DNA from: Actinotalea lenta
Lineage (GTDB): Bacteria > Actinomycetota > Actinomycetes > Actinomycetales > Cellulomonadaceae
Length of the DNA stretch: 64,000 nucleotides
Direction of reading: 5' to 3'
NCBI RefSeq assembly: GCF_030586465.1
Contig: NZ_JAUQYP010000001.1
Location: 971,400-1,035,399 of the forward strand
The stretch's first letter is position 1, and each line of letters begins with the position of its first letter. A program made the translations under genes and the position numbers. Under the pieces are notes generated by a model. The model made no database searches. It saw only the letters and a program-made list of their open reading frames with translations, and was not told the DNA's origin. This document shows positions 1 to 64,000 of this stretch, piece after piece.

Positions 1-161
1 CAGGCCCGCCAGACCGGCAGGACCCTGACCACGGGCGTCTGCTGCAGCATCACCTCGCTGACCAGCACCGACCAGGGTGTCCGGTCCGCGGCGCGCCAGG
101 GCAGGTCCCGACGATGGGCGTCGAACCAGTGCAGGATCGGCGGGACCAGCGGGTGAGGCAC
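1..161 (-). CDS. mutY: A/G-specific adenine glycosylase MutY, N-terminal part (runs off left edge)
   Basis: Only the first 53 codons are inside the window. The peptide begins MPHPLVPPILHWFDAHRRDL and continues with LPWR and SEVMLQQTPV, which are hallmark N-terminal motifs of MutY; the second contains the family's catalytic glutamate region. The enzyme removes adenine mispaired with 8-oxoguanine in base excision repair. The start is a GTG at 161 reading leftwards, with no strong ribosome site and no in-frame ATG close upstream, so the exact start is uncertain. It is transcribed away from the anchored protein at 255. Its neighbourhood with radA and disA fits a DNA-integrity group. Confidence 0.88.
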   Translation of the reverse strand, partial: MPHPLVPPILHWFDAHRRDLPWRAADRTPWSVLVSEVMLQQTPVVRVLPVWRA

Positions 162-254
162 TCGTCGATGATGCCGGACGGCGCGCCTCGGCGCGCCATC
201 GCGGCCCGTGCCCAGCCCGGCCGTACCGTGACGATGGCGAACCCGGGAGGTGCG

Positions 255-863
255 ATGAGTGCACTGATGCGCCCCGTGGGCCCTCGGCCTGCAGGCGTCT
301 ACTGGCGCAGGCGGATCGTCCTGCTCGCGGTGATCGCGGTGGTGGCTGTGGTGGGGGTCACCGCGCTGCTCGGACGCGGCTCCGCGTCAGCCGCCACGGA
401 CAAGGCCGGCTCGGGCGGGCACGCGCCGCTCGCGCCGTCACCCACCGAAACCGCCGACACCACCCAGGGTCCGCCGGCGTGCGGGCCCGACACCCTGGCG
501 GTCACCCTCACTCCCGACCACCGGACCTACCCCGCTGGTGCCGCACCGGTCTTCACCGTGACCCTCACGAACACCTCGGACGCGAGCTGCACGGTCGACG
601 CCGGTGAGGCGAGTCGCGAGGTGCTCATCATGTCGGGCGAGGACCGGATCTGGTCCTCGCTGGACTGCCCCGCCACGGAGAACGCGAAGCGGATGCTGCT
701 GCTGCCGGCGGGCGGTCGGGACGAGTCCGCCGTGACCTGGTCGCGGGTCCGGTCGGAGCAGGGCTGCACCCAGGGGCTGCCCGCGCCGAAGCCCGGCACG
801 TACACGGCGGTGGCCAAGGTCGCTGGCGTCTCGTCGACCGCCTCCGTCTTCATCCTGAAGTAG
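255..863 (+). CDS. Membrane-anchored secreted protein of unknown function
   Basis: 202 residues. I do not recognise a named family. A short basic N-terminus is followed by one hydrophobic segment at about residues 21-39, then a Ser/Thr/Pro-rich linker and an extracellular domain of about 120 residues. That domain carries four cysteines (ACGP, ASCT, LDCP, QGCT) and reads like a beta-sandwich (FTVTLTN, then PGTYTAVAKV near the end), so two disulphides and an Ig-like fold are plausible. The ATG at 255 is chosen because GGGAGG lies 4 bases upstream; the reading frame stays open back to 114 but lacks a ribosome site there. It converges on disA with only 25 bases between the stops. Confidence 0.75.
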   Translation: MSALMRPVGPRPAGVYWRRRIVLLAVIAVVAVVGVTALLGRGSASAATDKAGSGGHAPLAPSPTETADTTQGPPACGPDTLAVTLTPDHRTYPAGAAPVFTVTLTNTSDASCTVDAGEASREVLIMSGEDRIWSSLDCPATENAKRMLLLPAGGRDESAVTWSRVRSEQGCTQGLPAPKPGTYTAVAKVAGVSSTASVFILK

Positions 864-888
864 CGCGCCGTCCCAGCGCCGCGCGCGG

Positions 889-1956
889 TCAGACGTACCG
901 CTCGAGGATCGAGGACTCCGCGAGCCGGGACAGGCCCTCGCGGACCGTCCGCGCGCGCTGCTCTCCGACGCCGTCGACGCTCATCAGCTCGTCGATCCCG
1001 GCGGCGAGCAGCCGCTGGAGGTTGCCGAAGTGCGTGACGAGCCTGTCGATCACGCCGACCGGGATGCGGGGCACCTTGGACAGCAGCCGGTAGCCGCGGG
1101 GGCCGACGGCGCCGTCCAGGGCGTCGTCGACCACGGACAGCCCGAGGATGCGGGCGATGTGCGGCAGCTCGAGGAGCTCGCCCGGGCTCAGTGACGCGAG
1201 CTCGGCGTGCACGTCGGCGACCCGGTCCGCGCCCTGGCCGTCCAGGTAGTCCTTGACGACGAGCTGACGGTCCACCGCGACCCCGCCCACCAGCTCCTCG
1301 AGCTGGAGGGCCATGAGGCGGCCGTCGGTGCCGAGCTCGACGACGTAGCCGGCGATCTCCTCGGAGATCCGGCGCACCATCTCCAGGCGCTGGACCACCG
1401 CGGCGACGTCCCGCACGGTGACCAGGTCCTCGATCTCCAGCGCGGAGAGCGTCCCGCTGACCTCGTCCAGGCGTGCCTTGTACCGCTCGAGCGTTGCCAG
1501 GGCCTGGTTCGCGCGGGACTGGATGACGTCCGAGGACTCCAGCACGTGCCTGGTCTCGCCCACGTACAGCGCGATGATCTGCATCGACTGGCTCACGGAC
1601 ACCACCGGGAAGCCGGACTGCTTGGCCACCCGCTCGGCCGTGCGGTGCCGGGTCCCGGACTCCGTGGTCTCGATGGTCGGGTCGGGCAGCAGCTGCACCG
1701 CAGCGCGCACGATGCGCCGGCCGTCGACCACGACGGCCCCGTCCATCTTGGCCAGCTCGCGCAGGCGGGTGGCGCTGAACTCGACGTCCAGCACGAAGCC
1801 GCCGGAGCACATCGAGCCCACGACGTCGTCGAACCCGAGGACGATCAGCGCCCCCGTCCGTCCGCGCAGGATCCGCTCCAGGCCGTCGCGCAGCTCGGTG
1901 CCGGGCGCGACCGCGGCGAGGGTGGACCGCAGGAGGTCCTCGGGAACCAGGGGCAC
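889..1956 (-). CDS. disA: DNA integrity scanning diadenylate cyclase DisA
   Basis: 355 residues, the usual DisA length. It condenses two ATP into c-di-AMP while scanning DNA for branched structures. The DAC domain is N-terminal with the catalytic DGA (residues 72-74) and RHR (103-105) motifs intact; a helical linker follows, and the C-terminus has a helix-hairpin-helix region ([15 protein letters not shown]) for DNA binding. The GTG at 1956 starts MPLVPEDLL, directly after the radA stop (10-base gap), so the two genes are co-transcribed as in many actinobacteria. RadA is known to bind and restrain DisA. Potassium uptake genes at 18.8-20.8 kb are possible targets of its c-di-AMP. Confidence 0.97.
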
Positions 1957-1966
1957 GCTGCGGATC

Positions 1967-3394
1967 CTAGTGGCCGGAGGCGGCGAGCGGCCGCTCCGGG
2001 CTGGGCACGGACCGCGCCGCGGTCGCCAGCGCCACGGCCTCGGCCAGGTGCGCGGCCTCGAGAAGCTCCAGGCCGTCCGGGACGGACTCGGACGCGGAGG
2101 TCCCGGACGGGACGACGGCGCGGCGGAAGCCCAGCCGGGCCGCCTCGGCGAGCCGCCGACCGAGCCCGAGCACGGTGCGGATCTCGCCCGCCAGCCCGAC
2201 CTCGCCGAGTGCCACGAGGTCCGTCCCGAGCCGCTGGTCCGTCGCTGCGCTGGCCACGGCCAGGGCGACAGCGAGGTCGGAGCCGGGTTCCGTGACCCGT
2301 GCCCCGCCCACGGTGGACACGTAGACGTCGCGGTCGCCGAGAGGGAGAGCCGCGCGACGCTGAGCGACCGCCAGCACCATCGCGAGGCGGCTGGAGTCCA
2401 CACCGCTCGTGGTCCGGCGGGGGTTGGACAGCTGGCTCGGCACCACGAGCGCCTGGATCTCGGTGGCGAGCGGCCGGCGGCCCTCCAGGGTGACGGTCAC
2501 GCAGGTGCCCGGCACCTGGTGGGCGCCGTGCGACACGAAGAGCCCGCTGGGGTCGGCCAGCTCGACGATGCCGGTGTCGGTGAGGTCGAAGCAGCCCACC
2601 TCGTCCGTGGGGCCGAACCTGTTCTTGCTCGCCCGCAGCAGTCGCAGGCGGGTGTGTCGGTCGCCGTCGACCTGGCAGACGACGTCCACCAGGTGCTCGA
2701 GCGTGCGGGGGCCCGCCACGGCACCGTCCTTGGTGACGTGCCCGACGAGCAGGGCCGGGATCCCGCGTTCCTTGGCGACCTGGATCAGCGCGGCAGCCAC
2801 CTCGCGCACCTGGGAGACGCCGCCGGGGGAGCCGTCCACCGCGGTGGAGGCGATGGTCTGCACCGAGTCGACCACCAGCACCGTCGGCTCGGTCGCGGCG
2901 ACCTGGCCGAGCACGGCACCCAGGTCCGTCTCCGCCGCGAGCAGCAGCCCTGGCGCGACGGCGCCGATGCGCTCGGCGCGCAGCCTGACCTGGCCCGCCG
3001 ACTCCTCCCCGGTGACGTACAGGACCCGCGCTCCCTCGGCGCGTCCGAGCCGTCCGGCGACGTCCAGCAGGAGGGTCGACTTGCCCACGCCGGGCTCGCC
3101 CGCCAGCAGCACGACCGCACCGGGGACCAGGCCGCCGCCCAGGACGCGGTCCAGCTCGCCCACGCCGGTGGGGCGGGCCCGGGCGGCCTCGACGTCGATC
3201 TGCCCGATGGGGCGCGCCACGCGCGCGCCAGGGGACGACGCCGTCGTGCGCGGTCCGCTGGGAGCAGCGGCCTCCACCACCGTGCCCCAGGCCTGGCACT
3301 CGCCGCACCGCCCCACCCACTTCGCCGTGGTCCAGCCGCACTCCGTGCAGGCGAAACCGCTGCGGGCCCGGGTGCGGCTGGTCGTCGAGGTCAC
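1967..3394 (-). CDS. radA: DNA repair protein RadA (Sms)
   Basis: 475 residues with the full RadA architecture. A four-cysteine zinc finger is at C16, C19, C30 and C33; a RecA-like ATPase has Walker [10 protein letters not shown] (99-107), Walker B VLVVDS (about 172-177) and the RadA-specific KNRFG motif (257-261); a Lon-type protease-like domain makes up the C-terminus. RadA is a DnaB-like branch-migration helicase acting in recombinational repair. The GTG at 3394 is the only start that leaves the zinc finger about 15 residues from the N-terminus. It is the first gene of radA-disA, read away from the TetR gene at 3524, so the 130-base gap carries two opposite promoters. Confidence 0.97.
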
Positions 3395-3487
3395 GGCGGC
3401 ACGCTAGCCCGCGCCTGCGACACGTCGTCGACGCCGCTCCGGCCGGTCCGGCTCCCGGACGGGTGTCGTCCGCCTGACGACCCGTGC

Positions 3488-3534
3488 TGGACGCCCGCTG
3501 AACGCACGTTTAGCATCCTGAACGTGCGTTCAGC
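3488..3534 (+). promoter_or_regulatory. Promoter and perfect inverted-repeat operator of the tetR-exporter unit
   Basis: A 14-base arm at 3497-3510 (GCTGAACGCACGTT) is repeated exactly in reverse complement at 3521-3534, with a 10-base spacer. The spacer holds TAGCAT (3511-3516), a good -10 element; TGGACG at 3488-3493 is a fair -35 at 17-base spacing. Transcription would begin at about 3523-3524, at the GTG start codon, giving a leaderless message. A repressor bound here would cover the -10 and the start codon, so autoregulation by the adjacent TetR protein is the natural reading. Confidence 0.8.
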
Positions 3535-4192
3535 CCCGATCTCCGACGACGTCACCGCGCGTGCCCGGATCCGCGACGCCGCGATCCGCCGGTTCGCCGC
3601 GGACGGCTTCCGTGCGGGTGTCCGCGCGATCGCCGCGGACGCCGGGGTGAGCCCCGCCCTCGTCCTGCACCACTTCGGCTCCAAGGACGGCCTGCGACGC
3701 GCCTGCGACGAGCACGTCCTGGCGGTCGTCGCGCAGGTCAAGACCGAGGCGCTGGCCACCGCCGGGCCGGACCAGCTCTTGGCCCAGATGGCAGCGGTCG
3801 AGGAGCTCGCCCCGCTGGTCGCCTACCAGCTGCGCAGCATGCTCGCGGGCGGCGACCTGGCGCGGGCCCTGCTCGAGGACTTCATGACGTCGGCCCGGCG
3901 GTGGGTCGCGGCCGGCGTGGAGGCCGGCACGCTGCGGCCGAGCAGGGACGAGGAAGCGCGCGTGCGCTACCTCACGCTCTCCGGGTTCGGCGGCATCGTC
4001 GGCTGGATGGCGATCGATCCGCCGCAGGACTTCGGCGACCTCGGCCCGTGGCTGCGCCGGTACATGGCGGCGGTCGGGCTGCCGGCCGTCGAGCTGTTCA
4101 CCGACGGGCTCTTCGCGGACCGCCGGATGCTCGACGCCTACCTGTCCTACGTCGGCGACCCCCCGGACGAGCAGCGCGAGCGGACCGCCTGA
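3524..4192 (+). CDS. TetR-family transcriptional repressor
   Basis: 222 residues. The N-terminal helix-turn-helix is clear: [15 protein letters not shown], then [22 protein letters not shown], the usual TetR recognition region. The C-terminal half is a TetR ligand and dimer domain with a conserved [10 protein letters not shown] helix. The GTG at 3524 lies within the right arm of a perfect operator and 7 bases after a -10 box; there is no ribosome site, so a leaderless start is likely. A much longer open frame in this phase begins upstream but runs antisense through radA and is not coding. It probably represses itself and the ABC exporter at 4285-6839, which follows after 92 bases. Confidence 0.9.
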
Positions 4193-4284
4193 GGCCGCAG
4201 CGCCGGCCGCCCGCTCGCCACGCCCGTCCGTCCGCTCGCCGCGCACGAGGTGCCGCGGCGTCACCCCGCGAGAAGAGACCTGCC

Positions 4285-5196
4285 ATGAGCCCCGTCATCG
4301 AGATCCACGACCTGTCCAAGTCGTTCGGCACCGTCCGTGCGCTCGACCACCTCGACCTGACCGTCGAGCGCGGCGAGGTGCACGGCTTCCTCGGCCCGAA
4401 CGGGGCGGGCAAGACCACCACCTTGCGCGTCCTCCTCGGCCTCCTGCGCGCCGACGGCGGGACGGCCCGCGTCCTGGACGCCGACCCCTGGCGCGACGTC
4501 GCGACGCTGCACCGGCGGCTCGCCTACGTCCCCGGGGACGTCGCACTGTGGCCCAACCTCACCGGAGGCGAGGTCATCGACCTGCTCGGCCGGCTGCACG
4601 GCGGCACGGACCTGACCCGGCGAGCGGACCTCCTGGAGCGCTTCGACCTCGACCCGACCAAGAAGGGCCGCGCCTACTCCAAGGGCAACCGGCAGAAGGT
4701 GGCGCTGGTCGCAGCCCTCGCGTCGGACGCGGAGCTCCTCCTGCTCGACGAGCCGACCTCGGGCCTGGACCCGCTCATGGAAGAGGTGTTCCGGCAGGTC
4801 GTCGCCGAGCGCCTCGCGCAGGGCGTGACCGTGCTGCTGTCCAGCCACATCCTGTCCGAAGCCGAGGCCCTGTCGCACCGGGTGAGCATCATCCGGCACG
4901 GCCGGGTGGTCGAGTCCGGCACGCTCGACGAGCTGCGCCACCTCACCCGCACCGCGGTGACCGTCGACGTGCGCGCCGTACCCACCGGCCTGACGGGCCT
5001 GCCCGGGGTGCACGACGTGCGGGTCGAGCCGCACGGTACGGGCTCCCGCGTGACCTGCGAGGTGGACTCCGACGCGCTGACGACGCTCGTCGACGCCCTC
5101 GCCGGTGCGGGTGTCCACGGCCTGACCAGCGCGCCACCCACGCTCGAGGAGCTGTTCCTGCGGCACTACAGCGACGACCTCGCGGGGGTGCGCTGA
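4285..5196 (+). CDS. ABC exporter ATP-binding protein
   Basis: 303 residues, a single nucleotide-binding domain. Walker A is GPNGAGKTT (37-45) and Walker B is [13 protein letters not shown]. The signature is atypical, reading YSKGNRQKV where LSGGQ would be expected; this variant is common in drug-type ABC-2 ATPases of actinobacteria. The C-terminal 80 residues form the extension typical of antibiotic-exporter ATPases. It shares one base with the permease gene that follows (TGATG) and lies behind tetR, so it is the ATPase half of an inducible exporter. The substrate cannot be read from sequence. Confidence 0.94.
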
Positions 5197-6839
5197 TGGC
5201 CACCACGACGCTCACCCGGCGCGTCGCGGCCGCACCGCCCCTCGCGCCGCTCGCCGGGACGGCCCGGCTCGTCCGCCTCGCCCTGCGCCGCGATCGGGTC
5301 CTGGTGCCGATCTGGCTGGCGGTCTTCGTGGTGTCCGCGGCGGGGTCCGCCGGTGCCACCGTCGGCCTGTACCCGACCGAGGCGTCGCGGGTCGCGGTCG
5401 CCACGACGATCAACGGCAACCCGTCCTTCGCCGCGCTCTACGGGCCGATTCTCGACCCGACCTCCATGGGTCAGGTGTCACTCTTCAAGCTCTCCGCCCT
5501 GGGCGCGGCCCTGGTCGGCCTGCTCGCGGTGTTCCTCGTCGCCCGGCACACCAGGGCGGAGGAGGAGACGGGCCGGACCGAGCTGCTCGGCGCGGGCGTG
5601 GTCGGCCGGTGGGCGCCGCTGTCCGCCGCACTGCTCGTCGTGGTGGGCACGCTGGTGGCGCTCGCCCTGATCACCGCGGCGGGTCTGGCGGCCGCGGGGC
5701 TCGACGTCGTCGGGTCCCTCAGCTTCGGCCTGTCCTGGCTCGTCACCGGCCTGGCGTTCACGGGGATCGCCGCCGTAGCGGCGCAGGTCGCCTCGACGTC
5801 CCGCGGCACCAAGGGCCTCGCCGCCGGTGTGCTGGGCCTGGCCTACCTGGTACGGGCCGTGGCTGACGGATCCCCGAACGGCGACCTCGTCGGGCTGCGC
5901 TGGCTGTCGCCGGTCGGCTGGTCGCAGGAGCTGCACGCCTTCGCCAACCCCCGCTGGACGGTCGTGGGCCTCGCCGTGGTCTTCGCCGCGACGACGGTCG
6001 CTCTGGCCTACGCCCTGGTCGCCCGTCGGGACCTGGGCGCCGGGCTGCTCCCGGACCGCCCCGGAGCGGCGACCGCCCCGCGCAGCCTGGCCGGTCCGGT
6101 CGGGCTCGTGGTCCGGCTCAACCGCGGGAGCCTGCTGGGGTGGGCGCTGGGCGCGGCCCTGCTGTCCATGGTGATGGGCGGCCTGGTGGCCAACATCAGC
6201 GGCTTCGTCGACGAGAACTCGCGGCCGTTCTTCGAGGCGCTCGGCGGTACCCAGGGCATCGAGGACGCGTTCATGGCGGCCGAGTGGTCGTTCATCGGGG
6301 TGTTCTTCGCGGCCTTCGCGATCGCCACGCTCCTGCGCCTGCGTGGCGAGGAGTCCGCCGGCCGGGCCGAAGGCCTGCTCGCGACCCCGCTGACGCGCCG
6401 GCGCTGGGCGTCGGCGCACCTGCTCGCGGCGCTGGGGGGCGCTGTGGTGCTGCTGACGGTCGCAGGGGTGTTCGGGGCGTTCTCCACGGTCCGCGCGACC
6501 GGGGACCCGGGCTGGTGGGGCACGGTGCTCGGCGCCGCGGTCGTCCAGCTTCCCGCCATCGCGGTGGTCGTCGGGCTGACCCTCGTGGCGGTCGCGTTCC
6601 TCCCGCGGCTCGCGGTGGGCGTCTCCTGGGGGTCGTTCACGCTGTTCCTGCTGCTCGGCGAGATCGGTCCGCTGCTCAGGCTTCCGACGTGGCTGCTGGA
6701 GGTCTCGCCGTTCGCGCACACGCCCCGGGTCCCCGGCGAGACCGTCTCGGTGGCGCAGCTGGGCGGCCTCACCGTGGTGGCGCTGGTGCTGCTGGTGGTC
6801 GGGTTGGCCGGCTACCGGCGCCGGGACCTGGCCACCTAG
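5196..6839 (+). CDS. ABC-2 type exporter permease (polyketide/antibiotic exporter-like)
   Basis: 547 residues with about twelve hydrophobic segments in two similar halves (first half from about residue 30, second from about residue 310), as in the TnrB3-like exporters annotated for polyketide antibiotics. Both halves carry the soluble stretch seen in that family, with EETGRTELL in the first and EESAGRAEGLL in the second. Its ATG overlaps the ATPase stop by one base, giving translational coupling. A stem-loop at 6852 ends the unit. It is expected to export a hydrophobic compound that also acts as the TetR inducer; that is inference. Confidence 0.9.
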   Translation: MATTTLTRRVAAAPPLAPLAGTARLVRLALRRDRVLVPIWLAVFVVSAAGSAGATVGLYPTEASRVAVATTINGNPSFAALYGPILDPTSMGQVSLFKLSALGAALVGLLAVFLVARHTRAEEETGRTELLGAGVVGRWAPLSAALLVVVGTLVALALITAAGLAAAGLDVVGSLSFGLSWLVTGLAFTGIAAVAAQVASTSRGTKGLAAGVLGLAYLVRAVADGSPNGDLVGLRWLSPVGWSQELHAFANPRWTVVGLAVVFAATTVALAYALVARRDLGAGLLPDRPGAATAPRSLAGPVGLVVRLNRGSLLGWALGAALLSMVMGGLVANISGFVDENSRPFFEALGGTQGIEDAFMAAEWSFIGVFFAAFAIATLLRLRGEESAGRAEGLLATPLTRRRWASAHLLAALGGAVVLLTVAGVFGAFSTVRATGDPGWWGTVLGAAVVQLPAIAVVVGLTLVAVAFLPRLAVGVSWGSFTLFLLLGEIGPLLRLPTWLLEVSPFAHTPRVPGETVSVAQLGGLTVVALVLLVVGLAGYRRRDLAT

Positions 6840-6851
6840 CGCTCGCGTGCC

Positions 6852-6880
6852 CCGGGTGGTGCGGACGCGCCACCACCCGG
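6852..6880 (+). terminator. Stem-loop terminator after the exporter operon
   Basis: Perfect 10-base arms CCGGGTGGTG (6852-6861) and CACCACCCGG (6871-6880) with a 9-base loop, 12 bases after the permease stop. There is no U-tract, which is usual for high-GC actinobacterial terminators. Confidence 0.65.
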
Positions 6881-6968
6881 CGGCGCCCACGCCGTAGGCT
6901 GACCGGCGGGCTGCGCGCCGATCCGTCGACCGGCGTGGCAGGAGGGACCACAGACGGAGAGCGGACGG

Positions 6969-7613
6969 ATGACTGAGAGCCATGCACGGGGACGCCGCCA
7001 GCCACCGATCTGGCTGTGGGTCGTGGCCGGTGTCCTGCTGGTCGGGGTGGCCACGACGATCGGCCTCCTGCTGGGCAACCGCGGTGGCGGCCCGGTCCCC
7101 GAGGCGGAGGTGGTGACGCTGCCCGTGCCCACGCCGACGGTCAGCCCGATCGCCCGCGACACGGGCACGCCCTTCTACGACGCGTTGCCGTCCACGGTGC
7201 TGGCCTTCGCGTTGAGCGGGACCGGGCAGGACGAGGGCATGGTCAACGACGGGGCGCTCGAGGCGTACCGCCTGCAGTACACGGACGGCTCGGCGACGTT
7301 GACGCTCCTGGCCGGCCAGTGGCCCACCACGGACGAGGCAGCCGCGGAGTACCAGACGCTGGCCCAGCAGCTCGCCGTGGAGGCCTCCGCCTCTGCACAG
7401 CCCGGCGCCGAACCGAGCGCCGGCTCGACCGCGTCCCCCGCAGGGCCGGAGGAAGGGGCGGTGCTCGCGGACGGCCAGGAGGTGGGTCGGTTCACCTATG
7501 CGCCGCACGCCGACGGCTCGGCGACCATCGTGTGGTCCAACCAGAGTGCCGTGCTCCGGCTCGACGGACCCTCCGACGTGCTGCGTGACGTCTACGCAGC
7601 CTTCCCGCTGTGA
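6969..7613 (+). CDS. Single-pass membrane protein of unknown function upstream of proC
   Basis: 214 residues; I do not recognise the family. A basic N-terminus precedes one transmembrane helix at about residues 14-36 (IWLWVVAGVLL), then a Pro/Thr linker and an outside domain of about 160 residues. That domain contains an Ala/Ser/Pro-rich low-complexity stretch (about 138-158), so it may be two small subdomains. No cysteines are present. GGAG lies about 10 bases before the ATG, and TAGGCT at 6895-6900 may be the -10 element. Its stop overlaps the proC GTG by four bases, so it is co-transcribed with proC, though no functional link is evident. Confidence 0.75.
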   Translation: MTESHARGRRQPPIWLWVVAGVLLVGVATTIGLLLGNRGGGPVPEAEVVTLPVPTPTVSPIARDTGTPFYDALPSTVLAFALSGTGQDEGMVNDGALEAYRLQYTDGSATLTLLAGQWPTTDEAAAEYQTLAQQLAVEASASAQPGAEPSAGSTASPAGPEEGAVLADGQEVGRFTYAPHADGSATIVWSNQSAVLRLDGPSDVLRDVYAAFPL

Positions 7614-8458
7614 GCGCCCCGGTGCCCGCGGCCGGCCCGGCCGGGTCGGTCGGTCTGCTGGGCGCGGGCGTGATGGGCGAGGCGGTCCTCGTCGCGGTGC
7701 TGCGCGGCGGGACCCCTGCCGCCGCCGTGCTGGTGGCCGAGCCCTCGGCCGAACGTGCGGCGGAGGTCGCGCGTCGCCACGGGGTGCGAACGGACCTGAC
7801 CCCGGCCGACGTGGCGGCCGGTAGCGACACCGTGCTCGTCGCGGTCAAGCCCAAGGACGTCCCCGGGGTGCTCGACGCTATCGCCGGGCACCTGCGCCCG
7901 GGCGCGCTCGTGGTCAGCGTGGCCGCAGGTGTCACGACCTCCGCGATGGGCGACCGCCTGCCGACCGGTACCCCGGTGGTCCGCGTGATGCCCAACACCC
8001 CGGCGGTCATCGGCCGCGGCGCCGCCGCGATCTGCCCGGGTCCGCACGCCACCGGAGCGCACCTCGACGCCGTCGAGGCGTTGCTGGCCCCCACGGGCAC
8101 CGTGGTCCGGGTCGGCGAGGGCGACATGGACGCCGTCACGGCGATCTCCGGCTCGGGTCCGGCCTACGTCTTCTACCTGGTCGACGCGCTGGCCGAGGCC
8201 GGTGTGCTGCTGGGCCTGAGCCGGGCTCAGGCGCTCGAGCTGGCCACGGCGACGTTCGCCGGCGCAGCGCAGCTCCTCGAGTCCGGCGGGGAGCACCCCG
8301 TCGTGCTGCGCGAGCGCGTCTCCTCCCCGGGTGGGACCACCGTCGCGGCACTGCGTGAGCTGGACGCCCACGGCGTGCGCGCGGCGATCCTCGCAGCCGC
8401 CGAGGCGGCGCGGGACCGGAGCCGGGAGCTCGGGTCCGCCTCGGACACGGCGCGGTGA
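7610..8458 (+). CDS. proC: Pyrroline-5-carboxylate reductase
   Basis: 282 residues. It catalyses the last step of proline synthesis, reducing 1-pyrroline-5-carboxylate with NAD(P)H. The Rossmann motif GLLGAGVMGEA is at the N-terminus, followed by VAVKPKDV, the family motif MPNTPAVIGRG and the C-terminal dimer signature AISGSGPAYVF and SSPGGTT. The GTG start overlaps the preceding stop (GTGA), and its own stop overlaps the next gene's GTG in the same way, so it is in the middle of a three-gene run with the unknown membrane protein and a LacI repressor. Confidence 0.96.
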   Translation: MSAPVPAAGPAGSVGLLGAGVMGEAVLVAVLRGGTPAAAVLVAEPSAERAAEVARRHGVRTDLTPADVAAGSDTVLVAVKPKDVPGVLDAIAGHLRPGALVVSVAAGVTTSAMGDRLPTGTPVVRVMPNTPAVIGRGAAAICPGPHATGAHLDAVEALLAPTGTVVRVGEGDMDAVTAISGSGPAYVFYLVDALAEAGVLLGLSRAQALELATATFAGAAQLLESGGEHPVVLRERVSSPGGTTVAALRELDAHGVRAAILAAAEAARDRSRELGSASDTAR

Positions 8459-9498
8459 CCCCGGTGGCCGCTGCGCGCCCCCCGGCGATGAGCGACGTGG
8501 CCGCGCTCGCGGGCGTGTCCCACCAGACCGTCTCCCGCGTGCTGAACAACCACCCCTCCGTGCGCCCGGAGACGCGCGCGCGGGTGCTCGAGGCGATCTC
8601 CACGCTGGGCTACCGGCGCAACGTCGCCGCACGGACGTTGGTCACGCGTCGGTCGGGCACCGTGGGCGTGATCACGTCGGGGTCCGCGCTCTTCGGCCCG
8701 ACGAGCACCTTCATCGCGGTCGAGCACGCCGCCCGGGAGCGGGGGCTGTTCGTCTCGGTGGCGACGGTGCTCGAGCTCACCGAGGAGACCGTGCGGCTCG
8801 CGCTGGAGCACTTCATGTCGCAGGGCGTGGACGGTGCGGTGGTCATCGCCGCCCAGGACGACGCGATCGCCGCGGTGCGCTCGTTCGACGCGCCGGTGCC
8901 GGTCGTCGTGGTGGGTCCTCGTGACCTACCGCCCGGCTCGGTGCACGCGGTGGCGGTGGACCACTACCTCGGGGCGCGCCTGGCCACCCGGCACCTCATC
9001 GGTCTGGGGCATCGCCGGATCGCGCACCTCGCCGGCCCGCAGGACTGGATCGAGGGCCGCGAGCGCGTGCGGGGCTGGCGCGACGAGCTCGGCGAGGCGG
9101 GGCTGCCGGTGCCCGATCCGATCCCGGGCAGCTGGGATGCCGGGCGGGGCTACGACGTCGGCCGGGTCCTGGTGGCGGGCGACCTGCCCGACGCGGTGTT
9201 CGCCGCGAACGACCAGCTGGCGCTCGGCCTGCTGCACGCGTTCACCGAGGCGGGCGTGCGGGTCCCGGAGCAGGTCTCGCTCGTGGGCTTCGACGACATC
9301 GCAGGGTCGGCGCACTTCTCGCCGCCGTTGACCACGGTGCGCCAGGAGTTCGAGGCGCTCGGGCGTAGCTGCCTGCGCATGCTGCATGCGGCGATCGCGG
9401 GTGAGCCGGTCGGTGCCGAGGTGATCGAGCCGCACCTCGTGGTCCGTGCCAGCACGGCTCCGCCGGCGAGCCGAGCCCCTGCAGCCACCCCGGCCTGA
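8455..9498 (+). CDS. LacI-family repressor, probable arabinose regulator
   Basis: 347 residues. The helix-turn-helix (MSDVAALAGVSHQTVSRVLN) starts at residue 12 and is followed by the YRRNVAARTLVTRRSG hinge; the rest is a periplasmic-binding-protein-like sugar-sensing domain with the conserved DLPDAVFAANDQLALG and VGFDDIAGS segments. It sits 91 bases ahead of araB, and a LacI-type operator overlaps the araB promoter. It therefore probably represses araBDA and, from a second matching site at 13580, the DeoR/importer unit. Its own gene overlaps proC by four bases and may be expressed with it. The AraR role is inference from position. Confidence 0.9.
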   Translation: MTPVAAARPPAMSDVAALAGVSHQTVSRVLNNHPSVRPETRARVLEAISTLGYRRNVAARTLVTRRSGTVGVITSGSALFGPTSTFIAVEHAARERGLFVSVATVLELTEETVRLALEHFMSQGVDGAVVIAAQDDAIAAVRSFDAPVPVVVVGPRDLPPGSVHAVAVDHYLGARLATRHLIGLGHRRIAHLAGPQDWIEGRERVRGWRDELGEAGLPVPDPIPGSWDAGRGYDVGRVLVAGDLPDAVFAANDQLALGLLHAFTEAGVRVPEQVSLVGFDDIAGSAHFSPPLTTVRQEFEALGRSCLRMLHAAIAGEPVGAEVIEPHLVVRASTAPPASRAPAATPA

Positions 9499-9524
9499 CG
9501 AGCTCGGCGGGATCGCCGGAGCTC

Positions 9525-9552
9525 TTGACATCCGACATGTGAGCGTTAACAT
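9525..9552 (+). promoter_or_regulatory. araB promoter with LacI-type operator
   Basis: TTGACA (9525-9530) and TAACAT (9547-9552) are separated by 16 bases, a near-consensus sigma-A-type promoter. The imperfect palindrome ATGTGAGCGTTAACAT (9537-9552), with the central CG typical of LacI operators, covers the spacer and the -10. A 13-of-16 match lies at 13580-13595. A repressor here would block polymerase directly. Confidence 0.78.
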
Positions 9553-9589
9553 TCTGCGGACAGACGCGACGACGCGACGGGGAGCGACG

Positions 9590-11194
9590 ATGATCACCGA
9601 CGACCGTTCAGCGCAAGCACGGGCCGACCTGGCTGCCGGCCGCGCGGCGCTCGGAATCGAGCTGGGCTCGACCCGGATCAAGGCGGTGCTCGTCGCCCCC
9701 GACGGGACCCCGCTGGCCAGCGGGAGCCACGACTGGGAGAACCAGTTCGTCGAGCGGATGTGGACCTACTCGCTGGATGCGGTCTGGTCCGGCCTGCAGG
9801 CCTGTGTCGGGGCGCTGCAGGCCGACGTCGAACGGCAGTACGGCGCGCCGTTGACCGAGCTCTCCGGCCTCGGGGTGTCCGCGATGATGCACGGCTACCT
9901 GGCGTTCGACGCCGACGGCGAGCTGCTCGTGCCGTTCCGGACCTGGCGCAACACGACGACGGGCCCCGCAGCGGCCGAGCTGAGCGCGCTGTTCGGCCAC
10001 AACATCCCGCTGCGCTGGTCGGTCGCGCACTTCTACCAGGCGATCCTGGACGACGAGCCGCACGTGCCGCAGGTGGCGATGCTGACGACGCTGGCGGGGT
10101 ACGTGCACTGGCGGCTGACCGGCCGCAGCGTGCTGGGCGTGGGCGACGCGTCCGGCATGTTCCCCGTGGACCCCGCGACCCGCGGCTACGACGCCCGGAT
10201 GCTCGCCCAGTTCGACGAGCTGGTCGGACAGCGTCGGCCCGGCCTGCACCTGGCCGAGCTGCTCCCCGACGTGCTCGTGGCCGGCCAGGAGGCCGGGCGC
10301 CTCACCGAGGAGGGGGCGGCGCTGCTGGATCCGACGGGATCGCTGCGAGCCGGCGCCCCGCTGTGCCCGCCGGAGGGCGACGCGGGCACCGGGATGGTCG
10401 CGACGAACGCCGTGGCGCCCCGCACCGGCAACGTCAGCGTCGGCACGTCGATCTTCGCGATGGTCGTGCTCGAGCACCCCCTGGAACGGGTGCACCATGA
10501 GCTCGACGTGGTCACCACGCCCGCCGGGGACCTGGTCGCGATGGTGCACTGCAACAACGGTGCGAGCGAGCTGGGTGCGTGGGCCGAGGTGTTCGGGCGG
10601 TTCGCCGCGGCGCTCGGTCACCCCACCGAGCCGGACGCCGTGTTCGGTGCCCTGCTGGGGGAGGCGCTCGAGGGCGAGGCGGACGGCGGCGGCCTGGTCG
10701 CGTACAACTACTTGTCCGGGGAGCCGATCACCGGCCTGGACGAAGGTCGCCCGCTCGTGGTGCGCACGCCCGACAGCCGGCTGACGCTCGCCAACTTCGT
10801 CCGCACCCAGGTCTACGCCGCGTTCGGCACCCTGAGCCTCGGCATGCGCGTGCTCGCCGGGGAGGGTGTCGCGCTGGACACCCTGTTCGCGCACGGCGGC
10901 ATGTTCCGGACCGCGGGCGTGGCCCAGCGCCTGCTGGCCGCCGCGGTGGGCGCGCCCGTCGCGGTCGCCCGCACGGCGAGCGAGGGCGGTCCGTGGGGGA
11001 TGGCCGTGCTCGCGGCCTACCTGGACGCAGCCGGCGAGCTGGACCTGCCGACCTTCCTGAGCACCCGGGTGTTCGGTTCGGCCGAGGTCGACGTCGTCGA
11101 GCCCGACCCGGGCGACGTCGCCGGCTACGCGACGTTCCTCGAGCGCTACACCGCCGGTCTCGCGGCCGAGCGCGCGGCCACCGAGGCGCTGTAG
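9590..11194 (+). CDS. araB: L-ribulokinase (FGGY carbohydrate kinase)
   Basis: 534 residues. It phosphorylates L-ribulose to L-ribulose 5-phosphate, step two of arabinose use. The FGGY N-terminal domain begins with the phosphate loop LGIELGSTRIKAVL; the C-terminal domain contains GNVSVGTSIFA and the ATP-binding LFAHGGMF stretch with ASEGGPWGMA. GGGGAG lies 6 bases ahead of the ATG at 9590; the frame is open further upstream but only into lacI. The sequence alone could be read as a xylulokinase relative, but araD and araA follow directly (63-base gap, then an overlap), which fixes the role. Confidence 0.92.
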   Translation: MITDDRSAQARADLAAGRAALGIELGSTRIKAVLVAPDGTPLASGSHDWENQFVERMWTYSLDAVWSGLQACVGALQADVERQYGAPLTELSGLGVSAMMHGYLAFDADGELLVPFRTWRNTTTGPAAAELSALFGHNIPLRWSVAHFYQAILDDEPHVPQVAMLTTLAGYVHWRLTGRSVLGVGDASGMFPVDPATRGYDARMLAQFDELVGQRRPGLHLAELLPDVLVAGQEAGRLTEEGAALLDPTGSLRAGAPLCPPEGDAGTGMVATNAVAPRTGNVSVGTSIFAMVVLEHPLERVHHELDVVTTPAGDLVAMVHCNNGASELGAWAEVFGRFAAALGHPTEPDAVFGALLGEALEGEADGGGLVAYNYLSGEPITGLDEGRPLVVRTPDSRLTLANFVRTQVYAAFGTLSLGMRVLAGEGVALDTLFAHGGMFRTAGVAQRLLAAAVGAPVAVARTASEGGPWGMAVLAAYLDAAGELDLPTFLSTRVFGSAEVDVVEPDPGDVAGYATFLERYTAGLAAERAATEAL

Positions 11195-11257
11195 GGCGCG
11201 GACGCACGGCCCTGGCGCAGCGGGACGCCGGGACGTCCCACCGAGACGAGGAGAACG

Positions 11258-11980
11258 ATGACCGAGCCCACCGGCCTGGCCGGGTACCCGACGCAGGTGC
11301 GTGAAGAGGTCGAGCACCTCCGACGCGTGGTCTGCGACCTGCACGCCGAGCTGCCCCGCTGGGGGCTGGTGGTCTGGACCGCCGGCAACGTGTCCCAGCG
11401 GCTGCGCTCGGCTGACCTGCTGGTCATCAAGCCGTCCGGGGTGTCCTACGACGAGCTGACGCCCGAGTCGATGGTGGTCTGCGACCTCGACGGGAACCTC
11501 GTCGAGGGCACCCGGTCGCCCTCCTCGGACACCGCGGCGCACGCCTACGTCTACCGGCACATGCCGGAGGTGTACGGGGTGGTGCACACCCACTCGACGT
11601 ACGCCACCGCGTGGGCGGCGCGCGGCGAGCCCGTGCCGTGCGTCCTGACGATGATGGGTGACGAGTTCGGCGGCGACATCCCGATCGGCCCGTTCGCGCT
11701 CATCGGCGACGACTCGATCGGCCGCGGCATCGTCGAGACGCTGCGTGGGTCGCGCAGCCCTGCGGTGCTCATGCAGAACCACGGCCCGTTCACGATCGGC
11801 AAGGACGGCAAGGCCGCCGTCAAGACCGCGGCGATGGTCGAGGAGGTCGCACGGACCGTGCACATCGCGCGGCAGCTCGGCGAACCGATCCCGATCGCCC
11901 AGCACCACATCGACTCGCTCTACGCGCGCTACCAGAACGTCTACGGACAGCACGACACCCCGGAGGAGAACCCAGCATGA
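11258..11980 (+). CDS. araD: L-ribulose-5-phosphate 4-epimerase
   Basis: 240 residues, a class II aldolase fold enzyme. It converts L-ribulose 5-phosphate to D-xylulose 5-phosphate, linking arabinose to the pentose phosphate pathway. The zinc ligands are visible in [12 protein letters not shown], with the conserved QNHGPFTIG loop and a further histidine pair near QHHID at the C-terminus. The start ATG at 11258 is preceded by GAGGAGAA. The stop overlaps the araA ATG by four bases, so the two are translationally coupled. Confidence 0.96.
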
Positions 11981-13485
11981 GCAAGCCCTACGCCGACCGC
12001 GAGGTCTGGTTCCTCACCGGGTCCCAGGACCTCTATGGCGAGGAGACCCTGCGTCAGGTCGCGGCGCAGTCCCAGGAGGTCGCCCGGCTCCTCGACGCGT
12101 CGCCCGACGTGCCGGCGCCGATCGTCTGGAAGCCGGTGCTCAAGGACCCTGCGTCCATCCGGCGGGCCATGATCGACGCGAGCTCGGACGACCGCGTCAT
12201 CGGCGTCGTCACGTGGATGCACACCTTCAGCCCGTCGAAGATGTGGATCCACGGGCTCGACGCGCTGACCAAGCCGCTGCTGCACCTGCACACCCAGGCG
12301 AACGTCGAGCTGCCCTGGTCGACCATCGACTTCGACTTCATGAACCTCAACCAGGCGGCTCACGGTGACCGTGAGCACGGCTACATCCAGTCCCGGATGG
12401 GGGTGCCGCGCACCACCGTCGCCGGCCACGTGTCCAACCCGGCGGTCGCCGCGCGGGTGGGCACCTGGGTGCGCGCGGCGGCGGGTGTGGCCGCGACGCG
12501 GGACATGCGGGTCGTGCGGTTCGGCGACAACATGCGCTACGTCGCCGTGACCGAGGGTGACAAGACCGAGGCCGAGATCCGGCTGGGGGTCTCGGTCAAC
12601 ACGTGGGGCGTCAACGAGCTCGCCGACGCGGTCGCGGCCGTCGACCCGTCCGCCGTCGACGCGCTGGTCGCCGAGTACGAGGACCTGTACGACGTGGTTC
12701 CCGAGCTGCGTCGGGGCGGCGAGCGGCACGCGTCGCTGCGCTACGCCGCATCGCAGGAGATCGCGCTCGAGCAGTTCCTCGTCGAGCGCGGCGCGACGGC
12801 GTTCACCGACACCTTCGAGGACCTCGGTGCGCTGCGCCAGCTTCCCGGGATCGCTGCGCAGCGCCTCATGTCCAAGGGCTACGGGTTCGGCGCCGAGGGC
12901 GACTGGAAGACGGCCGTCCTGGTGCGGGCCGCGAAGGTGATGGGCGCCGGCCTGCCGGGCGGAGCGAGCCTCATGGAGGACTACACCTACGACCTGACGC
13001 CCGGCAACGAGCTCATCCTCGGCGCGCACATGCTGGAGATCTGCCCGTCCCTGACCACCAAGCGCCCGAGCGTCGAGATCCACCCGCTCGGCATCGGGGG
13101 CAAGGAGGACCCGGTCCGGATGGTGTTCGACACCGACCCCGGGGTCGGTGTGGTCGTGGCGCTGTCCGACATGCGCGAGCGGTTCCGGCTCACCGCCAAC
13201 GTGGTCGACATCATCGCGCCGCCCGAGCCGCTGCCGCACCTGCCGGTCGCGCGGGCCGTGTGGCGGCCCCGCCCGGACTTCACCACGTCCGCCGAGGCGT
13301 GGCTCACCGCCGGTGCGGCGCACCACACGGTGATGTCCACCGGCGCGGGCGTCGACGCGTTCGAGATCTTCGCCGACCTCACCCGCACGGAGCTGCTGGT
13401 GATCGACGAGCACACCACGCGCCGGGGCTTCGCCGACCAGGTGCGGTGGAACCAGGCGTACTACCGGCTGGCCCAGGGCTTGTGA
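11977..13485 (+). CDS. araA: L-arabinose isomerase
   Basis: 502 residues, full length for the family. It converts L-arabinose to L-ribulose, the first step of the pathway, with Mn2+. Family features include [13 protein letters not shown] at the start, the [12 protein letters not shown] segment, [13 protein letters not shown] with its catalytic glutamates and [11 protein letters not shown] with a metal-binding histidine. GGAGGAGAA lies 7 bases before the ATG. It is the last gene of araBDA, and a stem-loop follows 4 bases after the stop. Confidence 0.98.
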
Positions 13486-13489
13486 CCGG

Positions 13490-13520
13490 GGTGTGGCCGG
13501 CCCTCAGGGTCGGCCACACC
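13490..13520 (+). terminator. Stem-loop terminator after araBDA
   Basis: Perfect 10-base arms GGTGTGGCCG (13490-13499) and CGGCCACACC (13511-13520). The 11-base loop contains CCCT and AGGG, which could add four inner pairs. It starts 4 bases after the araA stop. Confidence 0.75.
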
Positions 13521-13567
13521 GGGCCCCGAGGACGTCCACGGCGTCTTCCCTTGTCCCGCCCATCTTT

Positions 13568-13595
13568 CGCTCACTTTCGGTGTGAGCGCGAACAT
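13568..13595 (+). promoter_or_regulatory. Second LacI-type operator, before the DeoR regulator and sugar importer
   Basis: GTGTGAGCGCGAACAT (13580-13595) matches the araB operator ATGTGAGCGTTAACAT at 13 of 16 bases, including the TGTGAGCG block and the terminal AACAT. A CGCTCAC half-site (13568-13574) lies in inverted orientation just upstream, giving a second GTGAGCG pair. This suggests that one LacI repressor controls both araBDA and the importer unit. Confidence 0.65.
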
Positions 13596-13782
13596 CCGAC
13601 GACTACGGTTCAGGCATCCGGAGTGGCACATGTCAGTCGAGCGCGCGTTCGTGCAGGTGGGAGACCCATCTGGGACTTCCGCCCCGCGTGCGATGCGTCG
13701 TGATGAACCCGTTACGGTTTCGCAATCAAAAGTAGCGTTCAAGAAGTTGACCGAGCCGCTCCTCGGCCACGAGAGTGTGCGT

Positions 13783-14586
13783 GTGCTCAACGAGGAGATC
13801 GAGACGCTGCCGGTCACGGTGCGGCGCGAACGCATGTTCGCGAGCATCGCCGAGCGGCAGTTCGTCCGGGTCACGGACCTCGCGCACGAGTTCGGTATCA
13901 GCGGTGTCACGGTGCGTGCGGACCTGAGTGCCCTCGAACGCAGCCACGGGGTGCGGCGCGTGCGCGGCGGCGTGATCGCCCCGTCCACCGCGGTCGTCCC
14001 GGAGCGCTCGTTCGAGGAGGCCCTCGGCGAGTTCGCGGACGAGAAGGCCGCCATCGGCGCGTACGCGGCGGGACTGGTCACGTCGGGCATGAGCGTCCTG
14101 CTCGACGTCGGCACCACGACCGCGGCCGTCGCGAGGGCGCTCGTGGCCCGCACGGACCTGGACGACGTCACGGTGATCACCAACGGGCTGTCGGTCGCGC
14201 TCGAGCTCGAGGAGGCGCTCGGGCGCATCCAGGTGATCGTGACGGGCGGCACGTTGCGCCGGCTCCAGCACTCGTTGGTCGACCCGATGGCCGGCGTCCT
14301 GCTCGACCGGCTGCGCGCCGACCTCGCGATCCTGGGCTGCAACGGGGTGGACGAGGAGCATGGCGTGACCAACCTCAACCTGCCCGAGGCCGACGTCAAG
14401 CGCCGCATGGTCGCGGCCGCCGAGCGCACCGTCGTCGTTGCGGACGGGTCGAAGCTCGGCCAGGTCCACCTCGGCCGCTACGCCGCGCTGGAGGACGTCG
14501 CCCTCCTGGTGACCGGCAGCTCGGCGCCTGCGAGCGAGCTCATGGCGCTACGGCGGGCAGGGCTGGAGGTCGTCCAGGCGACGTGA
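13783..14586 (+). CDS. DeoR/GlpR-family transcriptional regulator
   Basis: 267 residues with the chosen start. The N-terminal helix-turn-helix is FVRVTDLAHEFGISGVTVRADL; the C-terminal DeoRC sensor domain has LDVGTTTAAVA, VITNGLSVALE, VTGGTLRR and VVADGSKLG, which bind phosphorylated sugars. The start is uncertain. The frame is open to 13582 and an ATG at 13630 has GGAG ahead of it, but codons from 13660 to 13735 have third positions far poorer in G/C than the gene, so they look non-coding. GTG at 13783 has GAGAG 7 bases upstream; GTG at 13777 is possible. A weak promoter may sit at 13712-13738. It precedes chvE-mmsA-mmsB and probably regulates it together with the LacI protein. Confidence 0.85.
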   Translation: MLNEEIETLPVTVRRERMFASIAERQFVRVTDLAHEFGISGVTVRADLSALERSHGVRRVRGGVIAPSTAVVPERSFEEALGEFADEKAAIGAYAAGLVTSGMSVLLDVGTTTAAVARALVARTDLDDVTVITNGLSVALELEEALGRIQVIVTGGTLRRLQHSLVDPMAGVLLDRLRADLAILGCNGVDEEHGVTNLNLPEADVKRRMVAAAERTVVVADGSKLGQVHLGRYAALEDVALLVTGSSAPASELMALRRAGLEVVQAT

Positions 14587-14687
14587 ACGAAGCTTCCTGG
14601 CCGGTCCGCAAGGTCAGGAAACCAGGTCGGCCCACCCGGGCCCGGCCGCCCATCGACATCGATGAGCAGCATCTCGAGGAGGAGAGC

Positions 14688-15866
14688 ATGAAGCTGAAGA
14701 AGTTCGTCGCAGTTGCGGCGGGCCTGACCATGGCGATGAGCCTCGCCGCATGTGGTGGTGGCGGCGCCGGGAGCACCGACACGTCGAGCAGCGCGGACAC
14801 CAGCGCCTCGAGCAGCGGTGGGAGCGACAGCGCGGGTGGCCTGATCGGGGTCGCGATGCCGACCCAGACCTCGTCGCGGTGGATCGCCGACGGGAACGCG
14901 GTGAAGAAGGGCCTGGAGGACCTGGGCTACACCGTCGACCTGGAGTACGCGAACGACGACATCCCGACCCAGCAGCAGCAGGTCGACCAGATGATCACCA
15001 AGGGCGCCAAGGCCCTGATCATCGCGGCGATCGACGGCACCACGCTGACGGGCCAGCTGCAGACGGCTGCCGACAAGGGCATCCCGATCATCAGCTACGA
15101 CCGCCTGATCCGGAACAGCGAGAACGTCGACTTCTACGTCACGTTCGACAACTACAAGGTCGGCGTGCAGCAGGCGACCTCGCTCCTGGTGGGTCTCGGC
15201 ATCCTCAACAAGGACGGCTCGAAGGGCTCGGCGAAGGGTCCGTTCAACATCGAGCTGTTCGCCGGTTCGCTGGACGACAACAACGCCTACTTCTTCTTCA
15301 ACGGCGCGATGGACACCCTCAAGCCGTACCTCGACGACGGCACGCTCGTCGTGAAGTCGGGCCAGACCGACATCAAGCAGGTCAACATCCTGCGCTGGCA
15401 GCAGGAGACCGCGCAGAAGCGCATGGAGGACCTGCTGACGTCGACCTACAACGACGGCTCCAAGGTCCAGGGCGTGCTGTCCCCGTACGACGGCCTGTCC
15501 CGCGGCATCATCCAGGCGCTCATGAACGCCGGCTACCCGAAGACCATCTCGGACGGCTTCCCGATCGTCACCGGTCAGGACGCTGAGATCGAGTCGGTCA
15601 AGCTGATCGCCGATGACGTCCAGTTCTCGACGATCTTCAAGGACACCCGCCTGCTGGCCAACGAGGCCGTCAAGGTCGCCCAGGCCTACCTCGAGGGCAA
15701 GACGCCCGAGGCGAACGACACCAAGACGTACGACAACGGCAAGAAGGTCGTCCCGTCGTACCTGCTCGAGTCCGTGATCATCTACAAGGACAACATCCAG
15801 AAGGAGCTCGTCGACTCCGGCTACTGGACCGCCGACGAGGTGGCTTCCGGCGTCGCGAAGGGCTGA
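14688..15866 (+). CDS. chvE: Sugar ABC transporter substrate-binding lipoprotein (ChvE type)
   Basis: 392 residues. A lipoprotein signal ends in LAAC with the lipidated cysteine at residue 22, then a Gly/Ser/Thr linker to about residue 50. The mature part is a type I periplasmic-binding-protein fold resembling ChvE/multiple-monosaccharide binding proteins (IGVAMPTQTSSRW at its start, QQQQVDQMITKGAKALIIAAID, VTGQDAE). GAGGAGGAG lies a few bases before the ATG, a very strong ribosome site. It captures a monosaccharide at the membrane for MmsA-MmsB. The arabinose genes next door and the shared operator suggest L-arabinose or a related pentose, but this family is broad. Confidence 0.92.
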   Translation: MKLKKFVAVAAGLTMAMSLAACGGGGAGSTDTSSSADTSASSSGGSDSAGGLIGVAMPTQTSSRWIADGNAVKKGLEDLGYTVDLEYANDDIPTQQQQVDQMITKGAKALIIAAIDGTTLTGQLQTAADKGIPIISYDRLIRNSENVDFYVTFDNYKVGVQQATSLLVGLGILNKDGSKGSAKGPFNIELFAGSLDDNNAYFFFNGAMDTLKPYLDDGTLVVKSGQTDIKQVNILRWQQETAQKRMEDLLTSTYNDGSKVQGVLSPYDGLSRGIIQALMNAGYPKTISDGFPIVTGQDAEIESVKLIADDVQFSTIFKDTRLLANEAVKVAQAYLEGKTPEANDTKTYDNGKKVVPSYLLESVIIYKDNIQKELVDSGYWTADEVASGVAKG

Positions 15867-15900
15867 CGTTGTCCCACCGGCCCCAGGTCGGTTGAGCCGG

Positions 15901-15935
15901 GCGCCGGTCCGGGAGCGTGTCTCCCGGGCCGGTGT
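15901..15935 (+). repeat. Intercistronic stem-loop between binding protein and ATPase genes
   Basis: GGTCCGGGAG (15906-15915) pairs with CTCCCGGGCC (15921-15930) around a 5-base loop, with one T-G pair, and the stem extends outwards with further pairs to 15901/15935. It sits 35 bases after the binding-protein stop. Such hairpins commonly protect the upstream message and reduce read-through, so more binding protein than ATPase is made. Confidence 0.68.
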
Positions 15936-15973
15936 CCGGCCGCCGGGCGGCTCTCACGAGAGGCGAAGAACCC

Positions 15974-17515
15974 ATGACAGACCACATCTTGGAGATGCGC
16001 GGCATCACCAAGACCTTCCCGGGCGTCAAGGCGCTCCAGGACGTCTCGCTCGAGGTCGAGCGCGGCGAGATCCACGCGATCTGCGGCGAGAACGGTGCCG
16101 GCAAGTCGACCCTGATGAAGGTGCTCTCCGGCGTCTACCCGTACGGCGACTACGAGGGCGACATCGTCTACGAGGGTGAGCACGCGAGGTTCCACTCGAT
16201 CAACGACTCCGAGGCCAAGGGCATCGTCATCATCCACCAGGAGCTTGCCCTGGTGCCCTACCTGTCGGTCTCGGAGAACATCTTCCTCGGCAACGAGCGC
16301 CGCGGCCGGACCGGCATGATCGACTGGAACCGGACGAACAGCGAGGCCGCGAAGCTCCTGGCCCGCGTCGGGCTGCACGAGAACCCCACGACGCCCGTCG
16401 GCCTGCTGGGTGTCGGCAAGCAGCAGCTCATCGAGATCGCGAAGGCGCTGAGCAAGGAGGTCAAGCTCCTCATCCTGGACGAGCCGACCGCCGCGCTCAA
16501 CGACATCGACTCCCAGCACCTGCTCGGGCTGCTGCGCCAGCTCAAGGAGCACGGCATCACCTCGATCATGATCTCGCACAAGCTCAACGAGATCGCGGAC
16601 ATCGCGGACCGCACCACGATCATCCGCGACGGCCGCACGATCGAGACCATCGACATGCGCGACCCGTCCTCGACGCAGGAGCGGATCATCAAGGGCATGG
16701 TCGGTCGCGACCTCGAGCACCGCTACCCCGAGCGGACCCCCGAGATCGGCGACGAGGTGCTCCGGGTCGAGGACTGGACGGTCCACCACCCGACGCAGAT
16801 CGGCCGCGTCGTCGTCGACAACGCCAGCTTCTCCGTGCGGTCCGGCGAGGTGGTCGGGATCGCCGGGCTGATGGGCGCGGGTCGCACCGAGCTCGCGATG
16901 AGCCTGTTCGGCCACTCCTACGGCCGGGACATCACCGGCCGGGTGTTCAAGTACGGCCAGGAGATCAAGACCAGGTCGGTCGCCGAGTGCATCCAGAACG
17001 GCATCGCATACGCGACCGAGGACCGCAAGACCTACGGCCTCAACCTCATCGAGGACGTCAAGCGGAACATCTCGGCCGCCGGTCTTCACCAGCTCGCCCG
17101 GCGCGGCTGGGTGAACGGCAACGAGGAGCTCAAGGTCGCCGAGGAGTACCGCGGCTCCCTCAACATCAAGACCCCCCACGTCCTGGTGCCGGCCGGCAAG
17201 CTGTCCGGCGGGAACCAGCAGAAGGTCGTCCTGTCCAAGTGGATCTACACCAACCCGGACGTCCTGATCCTCGACGAGCCGACCCGCGGCATCGACGTCG
17301 GGGCCAAGTACGAGATCTACACCATCATCAACCGGCTGGTCGCGGAGGGTAAGGCGGTCGTCGTCATCTCGTCCGAGCTGCCCGAGCTGCTCGGCATCTG
17401 CGACCGGATCTACACCCTGGCCTTCGGCCGGATCACCGGTGAGGTCCCCGTGGCCGAAGCGACCCAGGAGAAGCTCATGGAGCTCATGACCAAGGAGAAG
17501 GAGCAGGTGCGATGA
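15974..17515 (+). CDS. mmsA: Multiple-sugar ABC transporter ATP-binding protein (MmsA/GguA type)
   Basis: 513 residues, two fused nucleotide-binding domains as in RbsA/XylG. The first has Walker [10 protein letters not shown] and Walker [12 protein letters not shown]; the second has the usual degenerate loop GLMGAGRTE but a good signature LSGGNQQKV and Walker [15 protein letters not shown] at 15974 is preceded by GAGAGGCGAAGAA. The frame opens at 15917 but that stretch overlaps the stem-loop. The stop overlaps the permease ATG by four bases. It energises uptake of the sugar bound by ChvE. Confidence 0.95.
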
Positions 17516-18693
17516 GCATCGTCGACTCCATCAAGGAGCTGTTCACCACCAACCTGCGGCAGTCCGGCATCTACATCGCGTTCGTCGCGATCATCGCGTT
17601 CTTCGCGTGGCGGACCGACTTCCTCTCGCTCGGGCCGCAGAACCTGACCAACCTGATCCTGCAGTACTCCTACATCCTCATCCTCGCGATCGGCATGGTG
17701 ATCGTCATCATCGCGGGGCACATCGACCTGTCCGTCGGGTCGGTCGTCGGCCTGGTCGGTGGTGTGAGCGCCGTCCTGGTGGTCCGCAACGGGATGCCGT
17801 GGTGGGTCGGGATCCTGGCCGGTCTCCTCGTGGGCGCCGCCGTCGGAGCCTGGCAAGGGTTCTGGGTGGCCTTCGTCGGAATCCCGGCCTTCATCGTGAC
17901 CCTGGCCGGCATGCTGCTGTTCCGCGGGCTGGCGGGCCTGGTGCTGAACAACATCTCGCTCGGCCCGTACGGCGAGCCCTTCACCCTGATCGCCCAGGGC
18001 TTCGAGAACGGCTTCCTCGGCGGCCATGGCTACGACGCGTTCACGCTCGTGGTGTTCGCGCTCGCCGTGGTCGCCTACGCGTGGAGCCAGTGGCGTGCCC
18101 GGCAGTCCCGGCTCGCCTACCAGCAGAGCGTCCAGCCGCTGCCGATGCTCGTGCTCCAGGTGGTCGTGGTCGGCGCCGTGGTGATGTGGTTCGCGTGGCG
18201 GCTGGCCAACGACCGCGGCCTGCCGTACGTGCTGGTCATCCTCGCGGTCCTGATCATCGCCTACACCATGGTGACGCAGCGCTCGGTCTTCGGGCGTCAC
18301 GTGTACGCCCTGGGCGGCAACCGGACCGCGGCGGCGCTGTCCGGCGTCAAGGTCAAGTGGATCAACTTCGGCGTGATGCTGAACATGGGCGTGCTCGCCG
18401 GGGTCGCCGGGCTGGTGTTCTCGGCCCGGTCGAACGCCGCCCAGCCTGGCGCCGGGAACATGTTCGAGCTCGACGCGATCGCGGCCTGCTTCATCGGTGG
18501 CGCCGCCGTGACCGGTGGCGTCGGCACCGTGCCGGGCGCCATGGTCGGTGGTCTGATCATGGCCGTGATGAGCAACGGCATGCAGCTGATGGGCATGGAG
18601 ACCTCGCCCCAGCAGGTGGTCAAGGGCCTGGTGCTGCTGCTCGCCGTCGCGTTCGACGTGTGGAACAAGCGCCGGTCGGGTGCCGTGCGCTGA
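17512..18693 (+). CDS. mmsB: Multiple-sugar ABC transporter permease (MmsB/GguB type)
   Basis: 393 residues, longer than RbsC-like permeases because of a loop of about 60 residues between membrane segments (about residues 155-215, with [15 protein letters not shown]), a mark of the GguB branch. About ten hydrophobic segments are visible. The family signature [17 protein letters not shown] lies near residue 65 and [12 protein letters not shown] near residue 265. It forms the channel of the importer and is translationally coupled to the ATPase gene (ATGA). A strong stem-loop follows. Confidence 0.95.
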
Positions 18694-18703
18694 CCTGCGG
18701 CTG

Positions 18704-18737
18704 ACGGCCCGGCCCCCTCCGGTGGGGGCCGGGCCGT
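18704..18737. terminator. Bidirectional terminator between mmsB and trkA
   Basis: Perfect 14-base arms: ACGGCCCGGCCCCC (18704-18717) and GGGGGCCGGGCCGT (18724-18737), with a 6-base loop. It lies between two convergent stops and can serve both strands. Confidence 0.85.
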
Positions 18738-18772
18738 TCCGCTGTTCCGGGCCACGGCGCCGCGTGCCGGCC

Positions 18773-19489
18773 TCAGGGCCGGGCGGCGAACCTCTCGAGC
18801 AGCTCGGGGTGGCCCGCCACGATGAGGATGTCGTCGGCCTGCACGCGGGTCTCCGGCGTGGCGTAGACGAACTCCTCGCCGGGGGACTTCACGCCCAGCA
18901 CGGTGACGCCGTAGCGCGTGCGGACCTTGGACTGCGCGAGGTCGAAGCCCTGGGTCTCGCGTGGGGGCCGCATCTTGACGATGGTGAAGTCGTCCTCGAC
19001 CTCGATGTAGTCGAGCAGCTTGCCGGACACCAGGTGTGCGACCCGGTTGCCCGCGTCGGCCTCGGGGAACACGACGTGGTGCGCACCGATCCGGGTGAGG
19101 ATCCGGGCGTGCTCCGGGGTGATGGCCTTGGCCCAGATCTGTGGCATCCCCAGGTCCACGAGGTTCCCCGTGATGAGCATGCTCGCCTCGAGCGAGGTGC
19201 CCACGCCCACCACCGCGGCCGCGAAGTCCTTGGCCGAGACCTGCTCGAGCGCCTCCGGGTTCGTCGCGTCCGCCTCCACCAACGGGAAGCGCCCGGAGAA
19301 GTGCTGGACGATCCCGGGGTTGCGCTCCACGGCGAGCACGTCGTGACCCAGGCGCTCCAGCGTGCCGGCCAGCGCCGAGCCGAACCGGCCCAGGCCGATC
19401 ACGAGGACGCCCGAACCGTCCCTGCCCTCCTTGCCCTCCCTCTGCGCCTGCCGGGCGGGAGCAGGGGCGGGGCGAGTGCTGTCAGCCAA
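18773..19489 (-). CDS. trkA: Trk/Ktr potassium uptake regulatory subunit TrkA
   Basis: 238 residues. An RCK_N Rossmann domain (VIGLGRFGSAL, then an acidic E at the end of the second strand in AVERNP) is followed by an RCK_C domain (about 150-238). It forms a cytosolic ring that gates TrkH in response to nucleotides; in other bacteria RCK_C binds c-di-AMP. The start is taken as TTG at 19489 because GAGGAGAGG lies 8 bases upstream; it overlaps the trkH stop by 8 bases. A GTG at 19534 would give a longer form without a good ribosome site. Order on the minus strand is trkH then trkA. Confidence 0.92.
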   Translation of the reverse strand: MADSTRPAPAPARQAQREGKEGRDGSGVLVIGLGRFGSALAGTLERLGHDVLAVERNPGIVQHFSGRFPLVEADATNPEALEQVSAKDFAAAVVGVGTSLEASMLITGNLVDLGMPQIWAKAITPEHARILTRIGAHHVVFPEADAGNRVAHLVSGKLLDYIEVEDDFTIVKMRPPRETQGFDLAQSKVRTRYGVTVLGVKSPGEEFVYATPETRVQADDILIVAGHPELLERFAARP

Positions 19490-20846
19490 TGATCGGCCTC
19501 TCCTCGGGGTGCCGGATGACCCGGCGCCGGTCACGCAGCGCGAGCGCGGCTGCCACTGTCATGGTGCCTGTCCGACCGACGAACATCAGCGCGGACAGCA
19601 GGTATTTCGCGGATTCGGGCAGGGCCATGCCGGTGCTGAGCCCCACCGTGCCGAACGCGGAGATGGCTTCGAACAGCACCCGGTCGAGCGGTTCGCCGGT
19701 CACCTCGAGGAGCACGAGGCTGGAGACGAGCACGATCGTCGCCCCGATGAACACCACGGCGACTGCCAGCCGGACCGTGTCCGGCGGGATGCGGCGACCG
19801 TAGGCCTCCACGTCGCGGTCGCCGCGCGCCTCGGCGACGATCGCCAGGATCATCACCGCGAGGGTGGTCACCTTGATGCCGCCGGCCGTGGACGCGCTAC
19901 CGCCCCCGACGAACATCAGGGCGTCCGTGATGAGCCAGCTCGCCTCGTGCATCTGGCCCACGTCCACCGTGGCGAAGCCACCTGACCTGGGCATCACGCC
20001 GGCGAACACCGCGCCCAGGAGCTTCCCGCCGACGCCGAGCGGGCCGAAGGTGTCGGCGCGGGCCCACTCGATCGCGCCGATGAGCACCGAGCCGGCCAGC
20101 CAGAGCGCGGACGACGTGGCCAGGGTCAGCTTGGTGTGCAGGCTCCAGTGCCGGGCCTTGGTGCGGCGCTGGGCAAGGTTGAGGATCACGGGGAAGCCGA
20201 GGGAGCCGATGAACACTCCCAGGGCGATCGGCGCGCCCAGCCACCAGTCACCGGGGTGGAGCGCCAGGCCGCCGCTGACCGGGACGAAGCCCGCGTTGTT
20301 GAAGGCCGAGACCCCGTAGAACACCGCGTGCCACGCGGCCTGCCCCACGGACTCGTGCAGGACCAGGAACCGGGGGAACAGCGCCACCGAGATGGCGAGC
20401 TCCAGGCTGCTCGAGGTGACCACGATGACCTGGAGCAGGGACCCGACCTCGCCGAGCCGCGAGACCTTGGTCTCCGACGCCGTGAGGAGCCGCTGGGTCA
20501 GGCCGATCCGGCGCGAGACCGCCATCCCCAGCAGGGACGCGAGCGTCATCACGCCGAGGCCACCGACCTTGATGCCCACGAGGATCACGGCCTGGCCGAA
20601 CCCGGACCAGTAGCTGCCGGTGTCGACCACGGTCAGACCGGTGATCGAGACGGCCGAGGTCGCGGTGAACAGGGCGTCGGCGAACGGGGCCCGCTGCCCC
20701 GTCGCGGTGGACTGCGGCAGCAGCAGGAGGAGGGTGACGAGCCCGATCACCCCGGCGAACGTCGCGAGCGCGAGCCGCGCAGGGGACTGGCGCGCGGCGC
20801 GGTCCACGACCTCGCGGCCGAGGAGCAGCGGGCGCGGCAGGTTCAC
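19482..20846 (-). CDS. trkH: Potassium uptake channel subunit TrkH/KtrB
   Basis: 454 residues. Four membrane-pore-membrane repeats are recognisable from their selectivity-filter segments: SAVSITGLTVVD, SAFNNAGFV, MPRSGGFATVD and SAFGTVGLSTG. Each holds the single conserved glycine that makes KtrB/TrkH filters, and the third repeat has the SGG variant. GTG at 20846 begins MNLPRPLLLG. It imports K+ (with Na+ in KtrB proteins) and is coupled to trkA. Length and lack of the extra N-terminal helices favour the KtrB branch. Confidence 0.95.
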   Translation of the reverse strand: MNLPRPLLLGREVVDRAARQSPARLALATFAGVIGLVTLLLLLPQSTATGQRAPFADALFTATSAVSITGLTVVDTGSYWSGFGQAVILVGIKVGGLGVMTLASLLGMAVSRRIGLTQRLLTASETKVSRLGEVGSLLQVIVVTSSSLELAISVALFPRFLVLHESVGQAAWHAVFYGVSAFNNAGFVPVSGGLALHPGDWWLGAPIALGVFIGSLGFPVILNLAQRRTKARHWSLHTKLTLATSSALWLAGSVLIGAIEWARADTFGPLGVGGKLLGAVFAGVMPRSGGFATVDVGQMHEASWLITDALMFVGGGSASTAGGIKVTTLAVMILAIVAEARGDRDVEAYGRRIPPDTVRLAVAVVFIGATIVLVSSLVLLEVTGEPLDRVLFEAISAFGTVGLSTGMALPESAKYLLSALMFVGRTGTMTVAAALALRDRRRVIRHPEERPIIG

Positions 20847-21031
20847 GTCGCTGTCACCTCACTCGTGATCGGGGGCGGGCGCGCCGGGACAACTCTGGCA
20901 CGCTCCCGGCCGTGCGGTGTGCAGCCACCAGCAGACGGCGCCACGCGCGCGCCCGGTCGGGGAGCCGGGTGGCTCGGGGGGCGGGTCCGGCCCAAGGCGC
21001 AGCCGCCGGTTCGCCCGGGATACCGTGAAGC

Positions 21032-22207
21032 ATGCGGGTGCGCGTGGTCTGGGCGACGGAGCTGCTCGGCTACGACTTCGGCCCGCACCACCCGATGGCA
21101 CCGCTAAGGCTGGAGATGACCTGGCGCCTGGCGGGTGACCTGGGCCTGGTCGAGCTGGACCAGGTGGAGCTCGTGGGGGCCGAGCCGGCTTCGGATGCGA
21201 CGATCGAGCGCGTGCACACGGCGGACTACGTCGCTGCGGTGCGCCGGGCCGGCAGCACGCTGCAGGCCGACCCCGCGCACGGGCTGGGAACCGAGGACAA
21301 CCCCGTGTTCGCGGGCATGCACGAGGCGGCCGCGCGGATCGTCGGCGCATCGGTGGACCAGGCCCTCGCGGTCTGGCGGGGCGACGCCGACCACGCTGTG
21401 AACCTGGCGGGCGGGATGCACCACGCGATGGCCGATCATGCGTCGGGCTTCTGCCTATACAACGACGCCGCGGCGGCGATCTCGGCGCTGCTGGACGCCG
21501 GGGCGCGCCGGGTGGCCTACGTGGACGTCGACGCGCATCACGGCGACGGGGTGGAGCGCACGTTCTGGGACGACCCCCGGGTGCTCACCTGCTCGATCCA
21601 CGAGAGCGGTCACTCGCTGTTCCCCGGCACGGGCCACCCGGGCGACCACGGTGGGCCGTCGGCGCGGGGGCATGCGGTGAACGTGCCGCTGCCGGCCGGC
21701 ACGTCGGACGCCAAGTGGCTGCGCGCCGTGGAGTCCGTGGTGCCGGCGCTGGTGCGCCGGTTCGCACCGGACGTCGTGGTCAGCCAGCACGGCTGCGACG
21801 CGCACGCACTGGACCCGCTGACCAACCTCGCGGTGTCGATCGATGCCCAGCGGCGGGTGCAGGCGCTCGTGCACGACCTCGCGCACGAGGTCGCGGGTGG
21901 GCGCTGGCTGGCGCTGGGCGGCGGTGGCTACGCGGTGGCCCGGGTGGTGCCGCGCGTGTGGACCCACCTGATCGGGATCGCGGCCCACGCTCCGGTGCCC
22001 CTGGATGCTCCCGTGCCGGAGGTGTGGCGGGAGGCAGGCGAGCGGGTGTTCGGGTTCCCGATGCCGACCCTGATGGGTGAGGGGAGCGTCGTGCGGGTGC
22101 GGGACTGGTCCGAGGGCTACGACCCCGCCGACGACGTGGACCGGGCGATCCTGGCGGCCCGCAACGCCGCTTTCGCGTGGCACGACCTCGACCCCCTCTA
22201 CGACTGA
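21032..22207 (+). CDS. acuC: Acetoin utilization protein AcuC, class I histone deacetylase-like
   Basis: 391 residues. The zinc deacetylase core is intact: MHHAMADHASGFCLYNDAA with tandem histidines, YVDVDAHHGDGVE with metal ligands, CSIHESG and SQHGCDAH. AcuC deacetylates proteins; in Bacillus it activates acetyl-CoA synthetase. An acetyl-CoA synthetase gene is at the right edge of this window, but too far away to be co-transcribed. The ATG at 21032 follows TACCGT by five bases with no ribosome site, suggesting a leaderless transcript. It is divergent from trkH. Confidence 0.93.
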   Translation: MRVRVVWATELLGYDFGPHHPMAPLRLEMTWRLAGDLGLVELDQVELVGAEPASDATIERVHTADYVAAVRRAGSTLQADPAHGLGTEDNPVFAGMHEAAARIVGASVDQALAVWRGDADHAVNLAGGMHHAMADHASGFCLYNDAAAAISALLDAGARRVAYVDVDAHHGDGVERTFWDDPRVLTCSIHESGHSLFPGTGHPGDHGGPSARGHAVNVPLPAGTSDAKWLRAVESVVPALVRRFAPDVVVSQHGCDAHALDPLTNLAVSIDAQRRVQALVHDLAHEVAGGRWLALGGGGYAVARVVPRVWTHLIGIAAHAPVPLDAPVPEVWREAGERVFGFPMPTLMGEGSVVRVRDWSEGYDPADDVDRAILAARNAAFAWHDLDPLYD

Positions 22208-22220
22208 CCCCGTGCGCGGC

Positions 22221-22311
22221 GGCCAGACTGCGGCGTGGCGGCCAGACTGCGGCGCGGCGGCCAGACTGCGGCGTGGCGGCCAGACTGCGGCGCGGCGGCC
22301 AGGTCGCGGCG
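22221..22311. repeat. Tandem repeat A: 19-bp unit, four copies plus a partial
   Basis: The unit ggccagactgcggcgYggc repeats at 22221, 22240, 22259 and 22278, with Y alternating T, C, T, C, and a degenerate fifth copy to about 22311. It begins 13 bases after the acuC stop. Peptides from it in any frame are repetitive and lack start signals, so it is treated as non-coding. Confidence 0.92.
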
Positions 22312-22317
22312 TCCCGG

Positions 22318-22393
22318 GTGCCGCGATCTGCACAGGGTGCCGCGATCTGCACAGGGCGCCGCGATCTGCACAGGGTGCCGCGATCTGTGCTGC
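22318..22393. repeat. Tandem repeat B: a different 19-bp unit, four copies
   Basis: The unit gtgccgcgatctgcacagg repeats at 22318, 22337, 22356 (one change) and 22375 (last copy diverged at its end). It directly follows array A and has the same unit length but another sequence. It contains no spacers, so it is a minisatellite and not a CRISPR array. Confidence 0.92.
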
Positions 22394-22440
22394 GGGGGCG
22401 CACGGTGCGACCGTGATCACCATTCACTCTTTTCGCCCCT

Positions 22441-22469
22441 TTCACTCCAGCCTCGCCAACCCCTAGGGT
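22441..22469 (+). promoter_or_regulatory. Promoter of the BldC-like HTH gene
   Basis: TTCACT (22441-22446) and TAGGGT (22464-22469) are 17 bases apart, in a locally AT-richer stretch just after the tandem repeats. Transcription would start near 22476, giving a leader of about 30 bases that carries GAGGAGCC. Confidence 0.6.
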
Positions 22470-22506
22470 TACGTCTGCTGATCTTCCGTTCCCCGAGGAG
22501 CCAGGC

Positions 22507-22719
22507 ATGGACACGCCCGAGAGGCCCCGACTGCGGTATCTCACCGTCGCCGAGGTCGCCGAGCTCATGCGGGTGTCCAAGATGACCGTGTACCGCCTCA
22601 CCAAGTCCGGCGATCTCCCGGCGGTCCGCGTCGGTCGGTCCTACCGGGTCCCGCAGGACGCGCTCGAGGCATACCTGGCCAGGTCGGCCACCGGCGGCCA
22701 GGACGCCGCCCACGGCTGA
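22507..22719 (+). CDS. Small MerR-type helix-turn-helix protein (BldC/excisionase-like)
   Basis: 70 residues. Almost the whole protein is a winged helix-turn-helix: YLTVAEVAELMRVSKMTVYRL, then the wing GDLPAVRVGRSYRVPQDALEAYL. This resembles BldC of Streptomyces and the DNA-binding domain of excisionases; no second domain is present. In Streptomyces BldC is a developmental regulator that binds direct repeats cooperatively. GAGGAG lies 7 bases before the ATG. It stands alone with its own promoter and is followed by the bS22 gene. No phage genes are near, so an excisionase role is unlikely. Confidence 0.9.
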   Translation: MDTPERPRLRYLTVAEVAELMRVSKMTVYRLTKSGDLPAVRVGRSYRVPQDALEAYLARSATGGQDAAHG

Positions 22720-22722
22720 CGG

Positions 22723-22751
22723 TTCGTGCCCCCGGCCCCAGCGGGTAGACT
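22723..22751 (+). promoter_or_regulatory. Promoter of the bS22 gene
   Basis: TAGACT (22746-22751) is a good -10; TTCGTG (22723-22728) is a poor -35 at 17 bases. Transcription would start near 22758, about 50 bases before the GTG. Confidence 0.5.
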
Positions 22752-22808
22752 GGCCGGCGGTCTTCCGGCGCGTGTCGACGCGCTCCATCCGAGACTTAGC
22801 GAGGACAC

Positions 22809-22907
22809 GTGGGTTCCGTCATCAAGAAGCGCCGCAAGCGCATGGCCAAGAAGAAGCACCGCAAGCTGCTCCGCAAGACGCGGCACCAGCGCCGTAACAA
22901 GAAGTGA
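22809..22907 (+). CDS. 30S ribosomal protein bS22 (AURKAIP1/COX24-type basic peptide)
   Basis: 32 residues only: MGSVIKKRRKRMAKKKHRKL then LRKTRHQRRNKK. More than half are lysine or arginine. This matches the actinobacterial small-subunit protein bS22, found near the decoding site. The GTG start at 22809 has GCGAGG about 5 bases upstream. The pairing with a BldC-like gene just ahead is common in high-GC Gram-positives. It is below the size that most ORF finders report. Confidence 0.93.
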   Translation: MGSVIKKRRKRMAKKKHRKLLRKTRHQRRNKK

Positions 22908-22959
22908 TCTGCGCGGCAGCGGTGTGACACCCAGGCCCGGCCCCGGTGGCCGGGTCTTC

Positions 22960-23023
22960 GTGCGCACGGGCCCGAGGGTGCGCACGGGCCCGAGGGTGCG
23001 CACGGGCCCGAGGGTGTGCGTCC
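22960..23023. repeat. Tandem repeat C: 18-bp unit, three copies plus a partial
   Basis: The unit gtgcgcacgggcccgagg repeats exactly at 22960, 22978 and 22996 and then decays (gtgtgcgtcc at 23014). It lies between the bS22 gene and the convergent HAD gene. GTGCGCAC within the unit is itself a palindrome. It is the third unrelated minisatellite in 800 bases. Confidence 0.9.
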
Positions 23024-23043
23024 AGACCGGCTGAGCCACCCGC

Positions 23044-23883
23044 TCAGCCGCGTAGCGCCCGCCGGACCGCCCGCGCGACGACACCGAGCACCCACGCGCC
23101 ACCGGCCCAGCTGGCCGCGCGTACGCCACGGCGGGTGGCGGCGCTGCGGCGCCCGCGGAACTCGCGCACCGGCCAGCCCACCTTGCGCGCTCGGCGGCGC
23201 AGGCGCGCGTCGGGGTTGATCGCCACGGGGTGGCCGACGGCGGACAGGATGGCCGTGTCGTTCGCGGAGTCGCCGTAGGCGTAGCAGCGGCTCAGGTCCA
23301 GCCCGCGCTCGGCGGCGAGCGTGCGCACGGCCGTCTCCTTGGCGGCGCCGTGCAGCAGGTCCCCGAGCATCCGCCCGGTGTAGAAGCCGTCCACATGCTC
23401 GGCCACGGTGCCCAGCGCGCCGGTCGCGCCGAGCCGGGCCGCGATGAGCCGCCCGATCTCGACGGGGCTCGCGGAGATGATCCAGACCTCGTGCCCGGCT
23501 GCCAGGTGCTCCGTCAGCAGCGTGTGCGTGTCGGGGAAGATCCGCAGCGAGAGGACCTCGTCCCAGATCTCCTCGCCGATCGCGGCCATCTCCGCGACCG
23601 AGTGCCCGGCCACCAGGCTGAGGGCGCGGCTGCGAACCCTGTCGATCTGGCGGCGGTTCTCGCCGAAGAGCTGGTACCGCGCCTGGACCAGTCCGAACTC
23701 CAGGATGTCGCGCAGGCTCACCATGCCTCGGGCCCGCAGGCCGACGGCGAGGTGGAACGGGCTCGCGCCGCGGATCAGCGTGTTGTCGAGGTCGAAGAAC
23801 GCAGCCACGCCGCCTGCCGGCGCGTCCGGGCCCGGGCCGCCCGGGGCGGCGTCCTCGGTCCCGGTCTCGGCCACGTCCTCCAC
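23044..23883 (-). CDS. HAD-IB family hydrolase (phosphoserine phosphatase-like)
   Basis: 279 residues. The nucleophile motif FFDLDNTLIRGAS begins near residue 22; motif II is IISASP; motif III/IV is YGDSANDTAIL. This order and the helical cap (about 45-125, LRDILEFGLVQARYQLFG) are those of HAD-IB enzymes annotated SerB-like or CicA-like. The substrate is unknown; serine synthesis genes are absent nearby. The C-terminus has a basic patch and a hydrophobic helix (WAGGAWVLGVVARAV), so it may associate with the membrane. GTG at 23883 is chosen; a GTG at 23874 has a ribosome site too close. It diverges from the glutaredoxin gene over 27 bases. Confidence 0.88.
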   Translation of the reverse strand: MEDVAETGTEDAAPGGPGPDAPAGGVAAFFDLDNTLIRGASPFHLAVGLRARGMVSLRDILEFGLVQARYQLFGENRRQIDRVRSRALSLVAGHSVAEMAAIGEEIWDEVLSLRIFPDTHTLLTEHLAAGHEVWIISASPVEIGRLIAARLGATGALGTVAEHVDGFYTGRMLGDLLHGAAKETAVRTLAAERGLDLSRCYAYGDSANDTAILSAVGHPVAINPDARLRRRARKVGWPVREFRGRRSAATRRGVRAASWAGGAWVLGVVARAVRRALRG

Positions 23884-23897
23884 TGTAACCAGGGACC

Positions 23898-23903
23898 TAG
23901 GCT
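23898..23903 (+). promoter_or_regulatory. -10 element of glutaredoxin-rex, leaderless arrangement
   Basis: TAGGCT lies 7 bases before the GTG at 23911. It is part of CCTAGG, so an opposite -10 (TAGGTC) for the HAD gene overlaps it. No ribosome site is present. Confidence 0.5.
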
Positions 23904-23910
23904 GGGGCCC

Positions 23911-24171
23911 GTGAGCGCCCACACCGCCCCCCGAATCGTGCTGAATGTCCGGCCCGGGTGTCACCTGTGTGGCCCGGCACGTGAGGTCGTCCGCCAGGTC
24001 GCGCAGGAGACGGGCGCAGGGTGGCGCGAGGTGGACATCGAGGAGGGCCCCGATGCGCCGGCGCTCGAGGCCGCGTTCGGCGACAAGGTTCCGGCGGTGA
24101 CCGTCGACGGGGCGCTGGTGGCGTACTGGCGGGTGGACGCCGACGTGCTCCGCCGCGCGCTGCGTCGATGA
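23911..24171 (+). CDS. Glutaredoxin-family thiol protein
   Basis: 86 residues, a minimal thioredoxin fold. The active site is PGCHLCGPA (CxxC), followed by a cis-proline region VPAVTVDG and VAYWRVDADVL. This is the short glutaredoxin-like group common in actinobacteria, possibly working with mycothiol. The GTG at 23911 follows a -10 box by 7 bases, so the message may be leaderless. The stop overlaps the rex ATG by four bases, so a thiol protein is produced together with a redox sensor. Confidence 0.9.
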   Translation: MSAHTAPRIVLNVRPGCHLCGPAREVVRQVAQETGAGWREVDIEEGPDAPALEAAFGDKVPAVTVDGALVAYWRVDADVLRRALRR

Positions 24172-24866
24172 GCGGCCCGGCCGGGGAGGTCCCGGCTGCG
24201 CAACCGGTCGCCGGGCTCGAGGCCGCGGGTGTGCCGACCGTCCGCCCGGTTCCCCCCGCCACCGTCGGCCGGTTGCCGGGCTACCTGCGGGCCCTGACCG
24301 AGCTGTCGGTCCTGGGCGTGCGGACGACGTCGTCGGAGCGGCTCGCTGCGCTCGCGGGGGTCGGGTCGGCTCAGCTGCGCCGGGACCTGTCGTGGCTGGG
24401 CTCGCACGGAGTGCGTGGCGTGGGTTACGACGTCCGGCGACTGCGGGGCCGGGTGGCCGACGCGCTCGGCGTCGAGTCGGACCTGGCGGTCGTGATCGTC
24501 GGGATCGGGCGCCTCGGCCACGCGCTCGCCGACTACCTGCGTGCGGAAGGTGGGGGCTTCCGCGTCGCCGCACTCGTCGACACCGACCCTGGGGTGGTCG
24601 GGAGTGCGGTCGCGGGGCTGGCGGTGGAGGACGACAAGGACCTGGAGGACGTGGTGCGCCGTGAGGGTGCCGTGCTGGCCGTGCTCGCCACGCCGGTGCA
24701 GGCCGCGCAGCGGGTGTGCGACCGGCTGGTGTCGGCGGGGGTGCGCGGCATCCTCGCGTTCACCCCTGCCCGGCTCGCGGTGCCGGACGGCGTCACGGTC
24801 CGGGCGGCCGACGTCGCGGCGGAGCTCCAGATCCTGGCCTTCCACACACGCGGTACCCCGGCCTGA
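24168..24866 (+). CDS. rex: Redox-sensing transcriptional repressor Rex
   Basis: 232 residues. The N-terminal winged helix (LPGYLRALTELSVLGVRTTSS, then QLRRDLSWLG) binds DNA; the C-terminal Rossmann domain (VIVGIGRLGHALADY) binds NADH, which releases the repressor. ATG at 24168 overlaps the glutaredoxin stop. Known Rex targets are respiratory and fermentative genes; the cytochrome maturation operon and the 2-oxoacid:ferredoxin block in this window would be fitting targets, but I found no good full Rex operator near them. Confidence 0.96.
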   Translation: MSGPAGEVPAAQPVAGLEAAGVPTVRPVPPATVGRLPGYLRALTELSVLGVRTTSSERLAALAGVGSAQLRRDLSWLGSHGVRGVGYDVRRLRGRVADALGVESDLAVVIVGIGRLGHALADYLRAEGGGFRVAALVDTDPGVVGSAVAGLAVEDDKDLEDVVRREGAVLAVLATPVQAAQRVCDRLVSAGVRGILAFTPARLAVPDGVTVRAADVAAELQILAFHTRGTPA

Positions 24867-24877
24867 GGCGGGAGGGT

Positions 24878-24916
24878 GCCCGACGCCGCCGTCGGGGCTC
24901 GACGGCGGCGCCGGGC
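24878..24916. terminator. Terminator between rex and yceI
   Basis: Arms GCCCG-A-CGCCGCCGTCG (24878-24894) and CGACGGCGGCG-C-CGGGC (24900-24916) pair with a single mismatch and a 5-base loop. It lies between convergent genes and probably serves both. Confidence 0.8.
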
Positions 24917-24944
24917 CTGCCGACCGGCCCTGCTGGGGGACGGG

Positions 24945-25493
24945 TCAGTCGGCCTTGACTCCCTCGATCTCGAGGGAGATGTCCACCATCTCGCTCACCA
25001 GCACGCCACCGGTCTCCAGGGCGGCGTTCCAGGTGAGGCCGAAGTCCTTGCGGTTGATGCGGGTCGTCGCGGAGAAGCCGACCCGGGACGTGCCGAACGG
25101 GTCGGTCGCCGCGCCGTTGAGCTCGACGTCCAGGGTGGCCCGACGGGTCACGCCGTGCAGCGTCAGGTCGCCGTGCACCAGGAGGCCGGAGCCGCCCTCC
25201 TCGACCGAGGTGGACGTGAAGGTCCAGGTCGGGAACTGCTCCGTGTCGAAGAAGTCGGCCGACCGCAGGTGCCCGTCGCGCTTGGCGTCGCGGGTGTCGA
25301 TGGTCGCGGGGTCGAGCGTGGCGCTGACGCTGGAGCCGGTCACGTCCTCGGTGAGCAGCACCGTGCCCTCGACGATGGCGACCGAGCCGCGCACCTTGGA
25401 GATGCCGGCGTGCCGGACGGCGAACGACGCGTGGGAGTGGCTGGTCTCGATCTGCCAGGTGCCGGCCGGTGCGGCCGTGGCGAGTGTGGTCAC
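24945..25493 (-). CDS. YceI-family lipocalin-like protein
   Basis: 182 residues, all one YceI domain. It starts WQIETSHSHASFAVRHAGISKVRG, the classic YceI opening, and keeps the NRKDFGLTWN motif near the C-terminus. No signal peptide is seen, so it is cytoplasmic, unlike the periplasmic E. coli version. YceI proteins bind long isoprenoids or quinone-like molecules and are often linked to stress. The gene is divergent from a marR gene with operator-like repeats in the shared 103-base gap, so it is probably the target of that repressor. Confidence 0.94.
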   Translation of the reverse strand: MTTLATAAPAGTWQIETSHSHASFAVRHAGISKVRGSVAIVEGTVLLTEDVTGSSVSATLDPATIDTRDAKRDGHLRSADFFDTEQFPTWTFTSTSVEEGGSGLLVHGDLTLHGVTRRATLDVELNGAATDPFGTSRVGFSATTRINRKDFGLTWNAALETGGVLVSEMVDISLEIEGVKAD

Positions 25494-25521
25494 GGGGACC
25501 TCCTGTGTCGGTGTGGGTGAT

Positions 25522-25556
25522 GTTGAATCGTCAACGACCCAACTAATTGAGAGTTG
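25522..25556. promoter_or_regulatory. Operator-like inverted repeats in the yceI-marR divergent promoter
   Basis: GTTGA-ATCG-TCAAC (25522-25535) and CAACT-AATTGAG-AGTTG (25540-25556) are two short inverted repeats sharing a CAAC/GTTG core, in an AT-rich stretch that stands out from its surroundings. This is the usual place for MarR dimers to block both directions. Confidence 0.6.
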
Positions 25557-25596
25557 TACTACTCTGGTGCTCGAGATGCAAACTCAGGAGGCCGCC

Positions 25597-26103
25597 ATGA
25601 CCGTCACCGCCCCCAGCCCCGGTGTCCCCTCGGCCGACGACGCCCCCTGGCTGACGGCGGAGCAGCAGCAGTGGTGGCGCGCCTACCTCACGGGCGCCGC
25701 CCGCCTCACCGAGGCGCTGGGCCGTCAGCTCGAGCGGGACGCCGGGCTGTCCCTGTCGGAGTACGAGGTGATGGTCCGGCTGTCCGAGGCGCCGGACCGC
25801 ACCCTGCGGATGGCGGAGCTCGCCGACTCGCTCGTGCACTCCCGCAGCCGGCTGACGCACACCGTGGCGCGGATGGAGCGCCGCGGGCTGGTGGCCCGAC
25901 GCGCATGCCCGGCGGACGGGCGGGGCATCAACGCGACGCTGACCGACGCGGGCATGGCTGCGCTGGTCGCCGCGGCGCCCGGGCACGTGCGGGCGGTCCG
26001 CGAGCACCTGGTCGACCGGTTGTCCGACGACGAGTTCCGCGCGCTCGGCCGAGCCATGGCGGCGATCTCCGGGCCGACCGCCGACGCGACCGCGTCCGCC
26101 TGA
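25597..26103 (+). CDS. MarR-family transcriptional regulator
   Basis: 168 residues. Winged helix-turn-helix: LSLSEYEVMVRLSEAPDRTLRMAELAD then SRSRLTHTVARMERRGLV, ending with RACPADGRGINATLTDAG of the wing. AGGAGG lies 6 bases before the ATG at 25597; an earlier in-frame ATG (25576) lacks a ribosome site. The ligand is unknown. It probably represses itself and yceI. The phosphatase gene begins 40 bases downstream with its own -10 element. Confidence 0.93.
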   Translation: MTVTAPSPGVPSADDAPWLTAEQQQWWRAYLTGAARLTEALGRQLERDAGLSLSEYEVMVRLSEAPDRTLRMAELADSLVHSRSRLTHTVARMERRGLVARRACPADGRGINATLTDAGMAALVAAAPGHVRAVREHLVDRLSDDEFRALGRAMAAISGPTADATASA

Positions 26104-26143
26104 CCGGTCCGCAGCATCGGCCCACGTGGGTCAGACTGTCCTC

Positions 26144-26800
26144 ATGCCGCAGACCACCGTCCACCTGCTGCGCCACGGCGAGGTGCACAACCCGACCGGA
26201 GTCCTGTACGGCCGCCTGGACGGCTTCCACCTGTCCGACCGCGGCGCCGCGATGGCCGAACGCGTGGCGCGCCACCTTTCGGGTGCCGAGGGTGCCGACC
26301 GCCGCGACGTGGTGCACGTGGTCGCCTCCCCGCTGACCAGGGCGCAGGAGACCGCCGCCCCGATCGCCCGCGAGTTCGGTCTGGACGTGGACCGGGACGA
26401 GCGCCTCATCGAGGCAGCCAACCACTTCGAAGGGCTCACGTTCGGTGTCGGCGACGGCTCGCTGCGCCGACCCGCGCACTGGCGCTACCTGTGGAACCCC
26501 TTCCGACCGTCGTGGGGGGAGCCCTACCGGTCCCAGGTGGCCCGGATGCTGGCCGCAGTGAGCGCAGCCCGCCGTGCGGCGGAAGGCCACGAGGCCGTCG
26601 TGGTGAGCCACCAGCTCCCGATCTGGGTCACGCGCCAGGCGCTCGTCGGCCACCGCCTGTGGCACGATCCCCGTCGCCGCGAGTGCTCGCTGGCCTCGCT
26701 GACCAGCCTGCGCTTCGACGGCGAGCGGCTGGCCAGGATCGACTACAGCGAACCCGCCGGCGACCTGGTCGGGGCGGGCAAGCAGGTCCCGGGCGCCTGA
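26144..26800 (+). CDS. Histidine phosphatase (phosphoglycerate mutase-like) family protein
   Basis: 218 residues. The catalytic RHG is in VHLLRHGEVHN near the N-terminus; SPLTRAQETA gives the second phosphate-binding arginine, and VVVSHQLPIW the second catalytic histidine. The substrate is not evident. ATG at 26144 lies 6 bases after CAGACT with no ribosome site, suggesting a leaderless start. Its stop overlaps the ResA-like gene by one base (TGATG), so it heads the cytochrome c maturation operon, a position seen widely in actinobacteria, where its role is unclear. Confidence 0.92.
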   Translation: MPQTTVHLLRHGEVHNPTGVLYGRLDGFHLSDRGAAMAERVARHLSGAEGADRRDVVHVVASPLTRAQETAAPIAREFGLDVDRDERLIEAANHFEGLTFGVGDGSLRRPAHWRYLWNPFRPSWGEPYRSQVARMLAAVSAARRAAEGHEAVVVSHQLPIWVTRQALVGHRLWHDPRRRECSLASLTSLRFDGERLARIDYSEPAGDLVGAGKQVPGA

Positions 26801-27405
26801 TGGCGGCGGTGAGGACGAGGCGGCCGCTCCGGGCCGCGCTGGCCGCCGTGGTCGCCGTGGCGACCTTGGCGCTCGCGGCGTGCAGCGGCCAGGCACAGGG
26901 CTACGCCGCCGACGGCGAGAAGGCCGGCTACGTCTCCGGCGACAAGTCCGTGACCACGTGGGACCCCGGCCACCGGCCGGGCCCCATCGAGCTGACCGGC
27001 ACGTCGTTCGCGGGTGACCCGATCGACGTGGCGAGCTGGCGTGGGGACGTCGTGCTGGTCAACACCTGGTATGCGAACTGCCCGCCGTGCCGCGCCGAGG
27101 CGCCCGACCTGGCGGCCGTCGTCACGGAGTACGGACCCCAGGGCCTCAAGGCAGTCGGCATCAACACGAGGGACGAGGCGGGCACGGCCCAGGCCTTCGT
27201 GCGCACCTACGGGCTCACCTACCCGAGCATCCAGGACACCGACGGCTCGGCCATCGCGTCGCTGCAGGGCACCGTGCCGCTGCGCGCGGTGCCCACCACC
27301 GTGCTCCTGGACCGACAGGGGAGGGTCGCGGCCCGCATCCTCGGGATGGCCGACCCGAGCACCCTGCGGACCCTGGTCGCGGACCTGCTGGGCGAGTCGG
27401 GGTGA
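26800..27405 (+). CDS. ResA/TlpA-like thioredoxin lipoprotein
   Basis: 201 residues. A lipoprotein signal ends in LALAAC at about residue 28. The outside domain is a TlpA-type thioredoxin fold with active site WYANCPPCRAEAPD and the cis-proline in RAVPTTVLLD. It reduces apocytochrome c haem-binding cysteines before haem attachment, receiving electrons from CcdA, which is encoded next. The ATG overlaps the phosphatase stop, and the stop overlaps the ccdA GTG (GTGA). Confidence 0.93.
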   Translation: MAAVRTRRPLRAALAAVVAVATLALAACSGQAQGYAADGEKAGYVSGDKSVTTWDPGHRPGPIELTGTSFAGDPIDVASWRGDVVLVNTWYANCPPCRAEAPDLAAVVTEYGPQGLKAVGINTRDEAGTAQAFVRTYGLTYPSIQDTDGSAIASLQGTVPLRAVPTTVLLDRQGRVAARILGMADPSTLRTLVADLLGESG

Positions 27406-28247
27406 GCGGGATCGGGGTGCCGGCCGCCATGGCCGGGCTCGGCCTGGCAGCATCGGTGGGGGACACGGTGCAGGCCACCGTGCTCAGCGGGTCGATGCTG
27501 CTCGCCATCCCGCTCGCGGTGATCGCCGGTGTGGTGTCCTTCGCGTCGCCGTGCGTGCTCCCGCTGGTGCCTGGCTACCTGGGCTTCGTCAGCGGGATGG
27601 CCGGCGGGCTCGCGCCGGGGTCCGGGGCCACCGCTGCCGCGCCGCGGCGGACCGGTCTGGCCGCCGTCCGCCGGGGCCGCCTCCTGGTCGGGGTCGCGCT
27701 GTTCGTCGCCGGGTTCACGGTGGTGTTCGTGGTGCTCGGCGTGCTGGCGGGCTCGGTGGGCCAGGCACTGCTCAGTCACGCCGACGTGATCACCCGGGTG
27801 CTGGGCGTGGTCGTCGTGCTGATGGGGCTGGTGTTCGCGGGGTGGTTGCCGATCGGGCAGCGTGAGCGCCGCATCCACCTCGCCCCGACTGCGGGCCTGT
27901 GGGGTGCGCCGCTGCTGGGGCTGGTGTTCGGGCTGGGCTGGGTGCCGTGCATCGGGCCGACGCTGGTCGCGGTGTACACGCTGGCGCTGGACCAGGCGTC
28001 GGCCGGCCGCGGTGCGACGCTGTCCGTCGCGTACTGCCTGGGCCTGGGGCTGCCCTTCGTGCTCGTGGCGCTGTTCATGGAGCGCTCGCGCCGTGCGCTG
28101 GCGGTGCTGCGGGACCACAAGCTCGCGGTGATGCGGGTCGGTGGCGGACTGCTGGTCCTGGTGGGTCTCGCGCTGGTGACCGGGCTGTGGACGGCCCTGA
28201 CCGACGGTCTTCAGGGCCTTGTCGGCGGATTCGAGCCGGTGGTCTGA
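27402..28247 (+). CDS. ccdA: Cytochrome c biogenesis protein CcdA (thiol electron carrier)
   Basis: 281 residues with six or seven membrane segments. The two membrane-embedded cysteines are in SFASPCVLPLVPGYLGFVSG and GWVPCIGPTLVAVYTLA, both with the CcdA-type prolines. It moves electrons from cytoplasmic thioredoxin to ResA outside. GTG at 27402 overlaps the previous stop by four bases, and the stop is followed at once by resB (TGATG). Confidence 0.95.
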   Translation: MSGIGVPAAMAGLGLAASVGDTVQATVLSGSMLLAIPLAVIAGVVSFASPCVLPLVPGYLGFVSGMAGGLAPGSGATAAAPRRTGLAAVRRGRLLVGVALFVAGFTVVFVVLGVLAGSVGQALLSHADVITRVLGVVVVLMGLVFAGWLPIGQRERRIHLAPTAGLWGAPLLGLVFGLGWVPCIGPTLVAVYTLALDQASAGRGATLSVAYCLGLGLPFVLVALFMERSRRALAVLRDHKLAVMRVGGGLLVLVGLALVTGLWTALTDGLQGLVGGFEPVV

Positions 28248-29878
28248 TGGCGACGACTCCCGTGCTGCCGCGACTCGGGGTGCGCGGCGCCGCGCGCTGG
28301 GTGTGGCGGCAGCTCACCAGCATGCGCGTGGCGCTGATGCTCCTGATGCTGCTCGCCGTGGTGGCCGTGCCCGGCTCGATGCTGCCCCAGCGGCCGCAGA
28401 ACCCGGCCGCGGTCGCGCGGTACCTGAACGACAACCCGGGGCTGGGCCAGTGGCTGGACCGGTTCGGGTTCTTCGACGTCTACTCCTCCGTCTGGTTCTC
28501 CGCGGTCTACCTGCTGCTGTTCACGTCACTGGTCGGCTGCATCCTCCCGCGGCTGCTTGCGCACGCCCGCGCCTGGCGCGCCCGGCCGCCCCGCGCACCG
28601 CGCCGGTTCGACCGGTTCGAGGTGCACGACGGCCTGCTGACCGACGCCGAGCCGGAGGCGGTCCTCGCGGCGGCACGCGACACGCTCGCGGCGCACCACC
28701 GGTTCCGGGTGGACGTCGGCGACGAGCCCGCCACCGCCCGCAGCCCCGGAGCCCGCACCGTGGCGGCCGAGCGCGGCTACCTGCGTGAGACCGGCAACAT
28801 CCTGTTCCACCTCGCCCTGCTCGGCCTGCTCATCGCCGTCGCGACCGGCCAGCTCCTGCACTACCGGGGCCAGGCCCTGGTCATCCAGGGCCACGGGTTC
28901 GCCAACACGCCGGCCGCCTACGACACGTTCGAGGCGGGCTCTGCCGTCGACCCGACGTCCCTGGTGCCGTTCACGCTGCGCCTGGACCGTTTCACCGCGC
29001 GGTTCGACCGGTCCGGGCAGCCACGGTTCTTCGAGGCGGGGGTCACGCTGACCGAGCCCGGCGGCGCTCCCCAGGCCCGCACGATCCGGGTCAACCGGCC
29101 GCTCGACGCCGGGGGTGCGCACGTCTACCTCGCGGGGAACGGTTATGCGCCGCAGCTGACCGTCCGGGACGCCTCCGGCACGGTGGCCTTCTCCGGGGCC
29201 GTCCCGTTCCTGCCGCAGGACTCCTCGTACCGCTCGCGCGGCGTGGTGAAGGTGCCCGACGTGTCCACCGGTGACCAGATCGGCCTGGTGGGCTATCTGC
29301 TGCCGACGGCCGTGATCCAGGGCGACTCCGCCTACTCGGCCTTCCCGCAGCCGGGCAACCCGATGCTGGTGCTCCAGGTGTGGCACGGTGAGCTGGGGCT
29401 GGACTCGGGCATCCCGCAGAACGTCTACCAGCTCGACACCGCGCGGATGACGCAGGCGACCGAGTCGGACGGGTCGCCCGCGACGGTCGTCCTCGCGCTC
29501 GGTGACACGGTCGAGCTGCCCGACGGGCTCGGTACGCTCAGCTTCGACGCGTTGCCCCGCTACGTGGCGCTCGACCTGCGCTACGACCCGGCGCTGGCGT
29601 GGATCCTCGGGTTCGCGGTCACGGCCCTGGTGGGCCTCGCGCTGTCGCTCTTCGTGCCGCGGCGCAGGGTCTGGCTGCGGGTGACGAGCCAGGACGGACG
29701 CGCGGCGGTGACCGTCGCCGCGTTGGCGCGCTCGGAGGACGTCGGGCTCGCCGGTGAGGTCGAGGCCGTGCTCGACGCGGTCAAGGAGCTGGGGCCGTGG
29801 CAGGTTCTCGACGGGCCGGATCGGCCCGCATCGGTCAGACTGTCCGACGCCGCTGATGCCACGGGAGGACATGCATGA
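28247..29878 (+). CDS. resB: Cytochrome c biogenesis protein ResB (Ccs1)
   Basis: 543 residues. Three N-terminal membrane segments (about 28-48, 84-104, 178-198; MRVALMLLMLLAVVAV, VWFSAVYLLLFTSLVGCI, NILFHLALLGLLIAVATG), a large outside domain of about 300 residues and a last membrane segment near residue 450 (WILGFAVTALVGLALSLF). With CcsB it forms the System II haem export and ligation complex. Coupled to ccdA in front and to ccsB behind (ATGA). Confidence 0.95.
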   Translation: MATTPVLPRLGVRGAARWVWRQLTSMRVALMLLMLLAVVAVPGSMLPQRPQNPAAVARYLNDNPGLGQWLDRFGFFDVYSSVWFSAVYLLLFTSLVGCILPRLLAHARAWRARPPRAPRRFDRFEVHDGLLTDAEPEAVLAAARDTLAAHHRFRVDVGDEPATARSPGARTVAAERGYLRETGNILFHLALLGLLIAVATGQLLHYRGQALVIQGHGFANTPAAYDTFEAGSAVDPTSLVPFTLRLDRFTARFDRSGQPRFFEAGVTLTEPGGAPQARTIRVNRPLDAGGAHVYLAGNGYAPQLTVRDASGTVAFSGAVPFLPQDSSYRSRGVVKVPDVSTGDQIGLVGYLLPTAVIQGDSAYSAFPQPGNPMLVLQVWHGELGLDSGIPQNVYQLDTARMTQATESDGSPATVVLALGDTVELPDGLGTLSFDALPRYVALDLRYDPALAWILGFAVTALVGLALSLFVPRRRVWLRVTSQDGRAAVTVAALARSEDVGLAGEVEAVLDAVKELGPWQVLDGPDRPASVRLSDAADATGGHA

Positions 29879-30957
29879 ACGTCGCTGAGCTCAGCACGGT
29901 GGTGGTGTGGGGTGCGACGACGGCGTACGCGCTCGCCTTCGGGGCGTTCGCGGTCGACCTGGCACGCCGTGCGGAGGTGAGCACCGCGCGTCGCACCGAT
30001 CACGAGACGCCGCGTGCCGAGCCGGCGCGACGCGCGCTGGCGGGTGTCCCCGCGGGCTCGGTCGCCGACCCGTCCGGTGGTGCGTCGAGCACCACGCGGC
30101 CGGTCGACGACGACGGGCCGCGGGCCGTCGACGACGAGGCGCAGCCCGAGGCCTTGGGCACCGACGAGCCCGCGCCGGAGTACCGACCGGGCCGGGCGCT
30201 GGGCATCGCGATGTCGGTGATGACGCTGGGCCTGCTGCTGGAGGCGGTCGGCATCGTGCTGCGCGGCGTCGCCGCGCACCGGGTGCCTTGGGCGAACATG
30301 TACGAGTTCACGGTGGTGGGCACGTTCGTGGCAGTCCTGACGTTCCGCCTGCTGACGTTGCGCCGGGACGTGCGCTTCCTGGGCACCTTGGTGCTCGGCC
30401 TGTCGGTGGTGGCGCTGGGGCTGGGCCTGACGGCGTTCTACACCCCGGCCGGGGGTGTGGAGCCGGCGCTGCAGAGCTATTGGCTGGTCATCCACGTGAC
30501 GATCGCGGTGATCGCCTCGGGCATGTTCACCGTCGGTGTCAGCGCCAGTGCCCTGCAGCTGGCCAAGGCCGCGTGGGAGAACGGCTCACCGTTGCTGGCC
30601 CACCGGCGGTTCAACGTCCTGGGCCAGCTGCCCAGCGTGCGCGCGCTGGAGGGTCTGGCCTTCCGGATCAACGCCGTCGGGTTCGTGCTGTGGACGTTCA
30701 CCGTGATGGCGGGGGCGGTGTGGGCCGAGCACGCCTGGTCGCGGTTCTGGGGGTGGGACCCCAAGGAGGTCTGGAGCTTCATCGTGTGGGTGGTCTACGC
30801 GGCCTACCTGCACGCTCGCACGACGCGCGGGTGGTCTCCCAAGGCGATCGCATGGTTCTCCATCGCCGGCTTCGCGGTCCTGATCTTCAACTTCACCGCG
30901 GTGAACCTTCTGATGCACGGCAAGCACTCGTACTCGGGCCTGGACCTGGGCAAGTGA
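29875..30957 (+). CDS. ccsB: Cytochrome c biogenesis protein CcsB (ResC)
   Basis: 360 residues, a multi-spanning System II haem-handling protein. The tryptophan-rich WWD-type motif (WGWDPKEVWSFIVWVVY) and flanking histidines (VIHVTIAV, AEHAWSRF, LMHGKHS) bind haem on the outer face. After the first membrane segment there is a charged, low-complexity insert (about residues 33-100, rich in Ala, Arg, Asp and Glu) not expected in most CcsB proteins. It ends the operon; the stop is followed by a weak 5-base hairpin at 31001-31015. Confidence 0.95.
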   Translation: MNVAELSTVVVWGATTAYALAFGAFAVDLARRAEVSTARRTDHETPRAEPARRALAGVPAGSVADPSGGASSTTRPVDDDGPRAVDDEAQPEALGTDEPAPEYRPGRALGIAMSVMTLGLLLEAVGIVLRGVAAHRVPWANMYEFTVVGTFVAVLTFRLLTLRRDVRFLGTLVLGLSVVALGLGLTAFYTPAGGVEPALQSYWLVIHVTIAVIASGMFTVGVSASALQLAKAAWENGSPLLAHRRFNVLGQLPSVRALEGLAFRINAVGFVLWTFTVMAGAVWAEHAWSRFWGWDPKEVWSFIVWVVYAAYLHARTTRGWSPKAIAWFSIAGFAVLIFNFTAVNLLMHGKHSYSGLDLGK

Positions 30958-31087
30958 TCGCACCCGGCGGTCAATAACCCGGCGACAGCCGTCACAATTC
31001 ACCCGTCCGGCGGGTCATGCCCGGCTCGGCGCGTGCCGACACCTCTGGCGGGGGTACGGAGGTGCCGGCCCCCGCAGGGAGGCCCGC

Positions 31088-32284
31088 TTGTCGACGTACG
31101 CCGAGGAGCAGGTGCGCGGGCTGCTGCGCACGGCGAAGCGGGCCCTCGGCCTCTCGGTCACGTTCCTGACCCGGATGGACGGCGTCACGCAGACGCTCGA
31201 GCAGGTGGACTCCACCATCCCGCTCCTCTTCCCGCAGGGCGCGCGGCTCACCCAGGACACGACCTTCTGCCAGGCGATCCTCGACGGCCGGCTGCCCGCC
31301 GTGATCCCTGACGTGCGCCGCTTCCCCGAGGCGATGGAGCTCCCGGCGGCCCGCTTCCCCCGTCTGCGGTCCTACGTCTCGGCGCCGGTGCGCCTGTCCG
31401 ACGGCTCGCTGTACGGAACCTTCTGCGCTGCCGGCCTCACCTCGGACCCGGGCCTGACGGAGCGAGACCGCGCCATGATGGAGGTGCTGGCCCAGGCCGC
31501 GGCCGCGATCATCGAGCCCGGTGCGCTGGAGGCCCGTCGCCGTGCCGACATCGAGGCCCGTCTCGGCCCGGTCGCCCGGGGGGCGGGCCCCAGGGTCGTC
31601 CTGCAACCCATCGTCGACCTGCGCTCCGGGCGCAGGGTGGGTGCCGAGGCGCTGGCCCGGTTCCCCGCGGAGTGGGGCATGGCACCGGACGTCGTCTTCG
31701 CGCAGGCGCACGAGGTGGGCCTGGGCGACCGGCTCGAGCTGCTCGCCCTCGAACGCGCGGCCGAGCACCTGGAGGCCGTGGGCGGCTACGTCGCGATGAA
31801 CGTCTCGCCCGGCACCCTCCTCACCGGGCAGTGCGCCGCCCTCCTGGACCGCCTGCCGTCGCACCGGGTGCTGCTCGAGCTCTCCGAGCACGACCCGGTC
31901 GAGGACTACGACGCGCTCGCGGCCGCACTCGAGCGGCCGCGGCGGGCCGGGATGCGGCTCGCGGTGGATGACGCGGGGGCGGGCTTCAGCTCGCTGCGGC
32001 ACATCGTGGCGACCCGTCCGGACGTCATCAAGCTGGACCGGTCGATCGTGGACGGCCTTGCCACGGACCCGGTGCTGGCCACGCTGGTGGGTGCGGTGGT
32101 CACCTTCGCCCGCGGGAGTGGCGCCGCCGTGGTCGCCGAGGGCATCGAGACCGCGGCGGACGCACGGGCGTGCCGGAACCTGGGTGTGGACATGGGGCAG
32201 GGCTGGCACTTCGGCAGGCCGGGCCCGCCGGAGGCGTTGGCGCCGGTGGGGGAAGTGACGCCGCAGGTGTCGCCCGGCGGGTGA
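31088..32284 (+). CDS. GAF-EAL protein, probable c-di-GMP phosphodiesterase
   Basis: 398 residues. Residues 1-145 form a GAF-like sensor (TFCQAILDGRLPAVIPDVR, YVSAPVRLSDGSLYGTFC); residues 165-385 form an EAL domain. The catalytic set looks complete: GAEALARF, MNVSPGTLL, LELSEH, AVDDAGAGFSSL, VIKLDRSIV, VVAEGIET and GQGWHFGRP. There is no GGDEF domain, so it should only degrade c-di-GMP. The start is TTG at 31088, chosen because GGGAGG lies 6 bases upstream. It stands alone after the ccs operon. The signal read by GAF is unknown. Confidence 0.92.
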   Translation: MSTYAEEQVRGLLRTAKRALGLSVTFLTRMDGVTQTLEQVDSTIPLLFPQGARLTQDTTFCQAILDGRLPAVIPDVRRFPEAMELPAARFPRLRSYVSAPVRLSDGSLYGTFCAAGLTSDPGLTERDRAMMEVLAQAAAAIIEPGALEARRRADIEARLGPVARGAGPRVVLQPIVDLRSGRRVGAEALARFPAEWGMAPDVVFAQAHEVGLGDRLELLALERAAEHLEAVGGYVAMNVSPGTLLTGQCAALLDRLPSHRVLLELSEHDPVEDYDALAAALERPRRAGMRLAVDDAGAGFSSLRHIVATRPDVIKLDRSIVDGLATDPVLATLVGAVVTFARGSGAAVVAEGIETAADARACRNLGVDMGQGWHFGRPGPPEALAPVGEVTPQVSPGG

Positions 32285-32299
32285 GCAGTGCTGTCTCGG

Positions 32300-32313
32300 G
32301 GGTCGAAGGGCCC
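32300..32313. promoter_or_regulatory. DosR-like palindrome upstream of the DUF1918-DUF1876 gene
   Basis: GGGTC-GAAG-GGCCC fits the geometry GGGnC-4-GnCCC of DosR/DevR hypoxia boxes and lies about 65 bases before the gene. A site with equal geometry, GGGGC-GTGA-GCCCC, precedes the second flavodoxin (35057). In GC-rich DNA such matches can be chance. Confidence 0.35.
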
Positions 32314-32379
32314 TTGTCGCATCGGCCCGTCGTCGTCGCATGATGATCCCATCGAACTCCCCGTGAGGAGATGACGGCG

Positions 32380-32862
32380 ATGAAGGCGTCGGAGGGTGAC
32401 CGACTGGTCCTGGCATCGAGCGTGGTCGACGGCGCGGTGCGCGACGGCACGATCGTCGCGGTCCGTGGTCCCGACGGCTCACCGCCCTACATGGTCCGGT
32501 GGTTCGACACCGGTGAGGAGTCGATGGTCTTCCCCGGGCCGGACGCTCACGTCGAGCACGGTGGGGGCGCGCACCACGGGCACGGTGGTGGGACCGCGAC
32601 CGCGGCCACCTGGCGGGTCCAGGTGACGCTCAGCCACGAGGGCCCGCAGACCACGGCCCAGGCCGTGCTCGTGGCCGGCCAGCCCGACCACCTCGACGCG
32701 GTCGGCCGGGCGAGGCGCAACCCCGAGGACGAGCCGGACGTGATCATCGGTGACGAGGTGGCCGTGGCCCGCGCGCTGCGCCGGCTCGCCGACCGGCTGA
32801 TCGACTCTGCCGAGGACGAGATCGGCGAGCACACCGGGCACAGCGCGCACGTGCACAGCTGA
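32380..32862 (+). CDS. DUF1918-DUF1876 two-domain stress protein
   Basis: 160 residues. Residues 1-55 are a DUF1918 SH3-like domain (MKASEGDRLV, YMVRWFDTGEESMVFPG); after a Gly/His linker (HGGGAHHGHGGG) residues 73-150 are a DUF1876 dsRBD-like domain (WRVQVTLSHEGPQTTAQAVL, then ARRNPEDEPD, ALRRLADRL). In mycobacteria separate DUF1876 proteins such as Rv1738 are strongly induced in hypoxia. ATG at 32380 gives the usual DUF1918 start with GAGGAG 9 bases ahead; ATG at 32371 touches that site. The histidine-rich linker and tail (HTGHSAHVHS) might bind metal. It is monocistronic. Confidence 0.88.
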   Translation: MKASEGDRLVLASSVVDGAVRDGTIVAVRGPDGSPPYMVRWFDTGEESMVFPGPDAHVEHGGGAHHGHGGGTATAATWRVQVTLSHEGPQTTAQAVLVAGQPDHLDAVGRARRNPEDEPDVIIGDEVAVARALRRLADRLIDSAEDEIGEHTGHSAHVHS

Positions 32863-32913
32863 CCCGCCGGTCGCACGCAGCGGTCCGGGGCGCCCGACCG
32901 TACGGTGTCCGGC

Positions 32914-33858
32914 ATGGCTGATCGCCGTCCGCTGCTGCTGCTGGACTCCGCCTCCATGTACGTCCGCGCCTTCTACGGCGTGCCGGACTCGGTGCGGTCA
33001 CCTCGGGGCGAACCCGTCAACGCCGTGCGCGGCTTCCTGGACGCCGTCAGCCGGCTCGTGGCCGCACGGCGGCCCGCCCGGATGGTGGCGTGCTGGGACG
33101 AGGCGTGGCGCCCCCGCTTCCGGGTCGCGGCCATCCCCTCCTACAAGGAGCACCGGCTCGCGGCCGACCGCGAGTCCGAGGACATGCCGGCAGAGCTCAC
33201 CGCCCAGGTCCCGGTGATCGTCGACGTCCTCGCCGCCTTCGGCATCCCGCGGGTGGGCGCACCGGACGCCGAGGCGGACGACGTGATCGGCACGTTGGCG
33301 ACACGTGAGAGGGGCCGGCCGGACGACGTCCGGCTGGCGGTGGAGATCATGACCGGGGATCGTGACCTGTTCCAGCTGGTCGACGACGCCGGGCCGGTGC
33401 GGGTGCTCTACCCCGTGCGTGGCGGTGGGGGTCCACAGGTGGTCGACCAGGGGCACCTCGAGTCGGCCTACGGCGTGCCGACCGGGGACGCCTACGCAGA
33501 CATGGCGACGCTGCGAGGTGACCCGAGCGACGGCCTACCGGGGGTCACCGGCGTCGGGGAGAAGACCGCCGCAGCGCTGATCCGGCGGTACGGCTCGTTG
33601 GAGGGACTTCTCGCCGCGCTGGCCGGAGGCGACCCGGGCCTCACCGCGACGCAGGTGCGCCGGTTGACCGCGGCGGCGGACTACCTCGCGGCGGCGCCCG
33701 GCGTGGTCCGGGTCCGCCGCGACCTTCGCGTGGGGGACGTCGCCGACCTCCTCCCGCGGACGCCCGCGCACCCCGACCGGCTCGTCGCGCTCGCGGAGCG
33801 GTGGGGTCTGGAGGGATCGGCCGCGCGCCTGGTGCAGGCGCTCGCCGACGCTGACTGA
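32914..33858 (+). CDS. 5'-3' exonuclease (PolA N-terminal-like FEN enzyme)
   Basis: 314 residues, a stand-alone flap endonuclease domain like the 5' nuclease of DNA polymerase I. Metal-site acidic residues are in LLLLDSASM, ACWDEAW, DAEADDVIGTLA and MTGDRDLFQLVDD; the helix-hairpin-helix is GDPSDGLPGVTGVGEKTAAAL. Probably removes RNA primers or flaps. ATG at 32914 lies 7 bases after TACGGT (32901-32906), so a leaderless start is likely; the GTG at 32905 is inside that box. It converges on the flavodoxin gene. Confidence 0.94.
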   Translation: MADRRPLLLLDSASMYVRAFYGVPDSVRSPRGEPVNAVRGFLDAVSRLVAARRPARMVACWDEAWRPRFRVAAIPSYKEHRLAADRESEDMPAELTAQVPVIVDVLAAFGIPRVGAPDAEADDVIGTLATRERGRPDDVRLAVEIMTGDRDLFQLVDDAGPVRVLYPVRGGGGPQVVDQGHLESAYGVPTGDAYADMATLRGDPSDGLPGVTGVGEKTAAALIRRYGSLEGLLAALAGGDPGLTATQVRRLTAAADYLAAAPGVVRVRRDLRVGDVADLLPRTPAHPDRLVALAERWGLEGSAARLVQALADAD

Positions 33859-33919
33859 CGCCGCTCCCTCGTGCGTGCCGGACGTCCCGCCGACTGCCCT
33901 CAGGTGCGCCGACGTGCCC

Positions 33920-34438
33920 TCAGGTGAGCGTGAGCGCGAGCTTGGCGCCCCACTCCCGGGCCTTGTCCACCTGGCCGTCCAGCAGACCCCCGGTGACGCC
34001 CGCGACCATGAAGGACGTAGGCGGAGAGACCATGCTGGCGCCCAGCCGCGACAACCACTTGTCGATGCCCTTGGCGGCGGCCCCGCCCGCGAGCCGCATC
34101 GTGCCGACCCGGGTGTCGAACGCCGCGGCCGAGATCGCGCCGGGCAGCCGTACGTTGTTCAGCCACTCGCGCACGCCGCCGCTGGTCGAGACCACCGCCC
34201 CGTGCCTGCGCACGGCCTCCGCCCGGGTGCTCGGCCGGCTCATGCCGAACGTGTGGGTCGGCCCTCCGACGACGAGCAGGTCCACGTCGTGCGTGACGAC
34301 GTCACCGCCGGGCTCGGCCATCAACGTCCCCACCTCGACCACGCGCACGGTCCCGCGCTGAGCGAGCGCGTCGCCGATCGCCTCGGCGATCGTCCGCGTG
34401 CTGCCGAACATCGACTCGTAGACCACCAGCGCCCGCAT
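33920..34438 (-). CDS. Flavodoxin-domain protein (first paralogue)
   Basis: 172 residues. The FMN phosphate loop is VVYESMFGSTRTIAEAIGDAL at the very N-terminus; the second loop is VVGGPTHTFGMSRPSTR; the third is AFDTRV. It resembles the flavodoxin/HemG-type proteins of actinobacteria. It probably carries electrons on FMN in the cytoplasm; partner unknown. A near copy is encoded just upstream on the same strand. An inverted repeat GGGACCT/AGGTCCC (34467-34473, 34481-34487) lies about 30 bases before the ATG. Its stop overlaps one copy of a 12-base direct repeat TGCCCTCAGGTG (also at 33894). Confidence 0.9.
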   Translation of the reverse strand: MRALVVYESMFGSTRTIAEAIGDALAQRGTVRVVEVGTLMAEPGGDVVTHDVDLLVVGGPTHTFGMSRPSTRAEAVRRHGAVVSTSGGVREWLNNVRLPGAISAAAFDTRVGTMRLAGGAAAKGIDKWLSRLGASMVSPPTSFMVAGVTGGLLDGQVDKAREWGAKLALTLT

Positions 34439-34466
34439 GGACCCACCCTGCCAGGTGGGCGGCTCG

Positions 34467-34487
34467 GGGACCTGCGGCTCAGGTCCC
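34467..34487. promoter_or_regulatory. Inverted repeat between the two flavodoxin genes
   Basis: GGGACCT and AGGTCCC are perfect 7-base arms around GCGGCTC. It could be the terminator of the upstream flavodoxin gene or an operator of the downstream one. The GGGAC/GTCCC ends recall DosR half-sites, though the spacing is 7 bases too long. Confidence 0.45.
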
Positions 34488-34514
34488 GGAGCCGCAGGCA
34501 TGCCGCGTCCGAGG

Positions 34515-35027
34515 TCACCCGCGCGTCGCCAGGCGTCCGGCCCAGGCCCCCGCCCGGTCGAGCTCACCGTCCACGAGGCCGCCGGACTTCCCCTGGACGT
34601 GGAACGAGGTCGGTTCGACCAGGAGCGTGCCCCCGAGCTTGCGCAGCCGTTTGCCGATCGCCTTGCTCGCGGCGCCGGGCAGGGCGGGCGTCGCCACCTT
34701 GGTGTCGAAGGCCGCGCAGGCGAGCCCGTGCGGTAGCCGGACCTCCTCGAGCCACTCGCGCACCCCGATGGAGGACGACAGGACCGGCACTCCCTCCTGA
34801 CGGGCATCCTGGCGGGTGCCCGGTCGCGACATCCCGAAGGCGTGCGTCGGCCCCCCGACCACCAGCAGGTCGACGTCCTCGGTGACGAGGCCGCCGTCGG
34901 GCTCCTGCGCCAGGGCACCCACCTCGGTCACCCGGACCGGGCCGTGCTCGCCGAGGGCGGCTCCGATCGCCTCCGCGACCGCCTTGGTGGCTCCGTACAT
35001 GGACTCGTACACCACGAGTGCCGTCAT
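34515..35027 (-). CDS. Flavodoxin-domain protein (second paralogue)
   Basis: 170 residues, clearly a paralogue of the protein at 33920: VVYESMYGATKAVAEAIGAAL, VVGGPTHAFGMSRPGTR and AFDTKVATPALPGAASKAIG align motif by motif. The loops that hold FMN are conserved in both, so both are probably functional. ATG at 35027; the palindrome GGGGC-GTGA-GCCCC lies 30 bases upstream. A 76-base gap with an inverted repeat separates it from the first paralogue. Function beyond electron transfer is unknown. Confidence 0.9.
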   Translation of the reverse strand: MTALVVYESMYGATKAVAEAIGAALGEHGPVRVTEVGALAQEPDGGLVTEDVDLLVVGGPTHAFGMSRPGTRQDARQEGVPVLSSSIGVREWLEEVRLPHGLACAAFDTKVATPALPGAASKAIGKRLRKLGGTLLVEPTSFHVQGKSGGLVDGELDRAGAWAGRLATRG

Positions 35028-35056
35028 GGTCCTCAGCGTCGTCCTCCGTGGGGGTC

Positions 35057-35070
35057 GGGGCGTGAGCCCC
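35057..35070. promoter_or_regulatory. DosR-like palindrome upstream of the second flavodoxin gene
   Basis: GGGGC-GTGA-GCCCC is a perfect palindrome in its arms with the same 14-base layout as the site at 32300. It lies 30 bases before the flavodoxin ATG on the minus strand. Confidence 0.35.
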
Positions 35071-35237
35071 AAGTCCCGGGGACGGCGTCCGCGGGAGGGG
35101 CGTGTGGTCAAGATCGGGTGGGCCCGGCGGTAGGTTGAGGGCACGAAGGCGCGCGAGGGCTGCGCCGGAGGTGTACCGCTTCTCACCTGCCACCCGGGTT
35201 TCAGCCGTGTGGCGCAGCGTCCGGCTGGAGACTGACG

Positions 35238-35840
35238 ATGCGAACGGATCAGGGGCGGCGCCCGCCGCGCGCCCGCCTCGCGCGGTGGCTGCTGCGCAGG
35301 ACGGGGTTCCGCCTGGTCGGTGACATGCCGGCTCGCGGCCTGCTCGTCGGCGCCCCGCACACGTCGAACTGGGATCTCGCGCTCGCCATCCTGGTGTTCT
35401 GGGCGCACGACGTCACGCCGCGGGTGCTGGTGAAGTCCGAGGTCTTCTGGTGGCCGCTGGGCGCGGTGCTCCGCCGGTTGGGAGCGATCCCGACGGACCG
35501 GTCGGGTGGGAGCGGCCTCGTGGCACGACTCATCGAGGCGGCCCACCAGGACGAGCGGTTCGTCGTCGCGCTGGCACCGGACGGGACGCGCCGGGCGGCC
35601 GATCACTGGAAGTCCGGCTTCTACCGGCTCGCGCTGGCCACCGGGATGCCGGTGACCTGCGCGTTCGTCGACGGCCCGACACGGACCGTCGGGACCGGAC
35701 CCACGTTCACCATGACGGGCGACGTGGTGGCCGACATGCACGCCATCCGGGCGTTCTTCGCCGACAAACGTGGCCTGCGTCCGGGTCGCGGCAGCGCGGT
35801 GCGGTTGCGCGCCGAGGACGCGGCGGGCCCGACCGGTTGA
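35238..35840 (+). CDS. Lysophospholipid acyltransferase-like protein
   Basis: 200 residues. The catalytic histidine motif appears as APHTSNWDLALA, which is the HxxxxD box of PlsC-type acyltransferases, and the glycerol-phosphate-binding region as APDGTRRAADHWKSGFYRLA. It is shorter than typical PlsC and lacks an N-terminal membrane helix, matching the small cytoplasmic or peripheral LPLAT group seen in many bacteria. It probably acylates a lipid precursor; the acceptor is unknown. A possible -10 TAGGTT lies at 35131. No obvious partner genes. Confidence 0.85.
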   Translation: MRTDQGRRPPRARLARWLLRRTGFRLVGDMPARGLLVGAPHTSNWDLALAILVFWAHDVTPRVLVKSEVFWWPLGAVLRRLGAIPTDRSGGSGLVARLIEAAHQDERFVVALAPDGTRRAADHWKSGFYRLALATGMPVTCAFVDGPTRTVGTGPTFTMTGDVVADMHAIRAFFADKRGLRPGRGSAVRLRAEDAAGPTG

Positions 35841-35922
35841 CGGCGTCCGGGATGGAACCCGACCGGAGCGGCGTTGCACTCCTGTCGGGACCGACTGCCG
35901 GGCCCGGCCGGGAGGAGGAGCG

Positions 35923-36324
35923 ATGGGTTACGAGGTGACCAGGTCCGAGGACCAGTGGCGCGCAGAGCTGAGCGACCAGGAGTACGCGGTGCTGCGGCAG
36001 GCTTCCACGGAGCGCCCCTGGACGGGTGAGCTGCTCGACGAGAAGCGGCTCGGTACGTACCGGTGCCGCGCGTGCGGTCAGGTGCTGTTCCGCGCGGAGA
36101 CCAAGTTCGACTCGCACTGCGGGTGGCCCAGCTTCTACCGCCCGACCGCCGACGACGCCGTCGAGCTGAGCGAGGACCGCTCGCTCGGCATGGTGCGCAC
36201 CGAGGTGCGGTGCGCGAGGTGCGGGTCGCACCTCGGCCACGTGTTCGACGACGCTCCGCAGACCCCGACCGGTGACCGGTTCTGCATGAACTCCGTCTCC
36301 CTGACGTTCGAGGCCGACGCGTGA
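35923..36324 (+). CDS. msrB: Peptide-methionine (R)-S-oxide reductase
   Basis: 133 residues. It reduces methionine R-sulfoxide in proteins. Zinc ligands C48/C51 (CRAC) and C97/C100 (CARC) and the catalytic cysteine C121 in GDRFCMNS are present, with the conserved HCGWPSF and GHVFDD motifs. GGAGGAGGAG lies 2 to 6 bases before the ATG at 35923, and the in-frame extension upstream has no ribosome site. The next gene's GTG overlaps its stop (GTGA). Confidence 0.97.
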   Translation: MGYEVTRSEDQWRAELSDQEYAVLRQASTERPWTGELLDEKRLGTYRCRACGQVLFRAETKFDSHCGWPSFYRPTADDAVELSEDRSLGMVRTEVRCARCGSHLGHVFDDAPQTPTGDRFCMNSVSLTFEADA

Positions 36325-36947
36325 GTGACAGACCCCGACCGCGGCGGCCGGCGATGCTGGACCCCCGCGACGCCGATGAGCTCCCCGGTGAGCGGGATCC
36401 CGCTCTGCGGGGCGAGGTCGCGCACACCACTGCGAACGCGCTGGTGCACGGCGGCCGCGCGAGCGAGGACCCCGCCGTCGTGGATCGGCTGATCCGGCTG
36501 GTGGAGGCCGAGGGCCTCGACACCGTGGCCGCGTTGTGGTCGGACAGCCCGCCGCACACCCTGCCCGGGGCGTTGTGGCGGCTGTACGCGCTTCGCGAGT
36601 GGGTCCGGCGCGACCCGCGCACGGTCGCCGAGCGCTATCGGCTCGGTGAGCAGCGCGCGGAGGTGCACGGCGCCGTCGCGGGTGTTGCGGCGCCGCCGGG
36701 GCCGCACGAGGTGGCCGAGGTGGCTGATGCGGTGCTGTCCGGCGTCTACCGGGGCGACCTGGCGGTGGCCCTGGAGCGCGCCGCCGCGTTCTGCCACGTG
36801 CTGGTGACCGGTGCGGTGCTGGATGCGGACCTGGTGCCCGACGCGGAGGAGGCGCGCCGCATGACGCACGGCGCCGCCGGCCTGAGCCGCACGGCGGACG
36901 AGCTGGTGCAGGCCGCGTCGCTGTGGCGCGCGGGTCGGCTGGACTAG
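36321..36947 (+). CDS. Unknown protein coupled to msrB
   Basis: 208 residues, not recognised. It is mostly helical, has one cysteine (AAFCHVL), no membrane segment and no signal. Conserved-looking stretches are WSDSPPHTLPGALWRLYALREW (about 73-94) and the C-terminal AADELVQAASLWRAGRL. The acidic/basic mix suggests a cytoplasmic protein. GTG at 36321 overlaps the msrB stop by four bases, so it is translated with MsrB, but that is weak evidence for a shared function. Confidence 0.75.
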   Translation: MSDRPRPRRPAMLDPRDADELPGERDPALRGEVAHTTANALVHGGRASEDPAVVDRLIRLVEAEGLDTVAALWSDSPPHTLPGALWRLYALREWVRRDPRTVAERYRLGEQRAEVHGAVAGVAAPPGPHEVAEVADAVLSGVYRGDLAVALERAAAFCHVLVTGAVLDADLVPDAEEARRMTHGAAGLSRTADELVQAASLWRAGRLD

Positions 36948-37309
36948 GCCCCCGGGGCCGGCGGGCGCGACCGCATTCTCGGGAGGCGTACGGCGCGGGG
37001 GCGGCTAGCATGGCTCTCCGGCGTCGGGCCGCGGTAGCCCCGGGCTCCACTGTCAGCCGCTACGAGCGGCCTTCGCGCCGTCAGGCGCTCCGCGGTCCGG
37101 CGCCGGACTCTCCTCGGCGGGCTCCCTCCGAGCTCCCGATCCTGCCTGGGTCCGAGGTCCCCTGCGGCGCCGCCGGTCGGCCTCGCGTCCCGGCCTGAGC
37201 AGGCTGTTGGCCGTTCCGTCACCGTGTCGACGCCCGCGAGGTTGGCCGTTCACTCGAGCGCTGCCCTAGCCTTGGCCCGACACACCCGACCGACCCACGG
37301 AGCGCTGCC
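36948..37309 (+). promoter_or_regulatory. 362-base intergenic region with the promoter of DUF47-pit
   Basis: No gene is convincing here; a small frame from ATG 37010 to 37198 has no ribosome site. The 11-mer GTTGGCCGTTC occurs twice, at 37206-37216 and 37241-37251. The second copy supplies a possible -35 (TTGGCC, 37242-37247) for TAGCCT (37267-37272) at 19 bases. A long spacer plus an upstream direct repeat is typical for activated promoters, for example by a PhoP-type response regulator. That regulator is inferred from the phosphate genes downstream. Confidence 0.5.
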
Positions 37310-37930
37310 GTGCGCCTGCGCCTGACCCCTACGAACACCACGTTCTTCGACCTGCTGGCGGGCTCGGCCCAGCAGCTGGTCGGCGGGGCGGACCTGCTCA
37401 GCAGGTTGCTGGCCGCCGAGCCGGCGGACCGCAAGCCCCTGGCCGCCGAGCTGCGCGACGCCGAGCACGCGGCCGACGAGTCGACGCACGAGATCATGCG
37501 CCGGCTCAACCAGACGTTCGTCACGCCGTTCGACCGGCACGACATCTACGGTCTGGCCTCCGGCCTGGACGACTGCATGGATCACATGGAGGAGGCCGGC
37601 GACCTCGTCGTCCTCTACCAGGTCGGGACGCTGCCCAACCGCGTGCACAAGCAGGTCGACGTGCTGCGGCGCTGCGCGGAGATCACCGCCGAGGCCATGC
37701 CCAGGCTGCGGTCGATGAAGGACCTCGCCGACTACTGGGTGGAGATCAACCGGCTCGAGAACGAGGCCGACAAGTCCTACCGCAAGCTCCTCGCGGAGAT
37801 GTTCCGCGGCGGCATGGACCCCATGGACGTGCTGCGGCTCAAGGACATCGTCGACGCGCTCGAAGCCGCGGCTGACTCCTTCGAGAGCGTGGCGAACCTG
37901 GTCGAGACGATCGCGCTCAAGGAGTCCTGA
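37310..37930 (+). CDS. DUF47 family (PhoU-like) phosphate transport accessory protein
   Basis: 206 residues, all-helical PhoU-like fold. Characteristic stretches are MRLRLTPTNTTFFDLLAGSA, AEHAADESTHEIMRRLNQTFVTP and YGLASGLDDCMDHMEEAGD. These proteins nearly always sit beside Pit transporters and modulate them. GTG at 37310 has GGAG 7 bases ahead. pit follows after 6 bases. Regulation by phosphate is likely from context. Confidence 0.94.
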   Translation: MRLRLTPTNTTFFDLLAGSAQQLVGGADLLSRLLAAEPADRKPLAAELRDAEHAADESTHEIMRRLNQTFVTPFDRHDIYGLASGLDDCMDHMEEAGDLVVLYQVGTLPNRVHKQVDVLRRCAEITAEAMPRLRSMKDLADYWVEINRLENEADKSYRKLLAEMFRGGMDPMDVLRLKDIVDALEAAADSFESVANLVETIALKES

Positions 37931-37936
37931 GCCCCG

Positions 37937-38950
37937 GTGGAGACTGCGCTCGTCGTCGTCGTGGTGGTGTTCGCCCTCGGCTTCGACTACACCAACGGCT
38001 TCCACGACGCGGCGAACGCCATCGCGACGTCCGTGTCGACGCGGGCGCTGACGCCGCGGATTGCTCTGCTCATGGCGGCTGCCTTCAACCTGCTCGGGGC
38101 GCTCCTGGGCACGGAGGTGGCCAAGACCATCGGGTCGGGGATCATCGACCTGAGCTCCGAGGCCGGGATCGGCACCGAGCAGGGCCTGATCATGGTGCTG
38201 TCGGCAGTGGTCGGCGCGATCTGCTGGAATCTCATCACCTGGTGGCAGGGCCTGCCGTCGTCGTCGTCGCACGCGCTGATCGGTGCGCTGACGGGCGTCG
38301 GGGTGGTGGCGGGCGTGACCGTGCACTGGCAGGTCATCCTCGACAAGGTCGTCATCCCGATGGTGGTCTCACCCCTCGTGGGCTTCGCCCTGGCGTTCCT
38401 GCTCATGGTCGCCGTGCTGTGGATCTTCAAGAACTCCAGCCCGCACCGGGTCACCCGGCGGTTCCGGATCGCGCAGACGGCGTCGGCCGCCGGCATGGCG
38501 CTCGGGCACGGGCTGCAGGACGCCCAGAAGACCATGGGTGTGATCGTCCTGGCCCTGGTGGCCGGGAACTTCCAGCAGACGACCGACATCCCGCTGTGGG
38601 TCAAGCTCGCTGCGGCGAGCGCGATCTCGCTGGGGACCTACTCCGGTGGCTGGCGGATCATGCGGACGCTGGGTCGCAAGGTGATCGAGCTCGACCCGGC
38701 CCGCGGCTTCGTGGCGGAGACCGTCGCTGCGTCGGTGCTCTACACGACGGCCTTCGCGTTCCAGGCTCCGATCTCCACGACGCACACCATCACGTCCTCG
38801 ATCATGGGCGTGGGTGCCACGAAGCGGCTCTCGGCGGTGCGCTGGGGCGTGGCGGGGAACATCGCGGTCGCGTGGGTGCTGACCATCCCGGCCGCGGCCG
38901 CCGTGGCCGGCATCGTCTATCTGGCGCTTCGTGGGGTCACCGGCGTGTGA
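37937..38950 (+). CDS. pit: Low-affinity inorganic phosphate transporter (PiT family)
   Basis: 337 residues with about nine or ten membrane segments. The two PiT repeats are visible: GFDYTNGFHDAANAIATSVSTRAL near the N-terminus and GLQDAQKTMGVIVLALV with TTHTITSSIMGVGATKRLSAV in the second half. WWQGLPSSSSHALIG is the family pore motif. It imports metal phosphate with protons. GTG at 37937 begins METALVVVVV, 6 bases after the DUF47 stop. The length fits the short actinobacterial PitA form. Confidence 0.95.
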   Translation: METALVVVVVVFALGFDYTNGFHDAANAIATSVSTRALTPRIALLMAAAFNLLGALLGTEVAKTIGSGIIDLSSEAGIGTEQGLIMVLSAVVGAICWNLITWWQGLPSSSSHALIGALTGVGVVAGVTVHWQVILDKVVIPMVVSPLVGFALAFLLMVAVLWIFKNSSPHRVTRRFRIAQTASAAGMALGHGLQDAQKTMGVIVLALVAGNFQQTTDIPLWVKLAAASAISLGTYSGGWRIMRTLGRKVIELDPARGFVAETVAASVLYTTAFAFQAPISTTHTITSSIMGVGATKRLSAVRWGVAGNIAVAWVLTIPAAAAVAGIVYLALRGVTGV

Positions 38951-38989
38951 ACCGCGCCGGTCCGCGCGCCGATGCCCCGGTCGTGAGCG

Positions 38990-39006
38990 GGAGCCTCGCG
39001 GGCTCC
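38990..39006. terminator. Hairpin between pit and the convergent mutT1
   Basis: GGAGCC (38990-38995) and GGCTCC (39001-39006) pair around TCGCG, between convergent genes. Confidence 0.5.
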
Positions 39007-39022
39007 GGGTCCTGAGCGCCGC

Positions 39023-40045
39023 TCACACGGCCGCCGGTCGCCGCACCGGACGATGGTGCTCGACCGCAACGACCCGAGCCTTGTGGCCGGAGCCTGCGAC
39101 GTGCGCGACGAGGATCTCGCCGGTCCTCAGGTACGGGTCAGAGCCGGGGAGCACGCCGTGCGTCCATCGGCGAGTGGCCTCCGCGAGGGTGTCCAACACG
39201 GTCGGCAGCACCGGCCGGTGGGTGGCGAGCGCGGCGTCGCGGGGAGTGGCGAGGAGATCCTCGACGACGGCGACCACCTTCTGCGGGTCCTCCGCGTGCG
39301 CTGCCTCGGTCAGCGCATCCACGGTGTCCACCCGCACGCCGGTGCCGTTCTGGTAGGGCTGCACGGTCGCGCGGCAGCGTTCCCACGGGCTGGTGAGCAC
39401 GGAGCGCACGCCGAAGGCCGCGAGCACCGGCACCGTGGTCTCCGCCTGCCGGCGGCCGACGGCCGTGAGCGGCCGGGAGGCCTCGCCCTCGTGCCAGCGG
39501 TTGCGCGGCACGGCCTGGCCGTGCCGGACCACCGCGAGCACGTGGGTCTCCAGCCGCCCCCGCTTCCACAGGTCCTCGAGGGCGTCCAGGGGCCGCCGGT
39601 CCGAGGGCCGGGTGAGCATCTCGCGTGCGGTGGCCGCGCTCACCCACACCACGTCGTCGATCTCGCCCAGGCTGGCCGGCGTCACGTCGGGCCGCGCCGC
39701 GAGGGGACGGTCGTGGTGTGCCCCGGCCTCCCTGGCCGCCCAGTAGCGCACGACCTTCCCGGCGCCGTCGGGGGTCCGGTAACGCATCAAGGGGAGCGGG
39801 ACGCCGAGGACGATGGTGGTGCCCGTCTCCTCCTCGACCTCGCGCACCGCCGCGGCCGCCACGGGCTCGCCCGACTCGAGCTTGCCCTTGGGCCAGGACC
39901 AGTCCTGGTAGCGCGGACGGTGCACGAGGGCCACCTCGAGCCGGTTCCGGGCGTGCCGCCAGACCACTGCGCCGGCGGCATGGACGGTCTGCGGCTTGCC
40001 GTTCGGCACCAGGACGTCCGCTCCCATGGCTCGGCCTGCGCTCAC
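39023..40045 (-). CDS. MutT1-like NUDIX hydrolase fused to a histidine phosphatase
   Basis: 340 residues with two domains. The NUDIX box [22 protein letters not shown] (about 54-75) lies in residues 20-150; a phosphoglycerate mutase-like domain follows with RHG at 174-176 ([13 protein letters not shown]). This is the layout of mycobacterial MutT1, which hydrolyses 8-oxo-dGTP/GTP and diadenosine polyphosphates. In the phosphatase domain the second catalytic histidine should follow the [12 protein letters not shown] segment; it may be the one in [14 protein letters not shown] at 40045 overlaps the ppk stop by four bases; an ATG at 40027 is also possible. Confidence 0.92.
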
Positions 40046-42405
40046 AGTGCGGTGTCGGGGCGTCGGCGTTGCCGGGAGATGAGGTACTCCTGCAGGTCCA
40101 GCAGGGGGGCGCCGTCCGGGTCCCGGTGGTGCCGCTGCCAGCCGTCCGGGCCGAGGTGCCAGCTGGACGTGCCGTCGTCGGTGGACAGGTCCAGCAGCCG
40201 GAGCAGCTCGTCGATGTGCTCGGGGTCGACGATCCGCAGCAGGGCCTCGACCCGGCGGTCGAGGTTGCGGTGCATCAGGTCGGCAGACCCGATGAACACC
40301 TCGGGGTCGCCGTCGTTCGCGAAGGCGAACACGCGTGCGTGCTCCAGGAAGCGGCCCAGGATCGAGCGGACCCGGATGGTCTCGGACAGTCCGGGGACGC
40401 CGGGCTTGACCGCGCAGATCCCGCGCACCACGAGGTCGACGGGGACACCCACCTGGGACGCCCGGTACAGCGCGTCGACGGTGGCCTCGTCGACGATCGA
40501 GTTCACCTTGATCCTGACCCAGGCCTCGCGGCCTTCCAGGTGCGCGTGCCGTTCCCGGTCGATGCGCTCGACGAGACCGGACCGCACCGACCGTGGCGCG
40601 ACCAGCAGCCGGTTGAAGCGCGCCTTGGGCGCGTAGCCCGAGAGCTGGTTGAACAGCCGGGTCAGGTCCTGGGCGACCTCCGGGTCGGCGGTCAGCACGC
40701 CGAGGTCCTCGTAGAGGCGAGCCGTCTTCGGGTGGTAGTTCCCGGTGCCGACGTGGCAGTAGCGCCGCAGGCCGTCGGTCTCCTGACGGACCACCAGCGA
40801 CAGCTTGGAGTGCGTCTTGAGCCCGACGATGCCGTAGACCACGTGCACGCCGGCCTGCTCGAGCTTGCGGGCCCAGGAGATGTTGGCCTGCTCGTCGAAC
40901 CGGGCTTTGATCTCCACCAGCGCCAGGACCTGCTTGCCCGCCTCGGCCGCGTCGATCAGGGAGTCGACCACCGGCGAGTCGCCGGACGTGCGGTACAGCG
41001 TCTGCTTGATCGCGAGGACCTTGGGGTCGGCCGCGGCCTGAGCGAGGAACGCCTGGACCGACGTGGCGAACGAGTCGTACGGGTGGTGTAGCAGGATGTC
41101 ACGGGTCCGGATGGCGGCGAAGATGTCCGTCGGTGTGGCGGACTCCACCTCGGCCAGGTGCCGGTGGGTGCCGCCCACGAACCGCCGGTAGTGCAGGTCC
41201 GGCCGGTCCAGGTCGGCGATCAGGTTGAGACCCGTCAGGTCCAGGGGTGCGGGCAGCGAGTAGACCTCCGACTCGGCGATGCCGAGCTCGCGCACGAGCA
41301 GCCGCAGGACGCGCGGGGCGATGTCCTCGGCGACCTCGAGGCGCACCGGTGGTCCGAACCGTCGTCGCAGGAGCTCCTTCTCCATCGCCTGGAGGATGTT
41401 CTCGGCGTCGTCCTCCTCGACCTCGACGTCCTCGTTGCGGGTCACGCGGAAGGTGTGGTGCTCGCGCACCTCCATCCCCGGGAAGAGGTAGTCCAGGTGG
41501 ACGGCGATGACGTCCTCGAGCGGTACGAAGCTCGTCGGTCCCTTCTCCGGTGCGGCGGCCTGGCTGGACGGGGCGCTGGGCTTGCCGGTCGCGTCGACCG
41601 CGATGAACCGCGGCAGCAGGGGTGGGACCTTGACGCGCGCGAAGTGCTCCTTGCCGGTCGCCGGGTTGACCACCACCACGGCGAGGTTGAGGGAGAGGCC
41701 GGAGATGTACGGGAAGGGGTGAGCGGGGTCGACGGCCAGCGGCGTCAGCACGGGGAAGATCTGGCGCCGGAAGTACTTGCGGAGCCGCTCCTGCTCGTCG
41801 GGACCGAGCTCGTCCCAGTGCACCAGGGTGATGCCCTCCTCGGCCAGTGCGGGCTGGACCTGGTCGAGGAAGACGGCGGCGTGGCGTTCGGTCAGCCGGT
41901 GGGACCGCTCGTCGATCGCCTCCAGCACCTGGCGCGGGGAGAGGCCGGACGCGGCGGTGACGGCCATCCCGGTGGCGATGCGTCGCTTGAGGCCGGCCAC
42001 CCGCACCATGAAGAACTCGTCGAGGTTGGACGCGAAGATCGCCAGGAAGCGGACGCGCTCGAGCAGGGGGAGCTCGGGGTCCTCGGCGAGCTCGAGGACG
42101 CGCTCGTTGAACGCCAGCCAGGAGACCTCCCGGTCGGCGAAGCGGTCCGTCGGCAGCTCGGGCAGGCCCTCCAGCTCACCGTCCGAGCTGACCGGGGTGG
42201 GCTCGGGCGGCAGGACCGGGAGACCGGACTCCAGGAGCTCCTCGGCGGAGGCACGCTCAGCCGCGGCGTCGGCCCAGTCCTCGGCACTCGGCACCCACCG
42301 ACCGGTGGCCGGGTCCCGTCGTCGCCGGGGGGCCGGCCCGGGGCGTGTCGGGGTGCCCTGCTCGTCGGACCGTCGCTGGACGGACGTGCGCGGTCGTGTG
42401 GCCAT
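40042..42405 (-). CDS. ppk1: Polyphosphate kinase PPK1
   Basis: 787 residues. It makes polyphosphate from ATP. The N domain ([38 protein letters not shown]) and head domain are followed by the two phospholipase-D-like C domains; the phosphorylated histidine lies in [15 protein letters not shown]. About 85 N-terminal residues form an acidic and basic disordered extension before the PPK1 core, longer than in E. coli. It is followed by the MutT1-like gene, and pit-DUF47 converges on them, forming a phosphate cluster. Confidence 0.97.
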
Positions 42406-42449
42406 GCCGACATCGTTGCATCCCTCGCACGAGCGCGGGAGGACGCAGC

Positions 42450-42473
42450 CGCGCCCGGTTGCGCGGGGGCGCG
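42450..42473. terminator. Hairpin between mshD (first) and ppk1
   Basis: CGCGCCC (42450-42456) pairs with GGGCGCG (42467-42473) around a 10-base loop. It lies in the 81-base gap on the minus strand and may end or attenuate the mshD transcript before ppk1. Confidence 0.4.
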
Positions 42474-42486
42474 TCGGGCTGGTCGG

Positions 42487-43392
42487 TCACTGCGGGGCGA
42501 ACTGGGTGTCCGAGCGATCGACCGTGAACCCCGCGGCCCGGTAGGTCCGCACCGCGGGCGTGTTGTCAGCCTCCGTGAACAGCACCGCCCTCGTACAACC
42601 CCGGTGGCGCAGGTGCTGCACCGCGGCTGCGGTCAGGGCACGTCCCAGACCCCGGCCCTGCGCGGCCGGGGCCACCCCGAGGACGTAGAGCTCGCCCAGG
42701 GGCGGGGTCACCTTGGTCCAGGCGAACCCGAGGACCTCGTGCCGCCGCACCGCGAGAGCCAGGTCGGTGGCGTGGAACCACGGCTCGGCGCGCCGTGCGT
42801 CCAGGTCGGCACGCGTCATTCCGCCCTGCTCGGGATGCCGCGCGAACGCGGCGCCGTTCACGGCGAGCAGCGCGTCCTCGTCCCCCGTGCGGAACGGCCG
42901 CAGCCGTACCCCGGGCGGGAGGCCCGCGGCGGCCCAGCCGGGGCTCGAGTCGGGAGCCTCGGCGCCGGGGTCGAGGTCGACCGTCATGCGCCAGAGCTCG
43001 CGCACCGCGGTCAGCCCCGCGCGGCGGGCGAGTGCGGCCGCCGGCGCCAGGGTCCCGTGGGCCCAGACCCGCACCGGTGCGTCCTGCGCCTGGGCGATGT
43101 CGAGCAGGGCGGCCAGGACCCGACCCCCCAGGCCCGCTCCTCGGGAGCCGGGCGCCACGACGAGCTCCGCCGTCCGGGTCCCGGAGTGTTCCGGGCCCAG
43201 CTGCCCGTACGCGTCCAGGGACCCGTCGGCCACGAGCACGTGGTCGGCACCGTCCGACCCGACGTCCAGCGTGGTCTGCTCGCCGAGCGGCTCGACCCCG
43301 TCGGCGTTCTGCACTGCTTTGGCGAGGTCGTGCACGGCCGCCACGAGCTCGTCCTCGAGGGCGCCGTGCCGGCGGTGGATCGAGGCGTTCAT
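42487..43392 (-). CDS. mshD: Mycothiol synthase, tandem copy 1 (downstream)
   Basis: 301 residues, two GNAT acetyltransferase domains. It acetylates Cys-GlcN-Ins with acetyl-CoA to finish mycothiol. The N-domain acetyl-CoA loop is VVAPGSRGAGLGGRVL; the C-domain, which is catalytic in known MshD, has VLGVAPAAQGRGLGRALT and ends FTVDRSDTQFAPQ. ATG at 43392 fits the family start (MNASIHRRHGALED). A second MshD-like gene lies 58 bases upstream on the same strand. ppk1 follows. Confidence 0.92.
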   Translation of the reverse strand: MNASIHRRHGALEDELVAAVHDLAKAVQNADGVEPLGEQTTLDVGSDGADHVLVADGSLDAYGQLGPEHSGTRTAELVVAPGSRGAGLGGRVLAALLDIAQAQDAPVRVWAHGTLAPAAALARRAGLTAVRELWRMTVDLDPGAEAPDSSPGWAAAGLPPGVRLRPFRTGDEDALLAVNGAAFARHPEQGGMTRADLDARRAEPWFHATDLALAVRRHEVLGFAWTKVTPPLGELYVLGVAPAAQGRGLGRALTAAAVQHLRHRGCTRAVLFTEADNTPAVRTYRAAGFTVDRSDTQFAPQ

Positions 43393-43450
43393 CGGGCCAT
43401 CCCACCACCGGCGCGTGCGCTCCGCAGGGCGCCGCGCGAGCCGGTCGCCC

Positions 43451-44359
43451 TCAGCCGGCGGTGGCGTACTGGGTGTCGGTGCGGTCGACGACGAACCCGA
43501 GGGACTCGTACAGGTGCACCGCGGGCGCGTTGTCGGCGTCGGTGAACAGCTCGGCCCGGTGCGCACCGCGCCGGCGCAGGTGGTCCAGGCCCGCGACCGT
43601 CAGCGCGCGGCCCAGCCCCGTGCCCTGCGCCCGGGGCACCACGCCCACGGTGTAGATCTCCCCGACGGCGCCCACGAGCTTGGTCCAGACGAACCCGACC
43701 AGCGCGTCGTCGCGCTCGGCGAGCAGCAGCCCGGCCGGGTCGAACCAGGGCTCGGCCTCGCGTGCGCGCAGGTCGGCCAGGGTCATCCGGCCCTGCTCCG
43801 GGTGAGCGGCGAACGCGGCGGCGTTCGCCGCGAGCCAGGCGTGCTCGTCGCGGTCGGGCCGGAAGGCGCGCAGGCCGAGCCCCCTGCGGTCGTCCCCGCC
43901 GGTCGGTCCGGACCCCGTGGCGCCCGACGCCCAGGCGTCCAGGTCGAGGGCCATCCGCCACAGCTCGCGCACGGGAGCGAGGCCGGCGTGGCGGGCCAGG
44001 GACGTCGCGCCCGGCAGGGTGCCGTGTGCCCAGAGCAGGGCCTGGGCGTCGCCGGCGAGGTCCATCACCGCGCCCATCAGCGCGGTGCCGACCCCAGTCC
44101 CGCGTGCGGCCGGGGCGACGACGAGCTCGGCGGTCCGGCGCCGCCCGAGCTCGGGCCAGAGCTGGGCGTAGCCGACCGGCGTGCCGTGCTCGTCGTGCGC
44201 GAGGACGTGCCACGCGCGCGGCGCGGTCAGGTCCAGCAGGGTCTGCTCACCGAGCGGGGCGACGCCGTCCGCCCCGGCAGCGGTGTCCGCCAGCCGGCGC
44301 ACCGCGTCCGCCTCGGCGTCGTCCAGCGCTCCGTGCTTGCTGGAGATGTGAACGGTCAC
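43451..44359 (-). CDS. mshD: Mycothiol synthase, tandem copy 2 (upstream)
   Basis: 302 residues, same two-GNAT layout as its neighbour: VVAPAARGTGVGTALM in the N domain, VGVVPRAQGTGLGRALT in the C domain, and the end FVVDRTDTQYATAG. The shared HGALxD opening, DGVxPLGEQT and HPEQGxMTxADL segments show a local duplication. Both copies keep acetyl-CoA loops, so both may be active or one may have taken another acyl donor or acceptor. GTG at 44359 has GAGGGGGTG upstream. Which copy is the housekeeping enzyme cannot be told from sequence alone. Confidence 0.92.
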   Translation of the reverse strand: MTVHISSKHGALDDAEADAVRRLADTAAGADGVAPLGEQTLLDLTAPRAWHVLAHDEHGTPVGYAQLWPELGRRRTAELVVAPAARGTGVGTALMGAVMDLAGDAQALLWAHGTLPGATSLARHAGLAPVRELWRMALDLDAWASGATGSGPTGGDDRRGLGLRAFRPDRDEHAWLAANAAAFAAHPEQGRMTLADLRAREAEPWFDPAGLLLAERDDALVGFVWTKLVGAVGEIYTVGVVPRAQGTGLGRALTVAGLDHLRRRGAHRAELFTDADNAPAVHLYESLGFVVDRTDTQYATAG

Positions 44360-44422
44360 TGCGTCACCCCCTCACGCCGGTGGTCCGGTGCGGGACCGGG
44401 CGCGAGGCGCCACCGGCGGGCC

Positions 44423-46678
44423 TCACGCGAACGCCTCGGCTCGCTTGGTCAGCTCGGCCAGGCCCGGCTCGTCGGGATTCCGGGGCTGGCCGGGGTGGAT
44501 GATCGCGACCTGACAGGCCTCCGCCGCGAGCACCAGCTCGGCGTACGTGCCGGCGTCCGGGTCGGCGATGTACGCCTGCCGGTCGTCGTTGTAGCGGAAC
44601 ATCCGGTCGTTGATCGCGGTGCACTCGTTGCAGGTCGCGCATCGCGCGGTCTCGATCCACGGCAGGTACGGGTCGTGCGCCTGGGGCTCGTCGACCTGGT
44701 CCTCGGCGTTGTCGGCGACCGGCGGGGTGGCCGGCGCTGCCGCGCTCGTGGCCGGCACGGCGGTGCCCGCGGTCACCCCGGCCGCGGCCAGCTCCGCCTC
44801 GAGCTCCTCCCGCATCCGGGCGCGCTCGAGGGCGACGTGGGAGTTGTGGATGCCGGCGAGCTCCTGGAGGCGGTGCCACTGCTCGACGCTGCGCTGGGTG
44901 AGGTGGATGAGGGGCCGGTCGACCAGCACCCGGTGCAGGCGCTCGTCGCGGGAGATCATCAGCAGGTAGGGCAGCTCGCCGGCCCACGCGCCGGGGTTGG
45001 ACGCCATGTGCTCGGCGAACGGCACCTCCTTGCCCTCGGAGCCGTCCTCGGCGGCGAGCGCGAGGTGGGTGACCAGCCGTGCGTCGCAGGCCCAGAAGTC
45101 GGCGGCGGTGAACGGCACGTCCAGGCTGACCCGCTGCACGGAGCCGTCCTGGTAGGTGATCCGCCGCACGGGCCAGTCGAGCTCGGGCTGCGGGTTGCAG
45201 CCCAGGGTGAAGCGGTCCGCCCAGGTCTCGCCCGCGCCGGGGTCGTAGGCGTAGGACGGGAACACCCGCGACTCGATGGCCGCGGCCGCCGCGAGGTAGG
45301 GCGGCAGGTCGTCGAGCCACTCGCCCTCGCCGGAGTACACCACGAACAGCGCGGCGCCCGGCGCGGCCGACCCCGCGACGATCCGGTCGCGGGCGTGGTA
45401 GAGCGCCGAGCTCGCGCACTGCATGACGAACGACTCCCCGGAGGCCAGCGCCGTGCTGGCGAGCATCCGGGCGGACAGGCCGGCCTGTGCCGGCCGGGCC
45501 TGCTGCGTCGCGCCGCGGAGCAGGTCGTTGACCTGCACCAGCGCCTTGATCGGCAGACCGGAGGCGAGCGCTTCGAGCAGCGCGACGCTGTCCTCGGAGG
45601 TCATCGACTCGGCGTCGACGCGGACCAGGTACTCCGGGAACAGCTCGAGGGTGTCGGTGTCGAGGTCGGCGACGCTCCACTTGGCGAACAGCGCGTCGTG
45701 GACCTCCTCGCGGTAGCGGCCGTCGGCCTCCATCTCGGCCATCACCAGCGCCTTGGCGAGCTCGGTCGTCGCGGCGAACCGGTCGCGGTGGGCGGCCAGC
45801 GCCGCCTGCACGTCGGTGTAGACGAAGTCGTACAGCTCGGTGGTGTCGTCGTCCTCGCCGCTCGGCACGAAGCGCTGCGTGGTGAGCACGTCGAGCAGCC
45901 GGCGGATCCGCGCGCGGCGCGAGTCGGACAGGCTGAAGCGCGGCCGGTTGTCGGTGAGGAGTCGGGACAGCGCCTCGGTGTCGAGCTCGGCGCCGACCAC
46001 GGGTCCCAACGAGGCTGCGAGCCGCTCGCCGGACAGTCCCGCCGGCGAGCTGGCCTGCTCGGCGTCGAGGATGTCCTGCAGGTCGTCGCGCAGGTGCGCG
46101 ACCCGCGCGGTGAGGTGCCGCTCGCGCTCCCGCTGCACGAGCCCCCACAGGTGCCCGACGACCTCGCGAGGCGTGTCGTGGTCGCAGGTCACCAGCCGGC
46201 CGTCGACGGTGCGCGCGGTGGTCAGCCGCGCGAGGCTGTCGGCCAGGTCGGGATCCGGTTCGCCGCCGTTGGCCGACGCCGCGATGAGTGCGTCCACCGC
46301 CTCGTCCCACGCTGCGGACAGCCGGACCGATCCGGCGTCCGCGCGCACCCGGATCTCCCGCTCCAGCAGGATCGCGTGGTGGCGAATCCGGCCGGCGTCC
46401 TCGCCGGTCGCGACCCTCAGGTCGTCGATCAGGCCGGACAGCGACCACATGGTCGTGTTCACGTCGTGCCCGTCGGCCAGCACCAGGGGGTAGTCGTAGC
46501 GGAGCTCGGTGAGCCGCCGGTACGGAGCGAAGTGCGCCGAACGCAGGCCCAGGCCCTCGACGTTGCCCAGGTGGGTGTCCATCCGGTGACCGGTGAGGTA
46601 GAACGACGCCCGGTCCTGCTGGTCGTTGCGGTGGCGGCTGCCCGTCGTCATCGGGGTGCTCTGCGCCGTGTCAGTCAT
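44423..46678 (-). CDS. Large protein of unknown fold with C-terminal [4Fe-4S] ferredoxin domain
   Basis: 751 residues. The last 72 form a ferredoxin-like domain with CATCNEC (C680, C683, C686) and EACQVAIIHPG (C722), enough for one [4Fe-4S] cluster; the usual CP after the last cysteine is CQ here. The first 650 residues match no family that I recognise; they look cytoplasmic and rich in helices, with landmarks RASFYLTGHRMDTHLGNVEGL (24-44), SGEGEWLDDLPPYLAAA and FPSYAYDPGAGETWADRF. An Ala/Pro/Thr linker (about 635-665) separates the parts. ATG at 46678 (GGTGAG 4 bases ahead) or GTG at 46687 would overlap korB by 8 or 17 bases. It is the last gene of the operon and probably accepts or scaffolds electrons from the oxidoreductase. 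Confidence 0.82.
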   Translation of the reverse strand: MTDTAQSTPMTTGSRHRNDQQDRASFYLTGHRMDTHLGNVEGLGLRSAHFAPYRRLTELRYDYPLVLADGHDVNTTMWSLSGLIDDLRVATGEDAGRIRHHAILLEREIRVRADAGSVRLSAAWDEAVDALIAASANGGEPDPDLADSLARLTTARTVDGRLVTCDHDTPREVVGHLWGLVQRERERHLTARVAHLRDDLQDILDAEQASSPAGLSGERLAASLGPVVGAELDTEALSRLLTDNRPRFSLSDSRRARIRRLLDVLTTQRFVPSGEDDDTTELYDFVYTDVQAALAAHRDRFAATTELAKALVMAEMEADGRYREEVHDALFAKWSVADLDTDTLELFPEYLVRVDAESMTSEDSVALLEALASGLPIKALVQVNDLLRGATQQARPAQAGLSARMLASTALASGESFVMQCASSALYHARDRIVAGSAAPGAALFVVYSGEGEWLDDLPPYLAAAAAIESRVFPSYAYDPGAGETWADRFTLGCNPQPELDWPVRRITYQDGSVQRVSLDVPFTAADFWACDARLVTHLALAAEDGSEGKEVPFAEHMASNPGAWAGELPYLLMISRDERLHRVLVDRPLIHLTQRSVEQWHRLQELAGIHNSHVALERARMREELEAELAAAGVTAGTAVPATSAAAPATPPVADNAEDQVDEPQAHDPYLPWIETARCATCNECTAINDRMFRYNDDRQAYIADPDAGTYAELVLAAEACQVAIIHPGQPRNPDEPGLAELTKRAEAFA

Positions 46679-47657
46679 CGAGCTCACCGCCCGTCACCGC
46701 GACCTTGTCGAACTCGGCGTCGAGCAGCCGGCGTACCGAGGCCGAGGAGTGGGTGGCCTCGGAGCGGATGATCTCGTCGTACCGGGGGACGGTGGGGTCG
46801 TGGTAGAGGATCCCGACCGGGAGCGGGTCGCTCGACGACGCGATCTCACGTGCCCGGTGGATGTCCGACGGGTCGTGCTCGAGGTGGTTCGGGAACAGCG
46901 AGGCCAGCGACGAGCTGATCGACAGCGAGCTCGGGTGGTGCAGCAGCTGCACGCGCGACGGGTCGTGCAACCACGGGTCGAAGTTGTCGGGCATCCACTC
47001 CGGGCAGCGCTGCACGATCCGGATGAACGCCAGCCCGTCGTGGTGGAACGCGGCCTGGAGGATCTCGTAGAGCATCTCGGGGATCCAGTCGGCGGCCTGC
47101 GCGACGAACGAGACGTTCTGCACGCCCAGGGTCACGGTCAGCGGGTTGAGCCCCTCCAGGTAGGACCCGCGGGGCGTGGTGTTGGACCGGGTGCCCCGCG
47201 GCGAGGTCGGCGAGGCCTGCTTCTTCGTCAGGCCGTAGATCTGGTTGTCGTGCACCATCACGACCATCCGCATGTTGTAGCGGATGGCGTGGATCCAGTG
47301 CGCGGCGCCGATGCTGAACGAGTCGCCGTCCCCGGTGTTGACGAAGACGTTGAGGTCGGGCCGAGCGAGCCGGATGCCCTCGGCCACCGGCAGCGCGCGC
47401 CCGTGGATGCCGTGGAAACCGTAGGTGTTCATGTAGTGCGGGAAGCGGCTCGAGCAGCCGATGCCGGACACGAACACGGTCTTCTCCGGGCGCAGCCCCT
47501 CGTCGCGGAGCAGCCGTTGGGCAGCGGTGAGCACGGCGTTGTCGCCGCACCCGGCGCACCACCGCGGCACGCCCTTCTGGAAGCCCTCGATCTCGAGCCG
47601 CTCGTCGTGCAGGCGCAGCAGGCACTCCGCGGCGCTCCGGTGGGTCAGGTCGATCAT
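46671..47657 (-). CDS. korB: 2-oxoacid:ferredoxin oxidoreductase beta subunit
   Basis: 328 residues. The thiamine diphosphate site is GDGDSFSIGAAHWIHAIRYN, the [4Fe-4S]-binding cysteines include WCAGCGDN and GIGCSSRFPHY plus C in VQRCPEW. This is the KorB-type beta subunit that decarboxylates a 2-oxoacid (2-oxoglutarate or pyruvate) with ferredoxin. ATG at 47657 overlaps the alpha-subunit stop by four bases. The substrate is not decided by motifs I can see; the short two-subunit layout favours 2-oxoglutarate-type enzymes. Confidence 0.94.
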   Translation of the reverse strand: MIDLTHRSAAECLLRLHDERLEIEGFQKGVPRWCAGCGDNAVLTAAQRLLRDEGLRPEKTVFVSGIGCSSRFPHYMNTYGFHGIHGRALPVAEGIRLARPDLNVFVNTGDGDSFSIGAAHWIHAIRYNMRMVVMVHDNQIYGLTKKQASPTSPRGTRSNTTPRGSYLEGLNPLTVTLGVQNVSFVAQAADWIPEMLYEILQAAFHHDGLAFIRIVQRCPEWMPDNFDPWLHDPSRVQLLHHPSSLSISSSLASLFPNHLEHDPSDIHRAREIASSSDPLPVGILYHDPTVPRYDEIIRSEATHSSASVRRLLDAEFDKVAVTGGELDD

Positions 47658-49549
47658 CGCCCGTCCAGCTTCCTGAGAATGGCCCGCTGCACGCGGCCCG
47701 GCTTGATGGGTTGGCCGCCGACCTCGCTCCAGGTGTCGACGTCGACGAGGTAGCGCGAGCGCAGCAGCATCGCCAGGGCGGAGTAGCGCCGGTTGGTCTC
47801 GTCGATGATCGGGTCGTCCAGGCGGTCGCTCCAGTTCGCCTCGACGGTCATCACCTGGTCGAAGCCCGCCATGATCTCCTTGAGTCCCGGCGGCAACGGG
47901 TTGAGGAAGCGCAGGTGCAGCGAGGACACCTCCCGCCCTTCGGCCCGCAACCGGTCCACGGCCTCCTCGATGGCTCCGCGGGTGCCGCCCCAGCCGATGA
48001 CCAGGAGGTCGCCGGACTCGTCACCGTGCACGCGAGGGGGCCGGAGGGTCTTCTGCAGCGCCGCGAGCTTGAGGCTGCGCGCGTGCAGGCCCTGCTCGTT
48101 GGCGTCCGGGTCGTAGGCGACCGAGCCGGACGTGTCGTGCGCGAGGCCGGTCAAGGTGTACATGCCGCCCGGCTGGCCGGGCGTGAAGCGCCGGGACAGT
48201 CCCGTGGTCTCGTCCCACGCGTAGGGCTGCAGGCCGTCGGGCACGTGGCTCTGGTCCACCGGGGGTGCGAGCCAGGCCGGGTCGAACTCCGGGCGCGGGT
48301 AGGGCTGCTGCGCGGTGGCCAGGCTCGCGTCGGACAGCACGACCACGACGGTGTTGAAGGTCTCGGCGATCCGTCGGGCGGTGATGATCGAGTAGAAGCA
48401 GTCCTCGATCGAGCTCGCCGCGATCACCACCTTCGGGGCGTCGCCGTGGCTGCCGAAGATCGAGGTGAGCAGGTCGCCCTGCTCGACCTTGGTCGGCTGC
48501 CCGGTGCTCGGGCCGCCACGTTGGACGTTGACCACGACGAGCGGGATCTCGGCCATCACGGCCAGACCGATGGCCTCCTGCTTGAGCGAGTAGCCCGGGC
48601 CCGACGTGATCGTCACGGCGCACTTGCCGGCGTAGGACGCCCCGATCGCGAACGTGGCCGCCGCGATCTCGTCCTCCGCCTGGTGCACCACGCCGCCGAC
48701 CTTCGGGAAGATCTCGCTGAGGTAGTGCGAGGCGGAGGTCGCCGGCGTGATGGGGTACATCGAGCAGATCTCCATGCCGGAGGCCACCACACCGAGCGCG
48801 AGCGCCGTGTTGCCGTTGGTGACGACCTGGCGCTGGTCCGTCGGGGCCGCCGGGACGTGGAACGCCAGGTCCAGGTTGGCCAGGGCCCACTCGTACCCGG
48901 CGGTGAGCAACGTGACGTTCGTGTCGATGAGAGCCTGGGTCTTCTTGCGGAACGTCAGGGCGACCTGCTCGCGGGCCAGGCCGAGGTCGAACTGGTAGAT
49001 CGCGCACAGCATGCCGAGGGCGTACATGTTCTTGCCGCGCCGCGCGTCGGAGACCAGCGTGCGGCACTCCCGCTCCATCGGGACCTCGATGATGCGGTAG
49101 CCCGCGGCGACCAGCAGGTCGTAGGTCTCGGCGTAGGACGCGGCGATCCGGGGGTCGCGGTGCTCGCGCCACATGTCCTCGAGCAGGATCGTGCAGCCCG
49201 GCTTGAGCTCGCGGGCGTGCACCCGGCCGAGCAGCACCTGCTCGTTGAACGCGACGACCAGGTCCGCCTCGTCGCCGCCGTTGGTGATGGGTCCCGAGCC
49301 CAGCCGGACCCGGTTCCCGCTGGCGCCCGCGACGCTGCGGGCCGGCGGCTGGATCTCGGCCGGGATGATCTCGACCGTCCAGACCCCGTTGCCGGTGCGG
49401 GCTGCGATCGCGCCGAACGACTGACCGCAGCGCTGGGCACCCTCGCCCGAGTCGCTGATGATCTCCACGACGTGCTCGGTGAGCGTGACGACCTGGCGTT
49501 CGCCGACCTCGGCGCTGAGTTCTGACCGTGTCGACTGGACCGTGCTCAT
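47654..49549 (-). CDS. korA: 2-oxoacid:ferredoxin oxidoreductase alpha subunit (gamma-alpha fusion)
   Basis: 631 residues. The N-terminal 220 form the gamma domain (FGAIAARTGNG, DLVVAFNEQVLLGRV); the rest is the alpha domain (GNTALALGVVASGMEICSMYPITPATSASHYL), ending with the transketolase C-terminal-like part (DLLVIGWGGTRGAIEEAVD). It provides CoA and pyrimidine-domain functions to KorB. ATG at 49549 overlaps the flavoprotein stop (ATGA). Such oxygen-sensitive enzymes are typical of anaerobes, although mycobacteria use a KorAB in air. Confidence 0.94.
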   Translation of the reverse strand: MSTVQSTRSELSAEVGERQVVTLTEHVVEIISDSGEGAQRCGQSFGAIAARTGNGVWTVEIIPAEIQPPARSVAGASGNRVRLGSGPITNGGDEADLVVAFNEQVLLGRVHARELKPGCTILLEDMWREHRDPRIAASYAETYDLLVAAGYRIIEVPMERECRTLVSDARRGKNMYALGMLCAIYQFDLGLAREQVALTFRKKTQALIDTNVTLLTAGYEWALANLDLAFHVPAAPTDQRQVVTNGNTALALGVVASGMEICSMYPITPATSASHYLSEIFPKVGGVVHQAEDEIAAATFAIGASYAGKCAVTITSGPGYSLKQEAIGLAVMAEIPLVVVNVQRGGPSTGQPTKVEQGDLLTSIFGSHGDAPKVVIAASSIEDCFYSIITARRIAETFNTVVVVLSDASLATAQQPYPRPEFDPAWLAPPVDQSHVPDGLQPYAWDETTGLSRRFTPGQPGGMYTLTGLAHDTSGSVAYDPDANEQGLHARSLKLAALQKTLRPPRVHGDESGDLLVIGWGGTRGAIEEAVDRLRAEGREVSSLHLRFLNPLPPGLKEIMAGFDQVMTVEANWSDRLDDPIIDETNRRYSALAMLLRSRYLVDVDTWSEVGGQPIKPGRVQRAILRKLDGR

Positions 49550-51078
49550 CGGGCCGTCACCGCCGTTCTGTGGGTGGAGGGAGTCTCGGCGACCCGGAGT
49601 CGGACGAACGAGTGCTCGTGCGGTGCGATCCCGAACACCGGCTCGCCGAGCGCGTCGTAGGGCAGGGACTCGTCGCGGACGCCGAGGTAGCGGAGGATCC
49701 CGGCCGCTGCCCTGCGCCCGGCGCCCATCGCCTCGATCACGGTCGCGGCGCCGGTGACGATGTCGCCGCCGGCGAAGACGCCGGCCATGGAGGTCGCCAG
49801 GTCCTCGTCGACCCGCAGGTAGCCGCGCTTGTCGAGGCTCAGCCTCGAGGTCTGGCCGATGATCGGGTTCGCGTTGGTGCCGATCGCGAACACCACCTGG
49901 TCGCAGCGCATCACGAACTCGCTGCCCGGCACCGGCACGGGCCGCCGGCGACCGGACGCGTCCGGCTCACCGAGCTCCATGCGCTGGCAGCGCAGGCCGC
50001 CCACGTTGCCCTGGCCGTCGTCGAGGACCTCGACGGGGTTGGTCAGCCAGTGGAACTCCACGCCTTCTTGCTCGGCGTGGTGCAGCTCCTCGGCACGCGC
50101 GGGGGCCTCGGCGGCCGAGCGACGGTACAGGCACTGGACGGTCTCGGCGCCCAGCCGCAGGCAGACCCGCATGGCGTCCATCGCGGTGTTGCCGGCGCCG
50201 ACCACGGCGACGTGCGTGCCCAGCGGGATCGGGGTGTCGTAGACCGGGAAGTCCCGGGCCTGCATGAGGTTCGCCCGGGTGAGCAGCTCGTTGGCGGACA
50301 GCACGCCGCCCAGGGAGTCCCCTGGGATGCCGAGCATGGTCGGGTAGCCCGCGCCGGTGCCGATGAACACCGCGTCGAAGCCCATCTCCTCGATCATCTG
50401 CTCGGGGGTGAACAGCCGGCCGACGACCGTGTTGCACTCGAACCGCACGCCGAGCCGCTCGAGGTTGGCGACCTCGGCGTCGATGACCTCGCTCGGCAGC
50501 CGGAAGTCGGGGATGCCGTAGCGCAGCACGCCGCCGGGCAGGTGCAGGGCCTCGTAGACGGTGACCTCGCACCCGGCCTTGGCGAGGTCGGCGGCGCACG
50601 CCATGCCGGCCGGGCCCGAGCCGATCACGCCGACCCGGTGCGGCGTCGGGGGTATGAACGGCCGTGAGGCCCAGTCGTTCGCGATCGCGAGGTCGCCGAC
50701 GAACCGCTCCAGGCGGCCGATCGCGACGGGCTCGAGCGAGTCGCCGACGGTGCACACGGCCTCGCACTGGGACTCCTGCGGGCACACCCGGCCGCACACC
50801 GCCGGCAGCAGGTTGGTGCGTGCGATGGTCTCGTAGGCGCCCTGGTAGTCCCGGTCGGAGACCTTCCGGATGAAGCCGGGGATGTCGACGGAGACCGGGC
50901 AGCCCCGCATGCAGGGCGTGTCGGCGCAGAACAGGCAGCGCTGCGCCTCGCGCGCGGCCTCGACCTCGTCGTACCCGAGGCTGACCTCCTCGAAGCCGCC
51001 GATGCGCTCGGCGGCGGGCTGCTCGCGCACCGGGGTGCGCTCGGCGGGGATGGTGCGGATGGTGCGCTTCGCGGCCAC
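49546..51078 (-). CDS. NfnB/GltD-like FAD and iron-sulfur oxidoreductase
   Basis: 510 residues. An N-terminal double cluster domain has C48, C51, C56, C60 and C95, C99, C105, C109; then an FAD Rossmann motif GVIGSGPAG (150-158) and a second nucleotide fold VAVVGAGNTAMDA for NAD(P). This is the layout of glutamate synthase small subunit, of NfnB and of SudA. With an NfnA-like partner encoded directly upstream and no gltB, an Nfn-type electron transfer role is more likely than glutamate synthesis. GTG at 51078 follows the partner's stop after one base; the stop overlaps korA. Confidence 0.92.
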   Translation of the reverse strand: MAAKRTIRTIPAERTPVREQPAAERIGGFEEVSLGYDEVEAAREAQRCLFCADTPCMRGCPVSVDIPGFIRKVSDRDYQGAYETIARTNLLPAVCGRVCPQESQCEAVCTVGDSLEPVAIGRLERFVGDLAIANDWASRPFIPPTPHRVGVIGSGPAGMACAADLAKAGCEVTVYEALHLPGGVLRYGIPDFRLPSEVIDAEVANLERLGVRFECNTVVGRLFTPEQMIEEMGFDAVFIGTGAGYPTMLGIPGDSLGGVLSANELLTRANLMQARDFPVYDTPIPLGTHVAVVGAGNTAMDAMRVCLRLGAETVQCLYRRSAAEAPARAEELHHAEQEGVEFHWLTNPVEVLDDGQGNVGGLRCQRMELGEPDASGRRRPVPVPGSEFVMRCDQVVFAIGTNANPIIGQTSRLSLDKRGYLRVDEDLATSMAGVFAGGDIVTGAATVIEAMGAGRRAAAGILRYLGVRDESLPYDALGEPVFGIAPHEHSFVRLRVAETPSTHRTAVTAR

Positions 51079-51079
51079 G

Positions 51080-52033
51080 TCACGCTCCTGTCGGGGTGGG
51101 AAGCTCGGAGGTGTCGGCCGCGGCCACCTCGGCGCGCCGGCAGGTGTGCTCCCAGTGCGCCAGCGCCTGGGCCTCCTCGCCGCGGTACCGCGTCAGCCGC
51201 GAGCGCAGGTCGGCGAAGTCCACCTTGTGGCCGTCGAAGTCGGGTCCGTCCACGCAGGCGAACCTGACCCCGTCACCGACCCGGACCCGGCAACCACCGC
51301 ACATCCCGGTGCCGTCCACCATGATCGGGTTCAGGCTGACGACGGTGTGCACGCCCGTGGGGCGGGTGGCCTCCGCGCAGGCCTGCATCATCACGGGTGG
51401 GCCGATCGCGACGACCTCACCGACGTCGGGGTAGCGCTCCATCGCCAGCTCCAGGCCGTCGGTGACCAGACCGTGGATCCCGGCGCTGCCGTCGTCGGTG
51501 CACAGGATCAGCTCGTCGCACACCTCGCGGAACTTGTCCTCCCAGAACACGAGCTCGGCGGAGCGGAAGCCGAGCACGCCGATCACCGTGGCGCCGCGCT
51601 CCTTGTGCGCGCGGGCCTGGGGGTAGACGGGTGCGACCCCCAGGCCGCCGCCCACGCACACCACCGTGCGGGCCGTGCCCAGGGGGCTCGGCTGGCCCAG
51701 CGGGCCGGCGACGCCGTGCAGGCTCGTGCCAACATGGCAGGTCTGCTGCATCTCGCGCGTGGTCTTACCGACGGCCTGGACGACCAGCGTGACGGTGCCG
51801 AGCTCCCGGTCGAAGTCGGCGATCGTCAGCGGGATGCGCTCGCCCTCGGGATGCGACATCACGATGACGAACTGGCCGGCCCGCGCCGCACGTGCCATCA
51901 GCGGATGGTGCACCTCGAGGATGAAGGTCGCGTCGGAGATGTCGTGTCTGGCGACGATCGGGAAGCCGGTCACCCCCGCCCGAGGCGCAGAAGTGGTGGA
52001 GGCCGACCTGAGGTCGTCCGAGGAGCTCTGCAT
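51080..52033 (-). CDS. NfnA/SudB-like FAD and [2Fe-2S] oxidoreductase
   Basis: 317 residues, a ferredoxin-NADP reductase-type protein. FAD-binding barrel with IPLTIADFD, NAD(P) domain with VVCVGGGLGVAPVYPQ, and a C-terminal [2Fe-2S] site GTGMCGGCRVRVGDGVRFAC (cysteines in CGGC plus a later C, VDGPDF after). This equals the dihydroorotate dehydrogenase electron-transfer subunit fold used by NfnA and SudB. It starts the five-gene operon. A 50-residue C-terminal tail after the cluster is Ala/Glu-rich. It probably forms a heterodimer with the protein at 49546. Confidence 0.92.
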   Translation of the reverse strand: MQSSSDDLRSASTTSAPRAGVTGFPIVARHDISDATFILEVHHPLMARAARAGQFVIVMSHPEGERIPLTIADFDRELGTVTLVVQAVGKTTREMQQTCHVGTSLHGVAGPLGQPSPLGTARTVVCVGGGLGVAPVYPQARAHKERGATVIGVLGFRSAELVFWEDKFREVCDELILCTDDGSAGIHGLVTDGLELAMERYPDVGEVVAIGPPVMMQACAEATRPTGVHTVVSLNPIMVDGTGMCGGCRVRVGDGVRFACVDGPDFDGHKVDFADLRSRLTRYRGEEAQALAHWEHTCRRAEVAAADTSELPTPTGA

Positions 52034-52186
52034 CGTGCACCCGTCCAGTCAACGCTGACCGACCCTCGAGTTGCGTGGTGCACGCGCTGCTGGGCGCACC
52101 TCGACGTGCCCCCGGGGGTATGTAGACCTCCCCACTCTGCCCAGGCGATCCGGCGACCATCTGGGACGTCTGGGCCATTCAGGCAC

Positions 52187-52200
52187 TGAGACGTATCTCA
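52187..52200. promoter_or_regulatory. Palindromic operator candidate upstream of the Nfn-Kor operon
   Basis: TGAGA-CGTA-TCTCA has perfect 5-base arms. It lies about 155 bases before the first Nfn gene on the minus strand. The regulator is unknown. Confidence 0.45.
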
Positions 52201-52491
52201 CATTGCGTCGATTTGACCTCGCGATGACCGGTACTGGAGCGGGCGCCGCCCGACGTGGTCCCTTCTTGGCCCGGCGTCGTCGCGAGCCTTACCTGGCCGT
52301 CTCGCCCCGCGGCCGGCGTCGGCGACGCGCATCACGGCCGCTCTGAGGGATAGGACGGCACAGCGGTCGATCGATAAATAACCCTCACAAGGCCCGGTGG
52401 AAATCCTCGGTCATCATCGATATGCGATTGACCTGCCAAAACGGATGAGCCGTGAGGCCCGGAGTGGACTCCAGCCTTGGCCGTAGCGGCG

Positions 52492-52535
52492 TTATCGCTT
52501 CGTGACTTGTTTATCGATTCATCTCTCGCTACTGT
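52492..52535 (+). promoter_or_regulatory. Promoter of the ABC island with repeated operator-like sites
   Basis: TTGTTT (52507-52512) and TACTGT (52530-52535) are 17 bases apart. TTATCGCTTC (52492-52501) and TTATCGATTC (52511-52520) form a direct repeat with one change, flanking or overlapping the -35. An inverted copy, ATCGATAAA, lies at 52370-52378, about 130 bases upstream. Central CG in ATCGAT fits a LacI operator; the LacI gene at 59470 is the candidate regulator. Confidence 0.6.
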
Positions 52536-52585
52536 CGCGGCAAGCGAGCGAGGGCGCTCGCGTACCCGACCAGGAAGGTGATCCC

Positions 52586-53659
52586 ATGAGGTCACGGAAG
52601 TTCGGCGCGACGCTGGTGTCCGCCGTAGCGCTGCTTCTTGTCGGCGCGTGCTCGGGCACTACCGAGGCGCAGGGGGGCGACGCCTCGGGCGCGGACAGCG
52701 CGACCAGCAGTGGCAGCGACGGCAAGGCGGTCGTGGCGTTCTCGCAGGAGGGGCTGGAGAACGACTGGCGCCTGGAGAACACGGCATCGATTCGCGAGAC
52801 GCTGGAGAACGCTGGCTACACGGTGCTCTACCAGCAGGCGGACGAGGACCAGGCCCGGCAGGTCGAGCAGGTCCAGAACCTGTTGCAGCAGAAGCCCGAC
52901 ATCCTCGTCGTCGAGCCGGCCGAGCAGGAGGCGGCAACGCCGATCGCCGCGCTCGCCGAGGACGCAGGCGTGCCACTGATCGTGGCCGACCGTGCTCTCG
53001 GAGTGGGTCCCGACTCCGCCACCCAGTACAAGGTCCTCATCACCCAGAACTGGGAGCAGATGGGCACGAAGCTGGGTGAGGCAGCGGTTCAGCTCCTGAC
53101 CAAGGTCAATGGTTCGCCCAAGGGCAGCATCGTCGAGCTCGTCGGTGTTCTGGGCTCGGCTCCGCAGGTGGCGATGGACAAGGGCTTCGCCGACGTCCTT
53201 GCGCAGTACCCGGACATCAAGATCCTCGACGCGCAGGACGGCGAGAACAAGCGGGCACCGGGCCGCCAGATCATGGAGGACTACCTCACCCGGTATCCGG
53301 CAGGTCAGATCGACATGGTGTGGGCGCAGAACGACGAGATGGGGATCGGGGCTCTTGCCGCCATCCAGGACGCGGGCCGTGACGAGCTCGTGGGTCGGAT
53401 CATCTCCAAGGACGGTCAGGTTGAGGCCATCCAGCAGGTTGCCGAGGGCAACTTCGCGACGGTCTGCACGAACACGCCGTACTTCGGGCCGATCATTCTT
53501 CCCTACGTCGAGAAGATCCTCGCCGGCGAGAGCCTGGAGACGGCAACGCCGGACAAGCCCTTCACGTGCTTCGAGTCGATCACGGACGCCGGCCAGAAGG
53601 AGGCCAAGGCGCAGTACGACGAGCTGACGGCCGCAAGTGCCAAGTTCGCCAACCGCTGA
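52586..53659 (+). CDS. Sugar-type ABC transporter substrate-binding lipoprotein
   Basis: 357 residues. Lipobox LVGAC with the cysteine at residue 22, then a Ser/Ala/Gly linker to about residue 47. The mature protein is a RbsB-like type I binding protein (VAFSQEGLENDWRLENTASI, then QADEDQARQVEQVQNLLQQKPDIL and WAQNDEMGIGALAAI). GGAAGGTGAT lies 6 bases before the ATG. The substrate is unknown; it could be a sugar, polyol or furanose, given the two dehydrogenases in the same island. It starts the transporter operon. Confidence 0.92.
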   Translation: MRSRKFGATLVSAVALLLVGACSGTTEAQGGDASGADSATSSGSDGKAVVAFSQEGLENDWRLENTASIRETLENAGYTVLYQQADEDQARQVEQVQNLLQQKPDILVVEPAEQEAATPIAALAEDAGVPLIVADRALGVGPDSATQYKVLITQNWEQMGTKLGEAAVQLLTKVNGSPKGSIVELVGVLGSAPQVAMDKGFADVLAQYPDIKILDAQDGENKRAPGRQIMEDYLTRYPAGQIDMVWAQNDEMGIGALAAIQDAGRDELVGRIISKDGQVEAIQQVAEGNFATVCTNTPYFGPIILPYVEKILAGESLETATPDKPFTCFESITDAGQKEAKAQYDELTAASAKFANR

Positions 53660-53693
53660 TCGTCCACCAACAATCCGCAACGGCTGAACGTTG

Positions 53694-53744
53694 GCCGACG
53701 GGTAGTGGCCGGTGCGCTCGCCGCGCCACTACCCGCCGGTCGGC
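53694..53744 (+). repeat. Intercistronic stem-loop after the binding-protein gene
   Basis: CGGGTAGTGGC (53699-53709) and GCCACTACCCG (53725-53735) are perfect 11-base arms around a 15-base loop; GCCGA (53694-53698) and TCGGC (53740-53744) extend the stem beyond a small bulge. It sits 34 bases after the stop, the same place as the hairpin in the chvE operon. Confidence 0.72.
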
Positions 53745-53761
53745 GCGGGAGGCAATACCTC

Positions 53762-55315
53762 GTGTCTGACGACGACAACACGGCGCGCGCGCCGGGCGCC
53801 CGGAGAGTGCTGGAGGCACATGGCCTCGTCAAGCGCTACGCAGGCGTCACCGCCCTCGCAGGCGTCGACTTCGACCTGCACCCGGGCGAGGTCCACTGCC
53901 TGGTCGGCGAGAACGGGGCCGGGAAGTCGACCCTCATCAAGATCCTGACCGGTGCCGTCACCCCGGATGCAGGCTCCATCGCCATCGACGGCGAGGATGT
54001 GACCTCGGCCAGCATCCGCGAACGCCGCGAACGCGGCATCTCGGTGATCTACCAGGACCTGAACCTTGTCCCTCAGCTCACCGTCGCTGAGAACATCTTC
54101 CTCGGTTCAGAGCCCCGTACCCGACTGGGCATGCTCGATCGGGCAGCGATGCGCAGGGCGACGGAGCAGCTGATCGCCGACCTGGGTGTGCCCTTCGCGG
54201 CATCAGCCCGCGTGGGGGAGCTGGGTATCTCCCTGCAGCAGCTGACAGCCACGGCGCGGGCGCTCGCCCTGGGCGGCAAGGTCCTGATCATGGATGAGCC
54301 CTCTGCCGTCTTGGGTGGCAAGGAGCTCGATGTGCTCTTCGGGGTGATTCGGCGCCTGACGGCGCAGGGAATCGGCATCGTGTACATCTCCCACCGACTC
54401 GAGGAGATCTTCGAGATCGGTGATCGGGTGACCGTCCTGCGTGATGGCAACTACGTCGGGACGTCGGCGGTCGCGGACATCGATCAGGCCGAGCTCGTCC
54501 GACGCATGGTCGGCAGGGACGTCGTCCGTTACGAGAACCTCGACATCGACACGCCCAAGGGAGCCGAGGTCCTGCGCGTGGACTCCTTGACACGCCGCGG
54601 GGTCCTGCGTGACGTCTCCCTCACAGTGCGGGCCGGCGAGGTGGTGGGGATCGCCGGCCTCGTGGGCGCCGGCCGGACCGAGCTCGCCCGGGCGATCATG
54701 GGGCTGGATGCCGTCGACAGCGGCACCGTCTACCTGGACGGCAAGCCTCGCCGCGTGACCAGCGCCGCCAAGGCGGTTCGTCTGGGCCTTGCGCTCGTCC
54801 CGGAGGACCGGCGGGCCGAAGGAATCGTCCCGATGCTCAGCGTCCGCGACAATGCCGCTCTGTCGATGGTTCGCACGATGTCCAAGCTCGGGGTTGTGCA
54901 GTTCCGCCGCATGTACCGGCGGGTTGGCGAGCTCGCGCGGGACCTGGCGGTCAAGGTCCCGGATCTTCGCGATCCGGTCAGCGGCCTGTCCGGGGGCAAC
55001 CAACAGAAGGTCGTCCTGGCCAAGTGCCTCGCGAGCGACTGCCGGGTGCTGATCATGGATGAGCCGACCGTGGGCATCGACGTGGGCGCGAAGCGCGAGA
55101 TCTACTCGCTCATCGGCACCTTGAAGCAGCGCGGTCTCGGCGTGGTCGTGATCTCTTCCGAGCTCCCGGAGATCCTCTCCATCAGTGACCGGATCCTGGT
55201 CATGTCCGAGGGGCGCATTCAGGGCGAGGTCGATCCGCGCACGACAACACAAGAGGAGATCCTCCACCTGGCGATCCCGCCGATGGACGCTCTGGCTCAG
55301 GGCGGTGCGGCATGA
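53762..55315 (+). CDS. Sugar-type ABC transporter ATP-binding protein (RbsA type)
   Basis: 517 residues, two nucleotide-binding domains. The first has GENGAGKST and Walker B LIMDEPSAVLGG, where PTAALS is more common; the second has [18 protein letters not shown] and LIMDEPTVGID. GTG at 53762 is chosen for GGGAGG 9 bases upstream; the open frame before it overlaps the hairpin. Coupled to the first permease (ATGA). Codons ending in T or A are clearly more frequent than in the genes to the left. Confidence 0.94.
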   Translation: MSDDDNTARAPGARRVLEAHGLVKRYAGVTALAGVDFDLHPGEVHCLVGENGAGKSTLIKILTGAVTPDAGSIAIDGEDVTSASIRERRERGISVIYQDLNLVPQLTVAENIFLGSEPRTRLGMLDRAAMRRATEQLIADLGVPFAASARVGELGISLQQLTATARALALGGKVLIMDEPSAVLGGKELDVLFGVIRRLTAQGIGIVYISHRLEEIFEIGDRVTVLRDGNYVGTSAVADIDQAELVRRMVGRDVVRYENLDIDTPKGAEVLRVDSLTRRGVLRDVSLTVRAGEVVGIAGLVGAGRTELARAIMGLDAVDSGTVYLDGKPRRVTSAAKAVRLGLALVPEDRRAEGIVPMLSVRDNAALSMVRTMSKLGVVQFRRMYRRVGELARDLAVKVPDLRDPVSGLSGGNQQKVVLAKCLASDCRVLIMDEPTVGIDVGAKREIYSLIGTLKQRGLGVVVISSELPEILSISDRILVMSEGRIQGEVDPRTTTQEEILHLAIPPMDALAQGGAA

Positions 55316-56283
55316 GCGCCCTCGCGCCGGCGCGACCGGATGCGCGGGCGCTGCGGTGGCTCCCCCGCCTCAACAAGCGGTTCTTGATCGACTACATGGC
55401 GTGGGTGCTGCTGCTCGCCCTCGCTCTCATCGGTGTGGCCACCAATGGTTCGCTGTTCGCGTCCGGGTCGAACCTGAACAACATCGTTGAGCAGTCGGTG
55501 ATCATCGGGTTGCTGGCGATCGGACAGTTCGTCGTGATCCTCACTGGTGGCATCGACCTCTCCGTCGGGTCGGCGATGGCCCTCACGGCGATGGTCGTGG
55601 GCGTGTCGATGCCCCTGGGCACGCCGGGCGCGGTCCTGATGGCGGTCCTCACGGGCACGCTCGTCGGGCTCGCCTCCGGGCTCACCGTGGTCTACGGGGG
55701 ACTCCCCCCGTTCATCGTGACCTTCGCGATGATGGCTGTGGCTCGGGGCCTAGCCCTCACGATCACCTCAGGGAAATCCGTCCAGGTGCTCGACAACTCA
55801 CTCCTCGGTCTGGGCTTCGGGTGGCAGAAGGTGGCTGTGTGGGCCTTGGCGATCGCCGTGGTGTGGTTCATCCTCACGCGTACCCGCACCGGGGTACGCG
55901 TGTACGCGGTCGGCGGCAACGTCGAGGCCGCGCGAGTCTCAGGCATCAGCACGCCCCGTGTGATCGTGCTGGTCTACGTGATCTCCGGCCTGTGTGCGGC
56001 CACGGCGGGGATTCTCTCGTTCGCTCGCAACGGCGGGGTCGCGGTGCCGACCTCGGGCCAGGGCTACGAGATGGAGACCATTGCCGCGGTCGTCCTGGGG
56101 GGCGTCAACCTGCTCGGCGGTGAGGGTCGATTCGTCGGCGCCATCGCGGGAACCGTGTTCGTCGTGATGCTCCGGAACATCCTCGACCTCTCCAATGCCG
56201 ACGCTTTCTGGTCCTTCTGCGTGATCGGCGTGGTGCTGTGGGGTGCGGTCATGCTCCGCGGGGCGCTGGAAAGGATGCGCTGA
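55312..56283 (+). CDS. ABC transporter permease 1 (RbsC type)
   Basis: 323 residues, eight to ten membrane segments. Family signature [18 protein letters not shown] near residue 80 and [12 protein letters not shown] near residue 203. ATGA overlap with the ATPase gene and a one-base overlap with the next permease. RbsC-type systems often use one permease as a homodimer; here two different ones are encoded, so the pore is probably a heterodimer. Confidence 0.94.
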
Positions 56284-57281
56284 TGTCGGTCGAACTGGCA
56301 ACGAGTACTTCGGTGAGCGAGAGCCGGGATTGGGTCGCCCTAGCGAAGATTGCGCTGAGCCGATCGGCGCTCTGGTTGCTGCTGGTCGCACTTGCCGTGG
56401 TGGCGAACGTTCTGAGCCACGGAAGCTTCCTCACGCTGAAGAATGTCGTCAACATCCTCGCCCAGAATAGTGTGCTGGGTGTTCTGGCGGTCGGTCAGAC
56501 CCTCGTGATCCTGACCGCGGGGATCGACTTGTCCCTCGGTTCCATCACCGCCCTCGTCGCGATCGTGGTGCTCCAGGCCCAGGGCCTCGGGTTCGGCTTG
56601 TCGCTTCTTGCCGGGTTGCTCGTCGGCCTCATCGCCGGCCTGGTCAACGGCCTCCTCGTGTCGGTGGGACGCGTTCCGCCATTCATCGCAACCCTCGGGA
56701 TGATGCAGGTCGCCATGGGGCTCGCCTACGTGCTGTCGCAGGGCTTCTCCATCAACGACAACCAGCACGTGGGACTGCTCTTCGGTCACGACAAGCTGTT
56801 CGGGCTCGTCCCCAGCCTGGTGATCGTCTGGGCGGTTGTCACCGTCGTGGCGTGGTTCGTCACAAAGCGGATGCGGTACGGCTCATACATCTACGCAGTC
56901 GGGGGTAGCCCCAAGACCGCGCGCACCTCGGGTGTTCCGGTCACCAAGACCCTGGTGTTCGCCTATGCCTTTGCGGGCGTCTGCGCAGCCATCGGTGCGG
57001 TGCTCTACGTGAACCGCAACGGCAACGCGGAGCCGTCGATAGCGAACATCACCACGCTCAGCATGTCGATGGCTCCTGTCGTGGTCGGAGGGACGAGCCT
57101 GTTCGGCGGAATCGGCGGGGTCTGGAAGACCATTTCTGGCGTTCTCGTCCTCGGCGTTCTGGGAAACATCATGGTCTTGGTCGGCGTGCCGGCAAACCCG
57201 CAGCAGGCCATTCAAGGAGTCATCATGATCGCGGTCGTCTTCATCTTCGTCGCACAGGAGCGGCGGCAGAGACTGCGGTAG
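56283..57281 (+). CDS. ABC transporter permease 2 (RbsC type)
   Basis: 332 residues, a relative of permease 1 but distinct. Signature TAGIDLSLGSITALVAIV near residue 83 and GGSPKTARTSGV near residue 205; an N-terminal hydrophilic stretch of 25 residues precedes the first membrane segment. The ATG at 56283 directly reuses the last base of the previous stop. It is the last transporter gene; 37 bases separate it from the HbpS-like gene. Confidence 0.94.
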   Translation: MSVELATSTSVSESRDWVALAKIALSRSALWLLLVALAVVANVLSHGSFLTLKNVVNILAQNSVLGVLAVGQTLVILTAGIDLSLGSITALVAIVVLQAQGLGFGLSLLAGLLVGLIAGLVNGLLVSVGRVPPFIATLGMMQVAMGLAYVLSQGFSINDNQHVGLLFGHDKLFGLVPSLVIVWAVVTVVAWFVTKRMRYGSYIYAVGGSPKTARTSGVPVTKTLVFAYAFAGVCAAIGAVLYVNRNGNAEPSIANITTLSMSMAPVVVGGTSLFGGIGGVWKTISGVLVLGVLGNIMVLVGVPANPQQAIQGVIMIAVVFIFVAQERRQRLR

Positions 57282-57318
57282 TTCAGTTGTTCTGCAGGTC
57301 GATCTTCAGGGAGAGTGC

Positions 57319-57741
57319 ATGTACGACGTAACGCTGGGCGAGGCCCGAGCGGCGATGAAGGCGGCGGAGGATGTTGCCGCAACGATGGGGATTCGTATCG
57401 CTACCACGGTGGCGGACAGCGGCGGGAATCTCGTGGCATTCGCCCGCATGGACGGCACGCAACTCGCGTCGACCGGCATCTCCCAGGGCAAGGCCTACAC
57501 GGCCGTCGCCTGGAACCGGCGCAGTGACGAGATGTTCGACGTCAGTCAGCCCGGTCAGAGCGGCTATGCGCTCCAGGCCGTGGACCCGAGATACGTCTTC
57601 GCTGGCGGGGGGGTCCCTGTCCGGGGCTCCAACGGCGAGCTCCGCGGAGCCGTCGGCGTGTCAGGTGGAACCGCGGATCAGGACCGCGACTGTGCCGAGG
57701 CGGCGGTCGAAGCCGTTGAGCGCAGTTCCAAGAGCCGCTGA
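57319..57741 (+). CDS. GlcG/HbpS family protein
   Basis: 140 residues, one full GlcG/HbpS domain: VTLGEARAAMKAAEDVAATMG, TVADSGGNLVAFARMDGTQ, SQGKAYTAVAW, then GGGVPVRGSNGELRGAVGVSGG. Secreted HbpS binds haem in Streptomyces, and GlcG is found in glycolate operons. This one has no signal peptide, so it is cytoplasmic. Members often sit in sugar or diol catabolic operons with dehydrogenases, where the function is not settled. GGGAGAG lies 4 bases ahead of the ATG. Confidence 0.92.
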   Translation: MYDVTLGEARAAMKAAEDVAATMGIRIATTVADSGGNLVAFARMDGTQLASTGISQGKAYTAVAWNRRSDEMFDVSQPGQSGYALQAVDPRYVFAGGGVPVRGSNGELRGAVGVSGGTADQDRDCAEAAVEAVERSSKSR

Positions 57742-57821
57742 GTTCCCCGCGCATCGCTCCGGATGTCGCTCGAGCGGCGCCGTGCATGTGCGGATCGGAT
57801 CAACCCAAAGGAGAGGTAGAA

Positions 57822-58574
57822 GTGTTTGACTTGACGAACAAGGTCGCCGCGGTGACGGGCGCGTCGCGTGGCATTGGTAAGGCGATTGCGCTCGGACTCG
57901 CCGAGGCCGGGGCCGATGTGGTGCTTCTCGGCCCGGACGCCGACGGCATGCGTGGGGTCGCCGATCAGGTCCGCGACCGGGGTAGGCGTGCTCTCGTGGT
58001 CGAGCTGGACATCAGGGATGTCCCGGCGATCGAGCCGGCGTTTGCCTATGCGGCGCGCGAGCTCGGTCCCGTGCAGATCCTGGTGAACAACGCGGGCGTG
58101 AACCGAACGGAGCCAGCCGTCGAGGTGTCGCAGGAGACCTGGGACCGGCTGTTCGATGTGAACTTGCGTGGCGCCTTCTTCTGTTCCACGGCCGCGGCCA
58201 AGGGAATGCTCGACCAGGGCGCCGGCAAGATCATCAACATTGCGTCCGACGCCGGAGCCAAGGGGTATGCCGAGCACGCCGTCTACGGAGCGACCAAGGG
58301 AGGCCTCATCCAGCTGACGCGCGACCTCGCCGTCGAGTGGGGGCCCTCCAACATCCAGGTGAACGCTGTCGCGCCCGGGGCGACCTGGACCGACATGACC
58401 ACGCCTGCGATGCAGGACCCAGCGACCGCTGCGTCGATCCTCGCTCGTGGAGTCTCGACCCGGATCACGAACCCCGAGGAGATCGCGGCGGCAGTCGTCT
58501 ACCTCGCCTCCCGCGAGGCGGACCAGGTCATGGGGCACGTGCTCGCGGTCGACGGGGGGTCGGGAGCCCAGTGA
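57822..58574 (+). CDS. Short-chain dehydrogenase/reductase 1
   Basis: 250 residues, classical SDR. NAD(P) motif TGASRGIGKAIALGLAEAG near residue 11, NNAG near residue 88, catalytic serine in NIASDAG, YGATK for the Tyr/Lys pair. The residue after the second strand is LLGPDAD rather than a basic pair, which favours NAD over NADP. GTG at 57822 is chosen for AAGGAGAGG 5 bases ahead; the ATG at 57786 lacks a site. It probably oxidises a sugar or polyol brought in by the transporter. Confidence 0.92.
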   Translation: MFDLTNKVAAVTGASRGIGKAIALGLAEAGADVVLLGPDADGMRGVADQVRDRGRRALVVELDIRDVPAIEPAFAYAARELGPVQILVNNAGVNRTEPAVEVSQETWDRLFDVNLRGAFFCSTAAAKGMLDQGAGKIINIASDAGAKGYAEHAVYGATKGGLIQLTRDLAVEWGPSNIQVNAVAPGATWTDMTTPAMQDPATAASILARGVSTRITNPEEIAAAVVYLASREADQVMGHVLAVDGGSGAQ

Positions 58575-58622
58575 CGGCCCGGGGTAGCACCAGAGGCGTG
58601 GGGGATCGGGAAGGGAAGGGCG

Positions 58623-59360
58623 ATGTCTGACGGGAGCCTGGCGGGGCACGTCGCGCTGGTCACCGGTTCGGGTGGTGGCATCGGTCGGGCCGCCGTCCTG
58701 GAGTTCGCGGCGCGAGGCGCGTCAGTGGTGGGCGTGGGGCGCCACCCGGACGAGGCTGATGCCCTCCGAGCGGAGGCCGAGGCCCTCGGTGGGGCCTACC
58801 TCCACATCACCGGAGACGTGATCGAACCCGGTACCGCCGCGTCCGCGGTCACGAGAACGCTGGAGCAGCACGGTCGCCTCGACACGTTGGTCAACAACGC
58901 CGGCGTGGGAATGTACGCGGACTTCGTGGACGCCACGGTTGCTGACTACGACGAGATCATGGGAATCAACATGCGTGGCACGTTCCTGTTCACGCGTGCT
59001 GCAGTGCCGCACATGATTTCGCAAGGTTCGGGCCTGATCGTGCAGGTCGCTTCTCAGGCGGGGCTGCAAGGATTTCCGCGGGAAGCCATCTACTGCGCCT
59101 CGAAGCACGCTCAGGTGGGCTTCTCTCGTGCCCTGCGGCGAGAGCTTCAGCCGCATGGGATCAAGGTGGGCGTGATCTGCCCGGCAGCCGTGCGGACCTC
59201 TTTCGCGCTTGGCCGCGGACGCGACGAGGAGTCCCTGTTGCACGAGGAGCATTTCTTGAGTGCGAAAGATGTCGCGAGCGCGATCGTGTTCATGGCAGCA
59301 CAGGACAAGGGCGCGCGCGTCACAGAGGTGAGTATGATCTCCCTGGGCGAGGCCCTATAG
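58623..59360 (+). CDS. Short-chain dehydrogenase/reductase 2
   Basis: 245 residues, classical SDR of another subgroup than SDR 1. TGSGGGIGRAAVLEFAARG, NNAGVGMY, catalytic serine in QVASQAG, YCASK for Tyr/Lys. The second-strand end VGVGRHPDE holds an arginine, so NADP use is possible. Two SDRs with probably different cofactors would permit an oxidation-reduction pair on one substrate, such as epimerisation through a keto intermediate; that is inference. It is preceded by GGAAGGG. Confidence 0.92.
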   Translation: MSDGSLAGHVALVTGSGGGIGRAAVLEFAARGASVVGVGRHPDEADALRAEAEALGGAYLHITGDVIEPGTAASAVTRTLEQHGRLDTLVNNAGVGMYADFVDATVADYDEIMGINMRGTFLFTRAAVPHMISQGSGLIVQVASQAGLQGFPREAIYCASKHAQVGFSRALRRELQPHGIKVGVICPAAVRTSFALGRGRDEESLLHEEHFLSAKDVASAIVFMAAQDKGARVTEVSMISLGEAL

Positions 59361-59469
59361 GTTCGCTACGTCGTCGGGCGGCGGCGCCAAGCGATCACCG
59401 GTCGCTGCGCCGCCGCTCGCGCGGTTCCGGGAAAGCCCGGCCGGAGGGCCGTGTCCTAGGGAGGGTCGG

Positions 59470-60561
59470 GTGAGCAGTGACGTCGGTGAGCGCCGAGTGA
59501 CGCTCCAGTCGATCGCCGACGCGCTCGGGGTCTCGCGGACGACCGTGTCCAACGCCTACAACCGTCCCGACCGGCTCTCGCGACAGCTTCAAGAGCGAAT
59601 ACTCGAGACTGCCCGCGAGCTCGGCTACGCGGGACCGGACCCGATCGCGCGTCAGCTGCGCACGGGGCAGCGGTCCGCAGTCGGGCTGGTGTTGACCGAT
59701 TCACTCCCGTTTGCCTTCAACGACGAGGCGGCGGTCGGTTTCCTGCACGGGCTGGCAACGGCGTGCGAGACGGCGCACATGCCACTCATGCTCATCCCCG
59801 TCACCTCCGACCGCGACGGAGGGGTGGCACAGATCGAGCAGGCCGCCGTCGACTCCATGGTGGTCTACTCGGTGCCGGACCGTGCCCCCTACGTGGACGC
59901 CGTGCTGCGCAAGAACATCCCGGTCGTCGTGGTCGACGGTCCGAAGGACCTTCCCCACACGAGCTGGGCGGGTCTGGATCAGCTCGGGAGCTCGGCGCTC
60001 ACGGCCAAGCACCTCGCTGACCTCGGGCATCGGGAGGTCGGCGTGCTCTGTCACCGTCTGAGTGACGAGCCGTATGTGGGACACGTCGACGATGAGCGGC
60101 TGTCGCGGGCGACGTACCCCGTGCAACGCGAGCGTGTCATCGGCTTCCGTGACGAGTTTCTGAGACTGGTCGGGGACGGCGCACGCGTGCACGTCACGGA
60201 ACGCCGCGTGAGCGACATCCCTTCGGGACGAAGCGGAGCACGTGCGATCCTTCGAGACTTCCCGGACGTCACCGCGATCGTCTGCACGTGTGATGCGCTG
60301 GCGCTGGGCGTGCTCGCCACCGCAAGGGAGCTCGGCCTCAGAGTGCCTGAGGATCTGTCGGTCACGGGGTTCGACGACATCCCGTCGGCGGCCGGCGCGG
60401 GGCTGACGACCATCTGGCAGCCGCTCGCTGAGAAGGGCGAGGTTGCCGGGGAGATGGTTCTCGGGAACGCCAACACCGCGGCGTCGAGGCACGAGACCCT
60501 GCCCACCCGGCTCATGGTGCGCGAGACCACGGCGGCGGCACGGCACGGGAGGGTGCGCTGA
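59470..60561 (+). CDS. LacI-family repressor of the ABC-SDR island
   Basis: 363 residues. Helix-turn-helix VTLQSIADALGVSRTTVSNAYN near residue 10, with the hinge PDPIARQLRTG; sugar-sensing domain with VCTCDALALGVLATA and VTGFDDIPSAAG. An insertion of about 30 residues near VGHVDDERLSRATYPVQRER is longer than in many LacI members. GTG at 59470 follows GGGAGGGTCG. It closes the island in the same direction as the other genes; its likely operators are the TTATCG sites at 52.37-52.52 kb. Confidence 0.93.
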   Translation: MSSDVGERRVTLQSIADALGVSRTTVSNAYNRPDRLSRQLQERILETARELGYAGPDPIARQLRTGQRSAVGLVLTDSLPFAFNDEAAVGFLHGLATACETAHMPLMLIPVTSDRDGGVAQIEQAAVDSMVVYSVPDRAPYVDAVLRKNIPVVVVDGPKDLPHTSWAGLDQLGSSALTAKHLADLGHREVGVLCHRLSDEPYVGHVDDERLSRATYPVQRERVIGFRDEFLRLVGDGARVHVTERRVSDIPSGRSGARAILRDFPDVTAIVCTCDALALGVLATARELGLRVPEDLSVTGFDDIPSAAGAGLTTIWQPLAEKGEVAGEMVLGNANTAASRHETLPTRLMVRETTAAARHGRVR

Positions 60562-60594
60562 CGGGTGACCCGTCCCCCCTCGCGCCTACCGGTC

Positions 60595-61758
60595 TCACGG
60601 CCGGCCGAGGTGCCGCGCGGCGAACGCCAGCGCGTAGGGCAGGGCGGTGCGCGCCATCGTCCAGGTGTGGTGCTGGTGCGGCTCGGCGCGGTACTCGAGC
60701 GGCTCACCCCGCGCCGCGAGCAGCCGCACCAGCGTCGCGGCCTGCGCGGCCTCCTCGCTCTGCCGGTCGTCACCCGGCACGTCGACGAACACCGGCACCG
60801 GCCGCGGCAAGGTGAGGTCGGGAAGGTAGCTGGCGACGTCGTGCGCGGCGAGCTCGGCGCTGGTCGACAGCATGTCGCGACCACCCTCACCGGGGTTCAC
60901 GTACGGCATGATCGCCAGGATCGTGGAGAACACGTCCTGGTGCCGAAGACCCTGGTCCACGGCGCAGTACGCTCCCGCGGACATGCCGCCGAGGATCCGG
61001 TGCTCGGGGTCCGGGATCGTGGCCAGGTGGTCGTCCACCCAAGGTACGAGCACGTCCAGCAGGTACGTCTCCACCTGGGGCCCGCCCCGGGTCGAGTCGA
61101 GGCACTCGGTGTCGGTCTCGGTGACGCCGTTGACGTCGGGAGAGACCAGGATCATCGGCGGCACGAGACCGGCGTCCGTCAGCACGTCCACGGTGTGCGC
61201 GGCGTCGCCGCCCGCGACCCAGTCCGACGACGTGCCCGGCTCGCCGTGGATGAGGTAGACGACCGGGTACCGCGTGCTGGCCGGGTCGTAGCCCGGCGGG
61301 GTGTAGACCCAGGTCGTCGCGTCGGGCATGTGGAGCGCGGCGGGCACAGGGACGTGCACGGCGTGCAGAGCGCCCGTCCGGGCGGTGCCGACCGACTGGC
61401 TCCCGAGCCCCCCGATCCCGTGGCCGGCCAGCACCACCTGGGCGGCCGCGACGCTGGGGACGTACCCCGCGTAGGCGTTGATCCCGGCCATCGCGACCAG
61501 GGCGAGGGCACCCGTCGCCGCGATCGCGGTCGGCCAGGCCCGCCCGCCACCCCGCCACCTGAGCACCGCGGCCGACGCAAGCCCGGCCGCGAGGACGCCG
61601 AGAGCCGCGACCGTCCACCACGAGCCCAGCCAGTGACTCTGGTCGTGCAGCGCCCGGAGGACGGCGGGCGGCAGGGTCTGCGCGGTGTCGGGGGTCGGCA
61701 GCGCGCCCTGCGCGGGTGCACCGACCGAGGCGAACGCGCTCGCGAGGCCCTTGCCCAC
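60595..61758 (-). CDS. Membrane-anchored esterase (PF00756-type alpha/beta hydrolase)
   Basis: 387 residues. Two hydrophobic segments near residues 47-66 and 75-98 precede an outside esterase domain: VYLIHGEPGTSSDW (oxyanion region), GGMSAGAYCA (nucleophile serine in GxSxG), and the late HQHHTWTMAR histidine. This is the Putative esterase/antigen 85-like fold. It is divergent from an aminoacyl-phospholipid synthase-type gene, as in actinobacterial pairs where the esterase removes amino acids from aminoacyl-phosphatidylglycerol. GTG at 61758. Confidence 0.9.
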   Translation of the reverse strand: MGKGLASAFASVGAPAQGALPTPDTAQTLPPAVLRALHDQSHWLGSWWTVAALGVLAAGLASAAVLRWRGGGRAWPTAIAATGALALVAMAGINAYAGYVPSVAAAQVVLAGHGIGGLGSQSVGTARTGALHAVHVPVPAALHMPDATTWVYTPPGYDPASTRYPVVYLIHGEPGTSSDWVAGGDAAHTVDVLTDAGLVPPMILVSPDVNGVTETDTECLDSTRGGPQVETYLLDVLVPWVDDHLATIPDPEHRILGGMSAGAYCAVDQGLRHQDVFSTILAIMPYVNPGEGGRDMLSTSAELAAHDVASYLPDLTLPRPVPVFVDVPGDDRQSEEAAQAATLVRLLAARGEPLEYRAEPHQHHTWTMARTALPYALAFAARHLGRP

Positions 61759-61859
61759 CCGTACCCCTCTCGGTCCCGCTCATCATCACCGCGCACCAGG
61801 GCGGGCACCACCGCACGCGCCCCGGCGCGCCGGAGGGCGCGCGCGGGCATACTGCGCCT

Positions 61860-63560
61860 GTGACGTCCCCCGCGCCCGGTCCCGCGTTGCGGGCGCACCG
61901 CAGGCGGGTGCGCACGCGCAGGATGGCGAGCGGGCTCGCCGTGGTCCTGGCCGCCGTCTCGCTCGCCCTGGCGGCCTTCCCGCCCCTGTGGCTTCGGCTC
62001 GACATGGTCGACGGTCTGCTTCCCGTGGTGGTCCCGGGGCACCGGCACCTGCTGCCCCGGACTGCCGCGACGGCACTGGTGTTCGTGTCGGTGGGACTCC
62101 TGGTCGTCGCCCGGGGCATGCGTCGCGGACAGCGCCTCGCCTGGGGCTCGGCGATCGCGCTCCTCGTGGTCGCGGCGGTGCTCCACCTGGCCAAGGGACT
62201 GGACGTGGAGGAGTCGCTGGTGTCCCTCGCGGCCGCGGGATGGCTCGCGACGCAGCGCGTCGCCTTCCCGGTGCTGCCCACCCGAGCGGCCGTGCGACGC
62301 ACCCTGTGGCTCTCGGTCCCCGGCGTGGTGCTCGGCGGGGGAGTCGCCCTCGGCCTGAGCCTGCTGGTCCGCCACGAGGCGCGGGCGGCGGACGTCAGTG
62401 CCCGGACGTTGCGCCTCGACCACCTGGTGAGCCCCATGGCGGTGGCGGCCGGGGTCTGCCTGCTCGTCGTGGGGCTATGGGTGCTCGTCGCGCCGCACGC
62501 GGGTCACCGCCTGTCCCCGGCCGAGCACCACCTGGAGCGTGAACGGGTGCGCACCCTCGTGCGCCGGCACGGTGGGGGGACCCTGGACTACTTCGCGCTG
62601 CGGGACGACAAGGACTGGTTCGTGGTCGGCGAGACGGTCGTGGCGCACACCGTCCGCGCCGGGGTGTGCCTCGTGTCCCCGGACCCGATCGGCCCACCGG
62701 CCGAGCGCGTGGACGCCTGGGCCGACTTCCTGGCCCACGTCGAGGAACGGGGGTGGTCGCTCGCCGTGCTCGGTGCGTCCGCGCCGTGGGTCCCGGTCTA
62801 CGAGGCCTCCGGGCTGCGCGCGGTGTACCTCGGTGACGAGGCGATCGTGGACTGCGCCGAGTTCAGCCTCGACGGCTCGGCTCGCAAGTCGCTGCGCCAG
62901 GCCGTCGCGCGGGTCGCCAGGGCCGGCTACACCACCACCTTCGCGGACCCGGCCACCCTGGAGCCCCAGCTGCGTGAGCAGGTGCTCGCCCTGATGTCGG
63001 AGAGTCGCCGCGGCGAGGCTGAGCGTGGCTTCTCCATGACCCTGTCCCGCATGCTCGACCCCGACGACACCGATCTGGTGCTCGCCCTCACGACGCGTGC
63101 CGACGGGCGCCTGGACGGCTTCGTGCAGTGGGCGCCGGCGGAGTCCGTCCGCGGATGGTCACTGGACGTGATGCGCCGACGCACGGACGCCGACGACGTC
63201 CCCAACGGGGTGCTCGACGCCTGCATCGTGGCCAGCATCGCGGAGGTCGCGCGGCGCGGCGGAGGCGGCCTCGGTCTGAACTTCGCCGTGGGCCGCCAGG
63301 TGCTCGGCACGGCCGAGGCGGGTGCGTGGGCGAGCGTGACCCGGCCACTGCTGCAGCAGATGTCCGAGCGCACCCAGATGACCTCGCTGAGCCGGTTCAA
63401 CGACAAGTTCGGTCCCGACTGGGTGCCGCGCTACGTGGTCCTGGACGCCCCGGAGTTCGTCGCGACGCAGAGCCTGGTGATGGCCGGGGCCGAAGGGGTC
63501 ACCGAGATCCCGGTGATCGGCAGGTTCCTGCGTCCCGAGAGCCGTCGCACCGAGCCCTGA
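61860..63560 (+). CDS. LysX/MprF-type bifunctional membrane protein (DUF2156, aminoacyl-phospholipid synthase-like)
   Basis: 566 residues. Five or six membrane segments occupy residues 22-205; the C-terminal 340 residues are the DUF2156 domain (DYFALRDDKDWFVVGETVVAH, AVYLGDEAIVDCAEFSLDGS, LSRFNDKFGPDWVPRYVV). This domain transfers an amino acid from tRNA to phosphatidylglycerol in MprF-type enzymes. The lysyl-tRNA synthetase domain fused in mycobacterial LysX is absent. GTG at 61860 lies 6 bases after CATACT with no ribosome site, so it is probably leaderless. Confidence 0.9.
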   Translation: MTSPAPGPALRAHRRRVRTRRMASGLAVVLAAVSLALAAFPPLWLRLDMVDGLLPVVVPGHRHLLPRTAATALVFVSVGLLVVARGMRRGQRLAWGSAIALLVVAAVLHLAKGLDVEESLVSLAAAGWLATQRVAFPVLPTRAAVRRTLWLSVPGVVLGGGVALGLSLLVRHEARAADVSARTLRLDHLVSPMAVAAGVCLLVVGLWVLVAPHAGHRLSPAEHHLERERVRTLVRRHGGGTLDYFALRDDKDWFVVGETVVAHTVRAGVCLVSPDPIGPPAERVDAWADFLAHVEERGWSLAVLGASAPWVPVYEASGLRAVYLGDEAIVDCAEFSLDGSARKSLRQAVARVARAGYTTTFADPATLEPQLREQVLALMSESRRGEAERGFSMTLSRMLDPDDTDLVLALTTRADGRLDGFVQWAPAESVRGWSLDVMRRRTDADDVPNGVLDACIVASIAEVARRGGGGLGLNFAVGRQVLGTAEAGAWASVTRPLLQQMSERTQMTSLSRFNDKFGPDWVPRYVVLDAPEFVATQSLVMAGAEGVTEIPVIGRFLRPESRRTEP

Positions 63561-63564
63561 GGCG

Positions 63565-64000
63565 TCAGGTGCTGCTGCTCAGGCCCGTCGCGATCTGGTC
63601 CATCACCGACGAGTCGGCCAGCGTCGTCACGTCCCCGACGGTTCGGTGCTCGGCCACGTCCCGCAGCAGTCGCCGCATGATCTTGCCGGACCGGGTCTTG
63701 GGCAGCTCGGCGACCACCAGGATCGTGCGTGGCTTCGCGATCGGGCCGATCTGGGTGGTCACGTGCGCGCGCAGCTCGGCGGCGACGTCCGCGCCCTCGC
63801 CGACCTCGTCGACCCTGTCGCGGTACTCGGCCCGCAGGATGACGAACGCGACGACGGCCTGGCCGGTGGTCGCGTCCTGGGCGCCGACCACGGCGGCCTC
63901 CGCCACCATGGGGTGCGAGACCAGCGCCGACTCGATCTCCGTGGTGGACAGCCGGTGGCCCGAGACGTTCATGACGTCGTCGACCCGGCCGAGCAGCCAG
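63565..64000 (-). CDS. acs: Acetyl-CoA synthetase, C-terminal part (runs off right edge)
   Basis: The last 144 residues or so of an adenylate-forming enzyme, read leftwards. The hinge and C-terminal domain are clear: [20 protein letters not shown], then [14 protein letters not shown], whose lysine is the known acetylation site switched by protein acetylation. It makes acetyl-CoA from acetate. AcuC, encoded at 21 kb, is the type of deacetylase that acts on this lysine. The gene continues beyond 64000. Its stop is 5 bases from the convergent stop, with CCTGA/TCAGG able to pair across the gap. Confidence 0.95.

Follow-up and report, generated by a model that had tools for sequence, protein, structure and literature searches.

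The window analysed here, a stretch of 64,000 nucleotides from Actinotalea lenta (its genome is designated G000, and G013, G016 and similar labels designate the relatives compared), carries two genes for mycothiol synthase (MshD) next to each other, and the question is how the second one came to stand there and whether the two enzymes differ. The pair had been read in the original prediction as a tandem duplication of two complete two-domain proteins, of which the second might use another acyl donor or another amine. The two genes and the spacer between them are as follows.

42487 to 43392, minus strand: mshD copy A (resident), ATG start, 301 aa, TIGR03448 match, directly upstream of ppk.
43451 to 44359, minus strand: mshD copy B (extra), GTG start, 302 aa, TIGR03448 match, low 4-fold-site divergence to G013.
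43393 to 43450, no strand: A/B spacer, 58 bases in the window.

Both open reading frames are open and complete and encode two-domain proteins, and the predicted pair of entire MshDs at a distance of 58 bases was borne out by near full-length matches to TIGR03448 (mycothiol_MshD) with 263.8 and 275.9 bits for A and B, respectively (cut-off 163.1). A longer reading frame for copy A with its start at 43566 was rejected, since this start falls within B and the family model agrees with the ATG at 43392. An alignment of 302 columns gives 53% identity between the two proteins (E 8e-85), and the closest solved relative of each is the MshD of M. tuberculosis. In the AlphaFold models (mean pLDDT 93.8 for A and 93.4 for B) two GNAT domains are predicted in the MshD arrangement; the best PDB match of both models was 1ozp (TM-score by query 0.86 and 0.87, respectively), and the TM-scores by query against PDB 2c27 were 0.75 for the A model and 0.85 for the B model. 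For a check of the mycothiol pathway, mshC alone was searched and was found in G000 (561.7 bits, cut-off 485.1). In G013, a DUF222 gene (L190:8231-9649) lies between the two mshD copies, and only the 58-base spacer is present in the window.

Catalytic and binding residues were compared in an alignment of A and B with 40 other rows (31 single-copy proteins of the genus or family and 9 outgroups). The general base E234 and the general acid Y294 of the C-terminal domain of MshD, as given in PMC4964394, were present in A, B and all 40 comparison rows, the 9 outgroups included. The acetyl-CoA loops claimed for both GNAT halves were confirmed in A and B by the glycines 90, 92, 248 and 250 (M. tuberculosis numbering), and neither copy lacks a key catalytic residue, every one checked being kept in both. 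E36, E179, K224 and Y282 are taken by us to be the desacetylmycothiol contacts of MshD; the first three are kept in A and B. At the fourth, F replaces Y in the window pair, in the G013 pair and in the single copy of G016, as well as in 2 of the 40 other rows. Y282F probably predates the A/B pair, because the single-copy G016 has F too. Of the 98 columns in which at least 90% of the 31 single-copy relatives agree, window A departs at 17 and window B at 10, against 1-11 in the single copies (by leave-one-out), 10 in G016, 12 in G013 A and 10 and 11 in the B copies; window A thus exceeds any of the 31 single-copy MshDs. Between G000 and G013, dN/dS was 0.37 for A, above the other seven of the eight genes compared, and 0.26 for B.

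The pair is real and rare, and its enzymes look ordinary. Two mshD copies at E <= 1e-20 were found in 2 of 19 genus genomes, the window's own and G013, and one copy in 16; G003 had none at this threshold and showed only fragments, and in G001, G004, G005 and G015 the mshD match ends at a contig end, so that these four and G003 could hold a second copy. At the family level, a match at E <= 1e-38 was obtained in 195 of 221 genomes and two copies in 2 of the 195 (again G000 and G013, the window included). In the order sample, 264 of 396 genomes had a match at 1e-35 and only G000 had two, G013 being outside the draw; in the class sample, 365 of 394 had a match at 1e-40 and two of these (G000, window included, and G920) had two copies. 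The genus, family, order and class samples overlap and their counts are not additive. G920, for which 4% contamination is listed, is the only other class-sample genome with two strict MshD matches. In the family, order and class samples searched it is correct that most actinobacteria have one mshD, and the pair is not a genus-wide redundancy. A second MshD (as a duplication, a paralogue or two copies) is not described in the portions available of the open-licence literature searched, including PMC6514093, PMC11004387 and PMC5358740.

The history of copy A can be read from its position, for which the following features of the window were used.

40042 to 42405, minus strand: polyphosphate kinase gene ppk, usual mshD neighbour (NF003922, 1232.9 bits, cut-off 981; synteny).
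39023 to 40045, minus strand: Nudix and histidine phosphatase gene (MutT1-like; Pfam NUDIX and His_Phos_1; synteny), usual neighbour.
63568 to 63999, minus strand: part of an acetyl-CoA synthetase-like gene (acs), named by sequence reading.
43398 to 43407, minus strand: start-proximal motif TGGTGGGATG of copy A, the only exact match in the window, read as a putative extended -10 of a leaderless promoter.
44366 to 44374, minus strand: damaged motif before copy B, 7/9, with G in place of both the T and the A of the putative -10.

In all eight other genus genomes read (G006, G007, G008, G010, G011, G013, G016 and G017), mshD stands directly before ppk and the nudix gene, and it is copy A that occupies this slot in the window. 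In G016, an acetyl-CoA synthetase-like gene lies directly upstream of the single mshD, and the window's acs part (63571-63999) is 92% identical over 143 residues to G016:C17:42560-42988; a matching stretch was also found in G013, and the same acs gene end was seen by eye before mshD in G014. From this we infer acs-mshD-ppk as the old gene order; in G000 and G013 a cassette, copy B and other genes now lie between acs and copy A. For the part at about 52100-60500, which separates the cassette from the genes at 60.6 kb, no close counterpart was seen in the 72 kb read of G013, the only match there (43%, at 53804-55270) being to a gene elsewhere in the G013 stretch. The gene at 61716-63560 (plus strand) has a phosphatidylglycerol lysyltransferase C-terminal domain, is common to G013 and was not found in the G016 stretches read.

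The motif before copy A belongs to the family at large. In 52 of 62 single-copy loci a perfect TGRTGGGAT stands 5-7 (mostly 6) bases before the start codon; the 62 loci were taken from 12 genus and 50 family genomes, the family loci being top-scoring matches and no random draw; the score was 9/9 for window A and both G013 copies, and 7/9 for window B. Among more distant named loci, of which 53 out of 78 were examined, none of the 53 has the 10-base form TGRTGGGATG before mshD. In the window this form matches exactly once, and twice when up to one mismatch is allowed, against 5.9 expected in the latter case. A related site, TGCAACGAT, lies 6 or 7 bases before the ppk start in G000, G013, G016 and G008. 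On our reading the mshD and ppk sites are putative leaderless promoters whose -10 is of the extended type, with G at its second base in place of the usual A. The mshD motif could also be a Shine-Dalgarno sequence; TANNNT sites, counted over 159 gene-like ORFs of genus regions, peak 6 bases before the start codon (9 against 0-4 at other spacings), and this equal spacing before other ORFs fits a promoter better, orthologues of one another being included among the ORFs.

The rate of divergence was compared with that of single-copy MshDs, by using a linear fit to single-copy relatives (417 pairs whose ppk identity exceeds 0.7). Between G000 and G013, protein identity was 0.638 for A, 0.884 for B and 0.901 for ppk, and at this last value the fit gives about 0.60 (residual SD 0.051). 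A lies close to the fit and B far outside it; therefore A is normal in overall rate and B is the outlier. A fast decay or specialisation of A, at first suggested by identities of 64% for the A pair and 89% for the B pair, was rejected as the main reading on this ground, single-copy MshDs diverging about as fast at equal ppk distance. Because of its slot before ppk, its single-copy divergence rate and its family-wide motif, copy A is the resident and probably vertically inherited mshD.

Copy B, by its synonymous divergence, goes with the genes upstream of it, which form an oxidoreductase cassette.

44423 to 46687, minus strand: 754-aa cassette protein; only a weak match to a 4Fe-4S ferredoxin family at its C-terminus (Pfam Fer4_13, 21.5 bits, cut-off 24.5 not reached).
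46671 to 47657, minus strand: 2-oxoacid:ferredoxin oxidoreductase beta subunit (KORb; TPP_enzyme_C; TIGR02177, 236 bits, below the cut-off of 261.9).
47654 to 49549, minus strand: 2-oxoacid:acceptor oxidoreductase alpha subunit (KORa; TIGR03710, 513.1 bits, cut-off 482.75).
49546 to 51078, minus strand: GltA-type NADPH oxidoreductase subunit, Nfn-like by sequence reading (TIGR01316, 571.2 bits, cut-off 471.75).
51080 to 52033, minus strand: sulfide/dihydroorotate dehydrogenase-like FAD/NAD-binding subunit (NF004862, 364.7 bits, cut-off 220).

Differences at 4-fold sites between G000 and G013 were 44/188 for B, 123/417 for the 754-aa gene, 46/173 for KORb, 78/350 for KORa, 68/299 for the 49546 gene and 26/115 for the 51080 gene, as compared with 72/139 for A, 203/437 for ppk, 100/202 for the nudix gene and 82/194 for PiT (A vs B, Fisher p 2e-7). 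By ppk, G000 is equally far from G013 (0.465) and G016 (0.462); the corresponding 4-fold divergences were 0.356 and 0.375 for the acs part, 0.518 and 0.551 for A, 0.223 and 0.384 for KORa, and 0.234 and 0.558 for B, so that in the cassette and in B, G000 stands much nearer to G013 than to G016. Copy B shares its history with the neighbouring cassette and not with copy A, because both show a shallow synonymous divergence between G000 and G013 and A does not. Low divergence alone is no proof of transfer, because dS varies along the window (three genes within 11.6-17.5 kb have 0.257, 0.346 and 0.326, a fourth has 0.61) and 4-fold divergence is low in the lysyltransferase-like gene at 61716-63560 too (125/393).

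The cassette itself is rare. The 754-aa protein matched nothing in Pfam or NCBIfam at 1e-5, nor in the PDB at 0.01. It was found in 3 of 220 family genomes (G000, G013 and G016; E <= 1e-60); the 248 genomes of the order draw gave two (G000, and G247 at 59%; E <= 1e-40) and the 246 of the class draw gave G000 alone, G013 and G016 being outside these two draws. Partial relatives of it (29-38% identity) occur in two plasmid records. In G016 the cassette is on another contig than the mshD, and no mshD was found near it in the 18 kb read. As G016 carries the cassette elsewhere and without mshD, mshD is not a fixed part of it. A plasmid origin of B was also considered and rejected: a search of 72,556 plasmid records gave one weak match (45.8%), and the record that contains it is 11.85 Mb long.

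Taken together, we favour, with moderate confidence, the reading from these sequence comparisons that A is the resident gene, that B came or was re-exchanged with the cassette, and that the two are ordinary and largely redundant MshDs. Both would acetylate the cysteinyl amine of Cys-GlcN-Ins with acetyl-CoA, the acetylation being carried out in the C-terminal GNAT domain and the N-terminal domain helping to hold the substrate. Copy A would be vertically inherited and transcribed from its own conserved putative leaderless promoter. Copy B would be an extra mshD of a close relative's type, located at the 3' end of the rare cassette, which entered the locus, or was re-exchanged between species, together with the cassette. 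Counted against this reading are the 17 departures of A and its dN/dS of 0.37, by which A is not wholly ordinary, and the protein tree, with which an old duplication and a loss of B in G016 would also agree.

In the protein trees, A, B and G016 formed one clade (support 100/99 in both trees), and the copy A pair was supported by 99/82 and 92/64 in the first and second tree, respectively. A clade of the two window copies was rejected (AU p 1.6e-58), as was a clade of the two G013 copies (AU p 1.4e-5); independent duplications in G000 and G013 are thereby rejected and the pair therefore arose once. The four A and B rows as a clade cost 0.44 log units and were not rejected (p 0.477), and B with G016 as a clade fits as well (p 0.498). 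The proposed phylogeny with single-copy MshDs thus gave a single origin of the pair within one clade with G016 and was compatible with more than one branching order of A, B and G016. The identities were 0.543 (window) and 0.589 for A-B, 0.643 and 0.681 for A-G016, and 0.611 and 0.609 for B-G016. A recent tandem duplicate was rejected, A-B (0.543) being below A-G016 (0.643) and this below B of the window with B of G013 (0.884), with the window-copy clade rejected as above. In-situ tandem duplication as originally proposed was not supported, B following the history of the oxidoreductase cassette and not that of A, and "tandem duplication" is probably the wrong history.

A serious if doubtful alternative is that mshD was duplicated locally in the common ancestor of G000, G013 and G016, that B was lost in G016, and that the segment of cassette and B was later exchanged between G000 and G013 by homologous recombination. 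The well-supported single clade, in which A, B and G016 are about equally distant from each other, is consistent with it, and so are Y282F, R172A, V306T and a change at D241, which are common to A, B, both G013 copies and G016. However, it requires both the loss in G016 and the later exchange, and the G016 assembly has one mshD match only (E <= 1e-20), with none around its cassette.

Under the favoured reading, in which B travelled with the cassette, the likeliest difference between A and B is one of expression and not of substrate. Window B has lost consensus positions of its putative promoter and is probably transcribed, if at all, by read-through from the cassette. It is possible, and in our estimate unlikely, that B is decaying in G000 after the loss of its promoter: its motif is 7/9 in the window and 9/9 in G013, but the ORF is intact and dN/dS between G000 and G013 is 0.26, a value which mostly reflects the time before any loss.

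A changed donor or acceptor specificity of B (or A), for example towards another acyl-CoA, is considered very unlikely. The 17 and 10 departures of A and B, against 1-11 in single copies, and the dN/dS of A would be in line with it, and enzymes of the cassette's family make acyl-CoA. Against this, the checked catalytic and binding residues are kept, single-copy G016 also has 10 departures, and A overall diverges at the single-copy rate. The proposal of another donor or amine for the second copy is thus not borne out, these residues being the same in A, B and single-copy G016. Succinyl- and formyl-thiols are reportedly formed in mycobacterial mutants without MshD; since these mutants are said to lack MshD, the argument drawn from them says nothing on a second MshD, and no mention of 'formyl-Cys' or 'succinyl-Cys' was found in the papers checked for these terms. 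Most improbable is a working link in which the acyl-CoA of the oxidoreductase (acetyl-CoA, or succinyl-CoA from 2-oxoglutarate) would be used by a co-transcribed B on Cys-GlcN-Ins while A makes the housekeeping mycothiol; if true, the product would be a variant of mycothiol, or the supply of mycothiol would be coupled to ferredoxin metabolism.

If B did arrive with the cassette, a second copy of a redox-thiol gene can settle beside the resident one by riding with neighbouring genes, and the neighbours of adjacent paralogues should be checked before a tandem duplication is called. The motif common to most family loci read makes mshD expression directly testable.

As compared with known systems, the genes upstream of B resemble 2-oxoacid:ferredoxin oxidoreductase sets with Nfn/GltA-like subunits by their alpha (above cut-off), beta (below cut-off) and GltA-like matches, and differ by the mshD at the 3' end in G000 and G013, which is not so in G016. 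Copy A shares place, start-proximal motif and rate with the single-copy family mshD before ppk; the locus differs from it in having two copies, of which B has other upstream neighbours and a damaged motif. From M. tuberculosis MshD (Rv0819; PDB 1OZP and 2C27), both proteins differ by an identity of only about 40% in the Foldseek alignments and by Y282F, which is common to A, B and single-copy G016, and the A model fits 2C27 less well than the B model does; the tandem GNAT fold from end to end, the general base and acid, most of the checked substrate-pocket residues and a profile score above the cut-off are common to it and to A and B.
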